Of a stretch of 64,000 bases of DNA, positions 1 through 64,000 are shown in pieces (position 1 is the first letter of the stretch; each line of letters begins with the position of its first letter). The notes beneath the pieces were generated by a model. It saw only the letters and a program-made list of their open reading frames with translations. It ran no database searches and had not been told where the DNA came from. The position numbers and the translations under genes were made by a program. The stretch comes from Medakamo hakoo (Eukaryota; Chlorophyta; Trebouxiophyceae; Coccomyxaceae). The DNA lies in contig CP089463.1 in assembly GCA_026636295.1 (NCBI GenBank), forward strand, positions 310,001-374,000. Reading direction: 5' to 3'.

Positions 1-356
1 GCCTGTCCCAAGAACAGCGGTCCCTGGGCCTGGTCACGTCCGCGGCGGGCGGCTTCGTGCTGGGCTTCGCCAGCCGGGTGAAGAGCGTCCCACTGTTCCC
101 GCTCTACCTCGCGCCGCTGTGGGGTCCGCTGCTGGTCTTTTACGGCCTGGCGCCCCTGCTCACGCGCCTGGAGCCCGGCGAAGCCGCGCTGCCGGTCGCT
201 CTCAACCTGGCGGCCTTCACGGGCGCGGCCCTCCTCTTCCGGCTGTCTCCCCTGTTTGAAAGAGCGGGCGCGGACAGAGAGGTTTTGACAAAGGACGGCC
301 AGGCCAAGATTCGGGCGACGGAGGACGACGACGACGACGGCGGAGGTTTTTTGTAA
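1..356 (+). CDS. C-terminal part of a multi-pass membrane protein (5' end outside window)
   Basis: The frame is open from the window edge (codons from base 3) to a TAA at 354-356. It gives about 117 residues with two or three hydrophobic stretches ('LYLAPLWGPLLVFYGLAPLL' and a second around 'VALNLAAFTGAALLF'), followed by a charged tail with a run of five Asp and a Gly-rich end. This looks like the end of an integral membrane protein with an acidic cytosolic or stromal tail. I do not recognise the family. The stop lies only 12 bp from the stop of the convergent peroxidase gene, so the two 3' UTRs must overlap. Confidence 0.55.
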   Translation, partial: LSQEQRSLGLVTSAAGGFVLGFASRVKSVPLFPLYLAPLWGPLLVFYGLAPLLTRLEPGEAALPVALNLAAFTGAALLFRLSPLFERAGADREVLTKDGQAKIRATEDDDDDGGGFL

Positions 357-368
357 AGAAAAAGCATG

Positions 369-1331
369 TCACAGCGAAAAGGGCCCTCCTGCATCCCACT
401 TCACCCCGAGCTCCGACAGCTCCGCGTGCGCGGCCGCGTAGTCTTTGCGGAAGGACGCCTCGTCCTTTGCATACCGTGCAGTGTACGGAAAGAACTCCGG
501 GTCGTCGCCGAGCACCGCGTCCGTCGCGAGGACGACCAGGTCGGGGTCGGTGGATTCCCCGCCATTGCCCGCGGCACGCAGCACGGCCTGGAAGTACTCC
601 GACCCGTTGAACGTCAGGTAGTCGGGCGTCCAGGGCGACCCGCCAGGCGCGCCGCGCGGCGGGTGCGCTGTGTACTTTGTGACGGCCCGCCCAAACCCGC
701 TGCGGTCCGGCTTGCACCTCCCCAGCGTGTGCGCGCCCGACAGGGCGACCAGGGCGCGGGGCGTCAGCCCCAGGCGGTCGGTGAAGACGGCCCGCAGGTG
801 GTCTGCCGGGCCGCTGGCGCCGCCCGGGTACGGCGGCCCACCGTGCGGCAGCCGCCCCTCGGGCACGAGCGATGCCGGCCCGGGCGCGTCAGCGCGCCCG
901 TACCGCATGGGGATGCGCGGCCCGCCGGACGCTTCGATGGCAGTGGCGCCGCCGCACTGAATGAGGTCGGCGAAGCTGACGCGCGGGTGGGCGGCCGCAA
1001 TGGGCGCGAGGAGCGTCAGCGCGCTGCCAGCCAGCCCAGCGTTGGCCGCGTGCGCCTGCTCATTCGCAAACCGGATGGACCCGTTGGCCCCGCCCGCGCC
1101 TGGGAAACCCGCCGTGGACTTGCAATCGAAGGTGCCCGCGTCGTGCCAGGCCAACCGGACGAGGACGGGCGCGCAGCCTTCGGTTTTCACAAGGGACTCG
1201 ATGTCCGCGCGCGCGGCGGCGAGGTCGGCCTTGTCCGTCGTGCGCGGCGGGCCCGCCCAGTTGAAAGGCGTGGAGGCGTCGGCGCCGTCAGTGACGCCGC
1301 CGCCGGGCAAGTAGGAGAGGCAGGCGCCCAT
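369..1331 (-). CDS. Ascorbate-peroxidase-like class I haem peroxidase with N-terminal acylation signal
   Basis: Single exon, 320 aa. Family hallmarks are all visible: distal pocket R59, W62, H63 (in 'VRLAWHDAGTF'), proximal H201 in 'LSGAHTLGR', an APX-like proximal Trp (W234, 'PWTPDYLTF'), the Asp of the His-Asp-Trp triad (D271, 'LATDAVL'), and a C-terminus like ascorbate peroxidases ('AHAELSELGV'). It should reduce H2O2 with ascorbate or a similar small donor. I chose the ATG at 1331 rather than the in-frame ATG at 1370 because it gives the N-terminus 'MGACLSYL': Gly2 for N-myristoylation and Cys4 for palmitoylation. That suggests a membrane-anchored enzyme rather than a soluble stromal one. 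A second peroxidase, more divergent, lies at the other end of the window. Confidence 0.9.
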   Translation of the reverse strand: MGACLSYLPGGGVTDGADASTPFNWAGPPRTTDKADLAAARADIESLVKTEGCAPVLVRLAWHDAGTFDCKSTAGFPGAGGANGSIRFANEQAHAANAGLAGSALTLLAPIAAAHPRVSFADLIQCGGATAIEASGGPRIPMRYGRADAPGPASLVPEGRLPHGGPPYPGGASGPADHLRAVFTDRLGLTPRALVALSGAHTLGRCKPDRSGFGRAVTKYTAHPPRGAPGGSPWTPDYLTFNGSEYFQAVLRAAGNGGESTDPDLVVLATDAVLGDDPEFFPYTARYAKDEASFRKDYAAAHAELSELGVKWDAGGPFSL

Positions 1332-1637
1332 GGTCGAGGGGAGGGTGCTGGAAGGAGGGATGGGATGCAAGAGTGGTGGGGAGGTGGGGGGGACGGCAAG
1401 AAAAGGAGACGGCCAGCGCGTTCTTTCCTTCCTCCGACAAGCGTGCTAGTGGCCGGACGCGTCAAGATCCGTGCTTGACGACGGAGAAGCCGCTCACCTG
1501 CGGTGCGTCGCGGCCGCGCGCACGAGCAAACGGCAAAGCATGTCTGAGGGCATGCGTTTTGCTCAACCCACGGGACAAAGCATTTTTTCTCAACACACGC
1601 GGAACACACGCTCACGCCCCCCACACCTCCAACATTT
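1332..1637. other. Intergenic stretch between two minus-strand genes
   Basis: This 306-bp gap holds the upstream region of the peroxidase gene and the 3' flank of the acetyltransferase gene. No supported ORF, RNA gene or repeat was seen. An in-frame ATG for the peroxidase exists at 1370 but is less likely than 1331. Confidence 0.5.
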
Positions 1638-2695
1638 CTACGCGTCTGCACACAACAGGATCTCCTTGCCTGCAGAGTGATTTGAGGGAGGGGGGCGTGA
1701 GTGAAAAAGCACGAGGAGAGAGACAGGGGCGACGGCCTCGCCCGTATCCATCCGCCTCTGAAAAAAAAAAGACTCACCCAGCGTCGCCGCGCCCGCCACG
1801 CCGCCCGCCACGTCGCACTCCCTCCCGTGTTCGCCCTCCACCTCCCTGTACCCGCAACTGGCGTACAGCGCGCGCGCCGGCCCATTGGACGCCGCCACGG
1901 ACGCGTACAGGCGGGCGGCGCCCCACTGCTGGGCCGCAAAACGCGCCGCCTCAGCCATCAGTGCCGCGCCGACGCCTTTCCGCCGGGCGTCGGGCGAGAC
2001 GGCCACGTTGAGGACGGCGGCGGCGGCTGCATCTTGCGCGGGAACGCCGCGCGGGTGAGCACCGCCCGCCGACGCGGGCGGGCGCACGTCCAGCGCGCCC
2101 AGGATGGCGGGCGACGCGGAAGGCAGCGCACCCCCAGCACCAGCGGCGCACTCGGCCGCGACAAGGCACGCGCACTCCGGGACGGGGCTGCCGGCCGTCC
2201 GTGCCCGCAGCGACCGGGCTTCCTGGTCGCGAAACTGCTTCTTGTAGGACGAGGCGAACCGGCCGCCTCCACCGGGCTGGTCCTGTGTTGGTGGGTGGTG
2301 GTGGTGTGTGGGGTGGAGACGGGATGGGGTGGTGTGTGGGGTGGGAAAGTCCCGGGATGGAGAGGGTCGAGGCGGCGCGCGCGCGTCGTTGCGCTAGCCT
2401 TTTTTTTCTTCGTCCGTCCAGCCCACAAGCCACACACCTCGTAGTACGCCTCCGCTCTCAGCGCAGCCACGGCCTCAAACTCGTCCTCCAGGGCCAGGCG
2501 GACGACGAGGCCGGGCGGGCTGGTGGAGGAGGAGGACGAGGCCGCGTCGGGCGTCGCAAATTCTGGCGCGGCGAGCGCGGAAAGGCGCAGCACACGGGGT
2601 GCCGGGCGTGGAGTGACGGGTCGGACGCTGGCTGGGAGGGGCACACGAGGCCGCGGCCCTGACTGGCAGGCGGGCGGGGTGGCCCGGAGGAGCAT
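1638..2695 (-). CDS. Plastid-type GNAT N-acetyltransferase (RimI-like), three exons
   Basis: Exons 2695-2438, 2282-1778 and 1669-1638 join in phase (donors GTGTGT and GTGAGT, acceptors CAG) to give 264 aa. The first ~55 residues are rich in Arg, Ser, Pro and Ala with few acids, as in a chloroplast transit peptide. The GNAT fold follows: a beta strand at 'LVVRLALEDEFEAVAAL', then 'VLNVAVSPDARRKGVGAALM', which holds the acetyl-CoA loop (R-R-K-G-V-G-A), and the terminal 'ALYASCGYREVE' strand-helix. Plant plastids carry GNATs that acetylate protein N-termini and lysines, so this may be one of them; the substrate is not readable. The last exon encodes only ten residues ('KEILLCADA'), and the phase match confirms it. 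A TTTTTTTTTT run just inside intron 2 recurs in other introns here. Confidence 0.85.
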
Positions 2696-3035
2696 GGCTG
2701 TCGTCCGTGCGGGGCGGTGTGGTGGCCAAGCCGAAGAAAGTGTTTTTGGGCGACCTCTGACCTCCAGCAGCAAGAGTCACGACCTCTCTCACCCTCGTCG
2801 CACAAATTTAACAGCGGCACGCATCATCTCCCTTCCCCTCCCCCTTTCTAGTGTTGCGCTCTCGCCTCCCAACAATCTTTTACTTCTGACGGTGGGCGGG
2901 CTCGGGAGAGGGAACGGAGGGAGGGAGAGACTGCGCTCTCGCCCGCCTCCCCCCCTGTCTCCCGCCTCTCCCTCTCACCCCTCGGCAAACGCGACGCGGG
3001 ACGGGTTGTGGGCGCGCGGTGTGGCCAGCGCCTCC
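2696..3035. promoter_or_regulatory. Divergent intergenic region (acetyltransferase / small gene)
   Basis: This 340-bp spacer lies between the ATGs of the minus-strand acetyltransferase and a plus-strand small gene, so it should carry both promoters. It contains the only AT-rich pocket nearby (around 'caaatttaacag', 2811-2822) and CT-rich stretches. No TATA box or known element could be identified. Confidence 0.4.
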
Positions 3036-3558
3036 ATGGCAGCGGCAACGGCGGCACCCAACGGAGAGAAGCAGGACGGCGAGGCGGCGGTGGCTTGTTT
3101 GGCCGAGCCGGGCGAGCCGGCACTGGCCGCGCAGGCTTCGCTGGACGCGGAGAAGGTGCGACGGGCGGTGCGCAGGGCGATCAACAGGCGGCCAGAGAGG
3201 GTAGGGGCGTCGTCAGCTGCGGGACGTGTGTGGGAAGGGCGGTGGGGACGGGTGAGGCGCAAGGTTTTTTTTGTTCTACTGTCGGCTAGAAAAGCCTCAC
3301 GGGCTAGTCGCGCGCGCCGCGCGCCGCCCGACACAAAAAAAAAACGCACCTGCGGGCCCGGGCACCCATTCTTTCCCAGGCGCGTCACTCCGCCGCTTGG
3401 CTGCGGGCATGTCGGCCGCGAGGTCGGGTTCCGTGCTCAAGCGGCGGCGGTGCAGCTTGAGCGAGTCGACGCGGGCGAGGCGCGACGGCGGCGCAACGCA
3501 TGCGGCCGACTCTTTCGACAGGCGGCGGAGGCGGAGGGGCATGGCTTTCTTCGTGTGA
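3036..3558 (+). CDS. Small hypothetical protein, probably two exons (junction unresolved)
   Basis: The first exon starts at ATG 3036 and encodes an Ala-rich then basic segment ('LDAEKVRRAVRRAINRRPER'). Candidate donors lie at 3201 (GTAGGG), 3226 (GTGTGT) and 3252 (GTGAGG). A good acceptor (TTTCCCAG) ends at 3379. The downstream frame with strong GC3 bias ends at TGA 3556-3558 and reads '...SVLKRRRCSLSESTRARR' to 'GMAFFV'. Only donor 3226 joins ATG 3036 to that frame. The product would be about 120 aa, very basic, with an Arg-rich tail like a nuclear or nucleolar localisation signal. I do not recognise the family. The gene is likely real; its exact junction is not certain. Confidence 0.35.
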
Positions 3559-3839
3559 TGCGCTCCTCTATCTGGAACTCAATGCAGTTCTCCACTGGCG
3601 GAGGTTGAAAGTGGGCTGAGGGCCAGGGAGCGTGGTGGCGGCGTTCCCTGCCGACGGTCGGTCCAAGAACGAGGCAGTGCAGGCCGAAACGTGCGGACGC
3701 TCACTTTCCCGACAGGTCGCTTGGCACTGCTCCATTTTTTCGGCGGAAAAAAAGGAAGCAAAAAACGGCACGGGGCGCCTCCCGCGCCTGCATTCTTGAT
3801 CCAGATCGGCGCGTGAGGCGCGACCTTGACGCCCAACAG

Positions 3840-4853
3840 ATGTCAGACGCGCCCTCCGCCGCCGCCGCTGCGGCTGCCGCCTTTGCCGCGTTCGATTGGG
3901 AGGGCGACGCGCGGTGGGCGACCTACTCGTCTTCGGTGGAAGTGGCCAACCCCGCCACTTGGCCCCTGGTCAAAGCCAAGTGGTTCAAGCGGGAGGTTGA
4001 CCCGGACCTGGATGTGTCGCCCTTCCGGCCGGCAGCGGCGGCGGCGCCAAAAGTGGAGGAACGGCCGCCACCCCCGCCGCCGCCGCCCAGGCCGCGACCG
4101 ACGGCGGCCACGACCGCCTCCACGACAGCCGGCCTCGCCCGCCTGGCGTCCGCGGGCCCAGGCGCGCTCGCCCTCTTCGCCCTCAACCTGGCCGTCTTCT
4201 GGGCCGCCCTGGCGTTCGCGTCCCCGGTCCACGCCCGCCCGCGGGCGTGGCGCCGCTTTGCGCTGCTCGCGACGGCCGCGCACTGCGCCCGCGCCGTCCA
4301 ACGCCTGGGCACCCCACCCCTGCCGTCCTCGTCGGATCCGCGGAGCGTCATGGCCCTGCTCGCATGGGCGTCGTCTGCGGCCCGCACGTCGGACGGGGCA
4401 CTCATTGCCTTTTTATTTGTAGCCAGCCGGGCGGGCGCGCCGCCACCGCCGGCTGCCCTGCCTGCTGCGCTGCTGGCCGGCGCCCAAGCCCTGGAGTGGG
4501 GCGTGTCCACAGCAGGCGACGCTGCCCCACGGTGGGCCGTGCGGGCGCGGACGGCGGTCGCGGCCCGGGCGGCCGCCCTGGCCCGCGCGGCCGCGGGCGC
4601 GGAACTGGCGACGGGCGCGCTCTTGGTGGCGGGGATCTTCTCGGGCCGGGGCGGGCTGTGGGCGGCCCTGCTGTTTTGGCGGACGTACGTGCCGTTCCGC
4701 CTGAATTCGCCGGACGGGCGGCACCACGCGGGTGTGCTGGCTGCGGCGGCTCGAGTGGGCGCGGGCCTCGCGGCGCGGGCGGGCGCGGGCGGGGTGAGCG
4801 GCTGGTTGCGAGCGTTGGAAGGGCGGTGGCGTGGGCTGGCCGGGGCGGAGTGA
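3840..4853 (+). CDS. Multi-pass membrane protein with N-terminal 'FDWEGDARW' motif
   Basis: Single exon, 337 aa from the ATG at 3840 (an in-frame ATG at 3813 is possible). An Ala-rich start leads into a soluble conserved-looking segment ('FDWEGDARWATY...LVKAKWFKREVDPDLDV', residues ~20-60), then a Pro-rich linker and a membrane region. The membrane region has about four hydrophobic helices (for example 'ALALFALNLAVFWAALAF' and 'GALLVAGIFSGRGGLWAALL'), closing with 'WRTYVPFRLNSPDGRHHAG'. The arrangement, a short soluble head then clustered TM helices and a basic end, resembles the TMEM33/Pom33 type of ER and nuclear-pore membrane proteins. That is only an architectural guess; I cannot confirm the family. 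Confidence 0.6.
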   Translation: MSDAPSAAAAAAAAFAAFDWEGDARWATYSSSVEVANPATWPLVKAKWFKREVDPDLDVSPFRPAAAAAPKVEERPPPPPPPPRPRPTAATTASTTAGLARLASAGPGALALFALNLAVFWAALAFASPVHARPRAWRRFALLATAAHCARAVQRLGTPPLPSSSDPRSVMALLAWASSAARTSDGALIAFLFVASRAGAPPPPAALPAALLAGAQALEWGVSTAGDAAPRWAVRARTAVAARAAALARAAAGAELATGALLVAGIFSGRGGLWAALLFWRTYVPFRLNSPDGRHHAGVLAAAARVGAGLAARAGAGGVSGWLRALEGRWRGLAGAE

Positions 4854-4989
4854 CAACAGAGGGCTGTGTAGAAGGGACAGGGCTGGGTGCGCGACGGCCT
4901 CGCCGCACGGTGCACGACGGGGCGGGAGGAGGCAGATGGCAGCAGGAGGAGGCAGATGGAGGAGGGCAGGCCGCAGGCCCCCCCCTCTG

Positions 4990-5807
4990 CCAGCCAGGTC
5001 GCGGGTGGAGGGTCGGGACGTTGCCCGTGGCGGCAGGCGGCCGGGGAGACGCGCGGGCGCGCCCCGCGGCCGTGGAGAGGGGGTGGTTGTCAGAGAACCG
5101 TTGGGGCGCGCCGCCGCTGGCCGGCGGCGCGCCCCGGCGCGCGCCGCCTGCCCCGGCGTCGACGCCGTCCGACGGAGCACTGCCGCCCTCCTCTCCGTCC
5201 TCCACGTCCCAGTCGTCCTCGTCCCAGCCATCGCCGTCGCCGTCGCCGATGACCAGGCCCTCGCGTACATGGGCGGCGGCGACTTTGTTTTGTCGGCCGA
5301 CGTGCGCTCGGCGGCGGTGTCCTATTGCTTGCCCAGCCGCCTTTGTCGCGGCCGCTTCCGCCACGGCGGCTGGTGCAGGGGCCTGATCACGGAGGTTATT
5401 CACGCCCTGAACGAGCCCGCCCCACAGGCTGTCCCTTTTGTCGCAGGGCAAAGGGAACGAAAGAAAAAAAATCGTGTGGAGTCGACCGGCGACCAAGGTC
5501 CGGCAGGGGCCCGCCGCCACGCCGCCTGGCTGAGGCCGTACACCGCACACACGCCCCCGGAATGAAGCCCGAATAGATCTGAGTCTAGGCGCGCCCCCGC
5601 CTGGCGTGATGGTGAGGGTGTGTGCCGTCGGCGGGCTGCTACGGCGGCATTGGTGCTCCGCGCGCAAGCTCGAGCCTGCGCGACCACCTGGCCGGGAGGG
5701 CCCTCCCCACCCCGCCGGGGCTGCAAGGCTTGACGCCAGCGGCCGTGGCAGCCGCGGCGGTGTTGACGCGTGTGAGCACACGGCCCCCCGTCAATTTTGA
5801 GACATGA
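4990..5807. other. Probable spliced gene, strand and structure ambiguous
   Basis: Both strands show coding-like composition. On the minus strand a frame from about 5440 down to 5000 starts 'DSLWGGLVQGVNNLRDQ' and runs into an acidic 'DGWDEDDWDVEDGEEGG' segment; it would need an upstream exon near 5600-5790. On the plus strand a short frame ends at TGA 5805-5807 ('...VLTRVSTRPPVNFET') with very high GC3, and another segment around 5260-5430 is also coding-like. Poly-T/poly-A runs near 5461-5470 resemble those inside other introns of this window. I could not make either model close with consistent phase, so no product is named. Confidence 0.3.
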
Positions 5808-6461
5808 GGCGTCCCTGGGCGACGTCGGCGCGGGGTGTCCCCGCCCGGAGAGGGGTGAGGAAAAGGGAAGTGGGCCGCGCCGAGCGCGCTCGCGCGGACC
5901 TCACTCCTCTCACCCTACACCCCGCCTCTCCCTTTGCCCGCTGTCGCGTTCGCTTTCGCGCTCGGTCCGGCCGCCGCCACCCGCGCCCGCCTGATTGAGC
6001 CGGTGGTCGTCCGACACCCTCCTGCGCGCTCCGACTCTGTGTGGGTCGGAGGGCGCACCTGTCCTGTTCGCGTTTCCGTCGGTAAAGACGGGCGTGCGCC
6101 CGCGTCTCGCCGTTGCCTTTGCGGCGGACTGACGCCGCCGGCCTGTGGACGCCTACTCCTCGTCGTCTGTTATACAAGGTACGCAGAAGAGCGGGGGAGT
6201 GCGGCGGCGGGGAACGAGGCGAGGTGTCGCGCCCGCGTGTGCGCGGGGGTGGAGGGGGGGGGGGCGGGGCGACCCGCGCACGCACACGCGTCCAGTTTCG
6301 CGGCGCCGCCCCGGCGCACGGCGCGCCGTCGCGGCCTGTGGCGGCCTCGGCTTGTTGCCAGCGGTCGCCTCGAGGTTGGACGCGGATGCCGAGGCGGCGG
6401 GCATGCCCTCACCCGCCCCGCACCCCATCCCCACCGAAACCCTCTTCCAGCCTGACGCGCC
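5808..6461 (+). promoter_or_regulatory. Upstream region of the USP-AP2 gene with a possible 5' UTR intron
   Basis: This 654-bp stretch lies before ATG 6462. It contains a strong donor-like 'ACAAG|GTACGC' (intron start 6179) and an acceptor-like 'CTCTTCCAG' ending at 6450, 12 bp before the ATG, so a 5' UTR intron of about 270 bp is plausible. A G-run lies near 6252-6262. No other gene is supported here. Confidence 0.35.
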
Positions 6462-9400
6462 ATGGCCGCGCCCCGCTCGGACGCGCCCTCCCGCGCCGTC
6501 GGCGTGCCCAACCTAGGCATGACCTGCTGGATGGCGTCCATCATCCAGATCTTGTACGCCTTCCCCGGCCTGCGTCGCGCGGTGCGTGCCGCGGCGGCGG
6601 CCGCATTGCAGCGTGAGTGGTTCCCTGGGCAGCCCCCCTCCCTGCTCGTCGCGCTGGACACCCTGTTTCGCGCGATGGACACCCTGTTTCGCGCGATGGA
6701 CGAGGACGACGTGAAAGCTGTCCCTGTGTACCTGGTCTCGGCCTTTTTTGATGCCCTGTCCTCGCACGTCGGGGGCCTCGCCCGGGGCGAAATGGCAGAC
6801 GCGGCGGACGTGTACCCGAACCTGGTGAACGCCTTGTTCGAGGAGGCGGTCAGCGTCGAGCAGTTCGACGTGGCGGCGCTCCTGGCGAACCGGCTCAAGC
6901 TTGCCCTTGTGGGACACCCCATCCGCCGCCTGGAGGACGCTGACGTCTTGATCAACTTGGACGTGTCTGTGGAAGAGGGCGTGCCGTGCGTGGTGCCCAT
7001 CTCCCTGGAGCGCGTGGTAATGGGGTCCTTCTGCTCCGTCCCCATGGAGATGGTTGTGACCCTGCGCGACGGCCGCCAAGCCGTCCTCCGCCTGTTTGGC
7101 TTCATCGTCTACTCGGAGGCGAAACGTCACTACGAAGCCTACGTGTGCTTGAAGGGCGGGACTTGGTGGCGCTGCAACGACGCCAAGGATGTCTGCGTCT
7201 GGGAGGGCGACGTGTCGGAGTTTTTTGAGGGTGAAGGTTTTACCGTGCGTTTGGCTTTCTACGAGTGGGTCGGCGACGCGGCCGTGCCCGCGGCGGGCGA
7301 CGCCGCCGCGGCCTCGACCCGCCCGTCCTCTCCCCCGGTGGCCGAATCGGACGCGCCGGGCGCGGGGTCGGACGCGGGCCCGTCCCGCTCGCCGCCGACG
7401 CCTGGGTCGGCCGAACTGGGTGCGGGTGCCGCCGGCCCGCCGCCCCCGCCCGCCCCTCCCGCCCGCGCGGCTGCCGCCGCCGCTGGACCGCCGACTGCGC
7501 CGCCGTCTGGGCCCGCGCCTGAAGACGCCGGCGCGGTGGGTGGGATGGGCGCGGCACCGGCGGGCGCGGCCGCGGACGCGGCCGGCGCTCCGCCGCCGCT
7601 CGCGGTCGCGGCGGGCGCGGCCGCGGCCGCTCCGTCCGAAACAGCGGCCGCCGGCCTGCCGCCCGTCCAGGGTGGCCGGGCTGGCCTTCGGCCGAAGGAG
7701 CTTCTGCGCCGTCCTGCCCGAGTCTCCTCCCCGCCGCCGTCCGCCAAGAACTGGCCGCCCGCGGCGGGCGGGCCACCGCCGCCCGCCGCGGCTGACGGCG
7801 GGCAGGGCGCGCCGCCGCCCCGCCCCCGCCTCTCGGCTGGCCCTGCCGCGGCGGGCGTGGACGCTGCGGCCGGCGCGCCGCCGCCGCCCGCCGCGGGTCG
7901 CGCCGGGCGGGGCGCCCCTGCCGCCGGCCCGCCGCCCCTGCCCGCCCCGCCCGCCCCCGCGCCCGGCGCGGCTGACGGCGGGCAGGGCGCGCCGCCGCCC
8001 CGCACGAGCGGCCCGAAGAGCGCGTATCGCGGCGTGAGCTGGGACACGTCCACGGACATGTGGCGCGCCCGGATTACGCGGCACAACGTGGATCACGACC
8101 TGGGATGCTTCCCCGACGAGGCCGCGGCCGCGCGTGCGTACAACGCGGCGGCGATCAAACTCGGCTGTCCGGCCACCTGGCTCAACGAGGTCCCGGACGA
8201 TCCCGCCGGGCCGCCGTCTGTGCCGTCGTCTGCGCCGTCGTCTGAAGGGGCGAGCGGCCCGAAGAGCGCGTATCGCGGCGTGAGCTGGGACGAGTCCTCG
8301 GGCATGTGGCGCGCCCGGATCAAAGTGGGCAGCAAGAGGCTCGTCCTAGGCCGCTTCCCCGACGAGGCCGCGGCCGCGCGTGCGTACAACGCCAAGGCGC
8401 TCGAACTCGGCTGCCCGGCCGCCTGGCTCAACGAGGTCCCGGACGATCCCGCCGGGCCGCCGTCTGTGCCGTTGTCTGCGCCGTCGTCTGATGGCGCCGC
8501 CGCGGCGGGCGGCGCGGGCGCGACCGCGCCGGGCGTCGGTGACGCGGGCGGCGCGACGGGCGGGCCACCGCCGCCCGGCGCGGCTGACGGCGGGCAGGGC
8601 GCGCCGCCGCCCCGCCCCCGCCTCTCGGCTGGCCCTGCCGCGGCGGGCGTGGACGCTGCGGCGGGCGGGGTGGGCCTGGCCCCGCCGGGCGTCGGTGACG
8701 CGGGCGGCGCGACGGGCGGGCCACCGCCGCCCGGCGCGGCTGACGGCGGGCAGGGCGCGCCGCCGCCCCGCCCCCGCCTCTCGGCTGGCCCTGCCGCGGC
8801 GGGCGTGGACGCTGCGGCGGGCGGGGTGGGCCTGGCCCCGCCGGGCGTCGGTGACGCGGGCGGCGCGACGGGCGGGCCACCGCCGCCCGGCGCGGCTGAC
8901 GGCGGGCAGGGCGCGCCGCCGCCCCGCCCCCGCCTCTCGGCTGGCCCTGCCGCGGCGGGCGTGGACGCTGCGGCGGGCGGGGTGGGCCTGGCCCCGCCGG
9001 GCGTCGGTGACGCGGGCGGCGCGACGGGCGGGCCACCGCCGCCCGGAGCGGCTGACGGCGGGCAGGGCGCGCCGCCGCCCCGCCCCCGCCTCTCGGCTGG
9101 CCCTGCCGCGGCGGGCGTGGACGCTGCGGCGGGCGGGGTGGGCCTGGCCCCGCCGGGCGTCGGTGACGCGGGCGGCGCGACGGGCGGGCCACCGCCGCCC
9201 GGCGCGGCTGACGGCGGGCAGGGCGCGCCGCCGCCCCGCCCCCGCCTCTCGGCTGGCCCTGCCGCGGCGGGCGTGGACGCTGCGGCGGGCGGGGTGGGCC
9301 TGGCCCCGCCGGGCGTCGGTGACGCGGGCGGCGCGACGGGCGGGCCACCGCCGCCCGGGGGCGCGGCGGGCGCGGCCGTCGCGCCTTCCGACGAAGGCCC

Positions 9401-10565
9401 GACGACCACGTACGTCGGCGTGAGCTGGTGCGCGGGCAAGAGCAAGTGGAAGGCCCGGATCCGGAAGGACAACAAGCCTTGCCACCTGGGCTACTTCGAT
9501 TCCGAGGTCCAGGCCGCGGAAGCGTACGACGAGGCGGAGCGCTGCAGGGCGAAAGAACACCGCCGGGCCGCGGTCGTCAACTCCCCGCGCACGGACCTTG
9601 GCGAGCGGCAGGCCGTAAAAAGAGGGTGCGGCGGGCAGCCGCCCCCGCCCGCCCCTCCCGCCCCCGCGCCTGCCGCTGCTGCCGGGCCGCCGTCTGCGCT
9701 GCCGTCTGCGCCGCCGCCGCCCGCGGGCGGGGCGGGCCCGGCCCGCCCGCGAGCGTCGCGGCCGCGGCCGCGGTCGCGGCCGCGGCCGCGCGCGGCCGGC
9801 ACAGCCGCCCCGCTTGCGCCACTGGCCGCCGACGTCCTGCGCGCCATCAAAGCCAAAGCCAAGCAGGCCGGCACAGAGGCCGACGCTGACGCCAGGGCGG
9901 CCGCGGCTGACGGCGGGCTGGGCGCTCCGCCGCCCCCCCCCGACAAGCCGTACGTCGGCGTGCAGCAGCCTGTTGGGGGCTTGTGGCCCGCCTCCATCTG
10001 GTGCGGCGAGACCATCCCGCTGGGCTACTACCAGTTCGAGTCCTCGGCCGCGAAGGCGTTCGACAGCGCGGCGCGCGCCCTGCGCGCCCTGGGCGTCCGG
10101 GCCAGCAGGTCGCTAAATTTTCCGCTCGCGGACGAGATCAAGGCCGACGCCGCCGCCGTCGCCAAGGCCGCGGCCGACGTCGCGTCCAACGCTGACCGCG
10201 CCGCCGACGCAGTCGACCGGGCCCGGGAAGCCGCCGCCGCCGCCGCCGCCGCCCAATCCGAAGGGGACGCCGCCCTCGCCGCCGCCCTGGCCGCCGCCGC
10301 CGCCGACGTCGTCGCCGCCGCCGCCGCTCGCGCCGTCGCCCACGCCGCCGTCGCCGCCGCCGCTCGCGCCGTCGCCCACGCCGCCGTCGCCGCCGCCGCC
10401 CGAGCCGACGGGGAGGCGGCCCTCGCCGCCGACCGGGGCCACATGGCCGCCGCCTCCGACGCCGTCGAAACCGCATGGGCCGCCGTTCGGGCCGCACGGG
10501 CCGCCTGCAATGCACTTCGGTCCGCTGCCGCCGCAGAAGCGAAACACACGCTCCGCCCGCCCTGA
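6462..10565 (+). CDS. USP-type deubiquitinase-like domain fused to four AP2-like DNA-binding domains and an Ala-rich helix
   Basis: 1367 aa, one open frame. Residues ~14-265 form a short USP (peptidase C19) domain. The Cys box 'NLGMTCWMASIIQILYAFPG' has catalytic Cys22, but the usual oxyanion Asn ('GNTC') is Met. The His box 'YSEAKRHYEAYV' keeps the His near residue 223, and the Asp follows in 'WWRCNDAKDV'. A Pro/Ala-rich linker follows. AP2 domains lie near 516-577 and 597-660 ('SAYRGVSWD' ... 'MWRARI' ... 'LGRFPDEAAAARAYN'), near 979-1043 ('TYVGVSW' ... 'KWKARIRKDN'), and a degenerate one near 1161-1225. Between domains 2 and 3 sits a 156-bp minisatellite. The last ~140 residues are almost all Ala with periodic charges, likely a long helix. 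Inference: a nuclear chromatin or repair factor that brings deubiquitinase activity, or ubiquitin binding, to DNA. The frame stops at TGA 10563-10565, but the same frame continues at once into an EEP domain. Confidence 0.8.
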   Translation: MAAPRSDAPSRAVGVPNLGMTCWMASIIQILYAFPGLRRAVRAAAAAALQREWFPGQPPSLLVALDTLFRAMDTLFRAMDEDDVKAVPVYLVSAFFDALSSHVGGLARGEMADAADVYPNLVNALFEEAVSVEQFDVAALLANRLKLALVGHPIRRLEDADVLINLDVSVEEGVPCVVPISLERVVMGSFCSVPMEMVVTLRDGRQAVLRLFGFIVYSEAKRHYEAYVCLKGGTWWRCNDAKDVCVWEGDVSEFFEGEGFTVRLAFYEWVGDAAVPAAGDAAAASTRPSSPPVAESDAPGAGSDAGPSRSPPTPGSAELGAGAAGPPPPPAPPARAAAAAAGPPTAPPSGPAPEDAGAVGGMGAAPAGAAADAAGAPPPLAVAAGAAAAAPSETAAAGLPPVQGGRAGLRPKELLRRPARVSSPPPSAKNWPPAAGGPPPPAAADGGQGAPPPRPRLSAGPAAAGVDAAAGAPPPPAAGRAGRGAPAAGPPPLPAPPAPAPGAADGGQGAPPPRTSGPKSAYRGVSWDTSTDMWRARITRHNVDHDLGCFPDEAAAARAYNAAAIKLGCPATWLNEVPDDPAGPPSVPSSAPSSEGASGPKSAYRGVSWDESSGMWRARIKVGSKRLVLGRFPDEAAAARAYNAKALELGCPAAWLNEVPDDPAGPPSVPLSAPSSDGAAAAGGAGATAPGVGDAGGATGGPPPPGAADGGQGAPPPRPRLSAGPAAAGVDAAAGGVGLAPPGVGDAGGATGGPPPPGAADGGQGAPPPRPRLSAGPAAAGVDAAAGGVGLAPPGVGDAGGATGGPPPPGAADGGQGAPPPRPRLSAGPAAAGVDAAAGGVGLAPPGVGDAGGATGGPPPPGAADGGQGAPPPRPRLSAGPAAAGVDAAAGGVGLAPPGVGDAGGATGGPPPPGAADGGQGAPPPRPRLSAGPAAAGVDAAAGGVGLAPPGVGDAGGATGGPPPPGGAAGAAVAPSDEGPTTTYVGVSWCAGKSKWKARIRKDNKPCHLGYFDSEVQAAEAYDEAERCRAKEHRRAAVVNSPRTDLGERQAVKRGCGGQPPPPAPPAPAPAAAAGPPSALPSAPPPPAGGAGPARPRASRPRPRSRPRPRAAGTAAPLAPLAADVLRAIKAKAKQAGTEADADARAAAADGGLGAPPPPPDKPYVGVQQPVGGLWPASIWCGETIPLGYYQFESSAAKAFDSAARALRALGVRASRSLNFPLADEIKADAAAVAKAAADVASNADRAADAVDRAREAAAAAAAAQSEGDAALAAALAAAAADVVAAAAARAVAHAAVAAAARAVAHAAVAAAARADGEAALAADRGHMAAASDAVETAWAAVRAARAACNALRSAAAAEAKHTLRPP
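6657..6698 (+). repeat. 21-bp perfect tandem duplication inside the USP domain
   Basis: Two identical head-to-tail 21-bp copies (6657-6677, 6678-6698) encode 'DTLFRAM' twice, in frame. The sequence then continues with a third GAC. It is a recent in-frame slippage or duplication in a region where USP domains tolerate insertions. Confidence 0.9.
8005..8490 (+). repeat. 246-bp direct duplication carrying AP2 domains 1 and 2
   Basis: The two units, offset by 246 bp (82 codons), each hold one AP2 domain plus the linker 'LNEVPDDPAGPPSVP'. Their ends are nearly identical at DNA level while the middle (DNA-contacting strand residues) has diverged: 'TSTDMWRARITRHNVDHDLG' against 'ESSGMWRARIKVGSKRLVLG'. 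This pattern fits duplication followed by diversification of binding specificity. Confidence 0.85.
8515..9357 (+). repeat. 156-bp in-frame minisatellite, about five and a half copies
   Basis: The landmark 'tgggcctggc' recurs at 8671, 8827, 8983, 9139 and 9295, exactly 156 bp apart, with a partial first copy from about 8515. Each unit encodes 52 residues of Pro/Gly/Ala/Asp ('GGPPPPGAADGGQGAPPPRP', then 'RLSAGPAAAGVDAAAG'). Copies are almost identical (for example one ggcgcg to ggagcg change near 9050), so the array is young or homogenised. Older, diverged half-units lie at about 7785-7875 and 7970-8000. Assembly may have collapsed or expanded the array. Confidence 0.95.
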
Positions 10566-11765
10566 CGCCCGTTGCCCGCCCCGCTGGAGGAGAAGAAGTA
10601 CCTGGTCGACCTCCCCGCCGGCGTCGACCCCTGTCTGCACCCGGCCGTCGACCTCAAACCGCCCGTGGAGCTGCGTTTCGCGACCCTCAACGTCAACTCG
10701 CTGACCCGTTTTGGTAGCGCCGTCGAGGCCGTCCTGCGCGCCCTGCGCCTCGACTGGAGCTTGGCCGCGCTCGCCCACGCCCACGGCTTGCACGGCATGT
10801 GCATCCAGGAGCACCATCTGAAGCGCACGGACGACGTCAAGAAGGCGTTCGGCATGTCTAGACGGTGGCGGTGGCACATCGTCGTCGCGTTCGCCACCCG
10901 CTCGCGCGACGGGCGCGAGGTGGTCGGCGGCGTACGGTACGCGGGCGTCGCCGTCATCACGCCCTGGAAGCCGCTTGAAGTGTGGGTCACCCTGGACGAC
11001 ATCTTACGTCTGGGCGACGTGTGGGATGACGTGGTTGACGGCGAGGGTAAGATCGGCGTTTTAAAACGCCCGCCCGCCCGCCTAGTGTTGCCCGCCCGCC
11101 CCTGCCCCCCCCCCCCCCCCTCGCCCCCCCTACCCCCCCCCCCCCTCACACACACCCCGCCACCGCCTCCCTCCCCAGGCCGCTTTGCGGCTGTCCTGAC
11201 CGTCCACAACGTCGTCCTGGTGTCTTTCTACGCGCCTTTCGTTGACTTCAGGGAACGGGGCGGTGGGGGGTGCAAGACAAACGCGGCGTTCGGGGAAGAA
11301 GTGCGGCGCTGGGAAGGCGCCATTGCCGTCCTGGTCCGGCGGCTCAAACTGCTGCACGAAGCAACGAATGCGCCCATCATCGTCGGCGCCGACTGGAATC
11401 ACGGCTCCCGCATCGACATCCTGGAGGAGATGTTGCGCGACGCCGGGCTGTTTGTGCCCCACATGAGGGGCACACTTGAGAACCGTGAACCCTTCACGCT
11501 GGGCATTGATTTTTTCGCAGTCTCGGCGGATAGGCTGCACGGCTGCGTCACACGCGAGCGCATCGACCCGGAAAGGGGCGGGAGCGACCACTTGGCGGTT
11601 GTGGTGGGCGTGGCCTTGCCGCCCGACCTCCCGCGACTGGACCCGGTGGAGCCCCCCGACGATGGGTGGGGGGACGAGAGTGGGGATGAGAGCGAAGGGG
11701 GTGAGAATGGAGGGCGACCCGACAAGAAGAGGCAGAGACGTATCACTGAGTATTTTAAAAAGTAG
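10566..11765 (+). CDS. EEP-superfamily nuclease domain with C-terminal PIP-box-like peptide; no own start codon before the domain
   Basis: The frame is open directly after the TGA of the USP-AP2 ORF and has no ATG before the first EEP strand. An intron (GTAAGA, 11047-11178, 132 bp, C-rich, CAG acceptor) is in frame. The endonuclease/exonuclease/phosphatase motifs are 'RFATLNVNSL', 'GMCIQEHHLK' (metal-binding Glu), 'IIVGADWNHG' (Asp, Asn), 'GIDFFAVSADR' (Asp) and 'GSDHLAVV' (catalytic Asp-His). The C-terminus is acidic and then basic, ending 'KKRQRRITEYFKK', which fits the PCNA-binding consensus Q-x-x-I-x-x-[FY]-[FY]. It resembles AP-endonuclease or LINE-type EEP domains, but no reverse transcriptase follows. 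It is probably expressed with the upstream ORF by splicing or read-through, or an exon with its ATG is unrecognised. Confidence 0.75.
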   Translation, partial: RPLPAPLEEKKYLVDLPAGVDPCLHPAVDLKPPVELRFATLNVNSLTRFGSAVEAVLRALRLDWSLAALAHAHGLHGMCIQEHHLKRTDDVKKAFGMSRRWRWHIVVAFATRSRDGREVVGGVRYAGVAVITPWKPLEVWVTLDDILRLGDVWDDVVDGEGKIGVLKRPPARLVLPARPCPPPPPSPPLPPPPLTHTPPPPPSPGRFAAVLTVHNVVLVSFYAPFVDFRERGGGGCKTNAAFGEEVRRWEGAIAVLVRRLKLLHEATNAPIIVGADWNHGSRIDILEEMLRDAGLFVPHMRGTLENREPFTLGIDFFAVSADRLHGCVTRERIDPERGGSDHLAVVVGVALPPDLPRLDPVEPPDDGWGDESGDESEGGENGGRPDKKRQRRITEYFKK

Positions 11766-11886
11766 TCACACAACACCTGCGCACGTCGTCTTGAGGCCGG
11801 CGTCCAATGGGCGGGGCCTGGGCTGGAGGAGGTGCGTGGGGGGCGGGCGCGGCCTCTTGCGCGGGGGTTTCCCAACACACACCACC

Positions 11887-13567
11887 TCACTCCCACTCCG
11901 CCCCCACCGCTGCCCGCCCCGCCGCCGACTTCAACAGCACCGCCCCCACGCCCGCCACAGCGCTCACCGCCGCCAGCAAGCCGTACGGGAAGTCGGGCGG
12001 CGGCAGGTCGACGGAGGGGGAGGTGGGGAGGACGCGCGACCCCCGCGCGTCGGCGCCCACCTCCAGCACGAGCGCGCCATCGACGCGTGCGGCCACGGCA
12101 CCCCGCCCGCCCCCGCCCCGCGCCTGGGGTTACGAGCGTGCGTGCAAAGGCAGCCGTGCATTGCCTGTGTGTGGAGAGAGGGAGGGAGGGAGGGAGGGGG
12201 GAGGGAGGGAGCCAAGGCCAACCGCCCACTGGCGGCGGGGCGCGGGCCGCCTCCCCCGCCGCCCCCGACCCGCTGGCGGCCGGCCCGCCCGCGCCCTCGT
12301 CCAGCGGCCGCCCGCCGCGCGCGCGCACACAAACGACGACACCCGGCGCCGGGGGAGCGCGCGCACGACGGGCTCGGCTGCGCTGCCGGGCCACAGGGGC
12401 GCCACGCCGGCCTCAGCCGCCTCGTCCACCGCAAACGGGCGGGGCGGCAGGCCGCCCGTGGCCGCGAGGGCGGCCCGCAGGGGGCTGACGCGCGCGCGCG
12501 TGCGCGCCGCGGCCGCGACCGCGGCCAACAGCTCCTCTTTCCCCACGCCGTCCGCGGCGATGGCGACCTCGGACCAGGTGGACGGCAGGGGAGGGCCGCG
12601 CCCCCGGCCCCCGCGGCGGCCGGCGGGCTGGGCGCGCCGCCCGCCCAGGAGGCCGGCCGGGCCCGCCGCGACGGCCGCGAGGATGGTCGCGGCCGCGGCG
12701 CAGCGCGAAGGAAACGCGCAGGCCGCGCTCCTGCCGTACGTCGCGTCCAGGAACAGGGTGTTGATGTGTTGGGCCGACGGCGACGACGCGCCCAGGACGG
12801 CGGTGACGGGTATCTGAGAGAGAGGGCGGAGAGGCGGGCGGTGTGAGGGGGGGGGCAGCCGCGAAAAGCATGGGTGGGTGGGAAAGAAAAAACACTCAAC
12901 CAACCTGGGCCAGGAGCCCGCGCAGCGCCGCCGCCTCAAACCGGCAGTCGCCCGTGTGCAGGACGGTGCCGCAGGCCGGGGAGCGCACCAGGAACATGAG
13001 GGAGCCCTGCAGAGGTTGTGGGTGGCGGCGGTGCGGAGGGGCGGGAGGTTGAGAGTTTTCGGACAGGCACCTGTCGCGCGCGCCGCGGACGGAAAAGAAA
13101 AAAAACGACGCCCGCCACCCTCCCACCCAACCAGCACGCACCACGCAGTGGTTGGCCGGTAGGACGTGCACTTCAGCCAGGACGCCGTCGCCGTCATCCG
13201 AGCCTCCAGCACCGTCGTCCAAGCGGCGTTTGCGCGGCCGCATGCGCAGGCGGTCGCCCGGCCCGACGATGACCAGGCGGTCGCCCAGGCGGCCACCATC
13301 CTTGAACATGGCGTTCAAGTGGACGGCCGCCGCGGATGAACAGTGGATGCGCGACCCGGGGCCGTCGGCCGCCCAGTCCGGTTTCAAGCCGGCCGTGTGG
13401 TCGGTGTGCGAGTGGGAGAGCAGGCGCGCGACGACCGTCGCGTCCGAGGTGGAGGGCGGGTCCCCGTTGCCACCGCCACTACTGCGCGTCACTTGCGGGG
13501 CGGAGGTCCAAATGTCGACGCCCAGGACCCGGCCGCGGCCGAGGGGGAGGAAGGCGCCGTTCCCCAT
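11887..13567 (-). CDS. SNM1/DCLRE1-family metallo-beta-lactamase nuclease, four exons
   Basis: Exons 13567-13142, 13006-12905, 12813-12223 and 12123-11887 are all phase 0 (donors GTGCGT, GTTGGT, GTTGGC; acceptors CAG) and give 451 aa. The HxHxDH motif is 'LSHSHTDHTAGL' (H52, H54, D56, H57). The SNM1 signature follows as 'PANHCVGSLMFLV' (H140) and 'VLHTGDCRFE' (D162), then 'LFLDATYG' (D199). The family comprises 5'-exonucleases (Apollo, Artemis, Pso2) that work in interstrand crosslink repair and at DNA ends. The usual 'NHCPGS' has Val for Pro. The C-terminal exon adds a hydrophobic segment ('YGLLAAVSAVAGVGAVLL') that could be a tail anchor. Intron 3 holds a GGGA repeat on the plus strand. Confidence 0.85.
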
Positions 13568-13751
13568 TGTGTGTGTGAAAGACACACACTCACAAAACAC
13601 ACAAAACAACAACACACACAAAACTCGGCGGCGCCACACCCACACCCTACCCGCCCGCCCCAGCCGCTAGGCCGACTCACACAGCTAGGCCCTGGGACCG
13701 GCGGAAAAAAGCCTCGACGCTCGGCGGTTCAGACAGGCACACCCCCTGCAA
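13568..13751. promoter_or_regulatory. Shared upstream region of DCLRE1-like and zinc-finger genes
   Basis: 184 bp separates the two divergent ATGs. It is rich in CA/ACA repeats ('cacacactcacaaaacacac' near 13580-13600). No TATA box was seen. It is presumably a bidirectional promoter. Confidence 0.45.
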
Positions 13752-16077
13752 ATGTCGCCGGCGGCCCGCGGCGGCGACGCCCCGCCGGGCCCCTCCGGCT
13801 CTAAGGGTAAAGCCGCCGCCGCCGCGCCCGACAGCTCGGGCGGCCGCCGCAACGATTCGGAGCGCTTCTTCTGCCCGTACCCGGGCTGCCAGCGCTCCTT
13901 CGCCGAGCTCTGGTGCGTTTTGTGCTTTGCCGGCGCCCGGCAAGTCGTTTTTTCCTGGCTGCCGGCGTTTGCGGCCCCGCACACGCGCCCACCCCCTCCC
14001 GCCACCCTCCCCGCGCCCGGAGGGGGTAGACGATGGACTGGCACTTGCACAGGGCCAGTAACCCCACCCCTCTCCACTCGACTCCACCACCCAACAGGCG
14101 CTTGAAAGTGCACTACCGTGCGCCGCCCGACGTGCGCGGGTCTGGCAAGGAGCGCGGCCACGGCTGCGAGCTCCAGTGGTGCCCCAAATGTGGCCGCGAG
14201 CTGCGGGCGGGGCGCCACCACGTCGGCTGCTTCGCCGGGCGGTCCGCACCTCGCCAGGCGGCCAAGCGGTTCCGGCTGGTGAGTCTTCTTTGGGGAGGAG
14301 TGTGTTGGTGAACGCTCCCCCGCATGCGGGGAGCAGGGAGCGTGCGCCCGTCAATGCGGCGGTGGCCCACGCCCGGCGTGCCTCGGCCAGGCACGCCGGC
14401 ATCGGTGGCGGCGTGTGTGCGTGGGTGGGCGGGGGTGGGAGGGCGCCCGGCGCCGTCCCCCCACCCTGAGCGCTCGCGTTTCGTGTGCCGCGGCGCGGCG
14501 AGCAAAGCAGAGGGGGGGCCCACCGAGAGGCTGACCCACGCCCGGCCCTGCCCCCTGCCTGGAAAAGCCGGCGAAAAGCGCCCGGCGGCAAGGCCTTGCC
14601 GCCCCTCCCATGCCCCGCAACCCCTGTGCCAAGGTCGGCCGGACCCGCCTGCCCACGCTGGGCAGGCCGGATCCATCCAAGTCCGCGCGCGCCCGGCCTC
14701 CGCGCGGGCCCCCCAACAAACATTTCCGGTCGCGCGCGCGCCGCCGCAAAACCTCTCACCATCCTCTCTTCCACCATCCCCACGCCACAACAGGCCCAAG
14801 GCGCGGCCGCCGCGCCCGGCGCGCCGCCCGCGCATGGTGGGGGAGCGCCGCCTGCCGCGCCTGGCGGCGCGGCGCCCCCACGCAAGCGCGCGGCCCGGTC
14901 CCGCAGCGGCAGTGCCGCGGCCGCGGCCGCGGCCGCCGCCCCGGCGCGCGCGCCGCCGCCCGGCGGCCCGCCGCCCGGCGCCTTTGTCGGTGGCCTGGGC
15001 GCCGTGGCGCCGCACCCGCCGGCCTTGCACATGGACGCCGTCCCGCCGCTGGGCATGCACCCGGGCGACCACCTGCAGTGGGCGGGCGGCGGCGGGGTGG
15101 CGGCGCAGCACGCGCCGCCGCCACCGCCCCCGCACCACCACCACCACCACCACCACAGCCACGACCCGCTCGCCGGCGTCGTGGGCGAGCACGACCTCTT
15201 CCTCCGCCCGCCCTCCCCGCCGCCCCTGCCGCCCGGTGAGGAAGCCCGGCCCATGCACCTGCTGTTCGACTTTTCGCTGTTCGACACGGACCGCCACCCG
15301 CCACCGCCGCCGGGGCCGTCCGGCCGCGCGCCGGGCGGCGACGGCGCTGCCACACCGGAAGGCGGCGGAGGCGGCGGCTCTGCTGGCGGCACGCCCGTCG
15401 CTTCCAAGCCCGTCCACACCGTGATGAGCAATGCGACGTCGTCGGCTGGTGGGGAGGGCGGCAACGGGGGCCCGCCGCCGGCCGCGCCGGCCGACCACCA
15501 CGACGGCGGCGGCCTCGCGCCCTGGGAGGACGCGGCGCACGGCGGCGACGATTACATCATGCAGATCATGTTTGGCGAGCCGGCCGCCGCGGTGCCGCGC
15601 CGGGTGACGGCGCACCTGCACGCCTGGGACGCGGCCGGCGACGACGGCGCGGACGGCGGCGTCGGGCTGGTCGGCGCCGGGTCGGCGCCGGGCGCGCCCG
15701 GCGCCGCGTTCCTCGGCGGCGGCGGCGCGGCCGCGCCGGCCGGCGCGGGCGCGGCGCTCGTGGGCGGCCCGGGCGGCCTGCGCCCGCGCGGCGCCCTGGA
15801 CGCGCTGCTGGGCCTGGACGGGCCCGGGCCTGTGCCACCCGCGACGACGACGGCGACGACCGCCACCGCGGCCGGCGCGCCCGCGCCCGTACCGGCCGCC
15901 GCCCACCCGCACGCCGCACCGCCGGGCGAGGGCGGCTACGCCGCCGCCGCGGCGGCCTTGGGCCCGGGCGGTTCCGCCGGCAACGAGCACGCCCGCATCT
16001 CCCTGCACCGCCTCGTGCCGCTGGGCGCCGCGGCGGGGGCGGGCGGGTCTGCGCCCGCGCCCGCGCCCGACGCCTGA
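13752..16077 (+). CDS. Zinc-finger protein with long disordered tail, three exons
   Basis: Exons 13752-13912, 14098-14278 and 14794-16077 give 541 aa (phases 2 then 0). Zinc ligands: a first C2H2-type finger 'FFCPYPGCQRSF' (C41, C46) with H59, and a second 'WCPKCGRELRAGRHHVGC' (C82, C85, H94/H95, C98) of CCHC type; both are split across introns. 'RGSGKERGHG' between them is basic. The 427-residue third exon is low complexity (Ala, Gly, Pro) with a run of eight His, an acidic patch with 'DYIMQIMFGE', and a conserved-looking end 'ARISLHRLVPLG'. It is likely a nuclear transcription regulator; the partner or target is unknown. Intron 2 (515 bp) is the longest seen here. Confidence 0.7.
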
Positions 16078-16621
16078 GAGCGTGTTTGTTTGCCTTGTTT
16101 TTTTTTCCTTCACGTCCCCCCCCTCTTTTTTTACAAATTTTTGATGCCATCACTACGAAGCGGGCTGTGTGTGCGTGTGTTTCATTTTTTTTCTACTTTT
16201 TTTCCCTCCCTTTTTGGTCGGTGGCAACGCATTTTCTCGGGACAGAAAGAGACCGATGGCAACGACAAAACCAAAAATCAAAAAACACAACGACAGAGCG
16301 CGTTCAGACGGAGATGGGATGGTTGGGAAACGAGAGAGAGAGGGGCCGGGGAAAGGGCGCGGCAGTGCGGGGGACGAGGGCTTTGCCTCCCGCTGCACTG
16401 CCGCGCGCACCGCGCTGCGCTTTACGCACTGAGATTGTCGCTTTTGCATGAAAAAAAACTGATGTCTCTGTCCTACACAAACAAAAAAGAGAAGGGGGGT
16501 GGATGGCGCGCCGCCCGCTCGCCCGCCCGCTTGCCCCTCCCGTTCCCGTTTTGCTGCGCGCGCACCATCAGCACGCACACACACACACTGCAAACCCGCC
16601 ACCCCCACCACCACACCCTCC
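16078..16621. other. Convergent 3' region with T-rich tracts
   Basis: This 544-bp gap lies between the zinc-finger stop and the stop of the next minus-strand gene. It is unusually AT-rich for this window, with several runs of T and A (16098-16130, 16186-16215, 16450-16490), as expected for 3' UTRs and poly(A) sites. It also holds a strong inverted repeat, listed separately. Confidence 0.5.
16357..16406. repeat. Perfect 11-bp inverted repeat (hairpin) in 3' region
   Basis: Arms 16357-16367 (gcgcggcagtg) and 16396-16406 (cactgccgcgc) are exact reverse complements around a 28-nt loop that can partly extend the stem (GGGGGACGAGG / CCTCCCGC). It lies in the convergent 3' gap, so it may shape a 3' UTR end or be a small structured RNA. 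No coding frame explains it. Confidence 0.6.
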
Positions 16622-16843
16622 TCACACGACTGGACGGCGGAACGGGTTCATCAGCACCGGCTCTTTCGCCGCCTGGCGTGGGGCAGCTAGAGCCATTGCT
16701 TGCGTGCGGGCAGCCCAGTCTTTGCGCAACGAGGGCGGGCGGGGCGAGGCCGCAGACTTCGCAAACCACACCGCAGTCGTGGCGGCAACGGCGGCGGCCA
16801 CGCCTTTAGCGACGGTGGTGGGGTCAACTTTAGCAGCGATCAT
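16622..16843 (-). CDS. Small single-TM protein, 73 aa
   Basis: An ATG at 16843 opens a 73-residue frame. 'TTVAKGVAAAVAATTAVWFA' forms one hydrophobic helix near the N-terminus. A basic, amphipathic remainder follows, ending 'AKEPVLMNPFRRPVV'. Size and layout (short lead, one TM, basic tail) resemble small mitochondrial inner-membrane subunits. I do not recognise the family. GC3 is high in this frame and the flanks fit a start and 3' end. Confidence 0.5.
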   Translation of the reverse strand: MIAAKVDPTTVAKGVAAAVAATTAVWFAKSAASPRPPSLRKDWAARTQAMALAAPRQAAKEPVLMNPFRRPVV

Positions 16844-16956
16844 GGCGTTGGGTTTGGTTGAACGGTGGGGGTTTGTGGACGCGGGCGAGCAGGACGGCGA
16901 CGGACAGACGAGAACGCGTTGTGAGGGGGGGGAGGGGGGCTAGCAACCCGCGCATG

Positions 16957-17160
16957 TTAGCCTCTGCCTCGCCTGCCCTCGCCCTCCACCACCCTCCCGC
17001 TCCCTTCGCCGCCGCCCTCCCGCCGGGCCTGGTCCGCCTGTGCCTCCCAGTACGCCTTCAGCGGCTGCGCAAAAAGGTAGTAGCCCGAGCTCACGCCCAC
17101 GCCGGCCGCCATGAGGATGTGCAGCGGGCGGCCGGCGCGTAAAGCCCGGCCCAGCGACAT
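16957..17160 (-). CDS. Small single-TM protein, 67 aa
   Basis: From ATG 17160: a basic lead ('MSLGRALRAGRPLHIL'), one TM helix ('MAAGVGVSSGYYLFAQPL'), then 'KAYWEAQADQARREG' and a Gly/Arg-rich end. The shape suits a small mitochondrial or plastid membrane subunit with its N-terminus on the matrix side. It lies 113 bp upstream of another tiny TM protein on the same strand and shares an upstream region with the organellar DNA polymerase gene. Family not recognised. Confidence 0.5.
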   Translation of the reverse strand: MSLGRALRAGRPLHILMAAGVGVSSGYYLFAQPLKAYWEAQADQARREGGGEGSGRVVEGEGRRGRG

Positions 17161-17541
17161 TTTCAAGGGGTGCCCGCCTGGCTTGGTGCGGGCAGGACAC
17201 GCTCGCCTTTGTGTGGGCGAAGTTTGGCGGGGAGCGAAAAGCGGGAACGCAGGCCGGCGACACGCCGCCCCGCCTGGACTCGGACGAACAAATTCGTCGG
17301 TCTGGGCCAGCGGCGCCAAAACGCCGTTCAGCAAAACACACGCGCTCCTCCCGCGGCGGCCCGCCCGCCTCGTGCACACACCACTCCGGCGGCAGGATAC
17401 ATGTCCTGCCCCGCACCGCCTCGCAGCAGCAGCTCCCTCCAGCCCCCTGCCGCGAGCGCGAGCGCGGCTGTGGGATTGGCAGGGCGCGCGACCACCTGCG
17501 CCGCGCCTCGACCGCTCGCCGCGCCGCACGCACTGGCCACC
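17161..17541. promoter_or_regulatory. Divergent upstream region of small TM protein and organellar polymerase
   Basis: 381 bp between divergent start codons. No repeat or recognisable element was seen. Both products look organellar, so shared regulation would make sense, but this is inference. Confidence 0.35.
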
Positions 17542-20500
17542 ATGCGCCGCCGGGCGGCGTCCGTCCTGCTGAGTGCACTGGGCAGTCGGTGAGTCGAGGA
17601 GCGGGGTGGGAGGGGCGGAGACCACCGGTAGCACGCCGCGGCCGGCCGTCTTTTTTTCATGCGTGCTCTCCCGCATCAACTTTTTCGATGCCTCATTTTT
17701 TTTCCCTCCACGCCCCACGCACGTCAGCCTGACCTCCCACGCCGCCGCCTCCACGTCGGCGGGCCGCGCGTTTGGGACGGGTCGCCCCACTGCGGCCGTC
17801 CGCGCGGCTGGGCCTGGAGGCGGCGGCAGCGGCACAACGCCTTCGTCCGACGCGGCCCGCGCCGCGCAGCAAGCCGCGGTCAACGCGCGGCGGGAAGCAG
17901 CGGAAGCCCGGCGCCGGGCGGAGGGGCGGGTGGTCCTTGCGCCTGGGGGTGGAGGCGCCCGTGCTGCCGCCGCCGCCGCAGCCGCGGCCGCGGCCTCCTC
18001 AGCCCACCTCTCCGCGGCGGACGCGGCCGCGCTGCGGCGGGCGCACCAGGCGGCCGCGCGCGCGGCCGAGAAACGGCGGTCTGGTCCGGCCGCGAAGCGG
18101 GACGCCATCGTCAACGACTTACTGACCAGCCAGGCCGACGCCCTGGCCGCCCGGCAAGCCGCGGCGGCCAGGGCGGCGGAAGCGGCGGCGGCGGCGCGCG
18201 CGCGCGCGGCGGCCTTGGCAGCCCGACCGTCTGCGGCGCCAGCCAGCCCGCCTCCGGGCCCCGCCCAACTCGCCGCGTCCGCGTCGGCGGTGCCCGTCGC
18301 GCCTGAGGGCACGTCGGCCGCCCTCGCCGCCAACCTGCTGGAATTGGAAGGCCGGTTCCGGGCGGGTGGTGGCGCCGGCTCCGGCGGCGGCGGCGGTGGT
18401 GAACCCTTCCGCCCCCCATCCACCTCATCATCCGATGAGGAGGGCGCTGCAGCGGCCGGGCTGACCGCCGCAGGCTTGGACGAGCCGCCAGCTCCGTCCA
18501 CGCCGCCGCCGGAGGAGGGAGCGACGCCGAAAAAGCGCAGGTCCCGCAAGGCGGACGCGGACGCGGACGCGGCGGCTGCCGCTGCCTCGCCCGCCGCCAC
18601 CTCCACCACCACCACCACCGCCGCCGCGCCTCTGTCCGGCCTGCACGCCGAGCCGGCCGGCGAGCCGCCGCCGCCGTACGTCCACGTCGTCACCACCGCG
18701 TCCGACGCCCGCCGCGTCGCGGCCCTCCTCATGTCCCCCGCCATGGACGGCCGCACGTTTGCGGCCGACACCGAGGTCGCGGCCATCGACGTCGCGCGCG
18801 AGTCGCCCTGCGGCCACGGCCGGGTCATCTGTTTTTCGCTGTACGCGGGCCCGGACGTCGACTTCCGGGACCCGGCCGCGGTGCGGGCGGGGACCGCGCC
18901 GCCCGTCCCCCAACCCCAGCTCTTCGTCGACACCCTGCTCGACGGCACGCCCGCCACGTCGGACGAGGCGGCCGCCATCCTGGCCGCCTTCGCCCCATTC
19001 TGGGCGTCGCCGGCCCGCCCCAAAGTCTGGCACAACTATTCCTTCGACCGGCACGTCCTCGAAAACGCCGGCCTCGTGCTGGGCGGCTTCGACGGCGACA
19101 CGATGCACATGGCCCGGCTGTGGGATTCCAGCCGGGCGCGGGGCAAGGGCTATTCCCTGGAGTCCCTCTCCAACGACGCCGAGCTGATGGGCGGCGCCGG
19201 CTCCAGGGGCCGCCTGCACTCGCCGGCCGGGGCGCTGGCGACCGGGACCAAGGCGCCGTCGTCGCCGGACGATTCCGTCACCCGGTCCAAGACGTCGATG
19301 AAAGACTTGTTCGGCCGGCCCAACCTGAAAAAAGACGGGACGCCAGGCAAGCTGGTCACGGTCCCGCCCGTCCAAGACCTGCAGACCGCGCCCGCCACGC
19401 GCGGGACGTGGGTGAAGTACGCGGCCCTGGACGCCCAGGCGACCTGGGACCTGCGGGCCGCGCTCGAGGCGAGGCTGAGAGCGACGGCCGTCGAGCCCGA
19501 CGCCGCCCTGGCCGCCGGCGGCATCGCCGTCGGCCGGCCCGGCTTCAGTGCCTGGGACCTGTACGAAACGTACTGGCGGCCCTTTGGTGAGCTGCTCACC
19601 GACATGGAAGCCGCGGGCGTGCGCGTGGACCGGGCGCACCTGGCCGCGGCGCAGGTGCGGGCCGAAGCCGACCGGGAGGCCGCGCGCGCGCGCTTCCGCG
19701 GGTGGGCGTCCTCCCTCGTCCCCGACGCCGCCCACATGAACGTCAATTCGGGTCCCCAGGTTCGGACGCTCCTGTTCGCCGGCACGCCGGACGGCCGCCC
19801 GGGCGGGGAAGCCCACGAACCCCTGTCCCGCAAGTTCAAGGTCCCGAACGAGGCCGGCGTCGTGGAGCCCGGCAAAAAAGCGCCGCGCAAAAACTTGGAG
19901 TTGGAACTGCACGGCCTGTGGGGTCCGGGCGTGCCGTCGCCCCTCGTCCCCGCCGTGCACACGGCCACAGGCCGGGCGGCTGTGTCCACGCCCGTCCTGC
20001 GGGCCCTGGCGGGCGCTCCCGGCGCGGCGCTGCGCGCGCTGGCCGACCGCGGCCTCGGCCTGGCCGACGACGCGCCGCCGCCGGAACCGGGCGTGCTCGC
20101 CGACACCATCTTCTTGGACGACGCGGACGGCGACTTGGAGGACGAAGACGGCGGCGGCGGGTCGCCCCCTTCCTCTCGCGGCCGGTTCATCGGCGACGAC
20201 GGCGCCGGCTCGGACGACGATGCCCTGGCGGCCGCGCACGCGGCGGCGGCGGCCAACGCGCCCAGCAACGGCGGGGCGGGCGACCCGGCCGCGCTCGCGG
20301 CCGAAGCGAAAAGCCTGGGCGTCGGCTCGCTCTACGCCGCGTTCGGCGGCGGCACCGCCGGCCTGCGCGCGTGCGCCGCCGTCGACGCCCTGTGCGAGGT
20401 CGGCGCCATCGACACGCTCCTGTCTAACTTCATCATCCCGCTGCAGGGCCCGGCCATCGCCACGCCGGAAGGCCGGGCTGACGGTGGGGGTGGTGGGGGG

Positions 20501-21556
20501 CGGGGGCGGGCCGGCGGCGCGCCGGGCGGCGGTGTGTTCTTGCCGCCGCTGCCTGGCGCCGACGGCGAGCCGCCCGCTCCCACGCCCGCCGCCGGCCTCC
20601 CGCTCGGCCGGGTCCACTGCTCCCTCAACATCAACACGGAGACGGGCCGCCTGTCCGCCCGCCGGCCCAACCTCCAAAACCAGCCGGCCCTGGAGAAGGA
20701 CCGGTACCGCGTGCGGCGGGCCTTCACGGCCGACACCGCGAAGGGGCGGACGCTGATCGTCGCCGACTACGGCCAACTGGAACTGCGCCTGTTGGCGCAC
20801 ATGGCCAACTGTCCGTCCATGCTGGCCGCCTTCGAAGCGGGCGGCGACTTCCATTCCCGGACGGCCCTGGGCATGTACGACCACATCCGGGCGGCCGTCG
20901 ACGCCGGCCAAGTCGCGCTGGAGCGGGAGGACCGCCCGCCCTCCTCGCCCTCGTCGCCCGACATCCCGCTCCTCAAGGACGTGTTCGCCTCGGAACGCCG
21001 GCGCGCCAAGGTCCTCAACTTTTCGATCGCGTACGGCAAGACCGCGCACGGCCTGGCCCGGGACTGGGGCACGACCGTCGACGAGGCGGCGGCCACGGTG
21101 GATCGCTGGTACGCGGACCGGCCGGAGGTCCAGGCCTGGCAGGAAGCGACGCGGGCGGAGGCGCGGCGGCTGGGCCGGGTGCGGACGCTGCTCGGCCGCA
21201 CGCGCGTGCTCCCCGACGCGGTCATCGGCCGCAACGGGCGGCCGCGCGCGGGCGCGCGCGCGTACCAGCACGCGCTGCGGGCGGCCATCAACTCGCCCAT
21301 CCAGGGGTCGGCGGCGGACGTGGCGACGGCCGCCATGCTGGCCATCGCGCGCTGCCCCCGCCTGGCGGCCCTGGGCTGGACGCTCCTGCTCCAGGTCCAC
21401 GACGAAGTCATTTTGGAGGGCCCCGCGGCCTGTGTGGAGGAGGCGCAGGCGCTGGTGGTCCACCACATGGAGCACCCGTTCGAGGGGACGAACCCGCTGC
21501 GGGTGGCGCTGGCTGTGGACGCGAAACACGCGGACAACTGGTACGATGCCAAGTGA
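17542..21556 (+). CDS. POP: Plant/protist organellar DNA polymerase (family A with 3'-5' exonuclease)
   Basis: Exon 1 is 17542-17588 (ATG in 'CACCATGCGC') and exon 2 is 17728-21556; the junction is in phase and gives 1291 aa. The N-terminus ('MRRRAASVLLSALGS') is a basic, Ser-rich targeting peptide. The exonuclease domain has ExoI 'FAADTEVAAIDV' (~359), ExoII 'WHNYSFDRHVLENAG' (~449) and ExoIII 'YAALDAQATWDL' (~579). The polymerase has motif A 'VADYGQLELRLLAHM' (~1026), motif B 'RRAKVLNFSIAYGKT' (~1106) and motif C 'LQVHDEVI' (~1236). POPs replicate and repair mitochondrial and plastid DNA in plants, red algae and many protists. An acidic insert near residues 840-900 is lineage-specific low complexity. 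All catalytic carboxylates are present. Confidence 0.95.
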
Positions 21557-21716
21557 GGGCGGTGTGCATGAAAGAAGCGGGGCGGTGCGTGCGTGCTTTT
21601 TTTAGGCGGGGGAAAACAGTGGAGTGGAGCGGGGGGGGGGGGGGTCGGGACGGGATGGAGCAGAGGAGGGAGAGTCAAAAAAAAGCGTCACGGCGTCTTT
21701 CTCTGTTTCAGCGCTT

Positions 21717-23598
21717 TCATTTCGCCGCCAGCGGGCCCCATCCGCGCCGGACCCAGGGCGCCGTCGCCTCAAACGCGTGCGCCACCCGGACCGCGTCCGC
21801 CTCACCCCACGCGCCGGCGAAGATTTGGAGGCCGACGGGGAGGGGCGGCGTCGCGCCATCTCCCTCGTCAAAGCCGGCGGGGACGGAGACGCCCGGCAAG
21901 CCCGCCAGGTTCAGCGGCACCGTCATGACGTCGCCCAGGTACATGGCCAGCGGGTCCGCAGCGGCGGCGCCGGCCGGGTACGCCGTCGTCGGCGCGGCGG
22001 GCGCGAGCAGCACGTCGAACGACCCGCGCGGACCGCCGCCGCCGCCCAACGGCACGCCCGACCGCAGCGCCCCACCCATCTCCCGCTGGATGAGGGTGCG
22101 GACGCGCTGTGCCCGGGCGTAGTACGCGTCCACGTAGCCGGCGGACAGGACGTACGTGCCCATCAAGATGCGGCGCTTGACCTCGTCGGGGAAGCCCGCC
22201 GCGCGCGCGGCCGCCATGGCGGCCCGCACGTCTGCCGCGTCACACAGGTCCCCCGCCCCGGGCGGGCGCGGCAGGCGCAGGCCGTCGTACCGCGCCAGGT
22301 TGGAGGACGCCTCCGCACTCGCGATGACGTAGTACGCGGGCAGGGCGGCCGTGAAGGACGGCAGCGACACGTCCTCCACGTCCGCGCCCAGGACGCACAG
22401 GTGGTCGACGGCCGCGCGGAAGGCGGCCGCGACGCCGGGGGCCAGGCCGGGGCCGGAGACGGTCTGAGAAATGACGCCGGCACGGACGCCGGCCAGCGGC
22501 TTGGACGCGTCGCCCAGCGCCAGGCCGCCGGGCGGGACGAGGGGGGTGGAGGCAGCCGGCGGACCGCCGCTCCCCGTCGCGTCGCGGCCGTCCCGGCCCG
22601 TGATGGCGTCCAGCACCGCCGCCGCGTCTTCCACGGTGGCCGCCAGCGGCCCGATGCAGTCCAGCGACGAGCCGTACGCGATCAGGCCGTGCCGGGAGAC
22701 GCGGCCGTACGTCGGTTTGATGCCGACGATCCCACAAAACGCGGCGGGCTGGCGGATGGACCCGCCCGTGTCGGAGCCCAGGCTGGCGGGCACTTGGCGC
22801 GCCGCCACAGCGGCGGCGGACCCTCCCGACGAGCCGCCCGGCACGCGGCCGGCGCACCAGGGGTTGGACGTCGGCCCCGCCGCAGAGGCTTCGGACGTCG
22901 ACCCCATGGCAAACGCGTCGCAGTTCGTCTTGCCCACGACGATCGCGCCCGCGGCCCTCAGCCGGGCGACGGCGCCCGCGTCGTAGGCTGGCACGTGGTC
23001 GGCCAGCATGGCTGCCGCGGCCGTCGTGCGCAGGCCGGCCGTGCAGATAGTGTCCTGGGAAGGGAGGGCAGGAGAGGGGGAGGCCGTCCGTGAGGGTGTG
23101 CGTGTGTGTGTGTGGGGGGGGGGGGGGGGGGGAGGGGGGGCGACGGCTAGGTTTCGCGCTCGCCCATTTCCTTCCCGTCCGGCGCGCCTCTCCTCCTTCC
23201 TGTCTTACCTTGACCCCAATCGGCACGCCGGCCAGGGCGCCCACAGCCTCCCCCGCCGCGATGCGGGCGTCCAGGGCTGCCGCGGCGGCCCGCGCCCCCG
23301 CCGCGTCGACCGTGATGAACGCCCGCACGTCGCCCTCCACCGCCTCCAGCCGGCCCAGCCACTCCTCCGTGACTTCCAGGGCGGACCTCTCACGTGTCTG
23401 GACCTGGCGCGCGATGTCGCGCAGGGTAGGTGTGATGGGCGAGGTGGACGTGGAGGGTGGGGCGGGCGAGGCCGACGCCGCAGCTGCCGTCGTCGTCGTC
23501 GACGACGCATTCCTCGGCGGCGGCGCCGGCCGGCTCGCCGGGGTCGCCCGGCCGCCGACGTGGCGACCCGCGCCAGCGACCCGCAGGGCGCCGCGCAT
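21717..23598 (-). CDS. GATA: Organellar glutamyl-tRNA(Gln) amidotransferase subunit A
   Basis: Exons 23598-23209 and 23054-21717 (donor GTAAGA, acceptor CCCAG) give 575 aa in phase. The N-terminal ~50 residues are a Ser/Thr/Ala/Arg targeting peptide. The amidase-signature Ser-cisSer-Lys triad is visible: K130 in 'GVPIGVK', the last codon of exon 1; the 'PGGSSGGSAA' loop at ~202-211; and nucleophile Ser229 in 'GSDTGGSIRQPA'. 'KTNCDAFAMGSTSE' marks GatA within the amidases. It releases ammonia from glutamine to turn Glu-tRNA(Gln) into Gln-tRNA(Gln), with GatB and GatC, in plastid and mitochondrion. The intron carries a (GT)n plus a long G run on the plus strand, i.e. C-rich on the coding strand. 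Confidence 0.95.
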
Positions 23599-23727
23599 GC
23601 GTATGAAGAGTGACGTTGGTCTGTCGCAAAAAAAGGAGCACTACTAGCGGGACGTTTTTGCAGTTCTGGCCGACTCGCTCCACTCTCAACCCCGACCCAC
23701 CGCCTTTTCCCTCTCATCAAAAACGCT

Positions 23728-25633
23728 CTAGAGCTTCGGCGCGGGCGTGCCCGTCCCTTCCTGCCCCTCTGGTGCCGCCGGCCGCAGCGGCGTGCTCGCC
23801 GTCGACCGAGGTGGGAAGCTGAAGTACGTCCGCGCCGTGGGCGGGCCCAAGTCCGCGGCGCCCATCGCGACCGCCCGGCCGTGCGCGGCCGCCGCAACAG
23901 CGGCCGCACCCAGCGCCGCGCCGCCGTCCACGACGCGCACGCACACGCGCGCCGCCAGCTCAGTGCCCAGGACGTCGTCTAAGCCCGCACGCAGCTCTTC
24001 GGCAAAGCGCCCGCCGCGGCGCAGCATGGCCCCGTCCGCCGCGATGACAAAGCGCTTGCCAACTGGCGGGGCCGGACCGGCCAAAGGCGAGTCACCTCCG
24101 CCGTCAAAGGACGCGCCGCCCGGGCCGTACCCTCCGAAGACGCCCAAGGCCGCGGCACCGCTGGCCCCGATGTCGACGGCGTCCAAGTCCAGGGTGGCGG
24201 ACACGTCGGGCCGGTACTCGGCCTCGGACGCCAGGTGGGCGATGATGCCGGCCAGGCCGGCCGCGGTCAGCCGGGCCGACCGCCGCAGCAGCGCGGCGCA
24301 CGCGTCGCGGACCTCCGGCCGGGCGGACGGCGGGATGGTGCCCGGGTGCACGCCCAGGGCTTCGCCCAGCTCTTCGCCCACGTGGCGCAAGTCCGCCGAA
24401 CAGTCGGCGGCGATACGGCAGACGCGGTGGAAGTCGAGGGCGCCCGGGGTGGCGAGGCCGGCCGCGGCGCGCGCGGCCGACGCCGGGTCGGCCGGGCCGG
24501 AGGGCGACGGCCCCACCCCTGCCGCGCCCGGCTCGAACCAGGCGCCCGCGGCAGCCAAGCGAGCCAGCAGTCGCCGCGCGGCTTCGCCCAGGTACATGGG
24601 GCCGGTGAGGCGTTCGAAGGGCCCGCCCCCGGCCGCGCCGTCTGACGACGCCCAGTCGAGCGTTGAGGTCGCGCCGCCTTCCCGCCCGTCGTCCGTCGGC
24701 GGCACGTCGTCGGGGAGGACGGGCAGCAGCGCGTCCGCAAAGCCGCGCCACTCCACGTTGACGACCAGGTCGGACGTGCGCGGCAGGCCGGGCGTGAGCG
24801 GGGCGGGCGGGGCGGGGGGAGGGAGTGGGGCCAGGCCGGCGGGCGCCTCGCCGCCGGCCGCCACCAACCCGGCCCGGGACACGGCGACGCCGCCGCCGCC
24901 ACCCCCGCTCCCACCGCAACCCGGGCGAGCATAGTATTTCTCGATGTGCGACAGCAGTTCCACGTAGGCGGCGTTGGTGCCGGCGTTCAGCACCAGGGAC
25001 ACGACCGCGTCGTCGCCGTCGCGGTACCGGGCCGCGGCCAGGGCGCCGACGGTGTCGTTGACGAGCGCCTGGACGGAGATGGGGCAGCCCGCGCGCGCGG
25101 CGCCGTCGGACAGCAGGGCGGAGACGTCCCGCCCCACGGCGCCCGGGCACGCCCAGCCCTTGGTCCAGGCGAGGAGCGTGCCGCTGCCCAGGTCCGCGGC
25201 CTGTGCCACGGGGAAGGAGAAGCAAAAGCCGACGACGGGCGGGCCGCGCGCGGCGACGTCCCACCCACACCGCCGCACGAACGCGGCCAGGCGGGCGCCC
25301 AGCTCCCCAAACAGGACGTCGGCCGGCGCGGTCTTGAGGGACGGGTCGAGCCGCACCTCCTCCACCTCCAGGCCGTCGGTGCCGCCGCGGTGGCCGGGCG
25401 ACAGGACGGCGTGCAGCAGGCGCAGGCTGCCCGCCCCGCCCAACTCCAGCGCGAAGACGTCGCCCGCCTCGTGGCCGTCGGGCAGGAGGTCCAGCTTGGT
25501 CGGGATCATGCCCAGGGACGAGTGCGGGGAGCACGGCCCGCCCTCGGCCGCCAGGCCCGCCGCCATTTCGTCGGCCATGGCGTCGGCGATGGACCGCAGG
25601 TCGGCCGGCGGGAGGGCGATGTGGCGGAGGGCC

Positions 25634-25665
<32 letters not shown>

Positions 25666-26261
25666 GGGGGTGGGTGGGTGGGTGGGGGTGGGGGGGGGGG
25701 GGGGTGGGGGGGGTGAGGGGTGGGGGGGGCGCCGGCGTGCGTGCGCGAGAGGAGAGGGAGGGGGTGAGGGGCAGGGCCGAGCCGCGCGTGGTGCGGTGGT
25801 GGGTTGTTGGGCGCGGGGCAGGCCGCCCGAGCCCCCGGTGGCGGAACAGATGCATGCGGCCCAAACCCACGCCCTTGCCGCGTCCAATTCCCGCCCAACC
25901 GCACCTCGTTCAGCAGCTCACGGCTGCTGCTGGCTTCAGGCGACGGCCGCAGCAGGCCGCCGCACCGCTGGGAGGCGGTGCGGGGCGGGCCATCAGGCGG
26001 CGCCAGCATGGGCGACGACGGCGACGGCGTGGGCCGAGCCGACCGGCGCTGCAAGGACGCGCCGACCAGGGATGTGAGCAGGTGGTGGCTCTTGCCGCCT
26101 CCTGGCGCGCTGGCAGCACCGGGCGCATTGGGCCCGCCGGCCGCGGCGGGCGAGGGCGGACGGAATGATGGCGGCGGAGGCGCGGAGGAGCGCGCCGGCA
26201 AACCGGGCCCGCCGCCGCCGCCGCCACCGGGCGGGCCGCGCATGGGTGGCCGGGCGGACAT
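23728..26261 (-). CDS. Hexokinase-family protein with altered nucleotide-binding loops, two exons
   Basis: Exons 26261-25905 and 25632-23728 are phase 0 and give 753 aa; an internal Met near residue 84 is a possible start. The hexokinase fold is clear: 'FCFSFPVAQAADLGSGTLLA' then 'WTKGW', 'ALVNDTVGALAAARY' with the catalytic Asp, 'NAAYVE', 'VNVEWRGF', 'GPMYLGEAARRLL', and a C-terminal half ending 'RVCVRVVDGGAALGAA'. Unusual points: the phosphate-1 loop is 'LELGGAGSLRLL' where active enzymes have D-L-G-G-T-N-F-R; 'NAGTNA' replaces G-T-G-T-N-A; and 'EWRGF' replaces E-W-G-x-F. Low-complexity inserts separate the lobes. It could be a hexokinase-like sensor or an enzyme with weak activity. The intron ends in a long CA repeat on the coding strand. 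Confidence 0.85.
25633..25730. repeat. Simple TG / GGGT / G-run repeat in the hexokinase intron
   Basis: Plus strand: (TG)n from 25633, then GGGT-type repeats and runs of G to about 25730. On the coding (minus) strand this is C-rich, then CA-rich, ending directly at the acceptor CAG. It acts as a very long polypyrimidine/CA tract; the plus strand has G-quadruplex potential. Confidence 0.85.
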
Positions 26262-26392
26262 TGCAGCTGCACGCCGGGCGTCCCACGGGCCCGGGTTTGG
26301 TGTGCGTGTGTGCAGAAAAGGCTCCCGCTAGGCGGGCGCCCGTGGGATTTGATGAAGTGCTGGTGGACCTCCAACACACTCCCTTTAGATTC

Positions 26393-29300
26393 TCACTCCA
26401 CCCTCCGCGCCGGGCTGGAAGTGACGGACGCCAGGCCGCCACCGCCGCCTTCCTCCCGCCCCTCCCCACCATCCCCTCCCAAGAAACAGATCGCCGAGCC
26501 GCTCATGAAGGACGCGTCGCTCCGCGCCGAGAAAAAGCCCTCATCGTCCGACGCGGCGTCGCCCATCTGGGAGCCGTCGTCGTCTCCGTCGGACGCCTCG
26601 TCCCGGGCCCCCGCTTGTTCAGCGGCCGCCAGGGCAGCCGCAGCGGCGGCGTAGGGCGAGCGCGCGCGTACAGGCAAGCCCAGCGGGCCGAGCTGAGGCT
26701 GTTGTGGCGAAGGCGCGGAGCCACCGCCCGCGCCCCACGCCGCCAGCCCGACCGTGGGCGGCGGCGGCGCCGGCGCGGCGGCCGACCCCCAGCCCAAGCC
26801 GCCACCGCCGCCGCCGCCTCCCAGGGCGGGGAAGGCGAAGGAGGCGCGGCCGGCGGCGTCACCCCCGCCAGAGAGCGGCGGCCACGCAGCCGCGGACGCG
26901 GCGGGTGGTGGGGCGCCTGGCGTCCCGCCGTCCTCTGACGAGAACAGGCCGTCCGGCAGGTGGTGGGCGGCGGCAGCGCTGTCGCCGCCAGAGGACGGAC
27001 GAGCAACCACGACAGCCGCCGGGGCGGCGACGGCGGCGGCCGGCACGCGCGGCGCTGCCTCGCAGCCGTCGTCGTCGTCGTCGGAGGGCGGGATCTCCGA
27101 GCTCCCACTCGAGTCGTCGCCGCCGCCCTCCTCCTCCAGCGCGGCCAGGGCCGCAAACGCGTTTGCGGGTGGGGCTGGGATTGGGCCGCCGGCGCCGTCC
27201 TCGTCCTCCTCCTCTTCCTCGCCGCCGCCGTCGCTGGGCGTGGGGGAACCGCCAAGGCCCAGCATGCCGACCAGGCCCGCGACGGCCGCGGGCGTGTCGC
27301 CGCCACCGCCTTCTTCGTCGGACGCGCCGCCCCCGCCCATCGCCTCGTCCAGGCGGCGGCGGGCCAAGGCCGCGACGGCGGCGGCGGCAAAGGCGGCGGC
27401 ACCGGGTCCACCAGAAGCAGCAGCAGCAGCAGCAGCTGTGGCAGACGACGGCGTGCTGGGCGCGCCCTCCTCCAGCAGGGCGACGGTGGGCGCGACGCGG
27501 CCGGCGGCGCCGCTCAGGTCTGCGCGCCACCGCTCGGCCGCGGCCGCGGCCTCGGCTGTGAGGGGCGGCAAAGCCGCCGGCGGCGCGGCGAGGTGGCCGC
27601 CCGCACGCTCGGCCTCCACCTCAGCCAGGGAGGGCAGCGGGCGCGGGCCGTCGGCGGCGGCGGACCCGCTGGAGACGGGGCGGGACGTGGAAACCGCGGC
27701 CGCAGTGGCCGGGCGGGGCGCGCGCGCCGCCGCCGTGCCTGTTGTGCCCGTCGTGGCCGGCGAGGCCGGGGCGGCCGCAGCTTCCTTGCGCGCCAGGGCC
27801 GCCGCCACAAAAGCGGCATCCCTGGCCGCCACCGCCCGGGCTTTCTTGCCCTTCTTGCCCTTGCCGCCGCCTGTCGACTGAGGCGCGGGCGTCGCCGACG
27901 GGCCGCGCGCGGCGCTGGCGGACGGCGCGGGCGTCGCGCCTCCCCCTTCCTCCTCGTCGTCGTCCACCCACCGGTCGACTTTCTTGTTCTTCTTCTTGCC
28001 TTTCTTGCTTCCACGTGGCGGTGGGGAGGGACCGGACTGAGGCGGGGGCGCCTGGGAGCCGCGGCCGCGGGCGGCGGGCGAAGGCGAGGAAGAGGCGCGG
28101 GGTGCAGAGGCCGCACCCCGCCCGCGCGGCGGCGACGGCGACGGCTGCTCTTCTTCGGCCTCAGCCGCCTCTTCGACCTCGCCCGCCTCAGCCTGCGGCG
28201 AGCTGGCCGGCCCGGCGTGAACAGCCGCGTCCAGCGCGTCCGCCGCGCCGTCCCTCGTCGGCGGGCGGTCGGCCCACGAGTCGATCGGGCCGGCCGGCTT
28301 TTCAGGCGAGGGACCGGCCGACTGTTCTCCCGTCAGCGCGCCCAACGCACCCTCCACGCTGCGGCGCAGGGCGCCCGACAGGCGCTCCAGGGAGGCCATG
28401 AGGGCTGGGGAGGCACGGCGTGGGGCGGCGGGCGCTGGAGACGCGCCACCAGGCGCGACGGCCGGCGGCGCAGCCGCGGCGTGGTCGGGCGAGGCAGGCG
28501 GCGCGCCCGACAGGCTGGGCCGAGGGGGCAGGCCCGCGCCGCGTGGGGTGGGCAAAGTCGCGGCCGACGCGCGGGCGGGCGAGCCCGCCAGCGACGACCG
28601 CCGGCTGCGGCGAGGGGCGCCGCCGTCGCACGACGCGCGGACGGCCGCCGCGCCGTCGCCCGCCGCGCCCTCGCCCACCAGGCCCGCCATGCCGGCCACC
28701 AGCGCCTCCTCTTCCTCCGCGGCGGCGGCAACGGCCTCGACTTCCGCATCGGACAGCGTCGTCAGGCTGGTGGTCGGCGACACGCGGTCGAGCGCGCCGC
28801 CTCCGGTCTCAACTGCTTCTTCGGCTGAGGGGGCCACACCCCGCCGCCCAGGCGAAGAGGAGGTGGCGGACGCCCGGCCGCGGCCGGGCAGCGCGACGGC
28901 TTTGTCCGCGGACGCCCGGCCCCACAGCAGGCCGTCGCCCGCCGCGGCCAGCGGGCCGGCAGCGGTGGGCGCGGAGTGCCCGCCCCACAACGCTGCCGCC
29001 GCCATCGGGCCACCGCCGCCTTCTTGAGCAGCGCCACCGCCACCGCCACCGTCCGCGGCCGCCGCCGCGGCCGCCGCCGCCACGGACGCCGCCAGCCAGG
29101 CCGACGGCACGGACTGATCGCCGCTGACTCCACCACTCCCGCCCACGACCGACGGCCGGCGGCGTGGTGAGGGGGAGGCGGCGAGCGCGCCGGCCAAGCC
29201 CGCGACCAAGCGCGCACCGTCGCCAGAGGCAGACGCTCTCACGGCCGCGGCAGCCACGGGCGCGGCCGTGACGGAGCCGGGGGGAAGGGCCGTCGCTGTC

Positions 29301-31044
29301 GACGACCGGCGCCCGGACGGCGGGCGTCGGGCAGCGCCGCCGTCGGCGGCGGGCGGCCCGGCCGTCCAGGCCGCGGCGGCGGCCGCGTCCCCGCCCGCCG
29401 CAGTCCAGGCGCCGAGCGACGCGACCGCGCCCGCCAGGCCGGCCAGCGGGGGCGGGGGCACGGCGGCTGGGGGCTGGTGTTGTTCGGGGGCAGCGCCTCC
29501 TGTTGGAGGCGGCGCGACGGTCGCGCCCGCCCGCCGCGGCTTGGGAAAGGGGTGGAGCGCGCGGGCCAGCGGCGGCGGGTCGGCCACGAGCGCGGCCGCC
29601 GCGGCCGCGCCCCTCCCGCCCCTGTCCAGGGCCGCGACGGCGGCGGCCGCCCGCATGGCCGCCAGTTCCGCGGGAGACAAGCCTGCCAGCCGCGCGTCAG
29701 ATGACAGGTCTGCGGCGCTGGCGGCGCCCTCGCCGTCCTCCGCGCCGGAGGAGTGGGCGGTGAAGGCAGGGGACTCGGCGCCGTCCGCGCTGGGCGCGGC
29801 GGCGGGGGGCGCCTTGCGGCCCAGCCACCCGCCCCACGCGCTGCCGCGCCCGGCCCGGGCCTGCTGCCCGCCTGCCGCCTCCTCGTCATCCATGGGGAAG
29901 CCCATGGCGGCGAGTTCGGGCCCGCACGCTTCCAGGGCCACGCCCAGGCGGGCTTCTGCGTTGGCCGCGCGCGCGGCCAGCGCCGCCGCATCGCCCGTCG
30001 CCCGGCCCGCCCGAGTGACGGCGTGGTCCATGAACGCGGCCAGGCACGTCCACAGCTGGCCCACGGCGGCGGCGGCGGAGCCGGGCGGGGCGGACGATGC
30101 GATGAGGGCGGCGGCGGAGGGGGCGCACGCGGACGCGTGGTGGTGGTGGTGGTCGGCGGCCGCCCCGCCCGCTCCGCCCACCAGCTGCATGACTTCCGCC
30201 ATGGCCGCGCCCACGGCCGCTTTGAGTTCGGCGTACGCGGCTTCGTCGATGGCCGGGCGATTTGACGGGCGTCCAGGCGCGGCAGCAGCGGCGCCCGGAG
30301 CGGGCGGCGGCTTGGCCCGCCCCCAAAACGCGGCGGCCTGGCCGCCTTTCTCTCCCGCCTCCTCCTCGTCCTCCGACGGCGGCACGCCGCCGTCGTCCAC
30401 CGGTTCCAGGACGTCCGGGCCCAAGGAAGGGCGCCGGGAAGTCCCGCCGCCAGAGGCTTTCGCCCCCGCCCAGGACGAGGAGGACCTGCGGGCGGCGCGG
30501 CGGCCGAGGGCGGGGGCAGGGTGGACGCGCGCGCGCGCGGGCGACACCGGCGCTGGCGGCGCGCCCGCCGTGCCCGCGAAAATTGTGCCGCGGGCCACGA
30601 GGCCGGTCACGGTGTCGACCAGGGCTTGCAGCCGGGCGACGTCCCGGGCGGAGGGCAGGCCCTGTGTTGCGCGAGGGAGGGGGAGGGCGTGTGAGACATG
30701 CCGCGCGACGCCGCATCCGTTGTCCAAGGAAACACGAAACTCACCCCCGCGTCGAAGCACGCCCGTCCCACAGGAGCCGCGGGCACCGGCACGGGCGGTG
30801 CCGCTGACAGGCAGGCTGGCGTGAGGTCAACGTCCGCGACGGCGGACGATCGGCGCGGCAGCGCGACGCCCGGCTCGGGCAGCAGCTCGTCCACCGCCGG
30901 CTTTGGCTCCCGCACGACGGGCGCAACGGGCGGGACGACGGCTTTCTCGGGCGAGCTAAAGCCATTTACACTGGCCGAGACGCCCAGTGGGCCGGCGCCC
31001 GTGGCGGTGGCCCAGTCGTCAGTGAGGCGGGGCTTTCTCGGCAT
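26393..31044 (-). CDS. 1522-aa low-complexity, mostly disordered protein, two exons
   Basis: Exons 31044-30745 and 30661-26393 (donor GTGAGT, acceptor ACACAG) are phase 0. The N-terminus starts 'MPRKPRLTDDWATATG', and exon 2 opens with a helical segment 'ARDVARLQALVDTVTGLVAR'. A further helical stretch lies around residues 180-300 ('YAELKAAVGAAMAEVMQLV', 'LWTCLAAFMDHAVTRAG'). The rest alternates Ala-, Pro- and Ser-rich parts with basic blocks ('GSKKGKKKNKKVDRWVDDDE', 'GKKGKKARAV') and acidic blocks, ending near a 'ASDDEGFFSARSDASFMSG' motif. No catalytic domain was found. The motif pattern suggests a multivalent scaffold regulated by phosphorylation; this is inference only. Function unknown. 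Confidence 0.65.
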
Positions 31045-31125
31045 GTCTCTTTTTTTCTTCGTCTGCGGGCCTCAACAACGGGCGACGCCCCTCTCCCGTT
31101 CCCCATCCTCCCCCGCGCCCGCCCG

Positions 31126-33098
31126 TCACCCACCCCCGCCGTAGTATGCGGCCGGCGCGCCACCCTCCTGTCGACCATCCGTCACCGCGGAACTCAAGTG
31201 TTCCTCCAACGCCGCCCGGGCCGCCGCCAGGCCCGCCGCTTCGCCCGCGCCCAGCCCCGCCAGCGCGGCCGCCCGCCGGGACGCCAGGGCGTCCTCCACG
31301 CGGCTGGCCGTGCGCGGCGTCAGCACGCCAGCGGTCGGGTCGTCCACGCCCAGCGCCGCCATTTCCGCGTCCAGGGCCGCGTCCAGGGCGGCCGCCGTCT
31401 CAGCCCGCTGGGCGGTGAAAGCAGCGGGCGCGTGCGGGAAGCGCGACGCTGCGGCCGGGTGGGCGGCCGTGCTGCCGGCCGGGAGGCGGTGGACGAGAGC
31501 GGCAGTCAGAGGGTTGGTGGGGGGCGGTGGAGGTGGTGGCGGCGGTGGTTCGACGGCCGGCGGTGGTGGAGGTGGTGGTGGAGGCGGCGGCGGCGGGAGC
31601 GGTGGCGGCCCGGCCCGCGCGAGGCGGTGGACGGACGGCGGCGGCGGCGGCGGCGGCTCGACCGCCCGGGCCGGCCAGGCCGCTGCGACCGCGGGGACGC
31701 GCGGCGACGCGGCGACGCGCCAGGCCGCCCCGGGCGGCGCGTCCTCGGACGCGGCAGCCGCGGCCGGCGGCGGCCTGGGCGGCTTGGCGGCCGCACCGCC
31801 GCCCTCGCCGCCCACGGCGCACGCCGCCGCGATGCGCCGGGCCGCGACGCTGGCTTTCAGGGCTTCCAGGCCACGGGCCAGGCGGTCCAGCCCGGCCTTG
31901 GCGGCGGCCGCGTCAGAGGCCGCGGCTTTGGCTGTCTCGAGCGCGGCGGACGCGGCGCCTTCGCCGCCGACGCCCGCCGCGCGCGCGGCGCCTGCCGCGG
32001 CCTCGCGCGCCGCGTCCGCCGCTTTCGCCGCGGCCTCCCGGTCGCCCGCCGCCCGTTCCGAGGCGGCTACAGCAGCGGTCCGGGCGGATCCCGCAGCGGC
32101 GGCGGCGCGCTCAGCTTTGGCTGCCGCGGCCGCGGCGGCGGACGCAGCTGCAGCGGCGGCCGGGCCGACGCCGCCGGACGAGGACGAGGTGCGGCGAGGT
32201 TGCGGAGGCGCTTTCGCCGCCGCGGCTTCCAAGGCCGCCACACGGGCTGTGGCCGCCTCCAGCCGGGTTTTCAAGTCGTCGACGGCGGCCGCAGAAGACG
32301 CCCGTGGCGGCGGCAGGCGGCGGCGCTGGGGCGGCGGCGCGGCCGCCTCGCTGCCGCTGCTGCTGGGGGAGGACGCCGGGCGCGGCGGTGGGGGTGGCGG
32401 CGGCGCGTCCGGACCTGCCTTGCTCTCCCGCACGCGGGCCTTGAGGCTCGCGCACCGGGCGCGCTCCCGGGCCAGGGACTCCTGTGGCGAGGAGAGGGGG
32501 CGGGCGGTGTGTGGTGAACGAGGGAGCCCGCCCGCCTTCCCACCTGTTTTTTTTTTTTTCGTCCCTGTCGTCCACACACCTCCAGTGCTCACCTTGAGCC
32601 CCGCGTTCGCCGTCCCTAGGCGGTCCTGGACGTGCAGCAGGTACTGGACCGTCAGCTGGGCGACTCGGAACAGGCGGCGCAAGGACACCTGGTGAGCCGA
32701 GGGGCGGCAGGCGGTGAGAGAGGGGCGGGGGCGGGCGCCCGTCAGTTTCCTCCGCCCTCCCTCCTCCGTCCATCATCTCCCCCCACTTCCCTCCTCACCT
32801 CGGACACGCAGCCGCCCGGCTCCGCGTCTATGTCACCAAACGCAATGGCGGCCACGCACCGCTCCAAGGCGTCCAAGTCGGTGCGGGCGGCCTGGGTGTG
32901 TTGAGAGGGTCGGGGGGGAGGACTGAGCGCGTCGTCGTTTTTCGGCGCTCTGGTCTCCATCCCATCCACCTCGACACAACTCACCACCGCGTCCGCGTCC
33001 ACGCCGTGCAGGGCGCCCCAGTCAATGCGTTCTTTTCGCGAGCCAAAGCGGAAAGGTTGTGTGGGGGGTGGGCGGGGTGGCGGGTCGTCGACCGCCAT
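31126..33098 (-). CDS. DZIP1/Iguana-like ciliary protein, four exons
   Basis: Exons 33098-32985, 32891-32799, 32688-32593 and 32481-31126 are all phase 0 and give 552 aa. The first three exons spell the Dzip-like N-terminal domain: 'FRFGSRKERIDWGALHGVD' (residues ~16-34), 'LERCVAAIAFGDID', and 'LRRLFRVAQLTVQYLLHVQD', which is the family signature. Exon 4 starts with a coiled coil ('ESLARERARCASLKARVRES'), has an Ala-rich heptad stretch and long Pro runs, and ends 'AAYYGGGG'. DZIP1 works at the basal body and transition zone in ciliogenesis. I see no C2H2 zinc finger after the domain, unlike animal DZIP1, so it is DZIP1-like. It indicates a flagellate cell or ancestor. Confidence 0.85.
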
Positions 33099-33770
33099 CG
33101 CTCGCCTTTTTTCCTGCGACACGGTTGAGAGGGGCTGGGAGAGCGAGGCAAGAGGTGTGTGTGGGTTGCGCGGGCGGCGCCTTCCACTCTTGCAAACAGC
33201 AAACAAAATACAGCGCCGCGGCGGCGCGCGCGTGCGTCACCCACACACACCACCCTCGGCTGCGCGCCCATACACAGCGCTCGGCGCCCGAGAACAACAC
33301 AAGTCCTAGGCCTCTCTGCACGCCTACAGTGCAACGCGGCGGCGCGAATCTCTCTGCGCCCGCGTTTCGGACGACAACGCCTCCTCCCCACCCCCGTCAC
33401 ATGACCGTCGCCCTTCCGGTGCGTGTGTGAGCGTGCGTCGATCCCAAGCCACCGCGGCGGTGGTGGCGCGAAAACCAGCGTGTCAAGGGCGTACGTACGC
33501 CCTCTGTGCAGCGCGCTGTCGCACCTTGGCATGAGGGCGCGGCAGACCTTGGGTTTTTCCGGGGCACGCCCGCCGCCTCCCCCTCCCTCCACCCCGCCGT
33601 CCATGCCTCGCCTGCGAGGCGAGAACGCCGTGGCATCCGCGCGTGAGCGTGCGCGGGGACGAGGGCAGCTCGGCAGGCGGGAGAGCAGGGACGCTCCCCT
33701 CCCTTCCTTTCGTGCCCGCCACCCGCCCGCGCCTCTCACCTCTCCACCTCCCCTCCCCCCCATCCTCCAG
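33099..33770. promoter_or_regulatory. Divergent region between DZIP1-like and decapping-like genes
   Basis: A 672-bp spacer. It contains an in-frame ATG at 33604 ('MPRLRGENAV') followed by a donor-like GTGAGC (33642), and an acceptor-like 'CATCCTCCAG' directly before the ATG at 33771. A 5' UTR intron in the plus-strand gene is therefore likely. AC-rich and palindromic CG-rich stretches near 33180-33300 have no assigned role. No tRNA was found. Confidence 0.4.
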
Positions 33771-34805
33771 ATGCACCCGCCCTCGTCCTCCACCACCTTC
33801 ACGGGCGGCGAAGAACTCCTGGGCCGCCTGGTCGAAGCCTGCCAGACGACGGCATCGCCCAGCCGGGCAGAAGATGACACGCCGCCGCCCGGGTACGGCC
33901 GCGCCCTCGTTCCGTTTGCGTTTGACGGCGACCCCGACGCGCCGCCCCCGCCCGCGGCCGCACTGGACGGCGCCCTAGAAGACGGCTCCAGCCAGCTGCT
34001 GTACCCCCCACAACACAAGGGCGGCGGCCGGCGCGCCAACCAGGGCCCCGGACCCAAAGTCGTCCTGTCGTCCGCGCAGCCTCAACCGGTGGAGCCTGCG
34101 AAAAAAGGCAAAAAGGGCAAAAAGGGCAAGGACGCTGCTGCGCCTGCCGCGCCCGGGCCTGCCGCCGCGCCCCCGACCTCCAAGCGCGGCAAGGCCAAGA
34201 AAGGCGCCGGCGCCGCCGTTGCCGCCGCCACAACACCACCGAACACGGCGGCCGGCACGCCGTTTGCCGGGCCGGGCTTTTATGTCTCACCGACGCCCGC
34301 CGACCTGCCGCCCCCGCCCGCCGCCCTGCTCGCGCCGCGCCCGCCCATCCCGTCGGCCGCGGCGGCCGCCACCTTCCCGGTCGCGCCGGTACCCGCGCCC
34401 GCACCGCAGGCGCAGCACGCGTACCCGCAGGCCGGCCCGCCCGCCGTCGGCGGCGGGCCGCACTCGCCCTACCACCACCACGGCCACGGCCACGGCGGCC
34501 ACCAAGCGCCGCCGCCGCAGCCGCCGGCCTACCACCACCACTACGGCCACGCCCAGCAGTACCACCACCACCACCACGCGCAACCGGCGCACTACCAGGC
34601 GGCGCCCCACTACCCGACGGCGCCCCACTACCCGGCGGCGGCGCACCAACAGCCTTACCCTGTGGCCGCGGCCGCGTCCGGTGTGGCCGGGCCCGCGCCT
34701 CCACCGCCCTGCGCCGCCGCCTCGCCGCCGCCTACTTCCGCGCCCTCGCCCACCGCGGCGACGGCCGCGGCCACGGATGGCCTGCGCCGCCTGCTGCGCC
34801 TCTGA
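33771..34805 (+). CDS. PNRC/EDC1-type decapping-activator-like protein
   Basis: 344 aa, mostly disordered. Residues ~163-183 read 'TPFAGPGFYVSPTPADLPPP', which fits the PNRC/EDC motif (F/Y-A-G-x-x-F-x-x-S-P-x-P-x-x-L-P-x-P) that binds the Dcp1 EVH1 domain and activates mRNA decapping. Upstream are a short helical N-terminus ('GGEELLGRLVEACQTTA') and Lys-rich blocks ('AKKGKKGKKGKD', 'SKRGKAKKG') fit for RNA binding. Downstream comes a His/Tyr/Pro/Gln-rich prion-like stretch ('YHHHYGHAQQYHHHHHAQPA') and a short helix 'DGLRRLLRL' at the end. It is likely a cytoplasmic P-body protein. I start at 33771; the upstream frame is open, but the 'CTCCAG' just before suggests a splice acceptor. Confidence 0.65.
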   Translation: MHPPSSSTTFTGGEELLGRLVEACQTTASPSRAEDDTPPPGYGRALVPFAFDGDPDAPPPPAAALDGALEDGSSQLLYPPQHKGGGRRANQGPGPKVVLSSAQPQPVEPAKKGKKGKKGKDAAAPAAPGPAAAPPTSKRGKAKKGAGAAVAAATTPPNTAAGTPFAGPGFYVSPTPADLPPPPAALLAPRPPIPSAAAAATFPVAPVPAPAPQAQHAYPQAGPPAVGGGPHSPYHHHGHGHGGHQAPPPQPPAYHHHYGHAQQYHHHHHAQPAHYQAAPHYPTAPHYPAAAHQQPYPVAAAASGVAGPAPPPPCAAASPPPTSAPSPTAATAAATDGLRRLLRL

Positions 34806-35211
34806 TGACAGGCATGGCAGGGTTTTTTTTTCTGCTGTTTTTCTTTTCCAGTGTTTTGACGAGGATCTGAACCCCCCCTTCCCCCCAAAAAGGCCGGCAC
34901 GCTCGTGTCTCTTTTTTTTCCCTGGTCGCCGTGGCGCGCACGCGCCCGCTGCGTGGGAGGCAAGAGAGACACGACACGAGCGAGTTTAAAGAGCCCGTGC
35001 GCCCGTGCCTTGGCCCTTCCTTTCCTTTCTCTTTTTCCTTCCCTACGGCGGTCGACAGGGTTTGCACGGTGGTGCGCCCTCGCACTCTTCCTTCCCCCAC
35101 CCTTTTTTCCCGATCGAATAACGGCGCGGCGGCAGCACGCTGCGCGCGCCCACCGAATGAAAAAACACAGTAAACGAAAAAAAAACGATTTTACAAAAAA
35201 AAAAACCTCCA
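34806..35211. other. Convergent 3' region with poly-T / poly-A tracts
   Basis: 406 bp between two convergent stops. It has T runs (34821-34850, 34912-34920) and A runs (35160-35206), matching poly(A) regions of both genes. No ORF or RNA gene is supported. Confidence 0.5.
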
Positions 35212-38200
35212 TCAAACCGCCTTGCGCGATTTGGCCACCCGCAATAAGTGCTCCAACCCGGCCTCGGCCCCAGCCAACGCGTCCCGGGCCGCCGCCGCCC
35301 GCTTGCGTAAAGGCCCACGCAGGGCGGCCAGCTCGGCGGCCACGCCACGGGCGCCGGCCAGCGCGGGCGCGTGCACGCGCGCGAGCAGCGCGGCCGCCCG
35401 GACGAGCAGTTCAGGCGAGCTGGACGGCGGGAGCAAAGCCGCCGCCACGCCATGCCCGCCGCCCACGGGCAGGTCCGCAGACCCGTCGGCCAGGCGGCGC
35501 AAACGGCGCAGCAAGCGGGCCGCGTCGGCGGGCGGCAGGGAGAGCAAAGCCGCCTCCAAGTCCGCAGCGCGCACGCCGCGCAGCGCGCGCAGCACCGCGC
35601 CGTCCGGGGACAGGCCCAGCAGCAGCGGCGACGGGGCCGTGGGGCGGGGCGGTGGGCGGCCCGCCGCCGCGGCCGCGGCCGCGTCCTCGGCGTCCAGGGC
35701 CGCCCGCTCGTCCTCGGCGTCGGCGGCCGCGAGCGCGTCCGCCAGCACGTCGGCCGCCGTCAGCGCTTCCGCCGTCGCCCGGCCCGCGCCCGCCGCGTCG
35801 CCGCCGTCGCCAGCCGCGTCGCCCACCAGGCTCGCCGTCGACGCGGCCGCCGCCGCCGCGCGCCCCGCCGCCTCCGCCGCGCCCGCGTCGAACAGCGACT
35901 CCAGGCGGCGCTCGCGCTCCTCCTCCACGAAGAACGGCTCGTCCGTGCGGCACCAGGCGCGCACGGTGCGGTCGGCCGACCCGGACACGACCAGGCCGCC
36001 GCCCCAGCCGGGCGGCAGGGTCGCGGGCCGGCCGCCGACCGCGGGCGGCGGCGGGACGACGGCCAGCGACCAGACTTCGCCGCCGTGGCCGTCCAGGGTC
36101 AGCAGGCACTCCCACGCGTCCGCGTCCCAGTACCGGACGGTCCTGTCCTTGGACGCGCTGAACAGGTAGTGCGTGCCCGGGACGAAGGCCAGGGCCATGA
36201 CCGCGTCGGCGTGGCCGCGGAGGGACCGGTGGCAGTCCCCAAAGTCCAGGCCCCACAGGCGGACGGCCTTGTCGGCGCCGCCCGACGCGCACAGCACGCC
36301 GTCGGACGCGATGTCCAGGGCCAGGGCCGGCAGGGAGTGGCCGTACAGGGCGAGCGCAAATTTGAGGGTGTCGGCGTGGAAGACTTGGATGGTGGCGTCG
36401 AGGAGGGCGACGGCCAGGAGGCGGCCGTCGGGCGTGAGGCGGACGGCGAGCGCGTCGTCGGCCAGGCGCAGCGTGCGCGCGTGGCGGGCGGAGAGGCGTT
36501 TCGCGCCGCCGCTCGCCACGACTTCCCACTCCCAGAACTTGACGTCGTGGTCGGCGGACGCGGACACGAAGCCTGAACCGTCGGGCAGGGGGGCGAGCGA
36601 CCAGACGGGGCCGGCGTGGGCGGTGGTGGGGGACGGACGCGGCGCGTCGCCGCCGTCCTCCACCCCAACGACAACCTCGGCGCCCGCGCCAATGTGCGTC
36701 ACGCCGCCGGTCGCCACGTCGACCAGGCACAGGCCGCCCTCCTTTGTGCCGACGACGACGTGGCGGTCGCCGGGAGCAAACAGGGCGGCCAAGCCCTGCC
36801 CGCCGCCCAGGTCGGCCGTGCGCAGGACCGCCCCGCCCTCCACGCTGCCACCGCCGCCGCCGGCGCCGCCCAGACTCCACAGCTTGAGGCTGGCGCCCGC
36901 GGCGGCGGCCAGTGTGCGGGCGTCGGACGACAGGGCGACGGCCCGGACGCCCGTGCGGTGCCCCGGCGCGTCGATGGCCGACGCACGCTCCGGCGCGGGG
37001 TGCGGCTCGCCCTCACCACCACCCCCGCCGCCGCCGCCGCCGCCGCCGCCGCCTTCCGGCACGTCCCACTGTTCCAGGACGTTGGTGCCCAGCCCAAGGG
37101 CCAAGCGGGCCAGGGCACGGCGGCGGGCGTGGTGGTGGCCGCCGCCGCCCCGGCCGGACGACGGGTCGGCGGACGCCGACACGGGCGGCGGCGGCCGGGG
37201 CGCGAGCGCGCGCACGCGCGCCTTGGGCCGGGCGGCCGGGCGGGGCTCCATCTCGTCCGACGCGTCCACGACGACGGGGGCGTCGGCGGGCGTCTCTTCG
37301 CCCCTGGCCGCTGCCTTGTCGCGGCGGCGCTTGGCCCGGCGGGCCGCGTGCCGCCGCGCGTCGGCGGGGGAGCGCTCCGCCCACACCTCGACCGCGCGGC
37401 CCGCGGCCGCGCACGCGATCAGCGAACCCGCCGCGCCTCTTTCGAGGGCCGTCCACGCCAGGCCCGCCGCTCGTTCGGGTGCGGACCGTCTCAGGACGCC
37501 GTGCGGGGTCAGGGTCGGTGGCGGCGCGCCCGCAGCGGCGCCAGACGCCGAGGCGGCTGCAGCAGCCGCGGCGGCGGCGGCCAAGCCCTCTGCGTCGACC
37601 ACACGGTACACCGCGACTTCGCCGCCCGACCCCGCCACCGCCACCCGGTCGCCGTCCGGGTCGACGGCCAGCGCCCACAGCTCGCCCGCTGCAGCAGGCG
37701 AGGCGCCGCCGCCGCCGCCGCCGCTGCCCGCCGCTGCCCCGGCGTGGTGCCCGGCCAGCGTCTGGACGCACGCGCGAGCGGCTAAATCCCACACACGGAC
37801 GTGGCCGTCTTTGGAGGCCGACACCAGCCCTCGGCCGCCCCTCAAGAATGCCAGGCCCGTCACCTGTCCCACGTGGCCGCGCAAGCGGAACAGGCCCGCC
37901 TCCGCGGTCGCGTCCCAGATCACAATGTCGGTGTCGGCGCCGCCCGACGCGAGCAAGCCCGTGGACGGCGGGCCCCACGCCAGGGCCGTCACCGCGCCCG
38001 CGTGACCAGCTAGAGCAGCGTCACAGGCGCCGGTGTCCCAATCCCACAGCCTGACCCGGCCGTCAGAGTGACCGGACGCGAGCGGGCCGCGCGCGAATGC
38101 AGCCGTCGCCGTCGCTGCGACGGCTTGGCCGTCGGCGCCGCCGCCATTGCCGTCGGTCGGCGGGCCTGCTACGAGCGCCGTGACCTCGCCCGCCGCTTCA

Positions 38201-38391
38201 CCCGTCGTCTCTGACCGGGCCGGCGTCAGGCTGCGCACGCGTCCGCCCGTGCGCGCGTCCCAGACGGCGACGGCTTCACCCGCGCCAGACGCCAACAGAG
38301 CGCCGTCGGGGAGGGAGTAGGCCAGGGCGGGGCCGGCCGTGATGGCACCGAGGGTGGGGCCTGGCTCATAGCGCAGGTAGGCCTTGACCAT
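35212..38391 (-). CDS. UTP12: UTP12/WDR3, WD40 protein of the small-subunit processome
   Basis: Single exon, 1059 aa from ATG 38391 ('MVKAYLRYEPG'). Two WD40 propellers are visible: N-terminal repeats ('GHSDGRVRLWDWDTGACDAA', 'ASKDGHVRVWDL'), and C-terminal repeats ('SADHDVKFWEWE', 'GGADKAVRLWGLDFGDCHRS', 'ASKDRTVRYWDADAWECLLT', 'GSADRTVRAW'). After them comes 'EEPFFVEEERERRLE'-like sequence (here 'DEPFFVEEERERRLESLFDA') and a C-terminal Utp12 helical domain ('LEAALLSLPPADAARLLRRL'), ending 'LRVAKSRKAV'. WDR3/UTP12 belongs to the U3 snoRNP-linked UTP-B complex and helps 18S rRNA maturation in the nucleolus. A Gly-rich, His-rich loop between propellers is lineage-specific. Confidence 0.93.
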   Translation of the reverse strand: MVKAYLRYEPGPTLGAITAGPALAYSLPDGALLASGAGEAVAVWDARTGGRVRSLTPARSETTGEAAGEVTALVAGPPTDGNGGGADGQAVAATATAAFARGPLASGHSDGRVRLWDWDTGACDAALAGHAGAVTALAWGPPSTGLLASGGADTDIVIWDATAEAGLFRLRGHVGQVTGLAFLRGGRGLVSASKDGHVRVWDLAARACVQTLAGHHAGAAAGSGGGGGGASPAAAGELWALAVDPDGDRVAVAGSGGEVAVYRVVDAEGLAAAAAAAAAASASGAAAGAPPPTLTPHGVLRRSAPERAAGLAWTALERGAAGSLIACAAAGRAVEVWAERSPADARRHAARRAKRRRDKAAARGEETPADAPVVVDASDEMEPRPAARPKARVRALAPRPPPPVSASADPSSGRGGGGHHHARRRALARLALGLGTNVLEQWDVPEGGGGGGGGGGGGGEGEPHPAPERASAIDAPGHRTGVRAVALSSDARTLAAAAGASLKLWSLGGAGGGGGSVEGGAVLRTADLGGGQGLAALFAPGDRHVVVGTKEGGLCLVDVATGGVTHIGAGAEVVVGVEDGGDAPRPSPTTAHAGPVWSLAPLPDGSGFVSASADHDVKFWEWEVVASGGAKRLSARHARTLRLADDALAVRLTPDGRLLAVALLDATIQVFHADTLKFALALYGHSLPALALDIASDGVLCASGGADKAVRLWGLDFGDCHRSLRGHADAVMALAFVPGTHYLFSASKDRTVRYWDADAWECLLTLDGHGGEVWSLAVVPPPPAVGGRPATLPPGWGGGLVVSGSADRTVRAWCRTDEPFFVEEERERRLESLFDAGAAEAAGRAAAAAASTASLVGDAAGDGGDAAGAGRATAEALTAADVLADALAAADAEDERAALDAEDAAAAAAAGRPPPRPTAPSPLLLGLSPDGAVLRALRGVRAADLEAALLSLPPADAARLLRRLRRLADGSADLPVGGGHGVAAALLPPSSSPELLVRAAALLARVHAPALAGARGVAAELAALRGPLRKRAAAARDALAGAEAGLEHLLRVAKSRKAV

Positions 38392-38577
38392 GGCCGTGTT
38401 TTTTTTTGTGCGTTGGCCCGCGGGGCGGGGAGTAAATGGATGGAATGAAAAGCTAGCCAGCGTTTTTTTTTGTTTGCGTCCATCCATCCACACCTTCAAC
38501 CTCGGCCGCCTCCTCTGCCACGGGGCCCCGGCCGTGTTTCGCGCGCCCCGGCCAAGGCTCCAGTCCCCCTTGGCGGC
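38392..38577. promoter_or_regulatory. Bidirectional upstream region of UTP12 and the GT61-like gene
   Basis: 186 bp between divergent ATGs. It has two T runs (38399-38406 and 38463-38471) and a 'CCATCCATCC' stretch. No standard core element was recognised. Confidence 0.4.
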
Positions 38578-40152
38578 ATGGCGCCCAGACACCCGCACGC
38601 CCACCGCACCCGTCCCACCCTCTTTCTGTGGCTGTGTGCTTGGGCAGCAGCGACGCTCCCGACCACGGCCGCTGCTGCGTTTGCCCGCCCGCGCACGGTC
38701 GCCCCACCACCGCCTCTGGCCAACACTCCGACCTCCGCCACCCGCCTCGGACTGGGCACCTGCCTGGTCCGCAACCTGTGGTGTGTTTGTGGAGAGGGAC
38801 GAGGCGGCGGAAAAAACGCGCGGACGGCGCCTTTTTTTCGCAAAAAAAAAGGACGCCACCGTCAGTTTCATCCTCCCCCCTCCCCCCCCCCTGCCAGGTT
38901 CCACGCCGGCGCCTTTTACGCCCTGGCCCCGCCAGCCTCCCTATCCACCCTCAGAGCCTGCCTGGGCCCGTCTCCGACCTTGGCCATCGCGCTTTTACCC
39001 ACGGCGGACGTGGCAAGGACTGTCGCCACGCTTCACTCCCCGGCCTGGCTGCCCGGGCGGGCCGCCGCGCTGGCGGCGCCGTCCCGGTACGAGCCGCCAC
39101 CGCACACGGCTCTAGACACTGCGGGAGCGTGGGTCGTCTCGGGCTTGGCTGTGAGTGACGGAAACCCCGTCGACGCCCTGCTGGTGGCGGGCGCGGACCG
39201 GGCAGGGGGTGGGGCGGCCGGCGCCGCGGCCGCAGCCCTAAGCCTGCGCGCGCCTGCCCAGCCCTCCCAAAACAGGCTCGCCGCCCTGTTCAGGGACGAC
39301 CTGGTCTCCCTGGCCGCTGGGGGCTGGCTAGGGCTTGAGGCCGTGGTCGTGCCTGTGGGACCAGGTGAAGGAGGCGGCCATGTCGGACGCTCGGGCGCCG
39401 GCGCCGGCGCGGGCGCGCTGGCGGGGGCGGTCCGTGCCCGGGTCGGTGCGGCTGCCCGGGTGGGAGCGCACGTGCTGCCTGCCGCTGCGCTGCCGCCTGC
39501 GCCCGCCGTGCCGTCCCTCATCCTCTTCGCGCCCGCCCGCCCGGCACGGCTGACGGAGACGGAGGCCCTGGTCTCCGCGCTCTCATCCGCCGCCGCCGCA
39601 TCAGGCTTGGCCTTCCGCCTGGTGGACGGCGGCCGCGGGGGCGAAGGCGGGTCGACGACGCCGACGGCCGCGCTCGCCGCGGTGGCCCCCGCCCTGGCCG
39701 GCGCCCGCGTCATCGTCGGCCGGGGCGCGCCCGACCTCGCTGCGATCGCCGCCGCGGCTCCACCCGGCTCCTCCCTGCTCGAGCTCGTCCCGGTTGAAGG
39801 CCACCCGGCCGTGGCCGCCGTCGTCGCCGCCCGGGCCACGTCTCCCACGACCGCGCTCGCGGCGCACGCCCTCTGGTCGCCCCACCCGCCCGGCGGGCCC
39901 GTCGGCCGTTCCAACCTGGCCTGGGCTGACGCGAACGACGCGGATCGGTACGGTGCCTGGGCCCGGCCGGACTGCGCGTCAGCCGTCCTGCACGGCGGCG
40001 ACTGCGCCGCGGCGGTCGCGCGCGCGGGGTTGGTGGTGCGCGCGGGGAGTGACGTCGCGTCCGTCGTGGACGCGGCGCTGCGGGGGCTGTACGCCGCCGA
40101 GGCCGCGGCGGGCGTGGGACTGTCAGGGAACGGGAGGAGGGGGGTGGCATGA
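38578..40152 (+). CDS. GT61-like glycosyltransferase with signal anchor, two exons
   Basis: Exons 38578-38780 and 38898-40152 (donor GTGTGT, acceptor TGCCAG; phase 2) give 485 aa. The N-terminus has a signal anchor ('TLFLWLCAWAAATLPTTAAAA'-like hydrophobic core), pointing to ER or Golgi. 'GTCLVRNLWF' is like the Cys-containing start of GT61 catalytic regions. The C-terminal part 'GARVIVGRGAPDLAAIAAAA' then 'PGSSLLELVPVEGH' matches the nucleotide-sugar region of GT61 (usually G-x-H-G-A-G-L-x-N), with the His and Asn of that loop altered. GT61 enzymes transfer xylose, arabinose or GlcNAc to glycans. The remaining sequence is poorly conserved, so acceptor and donor sugars are unknown. Confidence 0.6.
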   Translation: MAPRHPHAHRTRPTLFLWLCAWAAATLPTTAAAAFARPRTVAPPPPLANTPTSATRLGLGTCLVRNLWCVCGEGRGGGKNARTAPFFRKKKGRHRQFHPPPSPPPARFHAGAFYALAPPASLSTLRACLGPSPTLAIALLPTADVARTVATLHSPAWLPGRAAALAAPSRYEPPPHTALDTAGAWVVSGLAVSDGNPVDALLVAGADRAGGGAAGAAAAALSLRAPAQPSQNRLAALFRDDLVSLAAGGWLGLEAVVVPVGPGEGGGHVGRSGAGAGAGALAGAVRARVGAAARVGAHVLPAAALPPAPAVPSLILFAPARPARLTETEALVSALSSAAAASGLAFRLVDGGRGGEGGSTTPTAALAAVAPALAGARVIVGRGAPDLAAIAAAAPPGSSLLELVPVEGHPAVAAVVAARATSPTTALAAHALWSPHPPGGPVGRSNLAWADANDADRYGAWARPDCASAVLHGGDCAAAVARAGLVVRAGSDVASVVDAALRGLYAAEAAAGVGLSGNGRRGVA

Positions 40153-40310
40153 AACAAAGCACGCAGCGGCGCTGCCCCTCGCCCGCCTCTGTCGCATCAC
40201 ACACACACACACAGCCACTCCCCCACCAGCTCCCCCCCATCCCGCTCCCCCACCCCCCTCCCCACCCACCCACCATGCTGCGCGACCCCGGCGACCCCCC
40301 CCCCCCCCCC

Positions 40311-41960
40311 TCACGACCCTTCCTCCCCAAACTCGGCCGTGAATTTCTCCTGCGTCTCCAAGTCCTTGGCCGACACGGTCGGCCGGGCTTTCAGCAGGGC
40401 CTTTTCAAAATCGCGCATCGTGATGACGGGCGTGGCCACCCGGTCGGCCAGCCCCTTGTCCGCCAGCTCCGTCAGCGTGGCGGCGAACGCGCCCGGGTCG
40501 CCGGGCGAGCAGGCCGCCAGCTCCTTGCGCCCACTCTTGGGGTCGGTGACCTCCCGGAAGTGCGTGGCTTCCTGCGTCTTGCGCACCGGCTCCATGAGCA
40601 CGTCCTTGACGACGACGGAGACGTCCGACCCGGAAAAGCCTTCCGTCCTCGCCGCCAGGACGTCGAAGTCGGCCGGCGTCAGCGTGTGCGGCGTGTCGCC
40701 CAGGTGCACCTTGAACATGTGCGCCCGGGCGGGCGCTTCGGGCAGCGGGATGTAGATGCGCTTGTCAAACCGGCGGCGGATGGCCTGGTCCAGCGCGTAC
40801 GGCATGTTGGTCGCGCCCAGGACGAGGATGCGGCGCTTGGGGTCGTCCGACCCGGAGCCGACGCCCTGCATCTGGACCAGGAACTCGGTCTTGATGCGGC
40901 GGGCCGCCTCCGACTCGTTGTCGCCGCGGGACGAGCACAGGGCGTCGATCTCGTCAATGAAGACGATGGCGGGGGAGTTGTCCCGGGCCATGGTGAACAG
41001 CTGGTTGACCAGCTTCTCCGACTCGCCCAGCCACTTGGACACCAGGTCGGAGGAGGAGATGGAGAAGAACGTGGACTCCGCCTCCGTCGCGACCGCCTTG
41101 GCCAGGTACGACTTGCCCGTCCCGGGCGGGCCGTACAGCAGGATGCCCGACCACGGCTTGCGCTTGCCCGTGAAGAACTGGGGGAACTTGACGGGCAGGA
41201 TGACGGCCTCCTTGAGCGCCTCCTTGGCCGCGTCCAGGCCCGCGACGTCGTCCCACTTCACGTTGGGCCGCTCCGTCAGGATGGCGGACGCCAGCTGGCC
41301 TTTCAGCTTGGCCGCGTCCTCGTCCTTGTCGCCGCCGCCGCCCCGGGATTTCTGGGCGCCGGTCGCGCCGTCCCCGGGCGCCGTCTCCGGTTGGGCGCCG
41401 TCCAGCACGCCCTTGATGTATTCCGCGCGGGCCAGGTATTCCTTGAACTTGGCGGTGATGGCGTCCTTGGCCTTTGGGTTCTTCTCGTACTTGAGGTGCG
41501 TGGAAAAGTACTCGAGGGCCACCTTGTACAGTTCCAGGGCCTTGGCGTAGTTGCCCGCGTTGTCCTCGTCGACGGCCTGCTTGACGTACTCTGGGGGAGT
41601 GTGTGGGTGGGAGAGGGGGAGAGAGTATGGTGGGATGGGAGGAGGGCGCGCGGCCGCGCGAGCAGGTTGGGTGCGGGGGCATGGGCTCGCGGCCCCCTCG
41701 TTTTCCACCGCCGCGGGGCGGCACGCTCTCGTTTTCACCGCCCTTCCACGGGCAGGTGGGCGCACGCCTCTTCGCTCTCAACTGGCACCGAGGCTGGACG
41801 CGTGCACCCCGCGTCCTCCCTGTGTTTGTGTGTTTCCTACTCATCCACGGCCGAGCGACAGCGACCCGCAGTGCTGCGCCTCGCGAACAACGGCGCAGCA
41901 GGCCACACGCCACACTGTTTCACACTCACCAATCGCCTTGCCCTTGAAGTCCGAGTACAT
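40311..41960 (-). CDS. VPS4: VPS4-type AAA ATPase of the ESCRT pathway
   Basis: Exons 41960-41930 and 41590-40311 are in phase 1 and give 436 aa. Residues 1-75 are the MIT domain ('[20 protein letters not shown]', '[20 protein letters not shown]'). The AAA domain has Walker A 'GPPGTGKS' (164-171), Walker B 'IVFIDEID' (219-226), an Arg-finger region '[10 protein letters not shown]' and pore loop 'SKWLGESEK'. The C-terminal beta domain and helix ('[20 protein letters not shown]') are typical. VPS4 disassembles ESCRT-III after membrane scission in endosomal sorting and cell division. The first exon has only 31 coding bases, easy to miss. Length and order match family norms. Confidence 0.96.
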
Positions 41961-42392
41961 GGCGACTACAGGGGCGTGCGCGGCGGGACGAGCAAGGGGT
42001 CGGGGAAAGTGACGGCGGGCGCGACAGAAAGGAGGCGGGGTGGCGCAAAGACAAGGCTCGGCACGCGCAAACGCCCCTGCCGCAAGGGAGCGAGAGCGGC
42101 GGTGGTGCGAGAGAGGTCCTCGGCGTGTGTGGCAGCACGCGCGTGCGTGCGGGCGTGTACTCGCGCGTCGGCGCGACGCCCAAAGCGTGCGAGCGAAAAA
42201 GCAGAGTGAATGGGCTGGGCGTCGGAGCCAGACCGAAAACTTTTTCGGCGGACTAAGTGCTTTGCCCCCTTTTTTTCTAAGGCCGGCCGCTCCCATCCCT
42301 GCTGTCCGCGCGTGCGCACGGCTGTGCGCTGCCCTCCTGCTCACACGGCCCAGACGCACAGCGCGCCTCCGCACACCCCTCAACACAAAGCC
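41961..42392. promoter_or_regulatory. Divergent upstream region of VPS4 and ING-Tudor genes
   Basis: 432 bp between start codons. It contains CGTG-rich stretches near 42125-42180 and a T run near 42280. Nothing could be assigned with confidence. Confidence 0.35.
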
Positions 42393-43875
42393 ATGAGCGG
42401 AGCAACGCCGGCTGCCGTGCTCACGCTGGAAACGTTTGTGGAGAGTAAGTCGCGAGTCGGGGCCCGCCGGTCGGTGGGGCGAGGGCGCTCGCGTCTCCAG
42501 CGCATAGCTGGCTGGGTGGGGCATGGGAAGGGGATGGTGGGAGGCGGCGCCGTGGTGAGAAGCAAACGCTGCGAACCGCAGATCCCCTGCACCTCACGAC
42601 CCCCTGCCATCCATCCCATCATCCATCGCAGGCGTCGGCTACCTGCCCGCCGAGCTGACCCGGCTGCTAGCCACCATCCGCGACCTAGATGAACGGTCGT
42701 CGGCCCTGGCCGAATCCATTCGCGCCGACGTCGCGACTTGCCTGGCCGCACCGCCGCAGGCGTCCCGCCCCAAGGGCGGGGAGCCCGACCCGGCGGTCGT
42801 CGCCCTCCGTGCGAAAATCGTGGCCGACCAACGCCTGTTGGTGCAGTGGGCCGAAGAAAAGGTGTCGCTGGCGACCGTCGCCTACGACCTCATGGACCGG
42901 CACGCGGCGGAGCTGGACGTGGAGGCGGCGCGGCTGGCGGCGGAGATGGAGGCCGACGGGTCGATGGCCGCGATCATGGGCGAGGCGGGCGCCGCCGGCC
43001 TGGCGGCGTACGACTCCGTCTTTGGGTCCGGCGTGCTCCCGCCTGGCTTGCCCGGCGCGCCGTCCATGCCGGCGCCGGCCCTGGGCGCGCCGCAGCTGTC
43101 GGGTTACCCGGGCCAGGCCGACGCCGCGGCGATGGCCGCGGCCGCGGCGGCCCACCACCACGCCCAACAACAGCAAGCGCTGGCCGCCCAGGCCCAAGCC
43201 CAGGCCGCCGCGCAAGCCCAGGCCCAGGCTGCCGCGGCCGCCGCCCAGCAAGCCCAGGCCATGGCGGCCCAGCAGCAGCAGCGCGCGGCCGCCGCCGCCA
43301 AAGCCGACCAGCGGCGGCGCGAGCGCGAGGCGGCGGCCGCGCGCGCGGCGGCTGTGGACGCGGCCGCCGCCGCCCGTGCCGAAGCCGCGGCGGCCGCAGC
43401 GGCCCAGGCCCAGGCCGCTGCGGACGCGGAACGCCGGGCGCGCGCCGCCGCGGCGGGCGCGGCGGGCGTGGGCGCCGGGGTGGGCAAGCCCGCGGCCGGC
43501 ACCCGGCGCGCGGCCGCCGCGTCCGTCAAGGCCGAAGCCGGGGACGTGCCGCCCGCCGTCGCGCCTGGAGAGGGCGTGCCCGCGCTCCCGTACGCCCCCT
43601 CCGTCCCGCCCGGCATGCGCACGTCCGCGCCCGCGCCACAAGCCGTCGGGCGGCTCCTGACGCACGCCGACATCACGCCCGCGCTCAAAGGCAAGCGGGC
43701 CGAACTGTTTTGGCCGGACGACAACCTGTGGTACCTGATCGAGGTGACGGACGTGGACGTGGCGGGCAAGCGGGCGGCGGCCACGTACGTGACGGGCGAG
43801 ACGGAGGAGTTGGACCTGGCGGAGATTGTGCGGGAAGGGCACATGAGCCTGATCACGCAGGACTTGAGGCTGTGA
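42393..43875 (+). CDS. ING-family protein with a C-terminal Tudor-like domain and no PHD finger
   Basis: Exons 42393-42444 and 42632-43875 (GTAAGT / CGCAG, phase 1) give 431 aa. Residues ~12-115 match the ING N-terminal dimerisation domain: 'LETFVES', 'VGYLPAELTRLLATIRDLDE', then 'EEKVSLATVAYDLMDRHAAE', which is very ING-like. A long Ala/Gln coiled-coil region follows ('AHHHAQQQQALAAQAQAQAA'). The C-terminus (~366-428) is a small beta-barrel: 'LKGKRAELFWPDDNLWYLIE', 'RAAATYVTGETEELDLAEIV', like Tudor/Agenet readers. There is no Cys4-His-Cys3 PHD finger, the usual H3K4me3 reader of ING proteins. Inference: a subunit of a histone acetyltransferase or deacetylase complex that swapped its methyl reader for a Tudor-like one. 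Confidence 0.75.
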
Positions 43876-43876
43876 A

Positions 43877-43909
<33 letters not shown>
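43877..43909 (+). repeat. (CAGC)n microsatellite just after the stop codon
   Basis: Eight tandem CAGC units begin one base after the TGA of the ING-Tudor gene, so they lie in its 3' UTR. Confidence 0.9.
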
Positions 43910-44336
43910 GGGTTGGGGGGCTGGGGGCGGTGGTGTGTGTGTGCAGTGTGCCCTGGGGCGCAGGCGTGGGAACTGCGTGAGAGAAGAGTGTAAAAGTGTG
44001 TGCGGCGTTCTTCTAGGTGATGTGGTCGAGGCGCTGGGGAGGGGTGCAGACAGACTCTTCGATGGCCGGTCTCAGACTGGCCACCCATTTCGTGCCACGA
44101 CAACCGATCGCGGCCGTGCGCGTTCTCGCTCTTCTGTGCCCACGTCACCCACGCGCCGAATGCGGTCGTGACCTGCTGTCTAAGGTTGACAGCAGGGCAT
44201 TGAGTGGAAGCCGCGTTTTCTGGGCAAGCGGCCGCGGCATTTGCCGGCAGGCAAAGTTTACGACCCGGCTCGCCGCTCCCATCCATCCACACCATCATCT
44301 CCGCGTCACACGGGCAAGCCGTCGCCGCTCTAACCC
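43910..44336. other. Intergenic stretch upstream of the large membrane-protein gene
   Basis: About 430 bp with normal to slightly lower GC than the genes and no supported ORF. A GT-rich patch (43928-43950) sits near the start. It should include the promoter of the next plus-strand gene; no motif was recognised. Confidence 0.4.
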
Positions 44337-47300
44337 ATGCCGTCCGCCTTTGTGAACACTCTCTACCGCCTGGCCGGCCTGGAACGGCCGGACAGGTGGG
44401 TCGACCCCTCCCACGCCGACTGGGCGGCGGGCTTAGAAGCCGGGCGCGGCAGCCTGAGTGGCGACGGCAGCGGCCACGCCGTCGGTCGGCGGCGCCTGTC
44501 GACGACGGAGCTGGAGGGCGAGCGCGCCGACCCACCTGAGAAAGCCCGGGGCCGGGCTTCTCCCGCCAAAATCAAGCTGCGCGTGGAGAATGAGCGCACG
44601 CTGGAAATCAAAATCGTGTACCGGCTGGGCGGCCCGGGCGGCGGGCCGACTGTCTGGCGGCCTTGGGCCTGGTTGCGGCGCGACAGCCGCCGCCAGCGCG
44701 GGTCGGGCGGGGGTGACGCTCCGCCAGCGATGCCCCGAGCCAACCAGTACAGGGTGGACGTGTTTTTGTTTTGCCCGGAAGAGGTGCGTGAGTCACACAC
44801 CGCCGTTGAGCTGAGAGGGGGGTCTTGATTTCGGCGCCGCGTTTTATTTTCCAACCTCTCTCACCTGTTCCCTCCGTCTCTCCCTCCACACAGCTCGAGC
44901 CCGCCGACCCGACCGTCTCCTTCTACGCCAACCTGTTTGTGGTCATTCGCCTCCACACACCGCACGTCGACCTGGCCGAACTGGTGGCAGCGGGCGCGGC
45001 GCTAGAACGTGGTGGCGGCCTCGCCTCCCTCGCGCGCAAGGCCTCTGCCCGCACGCTGGCCAGCGCGGCCAACGGCGGCACGTCCATCGCCGTCTCCTTG
45101 CTCACTGGCCTCGTCCGAGCCTTCAGTGACATGCACGCCACGGCTGCCGAAGCAGCGTCCGCTCGCGCCCGCGCGGCGTCCCTAGGTCGGCTCGACCCGC
45201 GCCGCCGCGTCGCCACCAAAGCCGCGGCCGCCGCCGAAGCCACCCGGTCCGCCCGCGCCGACGACGCGGTGCAACTCATGCGCCTGCTGGCCTGCATCTT
45301 CCGGGCGGCCGTCCGCCGGGCGACGGCCGTGGCGGCGGACGCGGCCATGGCCGTGGCCGAAGGGCGCGGGGTTGGGGACGGTGGCGACGACGAGGCTGAC
45401 GCGACCGCGGCGGCCGCTCGCGCCGGCATCGACCTGGTGGAGCAGGCATGCGGCGCGCTGGAAGCCCTGGCCACAGCCTGCGACCCGTGTCGGTGCGACG
45501 CGAGCGGCGCGCTGCCGCCCTTTGTGCGCGAGGCCGCGGCCCTGGTGGAGGAACACACCATCCTGGAGGCGGAGCGCGCGCTGTTGAAGCTGCTGGCGGA
45601 CTTGGAGGCGGCGCCGCTGGGGGGTGGCGGCGAGCTGGTGGTCGAGCCAACAGCCGCGGGCGGCGGGGAGGGCGACGGCGGGCCGGGGCCCGGCGGCGAG
45701 CTGACGCGGTCGGTGCGCGTGCCCGCGCCGCCGCCGCCTCCGCCGCCTCCGCGCCTGGGCCCGCCCTCCCCTCCACCGCCGCCGCCGCCGCCCCCACGCC
45801 CCGCGCCCGCAGGCTGGGCGGGTCGTTTTCCGCACCTGGATGCGGTGCGCGAGTCCGCGGCCGCTGCCCGGCGCCGGTCCGTCGCCGCCCGCACGAGCGT
45901 CGACGACGCGAGCCGGACGAGCGCCTACAGCACTGCGACGGCGAGCGCGCGGTGTCGGGTCGGCTCCACGCCGCCGGCATCGCCCCGGCCGTCGTCGGCT
46001 GCCGCTCCAGGCCGTGCCCCTCTGATTGCTTCACTTTTAGACGGAGAGGACGCGGTGCGGCGGCCGTCCAACCTGCCGCCGGCGTCCGACCCGTTGCCCA
46101 TCGCCCCAGCGCCCGTCGCGACCGCGCTCCCGCCGCACGTGCGCGGCGGGTCGGCCGAGTCGTCGCTGCGCACGGGGTCTGTGTCACCGACAGGCGGCGC
46201 CTGGCCGGGCGGGGGTGGCGGCGGCTCCTCCCTCGGCCGGCGCCCGTCCCTGGAGATGAGTGTGCCCGTGACCGCGCTCGGCGTTGCGGCGGCTGGGACG
46301 TCGCCGCCCAGCCCGGCCGCGGGCGGCAGCCCGCGCGGCGCGCCAGTCGCACCGCCGCCGCCGCCGCCGCTGCAGACGATTCCGTCCCTGACGCCGGCCA
46401 CCCCGACCCCCGCCGCGGCCGCGGACCTGGGCTCGGCGCGCGCGCTGCTGCGCGAAGCCGTCGCGGGCCTGGAGGCCGCCCGCCTGCGGCGCGGGTTCAC
46501 GGAATCCCTCATGCGGGATGGCCCGCCGTCCGTCAATGAAGGCTACACCAACCGGCTGCAGGTCCTGAAGAAGCACGCCCGCGCCGCCATCTCGCTCACG
46601 CCCCGCACACGCCCGCCGCCCACCGTGCTGGTGGACGTCGTCGGCATGGCCATCGCGGGGACGGCCATGGCCTTTGCGATTTGGACGGTGTGGCTGGCCC
46701 AAAAGTACGCGGGCGACCAGTACGGCGCGCTGTACGTGCTGATCCTGGTGTTTGGTGCGTGGTCTGAGCGGGAGTGTGTGTGGGGGGGGAGCCCCCCCCC
46801 CCCCCCTCCCCCCTCCCCCCCCCCCCCCCGCGGCAAAACGGCAAAAAGGAACACAAATCCACCCACCCTCACCGTTTTCTTTTTCCTTTCCCCGTCCAGG
46901 CTACATCGTCAAGGACCGCCTCAAAGAGCTGGGCAAGCGCTACCTCCAGCCCGTCGCTGGTTACTTTGGCTACGTGTTCTACGACAGAATCGTCTCCGCG
47001 ACCGACGGGCGGGGTGAGACGGTCGGCACGATCTCGGAGCGCGTCCGCGTCCTCGACCCGTCCTCCCTCAACCCGCGCGTGCGCGCCCTGCGCAATTACG
47101 GCGCGGCGCTGGGCGCCCACGCCCGCGCGGCCGCCCAGCCCGAGCGCGTCGTCGCGTACTCCAAGACCGTCAACGTCGCCTGGGCGGCCGTCGACCGCCG
47201 CTTGCAAGGCGTCGGCGCGCTCTCCGACATCATGCGCTTTGACTTGGCGCCGCTCACCCGCCGCATGCAAGCCCCGTCCGAACCGCACTTCAGGCTGGGC

Positions 47301-47729
47301 AGGGACGGCGCGGGCGTCGAGCCGGTGCCGTGCGCCCGCGTCTACCACTTGAACGTCGTGTTGCGCGTCCGCGCGGCGGCGCCACCGCCGTCTGGCGTGC
47401 CTGCCGCCGCAGCGCCCACCACCCCACCCAGCGCGCCGATGGTCATGCTGTTGGAGCGGGCGCGTGTGGTCATGAACCGGGACGGCATTCAGCGCCTGGA
47501 AGCCGCGGCCGGGTCGCTGTTGCGGGAGCGGGAGCGCGGCGGCGGCCGGGCCGGGGCTGCTGGGCCCGGCCTGGCGCGTGCCAGCACGGCTAAAACGGGT
47601 GCGCAGCGCAACGGAGACGGCGGCGGCGGCGGGAGTGGCGTGCTCTCCGCTTCTGTTGCGAGGGCGCGGCGCGCGGTCGGCTGGGCCCTGGGCGGCGGGA
47701 GAGGGGGGCGTGGGAATGGGCGGCGTTGA
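44337..47729 (+). CDS. Large two-TM membrane protein, three exons, family unknown
   Basis: Exons 44337-44783, 44894-46754 and 46900-47729 are in phase and give 1045 aa. The N-terminal third looks folded: 'MPSAFVNTLYRLAGLERPD', 'KIKLRVENERTLEIKIVYRL', 'NQYRVDVFLFCPEE' joined across intron 1 to 'PTVSFYANLFVVIRLHTPHV'. Then a helical region with basic and Ala-rich parts, a long disordered Pro/Ser linker, and two adjacent TM helices near 727-750 ('VVGMAIAGTAMAFAIWTVWL') and 758-772 ('YGALYVLILVFG'). A well-folded C-terminal domain follows ('YIVKDRLKELGKRYLQPVAG', 'IMRFDLAPLTRRM', 'RVYHLNVVLRV'). The two soluble domains flanking a hairpin membrane anchor look conserved, but I cannot name the family. 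Intron 2 contains runs of G then C. Confidence 0.7.
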
Positions 47730-48243
47730 AAACAGCGAGGTGGAAGGAGGAGACGCGGGAGGTCGTGCCCCCCCTCACAGACGAGAGAGAACCTCTTCGC
47801 TCGCGCTCTCAGGACTCGCCACCGCGTCCCCTCCGCACATCCTCCTCCACCCGGCGGTCCGCACACACGGGCCGGTAGCCAGGCATCAGCACATCTTTCG
47901 CGTCCATACCGGACGTGAGTTCCCGCGCTCCTTGGCCTCGCGCGCCGTCCGAGAAAAAAGCGAGCGGGGCGCGCGTTCTGACTCGCGGCCAGTCCACGTC
48001 GACAGCTCGCGCCGGCCCGCCCGAGCCGAAGACAGGGCTCCCGCCACTCCCAGGCGTGCGCAAGATTCTGAACCTTCAGCAGGGTGGGAAAAGCTGTCGC
48101 TTTTTGGTCCGCACCAGGCCAGGCGGTCGACGAAAGTGCCACAAAACCCTAGTCCATTCGTCGGAGGCGCTCTCCCCCGACCACCTCAGCCTCTCTCTCT
48201 CGCGCGGCTGGACAAAAACAAAACACACCCACACACACGCCAC
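47730..48243. other. 514-bp gap before Yippee; no supported gene
   Basis: The plus frame is open through part of it, and a minus-strand frame (48063-47809) ends 'MDAKDVLMPGYRPVCADRRV...', but neither shows splice-consistent partners. It likely holds the 3' UTR of the membrane-protein gene and the Yippee promoter. A CT-rich tract (48186-48203) and an AC-rich tract lie just before the Yippee ATG. Confidence 0.4.
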
Positions 48244-48603
48244 ATGGGCCGCGTCTTCAAAACCTACCTGGACGAGTGCGCCACTAAAATTTACGGGTGC
48301 GCGACCTGCCGCGCCCACGTCGCGGACGCGGACGCCATCGTGTCCAAAGCTTTCCAGGGCCGGCACGGGCGGGCGTACCTGGTGGACGCGTCGGGAGTCG
48401 TCAACGTCAAGGAGGGCGCCGTGGAGGAGCGCGTCCTGATCACGGGCCTGCACCAGGTCGCCGACATTTCCTGCTCCGTCTGCGAGACGGTGCTGGGCTG
48501 GCGCTACATCCAAGCCTTCGAGGAAAGCCAGCGGTACAAGGTCGGCAAAATGATTGTGGAGCGGGCGCGCGTGGTGAAGGAAGGGCCCGGGTGGCGGGAC
48601 TGA
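48244..48603 (+). CDS. Yippee-like zinc-binding protein
   Basis: 119 aa, single exon. The Yippee fold has two CxxC knuckles 52 residues apart: 'IYGCATCRAHVAD' (near residue 19) and 'ISCSVCETVLGWRY' (near residue 75), with the typical lead 'FQGRHGRAYLVDASGVVNVK' and tail 'ESQRYKVGKMIVERARV'. Yippee/YPEL proteins form a Mis18/cereblon-like beta fold; YPEL5 relatives work with the CTLH/GID ubiquitin ligase, others are linked to spindle and centrosome. Which role applies here cannot be read. Confidence 0.95.
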   Translation: MGRVFKTYLDECATKIYGCATCRAHVADADAIVSKAFQGRHGRAYLVDASGVVNVKEGAVEERVLITGLHQVADISCSVCETVLGWRYIQAFEESQRYKVGKMIVERARVVKEGPGWRD

Positions 48604-48894
48604 GGCGGGCGGGCAGGCGGTCACCGCCCGCCCGCCCGCATGGTGTGGGCGCGTTGTTTTTTGCGTTTTTTGCGATGGGAAGGAGTGGGCCACCGAGCGT
48701 GCGCACCCGCCCGCTAGAGAGCCCGGGGGACAGGACCAGAGAGAAGTGTGTGTATATCAACAGGGAGCCAACGCTCCGACATAGTTTCTTTTTTTCTTTC
48801 CGGCATCACACGCGCCCCGACCCACGCGCTCCCACCCGCCCACCGCCCCCCCTGCATCCTCGCGCCCGCCCGCCCCGCGCGCGCACGGCCCGCC

Positions 48895-50580
48895 TCACAG
48901 CTCGTCAATGTACGCCGTCTCCTGCGAGAACAGGCCGCCAAACAGGCCACCTCCGCTCTTCTTTTTCTCGGAGGGAGCAGTGGAAGCCTTGCCAGACGGC
49001 GACCGCTTGGGCGGCGGCGGCGGCGGCGGGGCGGCTTTCCTCGCGGGCGCGGGCGGCGCGGGCCGCCGGGCCGACGACACGGACCGTGTGCCCGCACTCA
49101 CCGCCTTCGTGCCTCCGCTGCTGCTCTTGTTGGCGCTGCTGAACATGCCGCCAAACAGGCGGCCGCCGGGCTTGTCGTCGGACGACGGCGGCGCGCGAGC
49201 CTTGGGCGGCGGAGGCGGTGGCCGGGCTTTGGGAGCGGGCGGCGGTGGCCGCGCTTTTGGTACGGGCCGCGCCGGCGGCGCCGCGGCCGCCACCGTCCGC
49301 GTGCCGCCGCCACGAGCCCCACCAAACAGGCGGCCCAGCGGGTTGGCTGGCACGCCGTCGTCCTCTCCTTCTTCGTCCTCTTCATCGTCGTCGTCGCTGC
49401 CGGCCGTGGCCCCCCCGAACAGGCGGGCCAGGGGGTTGTTGGCACGCGCGCCCGCGGGCCGCCCACCCCCGCCGCCGCCCGCCTCCTCCCGCCCTGCCTT
49501 GGCGCCGCCAAACAGGGCCGGCACGGCCGGCAGGGACGACAGCGCAGGCGCGACAGGAGCCGCCCTGGCAGCGGGCGCAGCAGCCACGGCCGCCGGCGCT
49601 TCCACCGCGACTTCACAGCCCGGCAGGGCGGCCGCGGTCGCCGTGGCCGTCGGCACCAGCGGCACGCCTTCGCGCGCCCAGGCCGCCACCTCGTAGCTCG
49701 CCCCGCGTTTGGCGGCGGCCAAGCTGGCCGCAATGACGTCGGCGACCTGGCGCGGGGACGCGCCGGGCGCGGAGGGCGGGGCGGAGGACGGGCTGCCGAC
49801 GGCGGCCGGGATGGCGTTGTAGTCGCCGCCCGCGCCGCCATCCACCCCGCCGGGCAGGCGCAGCAGCGTCGTGGCCAGGCCAGCCGCCCGCGCGGCAGTC
49901 AGGGCGGGCGGGGGTGGCCCCGCGCCCGCGAGGACGACGACCCGGCTGGCGCCCGCGGCCGCGGCGGCGGCGATGGCGTCGCCGCGGCCAGGCCGGCCAA
50001 AGCGCGGGCCGGCGGGCGCCGGCGACGAGCCAGCGACGACGACGAGGACGGACCCGCGCCCGATGGCGGCCGCCGCGTCGGACGCGTCGACGAGCGTCAA
50101 GCGCTTGAATTCATCGCCTTTGATGACTTCAGCTTTCTTGAAAAAGGCGGCGTCGGCCGCGGCGGCGTCGGCATCCGGGACGGCTGTGGAGGGACACAGG
50201 GTGAGGCAGCGAGGGGGTGAGCTGAGCGGGGAGGTGTGTCGAAATGGCTCGCGGGCAAGGCAAAGAAAACGACGCGCCAACCCACCTAAAGTCACACGCT
50301 GCCCCGCGCGCAGCAGGCCCAGGGCTAGCCCACATCCAAGGGCCCCGTCCGCGATGAGAACTATGTCCGACGATGGAGCGGCGGCGCCAGCCGACGCTGA
50401 AGACGACGCCGCGACTTTCTCAAGCAGCTTGCCGACGAGCGCGGGCGCTGCTCCAGTCGGTTTCGCTGCCGCGCCGGCGACAATGGCCGTCCCCCGTGAC
50501 GACGGAACGGTGCAGGGCGCACGCCCAAGCCGGCTGCCGGGCCCACTGGCGCGCAGGATGGTCGAGCACGCGGCCTGCAT
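48895..50580 (-). CDS. Tic62-like Rossmann protein with five C-terminal LFGG repeats, two exons
   Basis: Exons 50580-50286 and 50183-48895 (donor GTGGGT, acceptor CACAG, phase 1) give 527 aa. The first ~40 residues look like a plastid transit peptide. Residues ~72-270 form an atypical NAD(P)-binding Rossmann domain ('DIVLIADGALGCGLALGLLR', 'VLVVVAGSSP', 'GASRVVVLAGAG', 'TTLLRLPGGV', then 'YNAIPAA' and 'SPRQVADVIAASL'). The tail (~320-527) is disordered, Pro/Lys-rich with an acidic patch, and carries LFGG at 322, 353, 384, 441 and 512, three as '(G/A)RLFGG', ending 'LFSQETAYIDEL'. Plant Tic62 has the same layout, an SDR domain plus a repeated Pro-rich tail that binds ferredoxin-NADP reductase; here the repeat differs. 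Inference: a stromal/thylakoid scaffold with repeated docking motifs. Confidence 0.7.
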   Translation of the reverse strand: MQAACSTILRASGPGSRLGRAPCTVPSSRGTAIVAGAAAKPTGAAPALVGKLLEKVAASSSASAGAAAPSSDIVLIADGALGCGLALGLLRAGQRVTLGGLARRFLCLAREPFRHTSPLSSPPRCLTLCPSTAVPDADAAAADAAFFKKAEVIKGDEFKRLTLVDASDAAAAIGRGSVLVVVAGSSPAPAGPRFGRPGRGDAIAAAAAAGASRVVVLAGAGPPPPALTAARAAGLATTLLRLPGGVDGGAGGDYNAIPAAVGSPSSAPPSAPGASPRQVADVIAASLAAAKRGASYEVAAWAREGVPLVPTATATAAALPGCEVAVEAPAAVAAAPAARAAPVAPALSSLPAVPALFGGAKAGREEAGGGGGGRPAGARANNPLARLFGGATAGSDDDDEEDEEGEDDGVPANPLGRLFGGARGGGTRTVAAAAPPARPVPKARPPPPAPKARPPPPPPKARAPPSSDDKPGGRLFGGMFSSANKSSSGGTKAVSAGTRSVSSARRPAPPAPARKAAPPPPPPPKRSPSGKASTAPSEKKKSGGGLFGGLFSQETAYIDEL

Positions 50581-50659
50581 ACTGATGTTTTGGATGGAGT
50601 GCAAAGAAGATAAGGGGGCGGCCCCCTTCAGAAGAAGAAAAAAAGAACTAGCACAGACA
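50581..50659. promoter_or_regulatory. 79-bp bidirectional promoter with GC palindrome
   Basis: Only 79 bp separate the ATGs of the Tic62-like gene (minus) and the plastid methyltransferase gene (plus). The centre holds 'GGGGGCGGCCCCC' (50616-50628), a GC palindrome, flanked by A-rich purine tracts ('AAGAAGAAAAAAAGAA'). Both products look plastid-targeted, so co-regulation is likely. Confidence 0.6.
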
Positions 50660-52135
50660 ATGCGGTGCACTGCGCCGGCGTCCCGCACGACGGCGGCCCA
50701 GCCGCGCGCCGGCCCGGCCCCACCTCGTGCCGCCAGCACGCCCCAGCTGAAGACCAAACCGGACTGGGCAGGTGAGTGGGAGGCAGGCGGTTTTGCTTTG
50801 TTGTGGCGCGTACTAGAGCGATGGGTTGCCGTCGCCGCAGCGGCGACGTCGCGACCGTCTCCGCGACAGAAAGACGGCCGCCCGCACGGACGCCTCACCC
50901 CTCCCACCCCCTCCCCCACACACCCGTAGGCGATGACCTGCTGTCCAAGCTCGTCAACGGCATCATCGCCACCAAGCCCTTGTACGCCCTGCTGAAAGTC
51001 GGGGCCAAACAGGTAAAGGCGGACGGGCGTGCGACGGGCGCGCACGCCCGACCCCCCCCGGGCGGGGCGTGTACCCCCCACCCCACCCCACCCTCCCTTC
51101 CATCGTCCTTGCGCACGGCCGTGCGCTCCCTCCCACTCGGCACCTCAAAGACGCACACAAACACACACCCACTCACCCTCACACACGCACACACACACAC
51201 ACATACACACACACACACACGCACCCACGCGCACGCAGGTCTTCAAGTCCACCGCCGAAAAGGCGGGCGTGCCATGGGACGCGACGTTCCGGGCGCTCAC
51301 GTCCGACCCGGCCCTGCCCGCCATCAAGGCGCAGCTGGAGGACCCTCGCATCGTCTTCCCGGACTACTACACGCAGCCTTTCCACGCGTATGAGGCCGGC
51401 AACCTGTCGTGGGAGGCGGCGGCAGAGGTGGAGTCCGCGACGCAGGTGACGGCGCTGCGGACGTTCCGGTCCGAAGCGCCCGGCCTGGCGCCCGACGCGG
51501 CGCAGGCCCGCCTGCGGGCCAACATCCACGCCGCCATCCGGGACTTTTCGCGCGACGCGGCATTCAGCGACATCCTGGACGTGGGCTGTTCCGTGGGCGT
51601 GTCGACGCGCCACCTGGCGGCGGAGTGGCCGTCCGCGGCCGTGACGGGCCTCGACCTGTCCCCTTACTTCCTGGCCGTCGCCGAGCTGCGCGAGCGCCAG
51701 CGCGAGGCTGGCGCGGCTCCGGTCCCGCACTCCAACGCCGGGCCGGAGTGTGCGGACCGGTCCCGCATCGCCTACGTCCACGCCAACGCGGAGGCGACCC
51801 GCCTGCCGCCGGCCTCCTTCGACCTGGTAAACTCAACGTTCGTCGTGCACGAGTGCCGGCCCTGGGCGATCGAGGGCATGGCGGGCGAGGCGTACCGCCT
51901 GCTGCGCCCGGGCGGCACGTACGCCGTGGCCGACAACAACCCCGCGTCCGCCACCATCCAAAACTTGCCCGCCCCCCTGTTCACGATGATGAAGGCGACG
52001 GAGCCGTGGTCGGACGAGTACTACCAGTGCGACATTGAAGCCATGCTGCGCGGGTGTGGGTTCATCGATGTGGTGACGGTGGAGGCGGACCACCGGCACC
52101 GGGTGGTGCTGGGGCGCAAGCCGTCGCGGGCGTGA
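50660..52135 (+). CDS. Plastid-type SAM-dependent methyltransferase, three exons
   Basis: Exons 50660-50771, 50930-51012 and 51239-52135 (GTGAGT, GTAAAG donors; TAG, CAG acceptors) give 363 aa. The N-terminal ~35 residues ('MRCTAPASRTTAAQPRAGPA') are transit-peptide-like. A helical segment 'DDLLSKLVNGIIATKPLYAL' precedes a class I methyltransferase: motif I 'ILDVGCSVGVSTRHLA', motif II acidic 'VTGLDLSPYFL', 'HANAEATRLPPASFDLVNST', and 'EAYRLLRPGGTYAVADNNP'. The pattern is that of small-molecule or lipid methyltransferases of plastids (ubiE/COQ5-like superfamily); the substrate is not defined. 'DYYTQPFHAYEAGNLSWEAA' is typical of a plant/algal subgroup. The second intron is almost pure CA repeat before the acceptor. 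Confidence 0.85.
51148..51236 (+). repeat. CA-rich microsatellite leading to a splice acceptor
   Basis: (CA)n with few interruptions spans about 51148-51236 and ends in 'GCACGCAG', the acceptor of intron 2 of the methyltransferase gene. The CA tract replaces a normal polypyrimidine tract. Confidence 0.85.
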
Positions 52136-52258
52136 GGAGGGGGGTGGGGTGGGGGTGGTGGGGGAGCGTGTCAAAGAAGGATGGAGAGAGGGGTTGCAGG
52201 CCGCGCGTGTTTTTTTCTTGCACACACCCACACAAAAAAAAACTCATCAAAAAAAAAA

Positions 52259-53006
52259 ATGGCCGACGCCGCCGCCCAACAGATCGTCCAGCGCTTTGGA
52301 GCCATGCGTTCCGAGCTGGCGACCGTCTCCGGGCGGTTGTCCGACCTGGCGTCGGAGGAAGCCGAGCACGCGCGCGTGGTGACCGCGCTGCAGCCAATGG
52401 CAGCGGACCGGCGGTGCTGGCGGCTGGTGCGTGCCGTTGCGGTTCTGTGTTGCGCTCGCCACGGATGCAGGATGCACCCAGGCACCGGCGCATGTGGGCG
52501 GGCAGGGGTGGGAGCGGGCGTCGCGCTGTGCGGGCGAGCGGCTTTTTTGTGCGCGCCTTGAGATGCAAAGGGGGGAGGCGAACGAGTGCTCAACCCCTCC
52601 CTCCCTCCCTCCCATCTTCACACAGGTCGGTGACGTCCTCGTCGAACGCACGGTCGGCGAAGTCCTGCCCGCCGTCCAGTCCAACCAGGCCCAGCTGGCA
52701 GAGGTGCGAGGGCGTGGTGGGTGGGGAAGACCGGCGCGCGACGCCCTTCCCTTTGCGTGCGCGTGCGCGCTCACCCACCCACTCTCTCCATCCCCATCCC
52801 CACTCCATCATCCCCACCCCACACAAAAGATCGTCGCCAAGCTGAAAGCGGACGTCAAAGCGAAGGAGGAAGCGCTGCTGGAGTACCAAAAGAAGCACGG
52901 CATCCGGATCCGGGATGGGCCGCCCCCGCCACAGCAGCAGCAGCAGCAAGCGGCGGCAGCGGCGGGAGCGGGTGCGCCGGGGAAGGGCGAGGGCGTGCTG
53001 GTGTGA
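52259..53006 (+). CDS. PFDN2: Prefoldin subunit 2, three exons
   Basis: Exons 52259-52426, 52626-52703 and 52830-53006 are phase 0 and give 140 aa. 'AAQQIVQRFGAMRSELATVS' and 'SEEAEHARVVTALQPM' form the first coiled-coil helix. 'GDVLVERTVGEVLPAVQSN' is the beta-hairpin of beta-type prefoldins. 'AKLKADVKAKEEALLEYQKK' is the second helix, followed by 'HGIRI' and a Gln/Ala-rich tail. The prefoldin hexamer hands unfolded actin and tubulin to the chaperonin CCT. Length is normal. The ATG follows a run of A, and the last acceptor is AAAG rather than CAG. Confidence 0.92.
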
Positions 53007-53064
53007 AGCCTTTTTTTTTTTCGTCTTTGGTTCCGACGGTTGTTTTCTACACAAAAGCACTCCC

Positions 53065-54639
53065 TCAAGCCGCGGCCAGTGCGGCCTCCTCCTCGCCCTC
53101 TGCCGCCTCCTCCTCGCCCTCTGCCGCCGCCTCCTCACCCACGACGACCGCCGCCACAGCCGCCGCCACGCCCGCCGTGTGTTCGCGCGCGTCCTCGCCC
53201 GCGCCCACCTTTGCGGCCAGGCCCGCCAGCGCGGCCGCCAGGGCCGGCAGCACGGGGCACGCCTCCCCTCCACCCCACTCCGGGACGCGGACCAGGTTGC
53301 GGTGTTCGCCGGGCGCGGCTTTCTCAGGCTCGTCGTCCACGAGCACGCACCGCGACAGGTCGGAGAAGAAGCGGGCGAGCGGCTTGACAGTGGCGACCGC
53401 GGCGCGCGCGTCGGCCGCGCACGAGGTGGAGGTCGGACCAGCAGCAGCGCCCAGCCCGCCGCCTCCCGCGGGCGGCGGGCGGGGCAGCGTGTGGCCGCGG
53501 TGCAGGATCAGGGCGCGCACCGAAAACAGGCCGCCCGCGCCAGCGTCCGCCAAAGCAGCGAGCGCCGCGTCGACCGTGGCGGGCGTGGCGGAGGTGAACA
53601 CGCCGCACCGGGCGACGGTCGGCGGCAGGGCCTGCCGCAGGGCCGCGATGCCGGGCCGGACGCGGATGGTCCGCCGCGCGCCGCGCCCCGACCACGCGCT
53701 GCGCGAGATGAGCGTGCCATTGAGGTCAAAGAGAAAGATGGGGCGGGGGTCGGCGCCGAGCTGGGCGTCGATGTGGCGGGGCGGCTGGGAGCCCGGGTAG
53801 GGGTTGGACGGCGTGCGGACGCTGGAAGACGACGGCGGCCAGGCGTGTCGAGGCGGCGGTGGTGGTGGCGCGAGCGCCGCGACGGCCGGGCTCTGGCCGT
53901 GGGTGCGCGGCGGCGGCGCCCACCGCCCGGCGCCGCCGCGGCCGTGGCCGCCGTACCCCGCCGCCGCGCCGCGCCCGCGGCCGCCCGCATACACGGCGCC
54001 CATGCCGGACGACGGCGGCGGCACAGGAGACGGGGTCCAGCCCTGGAGGTCGAGGCGCGGCTGGGGGTCGCGCGGCGCGGGCCCGACCGCGCGCGCGGCC
54101 GCGTCGGCGTCCTCGTCCGTCGCCGCGCGCCAGACGCGGCGAAAGCCTTCCCGCTCGTCCGTGAATTCAAAGTCCCGGGCAAACCGGTGGACGACCGCTT
54201 CCGCGTCGGCGGGGGAGAGGGTGGGGTGGTCGGTCCGGGCGGCGGCGCGCGCGGCGCACAGCGCGACGGGGGGACAGAGCTCCAGTGCCCAGGCGGGGAC
54301 ACGCGCGCCGACCGCCAGCCCCGTCCAGACGGCGCGCTGGCCGCGATCAAAATTGCACCTGTCGACGCAAATGGAGTGGCCTTTGCGCAGCGCGTCCGCG
54401 GCGGCGGAGATGCACCGCTCGCGGCTGCCCAGCTCGTCTTGGCTGATGCGCGTCCATCCTGTTGTTTGGCGTGGGACAAAAAACTCATGAGCGTGGGTTG
54501 CAGGCCGCCCGCGTTTGTTCCGCCCGCGCGCTTGCTGCTTCGACTCACCGTTGGCAGCCAGCGCGGTCGCGAGCCTTGACTTGCCACACCCTGGGAGGCC
54601 GACTAAAACGAGCACGGCCTGGTCGCGGGGCGGGTCCAT
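53065..54639 (-). CDS. P-loop kinase fused to FCP/NIF-like HAD phosphatase
   Basis: Exons 54639-54549 and 54458-53065 (GTGAGT / ACAG, phase 1) give 494 aa. N-terminus: Walker A 'GLPGCGKS' (14-21), then 'RISQDELGSRERCISAAADA', 'GHSICVDRCNFDRGQRAVW' and a lid-like stretch, matching the PNKP-type polynucleotide kinase fold, joined to a segment 'ERE...FRRVWRAATDEDA'. After a Gly/Pro-rich linker the C-terminus (from ~274) is a HAD phosphatase: 'IFLFDLNGTLISR' (nucleophile Asp; the second acid is Asn, as in some FCP1-homology proteins), 'GVFTSATPATVDAAL', 'RCVLVDDEPEKAA' and 'NLVRVPEWGGG'. Kinase-then-phosphatase order is that of T4 Pnkp, but the phosphatase is FCP/NIF-type. A 5'-kinase / phosphatase for nucleic acid ends is a reasonable guess. 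Confidence 0.8.
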   Translation of the reverse strand: MDPPRDQAVLVLVGLPGCGKSRLATALAANGESKQQARGRNKRGRPATHAHEFFVPRQTTGWTRISQDELGSRERCISAAADALRKGHSICVDRCNFDRGQRAVWTGLAVGARVPAWALELCPPVALCAARAAARTDHPTLSPADAEAVVHRFARDFEFTDEREGFRRVWRAATDEDADAAARAVGPAPRDPQPRLDLQGWTPSPVPPPSSGMGAVYAGGRGRGAAAGYGGHGRGGAGRWAPPPRTHGQSPAVAALAPPPPPPRHAWPPSSSSVRTPSNPYPGSQPPRHIDAQLGADPRPIFLFDLNGTLISRSAWSGRGARRTIRVRPGIAALRQALPPTVARCGVFTSATPATVDAALAALADAGAGGLFSVRALILHRGHTLPRPPPAGGGGLGAAAGPTSTSCAADARAAVATVKPLARFFSDLSRCVLVDDEPEKAAPGEHRNLVRVPEWGGGEACPVLPALAAALAGLAAKVGAGEDAREHTAGVAAAVAAVVVGEEAAAEGEEEAAEGEEEAALAAA

Positions 54640-54780
54640 GGCTTTGGCACCGCGCGCCGGGCGGCGCGCGCCGTTTTTTTCCTGTGCCGATGCCGGAGTG
54701 GTGCGGGGCGCCCACTCGTGCGAAAAAACAAACAAGCCGTCGCAGCATTTGTTTTTTCGGTGCGCCAAAACCATGCGCCC
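54640..54780. promoter_or_regulatory. Bidirectional upstream region of kinase-phosphatase and SET genes
   Basis: 141 bp between divergent ATGs. It includes A- and T-rich patches ('gaaaaaacaaac', 'ttgttttttc', 54720-54757). No named element. Confidence 0.4.
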
Positions 54781-56112
54781 ATGACGGTCGACGCCGCTTT
54801 CAAGCGGTGGTGCGCTGATGTCGGCATCATGACGCCGTACGTGGCAGTGGTCGGGGTGGCGGCACGGTCGGAGCAGCAAGCCGACGCGGCCGCCGCCGCC
54901 GCCGCGTCGGCCGCTCGCGCCGGCCTGTGTCCACCCTCGCCCTCTGGCCGGTCTGTGGTCGCGGCGTCCGCCCTCCGCCGCGGCGACCTCATCGCCGCCG
55001 TCCCCGACGCGGCTGTGCTGACGGTCGAAGCCTCATGCATTGGCGCCGCACTGCAAGCGGCGGGCCTGGGCAACGCGCCCGCCAACGCGTGGCGCGAGGG
55101 CGTCGGCCTGGCGCTCGCCCTCCAGGCGGAAGCGGCCGCCGGGCGGTCCTCCCGCTTCGGGCCATACGTGGCCTGGCTGGCGGGCGCCCTGCCCGGCCTG
55201 CGGGCCACGCACCCAGTCCTGTGGCCGGCTGGCCAGAGGCGTGCTTTGTTGGCCGGCACGGCCATCGCCCGGACCCTTGGCCCCCGCGCGGCGACGTCCG
55301 CCGCGCGCCACGCGCCCGCGGCCCTCCCCGCCGCGTGCCGCCTGGCCGCCGCCGTCTCTGCCCGCCTCGGCCTGCCGCAATTAAAAATAAAACTGCCCTT
55401 CGAGGACGCGTACGCCATCGTTGCAGCGTACGCCTTCACACTGGGCGGTCGCGACCGCATCTTGGCCCTCGTCCCCGTGTGGGATGCCTTGGACCACGAC
55501 CCGCTGTCGTCCCGGTGGGTCGGCGGCGGCGGGTGTGGCGCGCTGTCGCACGACCCGGACGCCGGCGTCCTCAGCATGCGGGCCAGGAGGGCCGTCCCGC
55601 CGGGGTCGCCCGTCTTCAACTGCTACGGCGACGTCGGGCCCGCGCGCGCGGTGCTGCGCTACGGGTTCGCGCCCCCGCCCGCGGGCGCGTCGCCCGACAG
55701 GCTGGAGGCGGGGCCGGGCGAGGTGGGCGTTGCAGCCGCCGCGACTGCCCCGCGCCGGCGCCGCGCCAACGCTGCCATCGCCGCCGCCGCCGCGGCGGCG
55801 GGCGGGCGGCCGATGTGGGCAGATGGAGAGAGCGGGCTACCCAGCGAGGGCCTGTTTGAGGCCGCGGCGGCGGCGGCGGCCGTGGTGGAGGGCGGGCGAC
55901 CGAGCGAGGCAGGCGGCCGGCGCGTCCTCGGCGCGTTGGCAGCCCGTCGCTGCACAGCCCTGAAGCGCGGGGCCGTGCGGGCTGCGGCGTGCAAGGCCCC
56001 GCCTGGGCGGGCTGCACTCGCGTGGGCGGCCCGGGACGGGGAGGTCAGTGCAGCGCTGGCCCTGCGGGCGTGGGCGGCCGGGAAGCGGAAGCGGAGGAAG
56101 GGAGCCGGGTAG
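54781..56112 (+). CDS. SETD6/RLSMT-type SET-domain protein methyltransferase
   Basis: 443 aa, single exon. SET motifs of the Rubisco LSMT / SETD3 / SETD6 class: 'RSVVAASALRRGDLIAAVP' near residue 59; a helical iSET insert ('AWREGVGLALALQAEAAAG', 'SSRFGPYVAWLAGALPG'); 'ALVPVWDALDHDP' in place of the usual 'L-x-D-x-x-N-H'; and 'VFNCYGDVGPARAVLRYGFA' with the catalytic Tyr. The Asn of the N-H motif is Asp ('DALDHDP'). A helical C-terminal substrate-binding region follows, shorter than usual and Ala-rich. Such enzymes methylate lysine or histidine on specific proteins (Rubisco, actin, ribosomal proteins). The last 27 codons are part of an 81-bp tandem duplication. Confidence 0.75.
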   Translation: MTVDAAFKRWCADVGIMTPYVAVVGVAARSEQQADAAAAAAASAARAGLCPPSPSGRSVVAASALRRGDLIAAVPDAAVLTVEASCIGAALQAAGLGNAPANAWREGVGLALALQAEAAAGRSSRFGPYVAWLAGALPGLRATHPVLWPAGQRRALLAGTAIARTLGPRAATSAARHAPAALPAACRLAAAVSARLGLPQLKIKLPFEDAYAIVAAYAFTLGGRDRILALVPVWDALDHDPLSSRWVGGGGCGALSHDPDAGVLSMRARRAVPPGSPVFNCYGDVGPARAVLRYGFAPPPAGASPDRLEAGPGEVGVAAAATAPRRRRANAAIAAAAAAAGGRPMWADGESGLPSEGLFEAAAAAAAVVEGGRPSEAGGRRVLGALAARRCTALKRGAVRAAACKAPPGRAALAWAARDGEVSAALALRAWAAGKRKRRKGAG

Positions 56113-56193
56113 CGGGACGGGGAGGTCAGTGCGGCGCTGGCCCTGCGGGCTTGGGCGGCCGGGAAGCGGAAGCGGACGAGGGGAGCCGGGTAG
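56033..56193 (+). repeat. 81-bp tandem duplication straddling the stop codon of the SET gene
   Basis: Copy 1 is 56033-56112 and copy 2 is 56114-56193, period 81 bp, with a handful of mismatches (e.g. cagcgctgg/gcggcgctgg, gcgtggg/cttggg). 81 is a multiple of three. Copy 1 ends with TAG (56110-56112), and copy 2 also ends with TAG (56191-56193) in the same frame. Copy 2 would add a repeated C-terminal peptide if the first stop were read through. Confidence 0.9.
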
Positions 56194-56453
56194 GTGTGTG
56201 AATAGGAAAAAGGCGGCGGGCGTGCTGTCTCGCTCAATGCTCTGTTTCCTTTTTTTCCGCACGAACACAACACACCCCAGCCACGTCCTCGCATCAAAAC
56301 ACACGTGCCCAGGCCCTCCACACACAGCCTCACCCGCCGGGCCAAGGACCCGCGCGTGTGCGTGAGGGAGCGACTGAGCGCCAGCAAAGGAAACACACAC
56401 CACCGCGCCGCGCGCGCGCCTTCAACCCGGCCGCGCGCCGCGCACCTCCCACC
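56194..56453. promoter_or_regulatory. Upstream region of ECM29
   Basis: About 260 bp after the duplication, with a T run (56247-56258) and CA-rich stretches (56266-56400). It should include the ECM29 promoter and 5' UTR. No motif recognised. Confidence 0.4.
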
Positions 56454-59400
56454 ATGACGGCCACCTCCGCCGATGCCGCCGCCCTGGAGCGCGTCCTCCT
56501 CCGCTTGGTCGGCACGGATGAAGCGTCTCTGGAGGCCGTCCTCGACAAGCTCCTGCCCCTCGTCATCGCCAAGCTCGACACGCCTGACCCGGCCGTCCGG
56601 GAGGCCGCGCTGCGCATCCTCGCCCACACCAACGCCCGCGTCAACGCGCGCGCGCCACGCCGGGACCTGGGCTTGCCTGTCCTCGCGCTAGCGCGCCTGG
56701 CCAGCAGCGCGACCAATCCGCTTGTCTCCAACACCGCTCTAGTCTACAGCGACATGGCCGTCCGCCTGGCCCGCCCCGACCCGCCTGCCCGCGCCGCGGC
56801 CGTCGCCTGGCTGGCGTCCGGCGCCGCCCGCCGCGTCCCCGCCCAGCGGGACACGTCCCTGCGCCTGGCTGTGGGTGGGCTGGAGGGCTGGAAGGCTCCG
56901 CGTGAAGGGCGGGGTGTGGCGGGGGTGGCGGCCGCCGCGCCCGCCGCCGACGCGCCGCCACCGCCGCCTGGCGGCCCGCCCGCCGCGTTCCTCGCCGACC
57001 CGGCCGACCGCGCCGCGCTTTTGGAGTTCGCCACGCACGCCATGCTGTTTCGCCCGCCCACGATGGCTCTCGTGGCTCAAGAACCGGACCAGGCGACCGC
57101 CGCCCCGGCGCTGCCGTCCATCAACACGCCGCTCGGCGCCGCGCTCGCCGCGGCCGCGGCGGCCGCGGGCACGGCCCCACCCACCGAGCTGCGCCCCCCG
57201 CCCGGCTTGAGCTTGGCCCAGGCGCACCGGGTCATGGGCGGGGCGGGGTGTGCGCCGCCGTCGGCTGCGAGCTTGGCGGCCCTCAAAGCCGGCCTGCTGG
57301 AGTGGGCGTCCGCGCCGCCGACCGCGCCGGGCTCCCTGGCCGCGGCTGTCGGGGGCGACCCGGCTGCGGCCGCCGACGCGCGCCGGGCCTGCCTGCTGTG
57401 GGCGCTCATCGCCTCTGCGGACGCCAGTGCGGGCGGTGGTGGCAGCGGTCTGCAAGCCCGGGCGGAGGACATCCTGCGCCGCCGGTCCGCGCCCACGCCG
57501 TCGACGGCCGTCGCGGCCGGCGGGGCCGGCGACCCGCTGGAAGACGAGGCGCTCGCGTGCGCCGTGCTGGACCTTGTCGTCGGCCACCTCGACGCGCGGG
57601 GCGGCGAGGCGGTCGACGCGCAGGCCCGCCGTTCCCCGCCCTCCCCGGCCTTGGCCGCCCGTGCGCTGTCCCTGCTCTGCCGGTCGCGCGTCGCCGCCGC
57701 GTCGCCGGCGTGCTTCCCGTCCGCGACGGCGGCCATCGAGGCGGCCGTCTTCAGTCCGGGCGCGCCGACGGCCGTCGTCCAGGCGGGCGCCGAGTTTTGC
57801 GTGTGGGTCCTGCGCCACGCGAGCGCCGAGGCCCTGGCGTCCGTCGCGCCCGCCATCCTCGACCGCCTGCTGGGGTTGCTGGAGGGTGGCGGCGGCGGCG
57901 GAAGTGGTGGGCCAGGTCCGAGCGCGCCGCCGCAACCACCGCCACCACTGCCCGCGCCCGACGCCGCGCCGCCCGCCGGCCCGGCGCCCATGGCCGTCGA
58001 CGCGCCTCACCTCACCACCTCCCCAGCTGCCGTGGCCTTGGCGTGGCAAGCCCTGGGAGCCCTGGCCCGCCGCGCGCCGGGAGCCCTGCGCGCCCGCCCG
58101 GAACTGGCCGGCCGCCTCTTCTCCCTGCTGTCTGCCCAACCCGACGGCGTGCGCGCGGCCGCGCAAGAAGCCATTTCCTGTGCGGCGTCGGCTTACACCG
58201 GCGTGTCCGGGCCGGCGGCAGACGAGCTGTGCAGCCTGCTGACGGACGCCGTGGCCGCGCCGGCGGAAGCCGTGCGCCTGTGCGCGGCGGTGTGGGCGGG
58301 CCGCCTCTTCCCGCGGTCGCACGTCCCGTCGCGCTGGGTGTGCGTCCTGGCGGCGGGAGACGCCCGCCTGACCGTGCGGGAGGCCGGTGAGGCGGGCCTG
58401 GCTGTGGCTGGCGGTGGTGGTGGGAGTGAGGCCGGCGAGCTGACGGCCGCAGGCCGCAAGCGGAAAGCGGATGGAGGGGAGGACGACGACGAGGACATGG
58501 GCGAGGCCGCGCACCCGCCGCCGCCCACCCTGCCCTCCGTCTCCGACCTGGTGGCCCACGCCCGGGCCCGCGTCCCGGGCCTGGCCCGCCCGCCGCCGTC
58601 TGCCGCGGCCGTGGCGGCGGGCGGCGGCGAGTTGCCGCTCCCCGCGCCGGCGGCAGCGGCCCTGCTGAAATTCTGCCGGGCGTGCCGGACGGGTGGCGGC
58701 GCGGCCGACGCGCCGCCGCCGCCCGAGTGGCTCGACCTCATCGACTGGGCCCTCGCCTCGTCCGACGCGCCCGGCCCCCTGCGCCGCGACGCGTTGGACG
58801 CCCTGCTGGAAGAGTGCGGGGCCGGGCACGCGCCCCTCATCGGCGCCCGCTACGCCCCGCGGGCCGGCGGCTTCCTGCGCCCGTCCCTGGCGCACAACGA
58901 CCCGGGCGCGCGCGGCGCGGCCGCGAAGCTGCTGGGCGTCGTCGCGCGGTCGCTGGCGGGGCCGGCCGAGCGGGGGGCGTTGGCGGCCTCCCTGCTGGAA
59001 GTGGCCAGCCCGCCGGCTGGGGGCGCGCCCGCCCGGCACGAGGCCCGGGACGGCGCCGTCGCCGCGCTGGGCTGCGTCTTGGCGGCCGGCGCCGACGGCG
59101 CGGGCAGCGCGGTGGCCGCCCTGACGGCCCTGGCGTCGCCCGGGTCGCAGCACGCGGCCGCGGCCGCGGCCGCGCTCGGCCACGCGGGCCTGGCCGGCCC
59201 CCTGCCCGGCTCCTCGGCCGCGCTCGAAGCCCTGGCCGCGCTCCTGGCCGCCTCGGCCTCCAAGGACGCGGGCGCCGCGTCGGCCGCGGCCGTGGCACTC
59301 GGCCGGGTGGCGGGCGGCGACCCGACCAACGGCCCGCTCGTCTCCGCGTCCGTCGACGCCCTGCTCCACCTCGGCCAAGTCAAGGCCCCCCCGCCGCCAG

Positions 59401-62400
59401 AGCCGGTGCTCCTGGCCGCGGGCGAGGGCCTGGCCTGGGCGCTGGGCGGCCACGGCGTGCCCGCGGACGCCGTCCTCACCGCCCCCTTCACGTCCCTGGC
59501 CGCCCGGTCCGTCCTGGTGGCCGCGGGCGGTGGTGCGGGCGGCGCGGAGGGCGGCGGCGAGCCGTCGCCCGTGCCGGCCGAAGCCACCCCACCCCCGCCG
59601 CCCGTGGCCGCCGCGCGCGCGCGCGCCCTGGACGCGCTGATCGACTCGCTGGCCGTCTCGCCCGCGGGCCCCGCCCGCGCGGCGGGCGCGGCGTGGTTGG
59701 TGTCCCTCCTGACGTGCTGCCCCGGCGCGGCCGAGGTGCGGGCGGCCGCCGGGCGGGCCCAGGCCGTCCTGCTCGCCCTGCTGTCCGACCCGAACGAGCT
59801 GATCCAGGAGGCGGCGCCGCGCGGCCTGTGCGCGTGCTACGCCCTGGCGGGCGCCGGGGCGGGGAGGGAGGCCCTGCTGGGCGGGCTGGCCGACGCGCTG
59901 GCCGGCGGCGGCGCCGCCCGCGCCCGGGCCGCCATCAAGAAGGACGAGTCGTCGACGGTGGACGGGCTGATGGTCCGGCCCGCGGCCGCGGGCGGGGACG
60001 GGGGCGGGGGCGGCGCGCCGCCGGGCGCCGCGCCGCCCCCCTCGTCCGCCTCCGCGCCGGCCCTGGCCACGCTGCGCGAGCTCGCCTCCCTCGCCACGGA
60101 CATGGGCCAGCCGGACTTGGTGTACCGCTTCGCCCAGCTGACGGCTCAGGCGGCGGCGCTGCGGTCCACGCGCGGCGCGGCCCTGGGCATGGCGTCCCTG
60201 GCCGCCCTGCCCGGCGGCGCGGCCGCGCTCGCGCCGCTCGTGCGCCGGCTCACGCCCCGCCTGTTCCGGGGCCTGCACGACCCGCACCCGGCGGTGCGCG
60301 ACGCCATGGCCACCATCTGGGCTGCCCTCGTGCCAGACCCGGTCGCCGCGGTCGACGCGGCCCGGCCCGCCATCGCGGCCGGCCTGGTCGCCGACGCGGG
60401 CGGGCGGGCGGCGCGCGAGCGCGAGGCCGCGCTCGCCGGCCTGGCCGACCTGGTCTCCCGCCCGTCCGCGCCCGCGCCCGGCGGCGCGGCCGGAGACGAC
60501 GCGGGCGGCTGGTCGGGGCTGGGTCCGTCTGCGGCCGGGCCTGCGCTGGCGGCCGCGCTCAAGTGCGCGGACGATGTCAAGCCGTCCGTGCGGGCGGCCG
60601 CCGTGGGCCTGGCGCGCGCGCTGCGCGGCGCGGCCCTGCGCGCGTGCGAGGCCGCGGCCGCCGGGCGCAGCGCCGCGGCCGCGGCCGCCGCTGCGGACGC
60701 CCTGGCCACCGTCCTCCCCTCCCTGACGGAAGCGCTGTCGTCTCCGGCCGTGGAAGTGCGCGGCTTGGCGCTGGACGGCCTGGCCGCGCTGGCCGCCGGC
60801 GCCCCGCCGGCCGTCCTGGCCCCCCTGCTGCCGGACATGCTGCCGCCGATCCTCGACTCCCTGTCCGGCGCCGAAGCGGGCGGCGGCCTGCTCAACTACG
60901 TGGACGCCCACCTCGCCGCAGCGGGTGACGCGGGCGGGCGCACCGCCATCGAGGAAGCCCGCGTCGCCGCGTCGCGGTCGGGCAGGGCGCAGGCAGTCCT
61001 GGACGCGGCCGTGGCCGCGGTCGCGGGGTGCCCGACGTGCGGGGACGGCGACGACGCCGACGCCGGCGGGGCCGCCGCCTCCCCGGCCGCGCCCATCATC
61101 CCGCCGCTGGTTGCCGCTTTGAAACGCGGGGTCGGCGCGTCCACCCGGGCGGGCGCCGCCCGGTTTGTGACGGCGCTCGCGAGCCGCGCGCCAGCCGCCC
61201 TGGCCCCGTTCACGGCAAAGTTGCTGGCGGCACTTTTGGCGGGCGCCAGGGCCGACGCGCCAGGTGGCGCGGTGCGCCGGGCGTACGCGTCCGCCGCGGG
61301 CACGCTCCTGAAAGTCGCGTCCCCTAAAGGCGCCGGCAAGTTTGTGGACAGCCTGGCGGCCGCCGCGTCCACCGCCGCTGGCGGCGACGCGGCCGACCGC
61401 GAGCTGGCTGGCGCGTTTGCCCTGTCCGCCGCGCGCGGCGCGCCCGACGCGTGGAGCGCGGCGGGCGGGCCCGCCGGCCTCCTGCCACTGGCCGCTGTCT
61501 GGCGGCACGACCCGGACGCTGCGGCGGGCGCGGACTGGGCGAGCTTCTGGGATGAGACGGCGCCCGGCGGTGGCAGCGCCGTGAGGCTGTACGGCGCCGA
61601 GATGTGCGCGGCCGCGCTGGGCGCGCTGCGCGCGTCCTCGTGGGGCGCCAAGGCGGCAGGCGCGGCGGCCATTGAAGCGGCGGCGACCGCGGGTGGGCCG
61701 CTCATCGCGCCGCACGCGGCCGCGCTGGCTGAGGCTTTGCGGGCCGAGCTGGGCGGCGGCCGGTTTTGGGAGGGCAAGGGCGGCCTGGCCAAGGCGCTGG
61801 GAGCGTTGGCCGCGGCCGCGCCGGCCGAGGCGGGCGCGGCCGCGTGCGCTGAGTCCCTGGCTGCGATTTGTGCCCGGCCGGCGTCGCGGCCGGAGCTCAA
61901 AACCGCGTGCTTGGCAGCCCTGGCGGCTGCCGCGCCCGCGCTGCCGCCCGCGGTCGTGGCGTCCGTGGCCGCGCCGGCGCTCGCGGCCGGGCTGCGCGCA
62001 TACGCCGACCGCCGGGCGGCCGAGGCGGCGGGCGGCCCGCCTGCTGCGCCGCTGGCGGCGGCGTCGGAGCCCGCGGGTCCAGGGGACCCGGCTCCCGTGC
62101 GTCCCGCGCCGGTTTCTGCCCTGCTCGCGGCCCTGCCGCCCGTCTGGAAGCGCGCGGCCGAGGAAGGGGGTGGTGGTGGCGGCGCGGCGGCGCTGGCGGC
62201 CCTGGCGCCCGACGCGGCCGCGGGCGTGGGCGCCGCCCTGGCCGCCGGCACCGCCTGGGACACGCGCGTCGCGGCCGCGGCCGCCGCGTCCTCCCTGGCG
62301 GCCGCCGTGCCAGCGGGCGGCGGTGCGGCCGCGCTGGAGGCGTGGGCGGCGGGCCTGGGCGCCGCGCTCGCGGCCGCGGCTGGAGAGCCGAAGCAGCAGG

Positions 62401-62582
62401 CCGTCCGCGCGTCTGTCGCAGACGCCCTGGGTTCGCTTGGCGGCGCGGGCCTGGCGCCGCCCGGCTCGCCCGCCGCGACTGCCCTGGACCGCCTGGCCAA
62501 CAGCGACGCGTCGGACACGGTGAAAGCGCGCGCGGCCGCCGCGCGCGCCAGGGCCCTGGTCGGGAATGGCGGTGGGAGCTGA
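56454..62582 (+). CDS. ECM29: ECM29-like proteasome adaptor, HEAT-repeat protein
   Basis: 2042 aa in a single open frame from ATG 56454 ('CACCATGACG'). The N-terminus matches the family: 'EAVLDKLLPLVIAKLDTPDP', 'AVREAALRILAHTNARVNAR', and 'NPLVSNTALVYSDMAVRLAR'. It continues as HEAT-type helical pairs to the end (for example 'NDPGARGAAAKLLGVVARSL', 'LVYRFAQLTAQAAALRSTRG', 'LFRGLHDPHPAVRDAMATIW', 'VEVRGLALDGLAALA'), with low-complexity loops between. ECM29/ECPAS binds 26S proteasomes, checks or holds 20S-19S association and links them to motors and membranes. It is slightly longer than yeast and human homologues because of Ala/Gly/Pro loops. A complete, intronless reading frame of this size stands out in an intron-bearing region. 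Confidence 0.88.
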   Translation: MTATSADAAALERVLLRLVGTDEASLEAVLDKLLPLVIAKLDTPDPAVREAALRILAHTNARVNARAPRRDLGLPVLALARLASSATNPLVSNTALVYSDMAVRLARPDPPARAAAVAWLASGAARRVPAQRDTSLRLAVGGLEGWKAPREGRGVAGVAAAAPAADAPPPPPGGPPAAFLADPADRAALLEFATHAMLFRPPTMALVAQEPDQATAAPALPSINTPLGAALAAAAAAAGTAPPTELRPPPGLSLAQAHRVMGGAGCAPPSAASLAALKAGLLEWASAPPTAPGSLAAAVGGDPAAAADARRACLLWALIASADASAGGGGSGLQARAEDILRRRSAPTPSTAVAAGGAGDPLEDEALACAVLDLVVGHLDARGGEAVDAQARRSPPSPALAARALSLLCRSRVAAASPACFPSATAAIEAAVFSPGAPTAVVQAGAEFCVWVLRHASAEALASVAPAILDRLLGLLEGGGGGGSGGPGPSAPPQPPPPLPAPDAAPPAGPAPMAVDAPHLTTSPAAVALAWQALGALARRAPGALRARPELAGRLFSLLSAQPDGVRAAAQEAISCAASAYTGVSGPAADELCSLLTDAVAAPAEAVRLCAAVWAGRLFPRSHVPSRWVCVLAAGDARLTVREAGEAGLAVAGGGGGSEAGELTAAGRKRKADGGEDDDEDMGEAAHPPPPTLPSVSDLVAHARARVPGLARPPPSAAAVAAGGGELPLPAPAAAALLKFCRACRTGGGAADAPPPPEWLDLIDWALASSDAPGPLRRDALDALLEECGAGHAPLIGARYAPRAGGFLRPSLAHNDPGARGAAAKLLGVVARSLAGPAERGALAASLLEVASPPAGGAPARHEARDGAVAALGCVLAAGADGAGSAVAALTALASPGSQHAAAAAAALGHAGLAGPLPGSSAALEALAALLAASASKDAGAASAAAVALGRVAGGDPTNGPLVSASVDALLHLGQVKAPPPPEPVLLAAGEGLAWALGGHGVPADAVLTAPFTSLAARSVLVAAGGGAGGAEGGGEPSPVPAEATPPPPPVAAARARALDALIDSLAVSPAGPARAAGAAWLVSLLTCCPGAAEVRAAAGRAQAVLLALLSDPNELIQEAAPRGLCACYALAGAGAGREALLGGLADALAGGGAARARAAIKKDESSTVDGLMVRPAAAGGDGGGGGAPPGAAPPPSSASAPALATLRELASLATDMGQPDLVYRFAQLTAQAAALRSTRGAALGMASLAALPGGAAALAPLVRRLTPRLFRGLHDPHPAVRDAMATIWAALVPDPVAAVDAARPAIAAGLVADAGGRAAREREAALAGLADLVSRPSAPAPGGAAGDDAGGWSGLGPSAAGPALAAALKCADDVKPSVRAAAVGLARALRGAALRACEAAAAGRSAAAAAAAADALATVLPSLTEALSSPAVEVRGLALDGLAALAAGAPPAVLAPLLPDMLPPILDSLSGAEAGGGLLNYVDAHLAAAGDAGGRTAIEEARVAASRSGRAQAVLDAAVAAVAGCPTCGDGDDADAGGAAASPAAPIIPPLVAALKRGVGASTRAGAARFVTALASRAPAALAPFTAKLLAALLAGARADAPGGAVRRAYASAAGTLLKVASPKGAGKFVDSLAAAASTAAGGDAADRELAGAFALSAARGAPDAWSAAGGPAGLLPLAAVWRHDPDAAAGADWASFWDETAPGGGSAVRLYGAEMCAAALGALRASSWGAKAAGAAAIEAAATAGGPLIAPHAAALAEALRAELGGGRFWEGKGGLAKALGALAAAAPAEAGAAACAESLAAICARPASRPELKTACLAALAAAAPALPPAVVASVAAPALAAGLRAYADRRAAEAAGGPPAAPLAAASEPAGPGDPAPVRPAPVSALLAALPPVWKRAAEEGGGGGGAAALAALAPDAAAGVGAALAAGTAWDTRVAAAAAASSLAAAVPAGGGAAALEAWAAGLGAALAAAAGEPKQQAVRASVADALGSLGGAGLAPPGSPAATALDRLANSDASDTVKARAAAARARALVGNGGGS

Positions 62583-62737
62583 AAGAGAGAGGGAGGCGGG
62601 ACGGACGGACGGGGGGGGGGGGGACTGGGAAACGACAGTTCTGTGTTGCTTTCATTCACACACACGCGCGTTTCCTTGGCAGCAGCACGCAGTGCACCCC
62701 CCACCCACCCCCCCCTCCCCGTCAGCACGCCCCCTCC

Positions 62738-64000
62738 TCACGCCGACCGCACGCCGCCGTCGTCGTCCAGGCTGCGCAGCGCGGCGTCGGCGCCCCACCC
62801 CTCCCACTTCCCGTCCAGGCCCTTCCACTTGTAGTCGCCCGCCGCCCCGGCCTGCACGCCCGGGCTGCCCAGGGCCAGCAGCTTCTGGGTGACGAGCGAG
62901 AAGTCGGCCAGGAAGCGGGCGCCGTCCCGGGCGTACTCGCGCACGTACGGCTCAAAGGGCTTGGCGAACAGCATGGCCATGTCGGACGGCAGGCGGCCGA
63001 TGGGCTTGCCCTCCACCGCGCCCGCCGCGCCCGCCAGGGGCTCGTCCGCCGCGAGCACCCACTGCGGCAGGCCCGTCTCCGGCGCCTCCGCCTGGACCCA
63101 CCGGCGCTCGACCAGGTCGGTGAAGTACCGGTTGCCGGGCGTCGGCCAGGCGTCGCCCGCGACAAAGACGATGTTCCAGCCCGAGTTTTGGGTGGAGGCC
63201 GACCCGATGGAGTGGCCGCCGCCGACGAGCGCGACGATCTCGCGCGGGGACAGGCCGGCCTGGGTGGCGTAGTAGCCCAGCGCCGGCGCGTTGATGCCGC
63301 CCTCGGGCACGCGCGAGGCAAAGGGGGGCGACGACGGCCCGGGGCCGGCCGCATCGACCCGGCCGGGCTGCCACGCGACGGGCGGCCCGCCCGCCAGCTC
63401 CGTCGCGACCGACCCCGCGAAAGTGTACAGGTCGGCGTGGGTGATGCACGGGTGCGCGGCCTTGACCTTGTCCAGCACTGCCACGTGCTCGCCCAGGCCG
63501 GTGTTGGGCACGGCGTCCGCGTCGGGGCCGAAGCGCAGCCACGCGCCGTCGCACCCGCCCGACGCGTCCAGGGCGGTGAACGTGCCGCACGTGTGGAAGG
63601 CCACGCGCAGCGCGGCGGGGAACTCCAGGCCGAGCTCGGTGTCGTTGAAGGCGCGGGCGATGGCGTCGTACTCGGCGTGCGAGCACTGTGGTTTGGGCGT
63701 GTGTGCGTGGGGCGGAGAGGAGTGGGGGCGCGCGTGAGGGCGTGGGCGCAGGTTGCAAGGGAGCGGGCACAACACCTGGGGGACTGCCTGGAAAAAAAAA
63801 AGCAACAGGGAAAACACATCCAAACGCACGGTGGACGGCTTGGACATTTCGGGCGGCGTCCACCCGTACTGGCGGGGCTGGAACGCCAGCGGCTTGGCCG
63901 CCGCCCCGCCCAGCTGGGCCCGGGTCAGCGGCGTGTAAAACACGGTCGAGTTCAGGCGGATGCCGCCGACCGACCCCAGGACGGCGGCCGCCAGGGGCGA
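62738..64000 (-). CDS. Haem peroxidase, divergent class I type (5' end outside window)
   Basis: Exon 2 is 63685-62738; the upstream exon runs from the window edge to 63830 (donor GTGCGT, acceptor CCACAG, phase 0). 372 residues are visible. Distal motif: 'ALRVAFHTCGTF', with catalytic Arg and His but Phe where APX and catalase-peroxidase have Trp. Proximal motif: 'VALVGGGHSIGSAS', with the haem-ligand His. 'PCITHADLYTFAGSVATELA' and 'PEGGINAPALGYYATQAGL' are peroxidase-like, and 'YKWKGLDGKWEGWGADAALR' ends the protein. The edge exon ('VGGIRLNSTVFYTPLTRAQL') continues upstream. It is more divergent than the APX-like gene at 369-1331; electron donor unknown. Confidence 0.8.
   Translation of the reverse strand, partial: SPLAAAVLGSVGGIRLNSTVFYTPLTRAQLGGAAAKPLAFQPRQYGWTPPEMSKPSTVRLDVFSLLLFFFQAVPQVLCPLPCNLRPRPHARPHSSPPHAHTPKPQCSHAEYDAIARAFNDTELGLEFPAALRVAFHTCGTFTALDASGGCDGAWLRFGPDADAVPNTGLGEHVAVLDKVKAAHPCITHADLYTFAGSVATELAGGPPVAWQPGRVDAAGPGPSSPPFASRVPEGGINAPALGYYATQAGLSPREIVALVGGGHSIGSASTQNSGWNIVFVAGDAWPTPGNRYFTDLVERRWVQAEAPETGLPQWVLAADEPLAGAAGAVEGKPIGRLPSDMAMLFAKPFEPYVREYARDGARFLADFSLVTQKLLALGSPGVQAGAAGDYKWKGLDGKWEGWGADAALRSLDDDGGVRSA

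Follow-up and report, generated by a model that had tools for sequence, protein, structure and literature searches.

A candidate DNA-tethered deubiquitinase with an AP2 array and a downstream EEP nuclease in one locus of Medakamo hakoo

The locus at positions 6462 to 11765 of the window (the whole 64,000-nucleotide stretch of DNA that was analyzed) appears from its sequence to be a new arrangement of known domains. One open reading frame, ORF A, encodes a USP/C19-like domain and a series of AP2-like domains that very probably belong to a single polypeptide, and an EEP nuclease with a PIP-box-like tail follows in the same frame beyond a single stop codon. The novelty lies in the combination, because the individual domains are all of known kinds. 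The most economical model would be a deubiquitinase tethered to DNA, with a PCNA-linked nuclease specified by a downstream part of the same transcript. We tentatively prefer the reading of the locus as one nuclear transcription unit that specifies the DNA-tethered deubiquitinase (ORF A) and the downstream EEP-PIP nuclease, at a confidence somewhat short of even. The features of ORF A are as follows.

6462..10565, + strand: ORF A (USP, AP2 array, Ala-rich stretch); ATG context GCCATGG; stop TGA at 10563-10565
6498..7280, + strand: USP/C19-like domain; Pfam UCH for the N-terminal half; Cys22 (6525), His223 (7128), Asp240 (7179)
7785..8006, + strand: linker with two copies of the AADGGQGAPPPR unit (repeat family D3), common to the linkers between AP2 domains
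8016..8189, + strand: AP2-like domain 1; PF00847 E 5.5e-5
8262..8435, + strand: AP2-like domain 2; PF00847 E 9.8e-8
8498..9358, + strand: tandem array of a 156-bp (52-aa) unit, 5.5 copies, 98% matches, frame-preserving
9402..9572, + strand: AP2-like domain 3; PF00847 E 2.1e-6; phrog_99 HNH endonuclease E 8.3e-15
9942..10118, + strand: AP2-like domain 4, weak; PF00847 E 0.056; alignable with the other three
10134..10562, + strand: Ala-rich stretch; GCC-type triplets and 36-bp repeats; helical only by composition
10563..10565, + strand: in-frame TGA stop separating the AP2 part from the EEP part; TGA ends other genes in the window

ORF A encodes 1367 aa and contains no stops in its own frame, compared with 14 and 24 in the other two forward frames. 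The length of the frame is weak evidence by itself because long open frames come cheaply at such a G+C content (68-81% per 2-kb block across the window, which is eukaryotic nuclear DNA), and the other strand elsewhere in the window holds an open frame of 1658 codons. Some weight is nevertheless carried by the length, since 300 mononucleotide shuffles of the ORF A DNA yielded at most 819 open codons. As judged from the sequence, the main evidence for ORF A is its domains rather than its frame length; the whole product passes the Pfam cut-offs for both UCH and AP2. The Ala-rich stretch noted in the initial sequence-only reading was found where the list places it.

The same reading had assigned a deubiquitinase-type Cys/His/Asp domain, and the Cys half of this assignment was upheld. 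The UCH profile (PF00443) matched the whole of ORF A with E 1e-8 and the isolated domain with E 1.1e-10, the latter scoring 42 bits against a cut-off of 23.9 with the catalytic Cys box included. The alignment pairs residues 13-131 with profile positions 1-108 of 254, i.e., the N-terminal half only, and profile searches with the second half of the domain alone gave no UCH or USP match. His223 and Asp240 are motif assignments without a profile score of their own. The His/Asp box, HYEAYVCLKGGTWWRCND, is the sole match of its pattern in the six frames of the window, and 0 of 100,000 shuffles of the USP domain matched this pattern, which was composed after seeing the sequence. The top solved-structure match was USP34 (E 0.0019, residues 10-44); the top matches were USP members, mostly aligned over the Cys box.

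Searching PF00847 with the whole of ORF A gave E 1.6e-14 and 54.4 bits against a cut-off of 33.3, with three stretches passing; AP2 domains 1-4 cut out singly scored 23.8, 32.6, 28.4, and 14.2 bits, all below the 33.3-bit Pfam cut-off. The four AP2-like domains originally called therefore comprise three good ones and a fourth that is weak (the E of 0.056 listed above). Phage HNH-endonuclease families outscored Pfam AP2 on these domains (8007-8498 and 9393-9560): phrog_99 reached E 4e-29 with domains 1-2, and domain 3 scored 56.3 bits on this family versus 28.4 on Pfam AP2. When AP2-1 and AP2-2 were aligned, their differences fell mostly in a middle segment, which we take to be the location of AP2 strands 2 and 3. 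Silent changes numbered 8.2 over 62 sites and replacement changes 24.8 over 184, with no silent excess. The AP2 array of ORF A is a putative DNA-binding region.

Repeats in the linkers tie the USP domain to the AP2 array. The AADGGQGAPPPR unit (D3) occurs in eight copies, two before AP2-1, five in the array that separates AP2-2 from AP2-3, and one, slightly altered, before AP2-4. A second repeat unit is found after the USP domain (7430-7536) and again in the linker after AP2-3 (9629-9735), the two being in frame with each other. For the longer repeats, which extend from 7430 to 9941, every spacing is divisible by 3 (D3, 7/7; D4, 2/2; AP2 unit, 2/2). We restrict this frame rule to the longer repeats because the short G+C-rich families D10 and D12 in ORF A each break it once, with spacings of 1262 and 2147, respectively. 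The in-frame longer repeats are therefore best explained by one coding exon that was expanded in frame and that holds both USP and AP2. Within the 156-bp array, comparison of the five whole copies showed no more than one base of difference among copies 2-5, and 7 or 8 base differences for copy 1. The near identity of copies 2-5 points to a very recent frame-preserving expansion, and the copy number of the array may be variable or misassembled.

The surroundings of the locus were surveyed in the same window. Family matches were obtained for 9 of the 10 segments given, and the families in the window include DNA polymerase A, amidase, hexokinase, WDR3, yippee, methyltransferase, peroxidase, and VPS4, a combination suggestive of an alga. 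Open reading frames flanking the locus were collected from 1-6613 and 11402-19035 (ATG/GTG/TTG starts, at least 150 aa), giving 45 ORFs with a few at the edges left out; peroxidase was matched twice, separately, at 62750-63673 on the - strand and in one of these 45 ORFs. ARAGORN detected no tRNA in the window, and no Rfam family reached its gathering score there. TGTAA is the polyadenylation signal in core green algae. It occurs eight times in the window, counting both strands, and is absent from the 350-nt stretches 3' of the seven gene ends examined; one occurrence (43989) lies ~115 nt past another coding-like segment. At 56032-56193, an 81-bp unit is present in two tandem copies that are 95% alike. 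Downstream of ORF A and facing it, a gene with two apparent introns occupies ~12400-13570 on the - strand. It carries the motif SHSHTDHTAGL, presumably SNM1/Artemis-like, and matches Pfam Lactamase_B_2 with E 0.0037, under the cut-off of that family; it is a possible DNA-repair neighbor.

The part of the locus beyond the ORF A stop contains the following features.

10584..11046, + strand: EEP exon 1 (LNVNS and QEHH motifs); CTG at 10584; first in-frame ATG at 10797
11047..11178, + strand: spliceosomal intron, 132 nt, AGG/GTAAGA ... CTCCCCAG/GCC, in-frame stops absent; supported by profile probability
11179..11765, + strand: EEP exon 2 (FYAP, GADWN, IDFF, and SDH motifs); acidic then basic tail; stop TAG
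11733..11756, + strand: PIP-box-like motif QRRITEYF, two residues from the C-terminus

An EEP nuclease had been proposed here; its membership in the superfamily held after splicing, a 132-nt intron within 10572-11765 having been overlooked. The frame looked continuous because this intron is a multiple of three in length and lacks a stop. Removal of the GT-AG intron 11047-11178 raised the EEP profile probability from 6.1 to 92.8, the spliced protein aligning (hhalign, E 3.9e-7) over residues 33-305 with bacterial EEP proteins; the profile was built from 8 of 31 fetched loci that were picked by a motif filter. Among the controls, 15 of 15 shuffles gave a profile probability of 1.7 or less, the reversed protein 0.2, and the USP domain 0.1. 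The catalytic motifs N, QE, Y, D-x-N, D, and SDH are all present and in order. Pfam returned no match for the EEP part when unspliced, nor when spliced up to E 10, and there was no relevant match in solved structures and none in NCBIfam or PHROGs. Because the Pfam and solved-structure searches miss even the spliced protein, we regard it as a diverged member of the superfamily. On these profile and motif data, the EEP assignment is real, only after splicing. An alternative 171-nt intron starting at 11008 scored nearly as well (92.0 versus 92.8), so the choice of donor follows from the GTAAG consensus and not from the profile.

The proposed PCNA-box-like tail was confirmed as QRRITEYF at the C-terminus. 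It is the only Qxx[ILM]xx[FY][FY] sequence in the six frames of the window; of the 369 frames with 100 codons or more, one has such a motif at its C-terminus, and it fell within the last 14 residues in 4 of 100,000 shuffles. Any link to PCNA may run only through this PIP box of the EEP part, possibly a separate polypeptide. Zf-GRF and a PIP box distinguish APE2 from APE1, according to one report (PMC9900424). Zf-GRF is absent here because the protein ends in KK right after the PIP box, and a full APE2 orthologue was rejected on this ground. We also rejected the EEP part as the 5' end of a LINE or non-LTR retrotransposon, given that the PIP box and a stop follow it and that no RT family was found in the 45 flanking ORFs.

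The manner in which the nuclease is joined to ORF A was considered in light of the intervening stop. As first reported, the EEP sequence continues the frame of ORF A after one stop; this stop is the TGA at 10563-10565, and the gap is 18 nt. TGA behaves as an ordinary stop in the genes of the window: it is the first stop reached, within 0 to 7 codons, after the VPS4, DNA polymerase A, yippee, and methyltransferase segments, and a reassigned TGA was accordingly rejected. No unusually stable RNA structure was found 3' of the TGA (z +1.26; 183 of 200 shuffles fold as well), which led us to reject a structured readthrough signal. With a normal stop and no such structure after it, efficient readthrough is not indicated. 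All five AG acceptors between 10566 and 10700 are of the GAG or AAG type, and none scores above 0.7, compared with 4.8 for the supported acceptor (ad hoc scale). Because no YAG acceptor is present there, we rejected an intron that would remove the TGA and end ahead of the EEP core. Good donors exist farther upstream, at 9626 and 10001 (6.0 each), and one acceptor of fair quality (4.2), at 10536, precedes the stop. No in-frame ATG occurs from 10566 to 10796, the first being at 10797, within the EEP domain. As it stands the EEP part lacks a normal start, since the stretch between stop and core provides neither a good acceptor nor an ATG. Leaky termination, CTG initiation, a sequence error, and early decay may each be compatible with this situation.

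Several readings bear on this junction. Two independent neighboring genes, USP-AP2 and an EEP-PIP gene with an unrecognized start (non-AUG or in an upstream first exon), would account for the true stop between them; a common frame arises by chance in 1 of 3 cases, and CTG 10584 sits at the onset of the coding-like sequence. Against this reading, 18 nt are too little for a 3' UTR plus a promoter, and the missing ATG and acceptor leave the second gene without an evident beginning; we judge it unlikely. If instead the TGA came from one wrong base in the sequencing or assembly, or from a rare allele, the real gene would be one coding sequence of ~1,700 codons. The isolated stop with a shared frame on both sides fits this explanation, as does the richness of the surrounding stretch in G+C and repeats; TGA errors nonetheless seem to us quite improbable as the answer. 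One mRNA with a leaky TGA might also give two products, the USP-AP2 deubiquitinase and a ~1,700-residue form that adds the PCNA-binding EEP nuclease, a possibility that we consider rather doubtful; if true, it would place DNA targeting, ubiquitin removal, and strand cutting within one polypeptide. Overall, we lean toward the EEP part being carried on the same transcript as ORF A; that at least some of the product unites the two in one polypeptide, counting the case of a base error, is conceivable but less than probable.

Under the preferred reading of one transcription unit, the ORF A product would be a deubiquitinase tethered to DNA: its AP2 array, on long linkers, would hold the USP domain at chromosomal sites and the USP domain, so held, would strip ubiquitin from proteins at those sites. 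The EEP-PIP part would be translated from this mRNA too, either through a leaky TGA or by starting at a non-AUG codon (e.g., CTG 10584), and would bring a PCNA-linked nuclease to the same process. The domains present make it fair to infer that the locus may encode a DNA-targeted ubiquitin/repair factor. Should the fusion hold in relatives, it would represent a deubiquitinase with its own DNA-binding address and an EEP-PIP nuclease in the same unit, through which chromatin or replication proteins at selected sites could be directly deubiquitinated.

The main rival to this reading derives the locus from a selfish element, of which it would be a fragment, domesticated or in decay; in that element a deubiquitinase would protect the element's own proteins, AP2 domains would bind DNA, and an AP-type endonuclease would nick the target, in Helentron-like fashion. 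It ranks as the main rival because Helentrons pair a deubiquitinase with an AP endonuclease and because AP2 has roots in mobile elements. Helentron transposons are described as combining a deubiquitinase with a C-terminal AP-type endonuclease (PMC9741609, PMC4067079), Helentron-Rep-like sequences are reported in green and red algae (PMC4067079), plant AP2 domains are said to descend from mobile elements (PMC3537659), and an HNH-AP2 protein is noted in Symbiodinium (PMC12220804). The greater closeness of the AP2 domains to phage HNH families than to Pfam AP2 (the phrog_99 match to domains 1-2) also favors such an origin, and the stop ahead of an otherwise intact EEP part could reflect early decay. 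In opposition, a Pfam search at E 0.01 left the 45 flanking ORFs without a match to Rep, helicase, RT, integrase, or transposase, and the three matches from a crude scan for motifs over 1-17 kb were all unconvincing. The flanks 4001-6461 and 11766-14500 have no 16-mer in common, direct or inverted, and no second copy was present in the window (tblastn, E 1). A spliceosomal intron is present, and housekeeping genes lie farther along the window. We consider a mobile-element origin unlikely on balance; if correct, it would extend the pairing of deubiquitinase and AP-type endonuclease beyond Helentrons.

Relatives were sought in several collections. Viral contigs yielded no relative with EEP and none with USP, and because the VPS4 of the window, used as a control, was equally without match, this absence is uninformative on eukaryotes. 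An alignment search with AP2, the only query used on bacterial genome contigs, recovered nine viral and two bacterial loci; by tblastn (E 0.1), AP2 matches were found in 10 of these 11 and USP or EEP in none. Inspection by eye of the ORF lists of L001, L003, and L009 revealed an HNH-AP2-like ORF in L001 and L003. Phages gave no USP match (tblastn), UCH was not found in 59 genomes of one bacterial phylum where controls were also without match, and NCBIfam provided no match. AlphaFold models made without an alignment were poor, with mean pLDDT values of 38 and 41. No recognizable description of a USP-AP2 protein was found in the open-licence PMC literature, a weak sign of novelty within that scope. 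PMC11321763 and PMC4883712, which contain both kinds of term, appear from their titles and the opening of their abstracts to deal with other matters than such a fusion.

The locus can be compared with four kinds of known systems. Like Helentrons, whose AP endonuclease is accompanied by OTU/VTD, it combines a deubiquitinase with a C-terminal AP-type endonuclease; unlike them, it has USP in place of OTU/VTD, possesses an AP2 array, shows no Rep/helicase in its two ORFs or the 45 flanking ORFs, and has no second copy in the window. It resembles APE2/APEX2 in that an EEP domain is followed by a PIP box and differs in missing Zf-GRF. The pattern YRGVSW...W.A.I...LG.F..E..AA.AY is shared with AP2 domains, including those of phage HNH endonucleases (phrog_99, as above), whereas ORF A is without an HNH domain by Pfam scan, in contrast to the phage HNH-AP2 endonucleases, and, in contrast to known AP2 proteins, a USP domain is joined here through repeat linkers. 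With USP (C19) deubiquitinases, the protein has in common the Cys box NLGMTCWMASIIQ, the UCH profile match, and, by motif assignment, a putative His/Asp box; it departs from them in its shortness (201 residues from Cys to His), in a C-terminal half too diverged to score, and in the AP2 domains attached to it.
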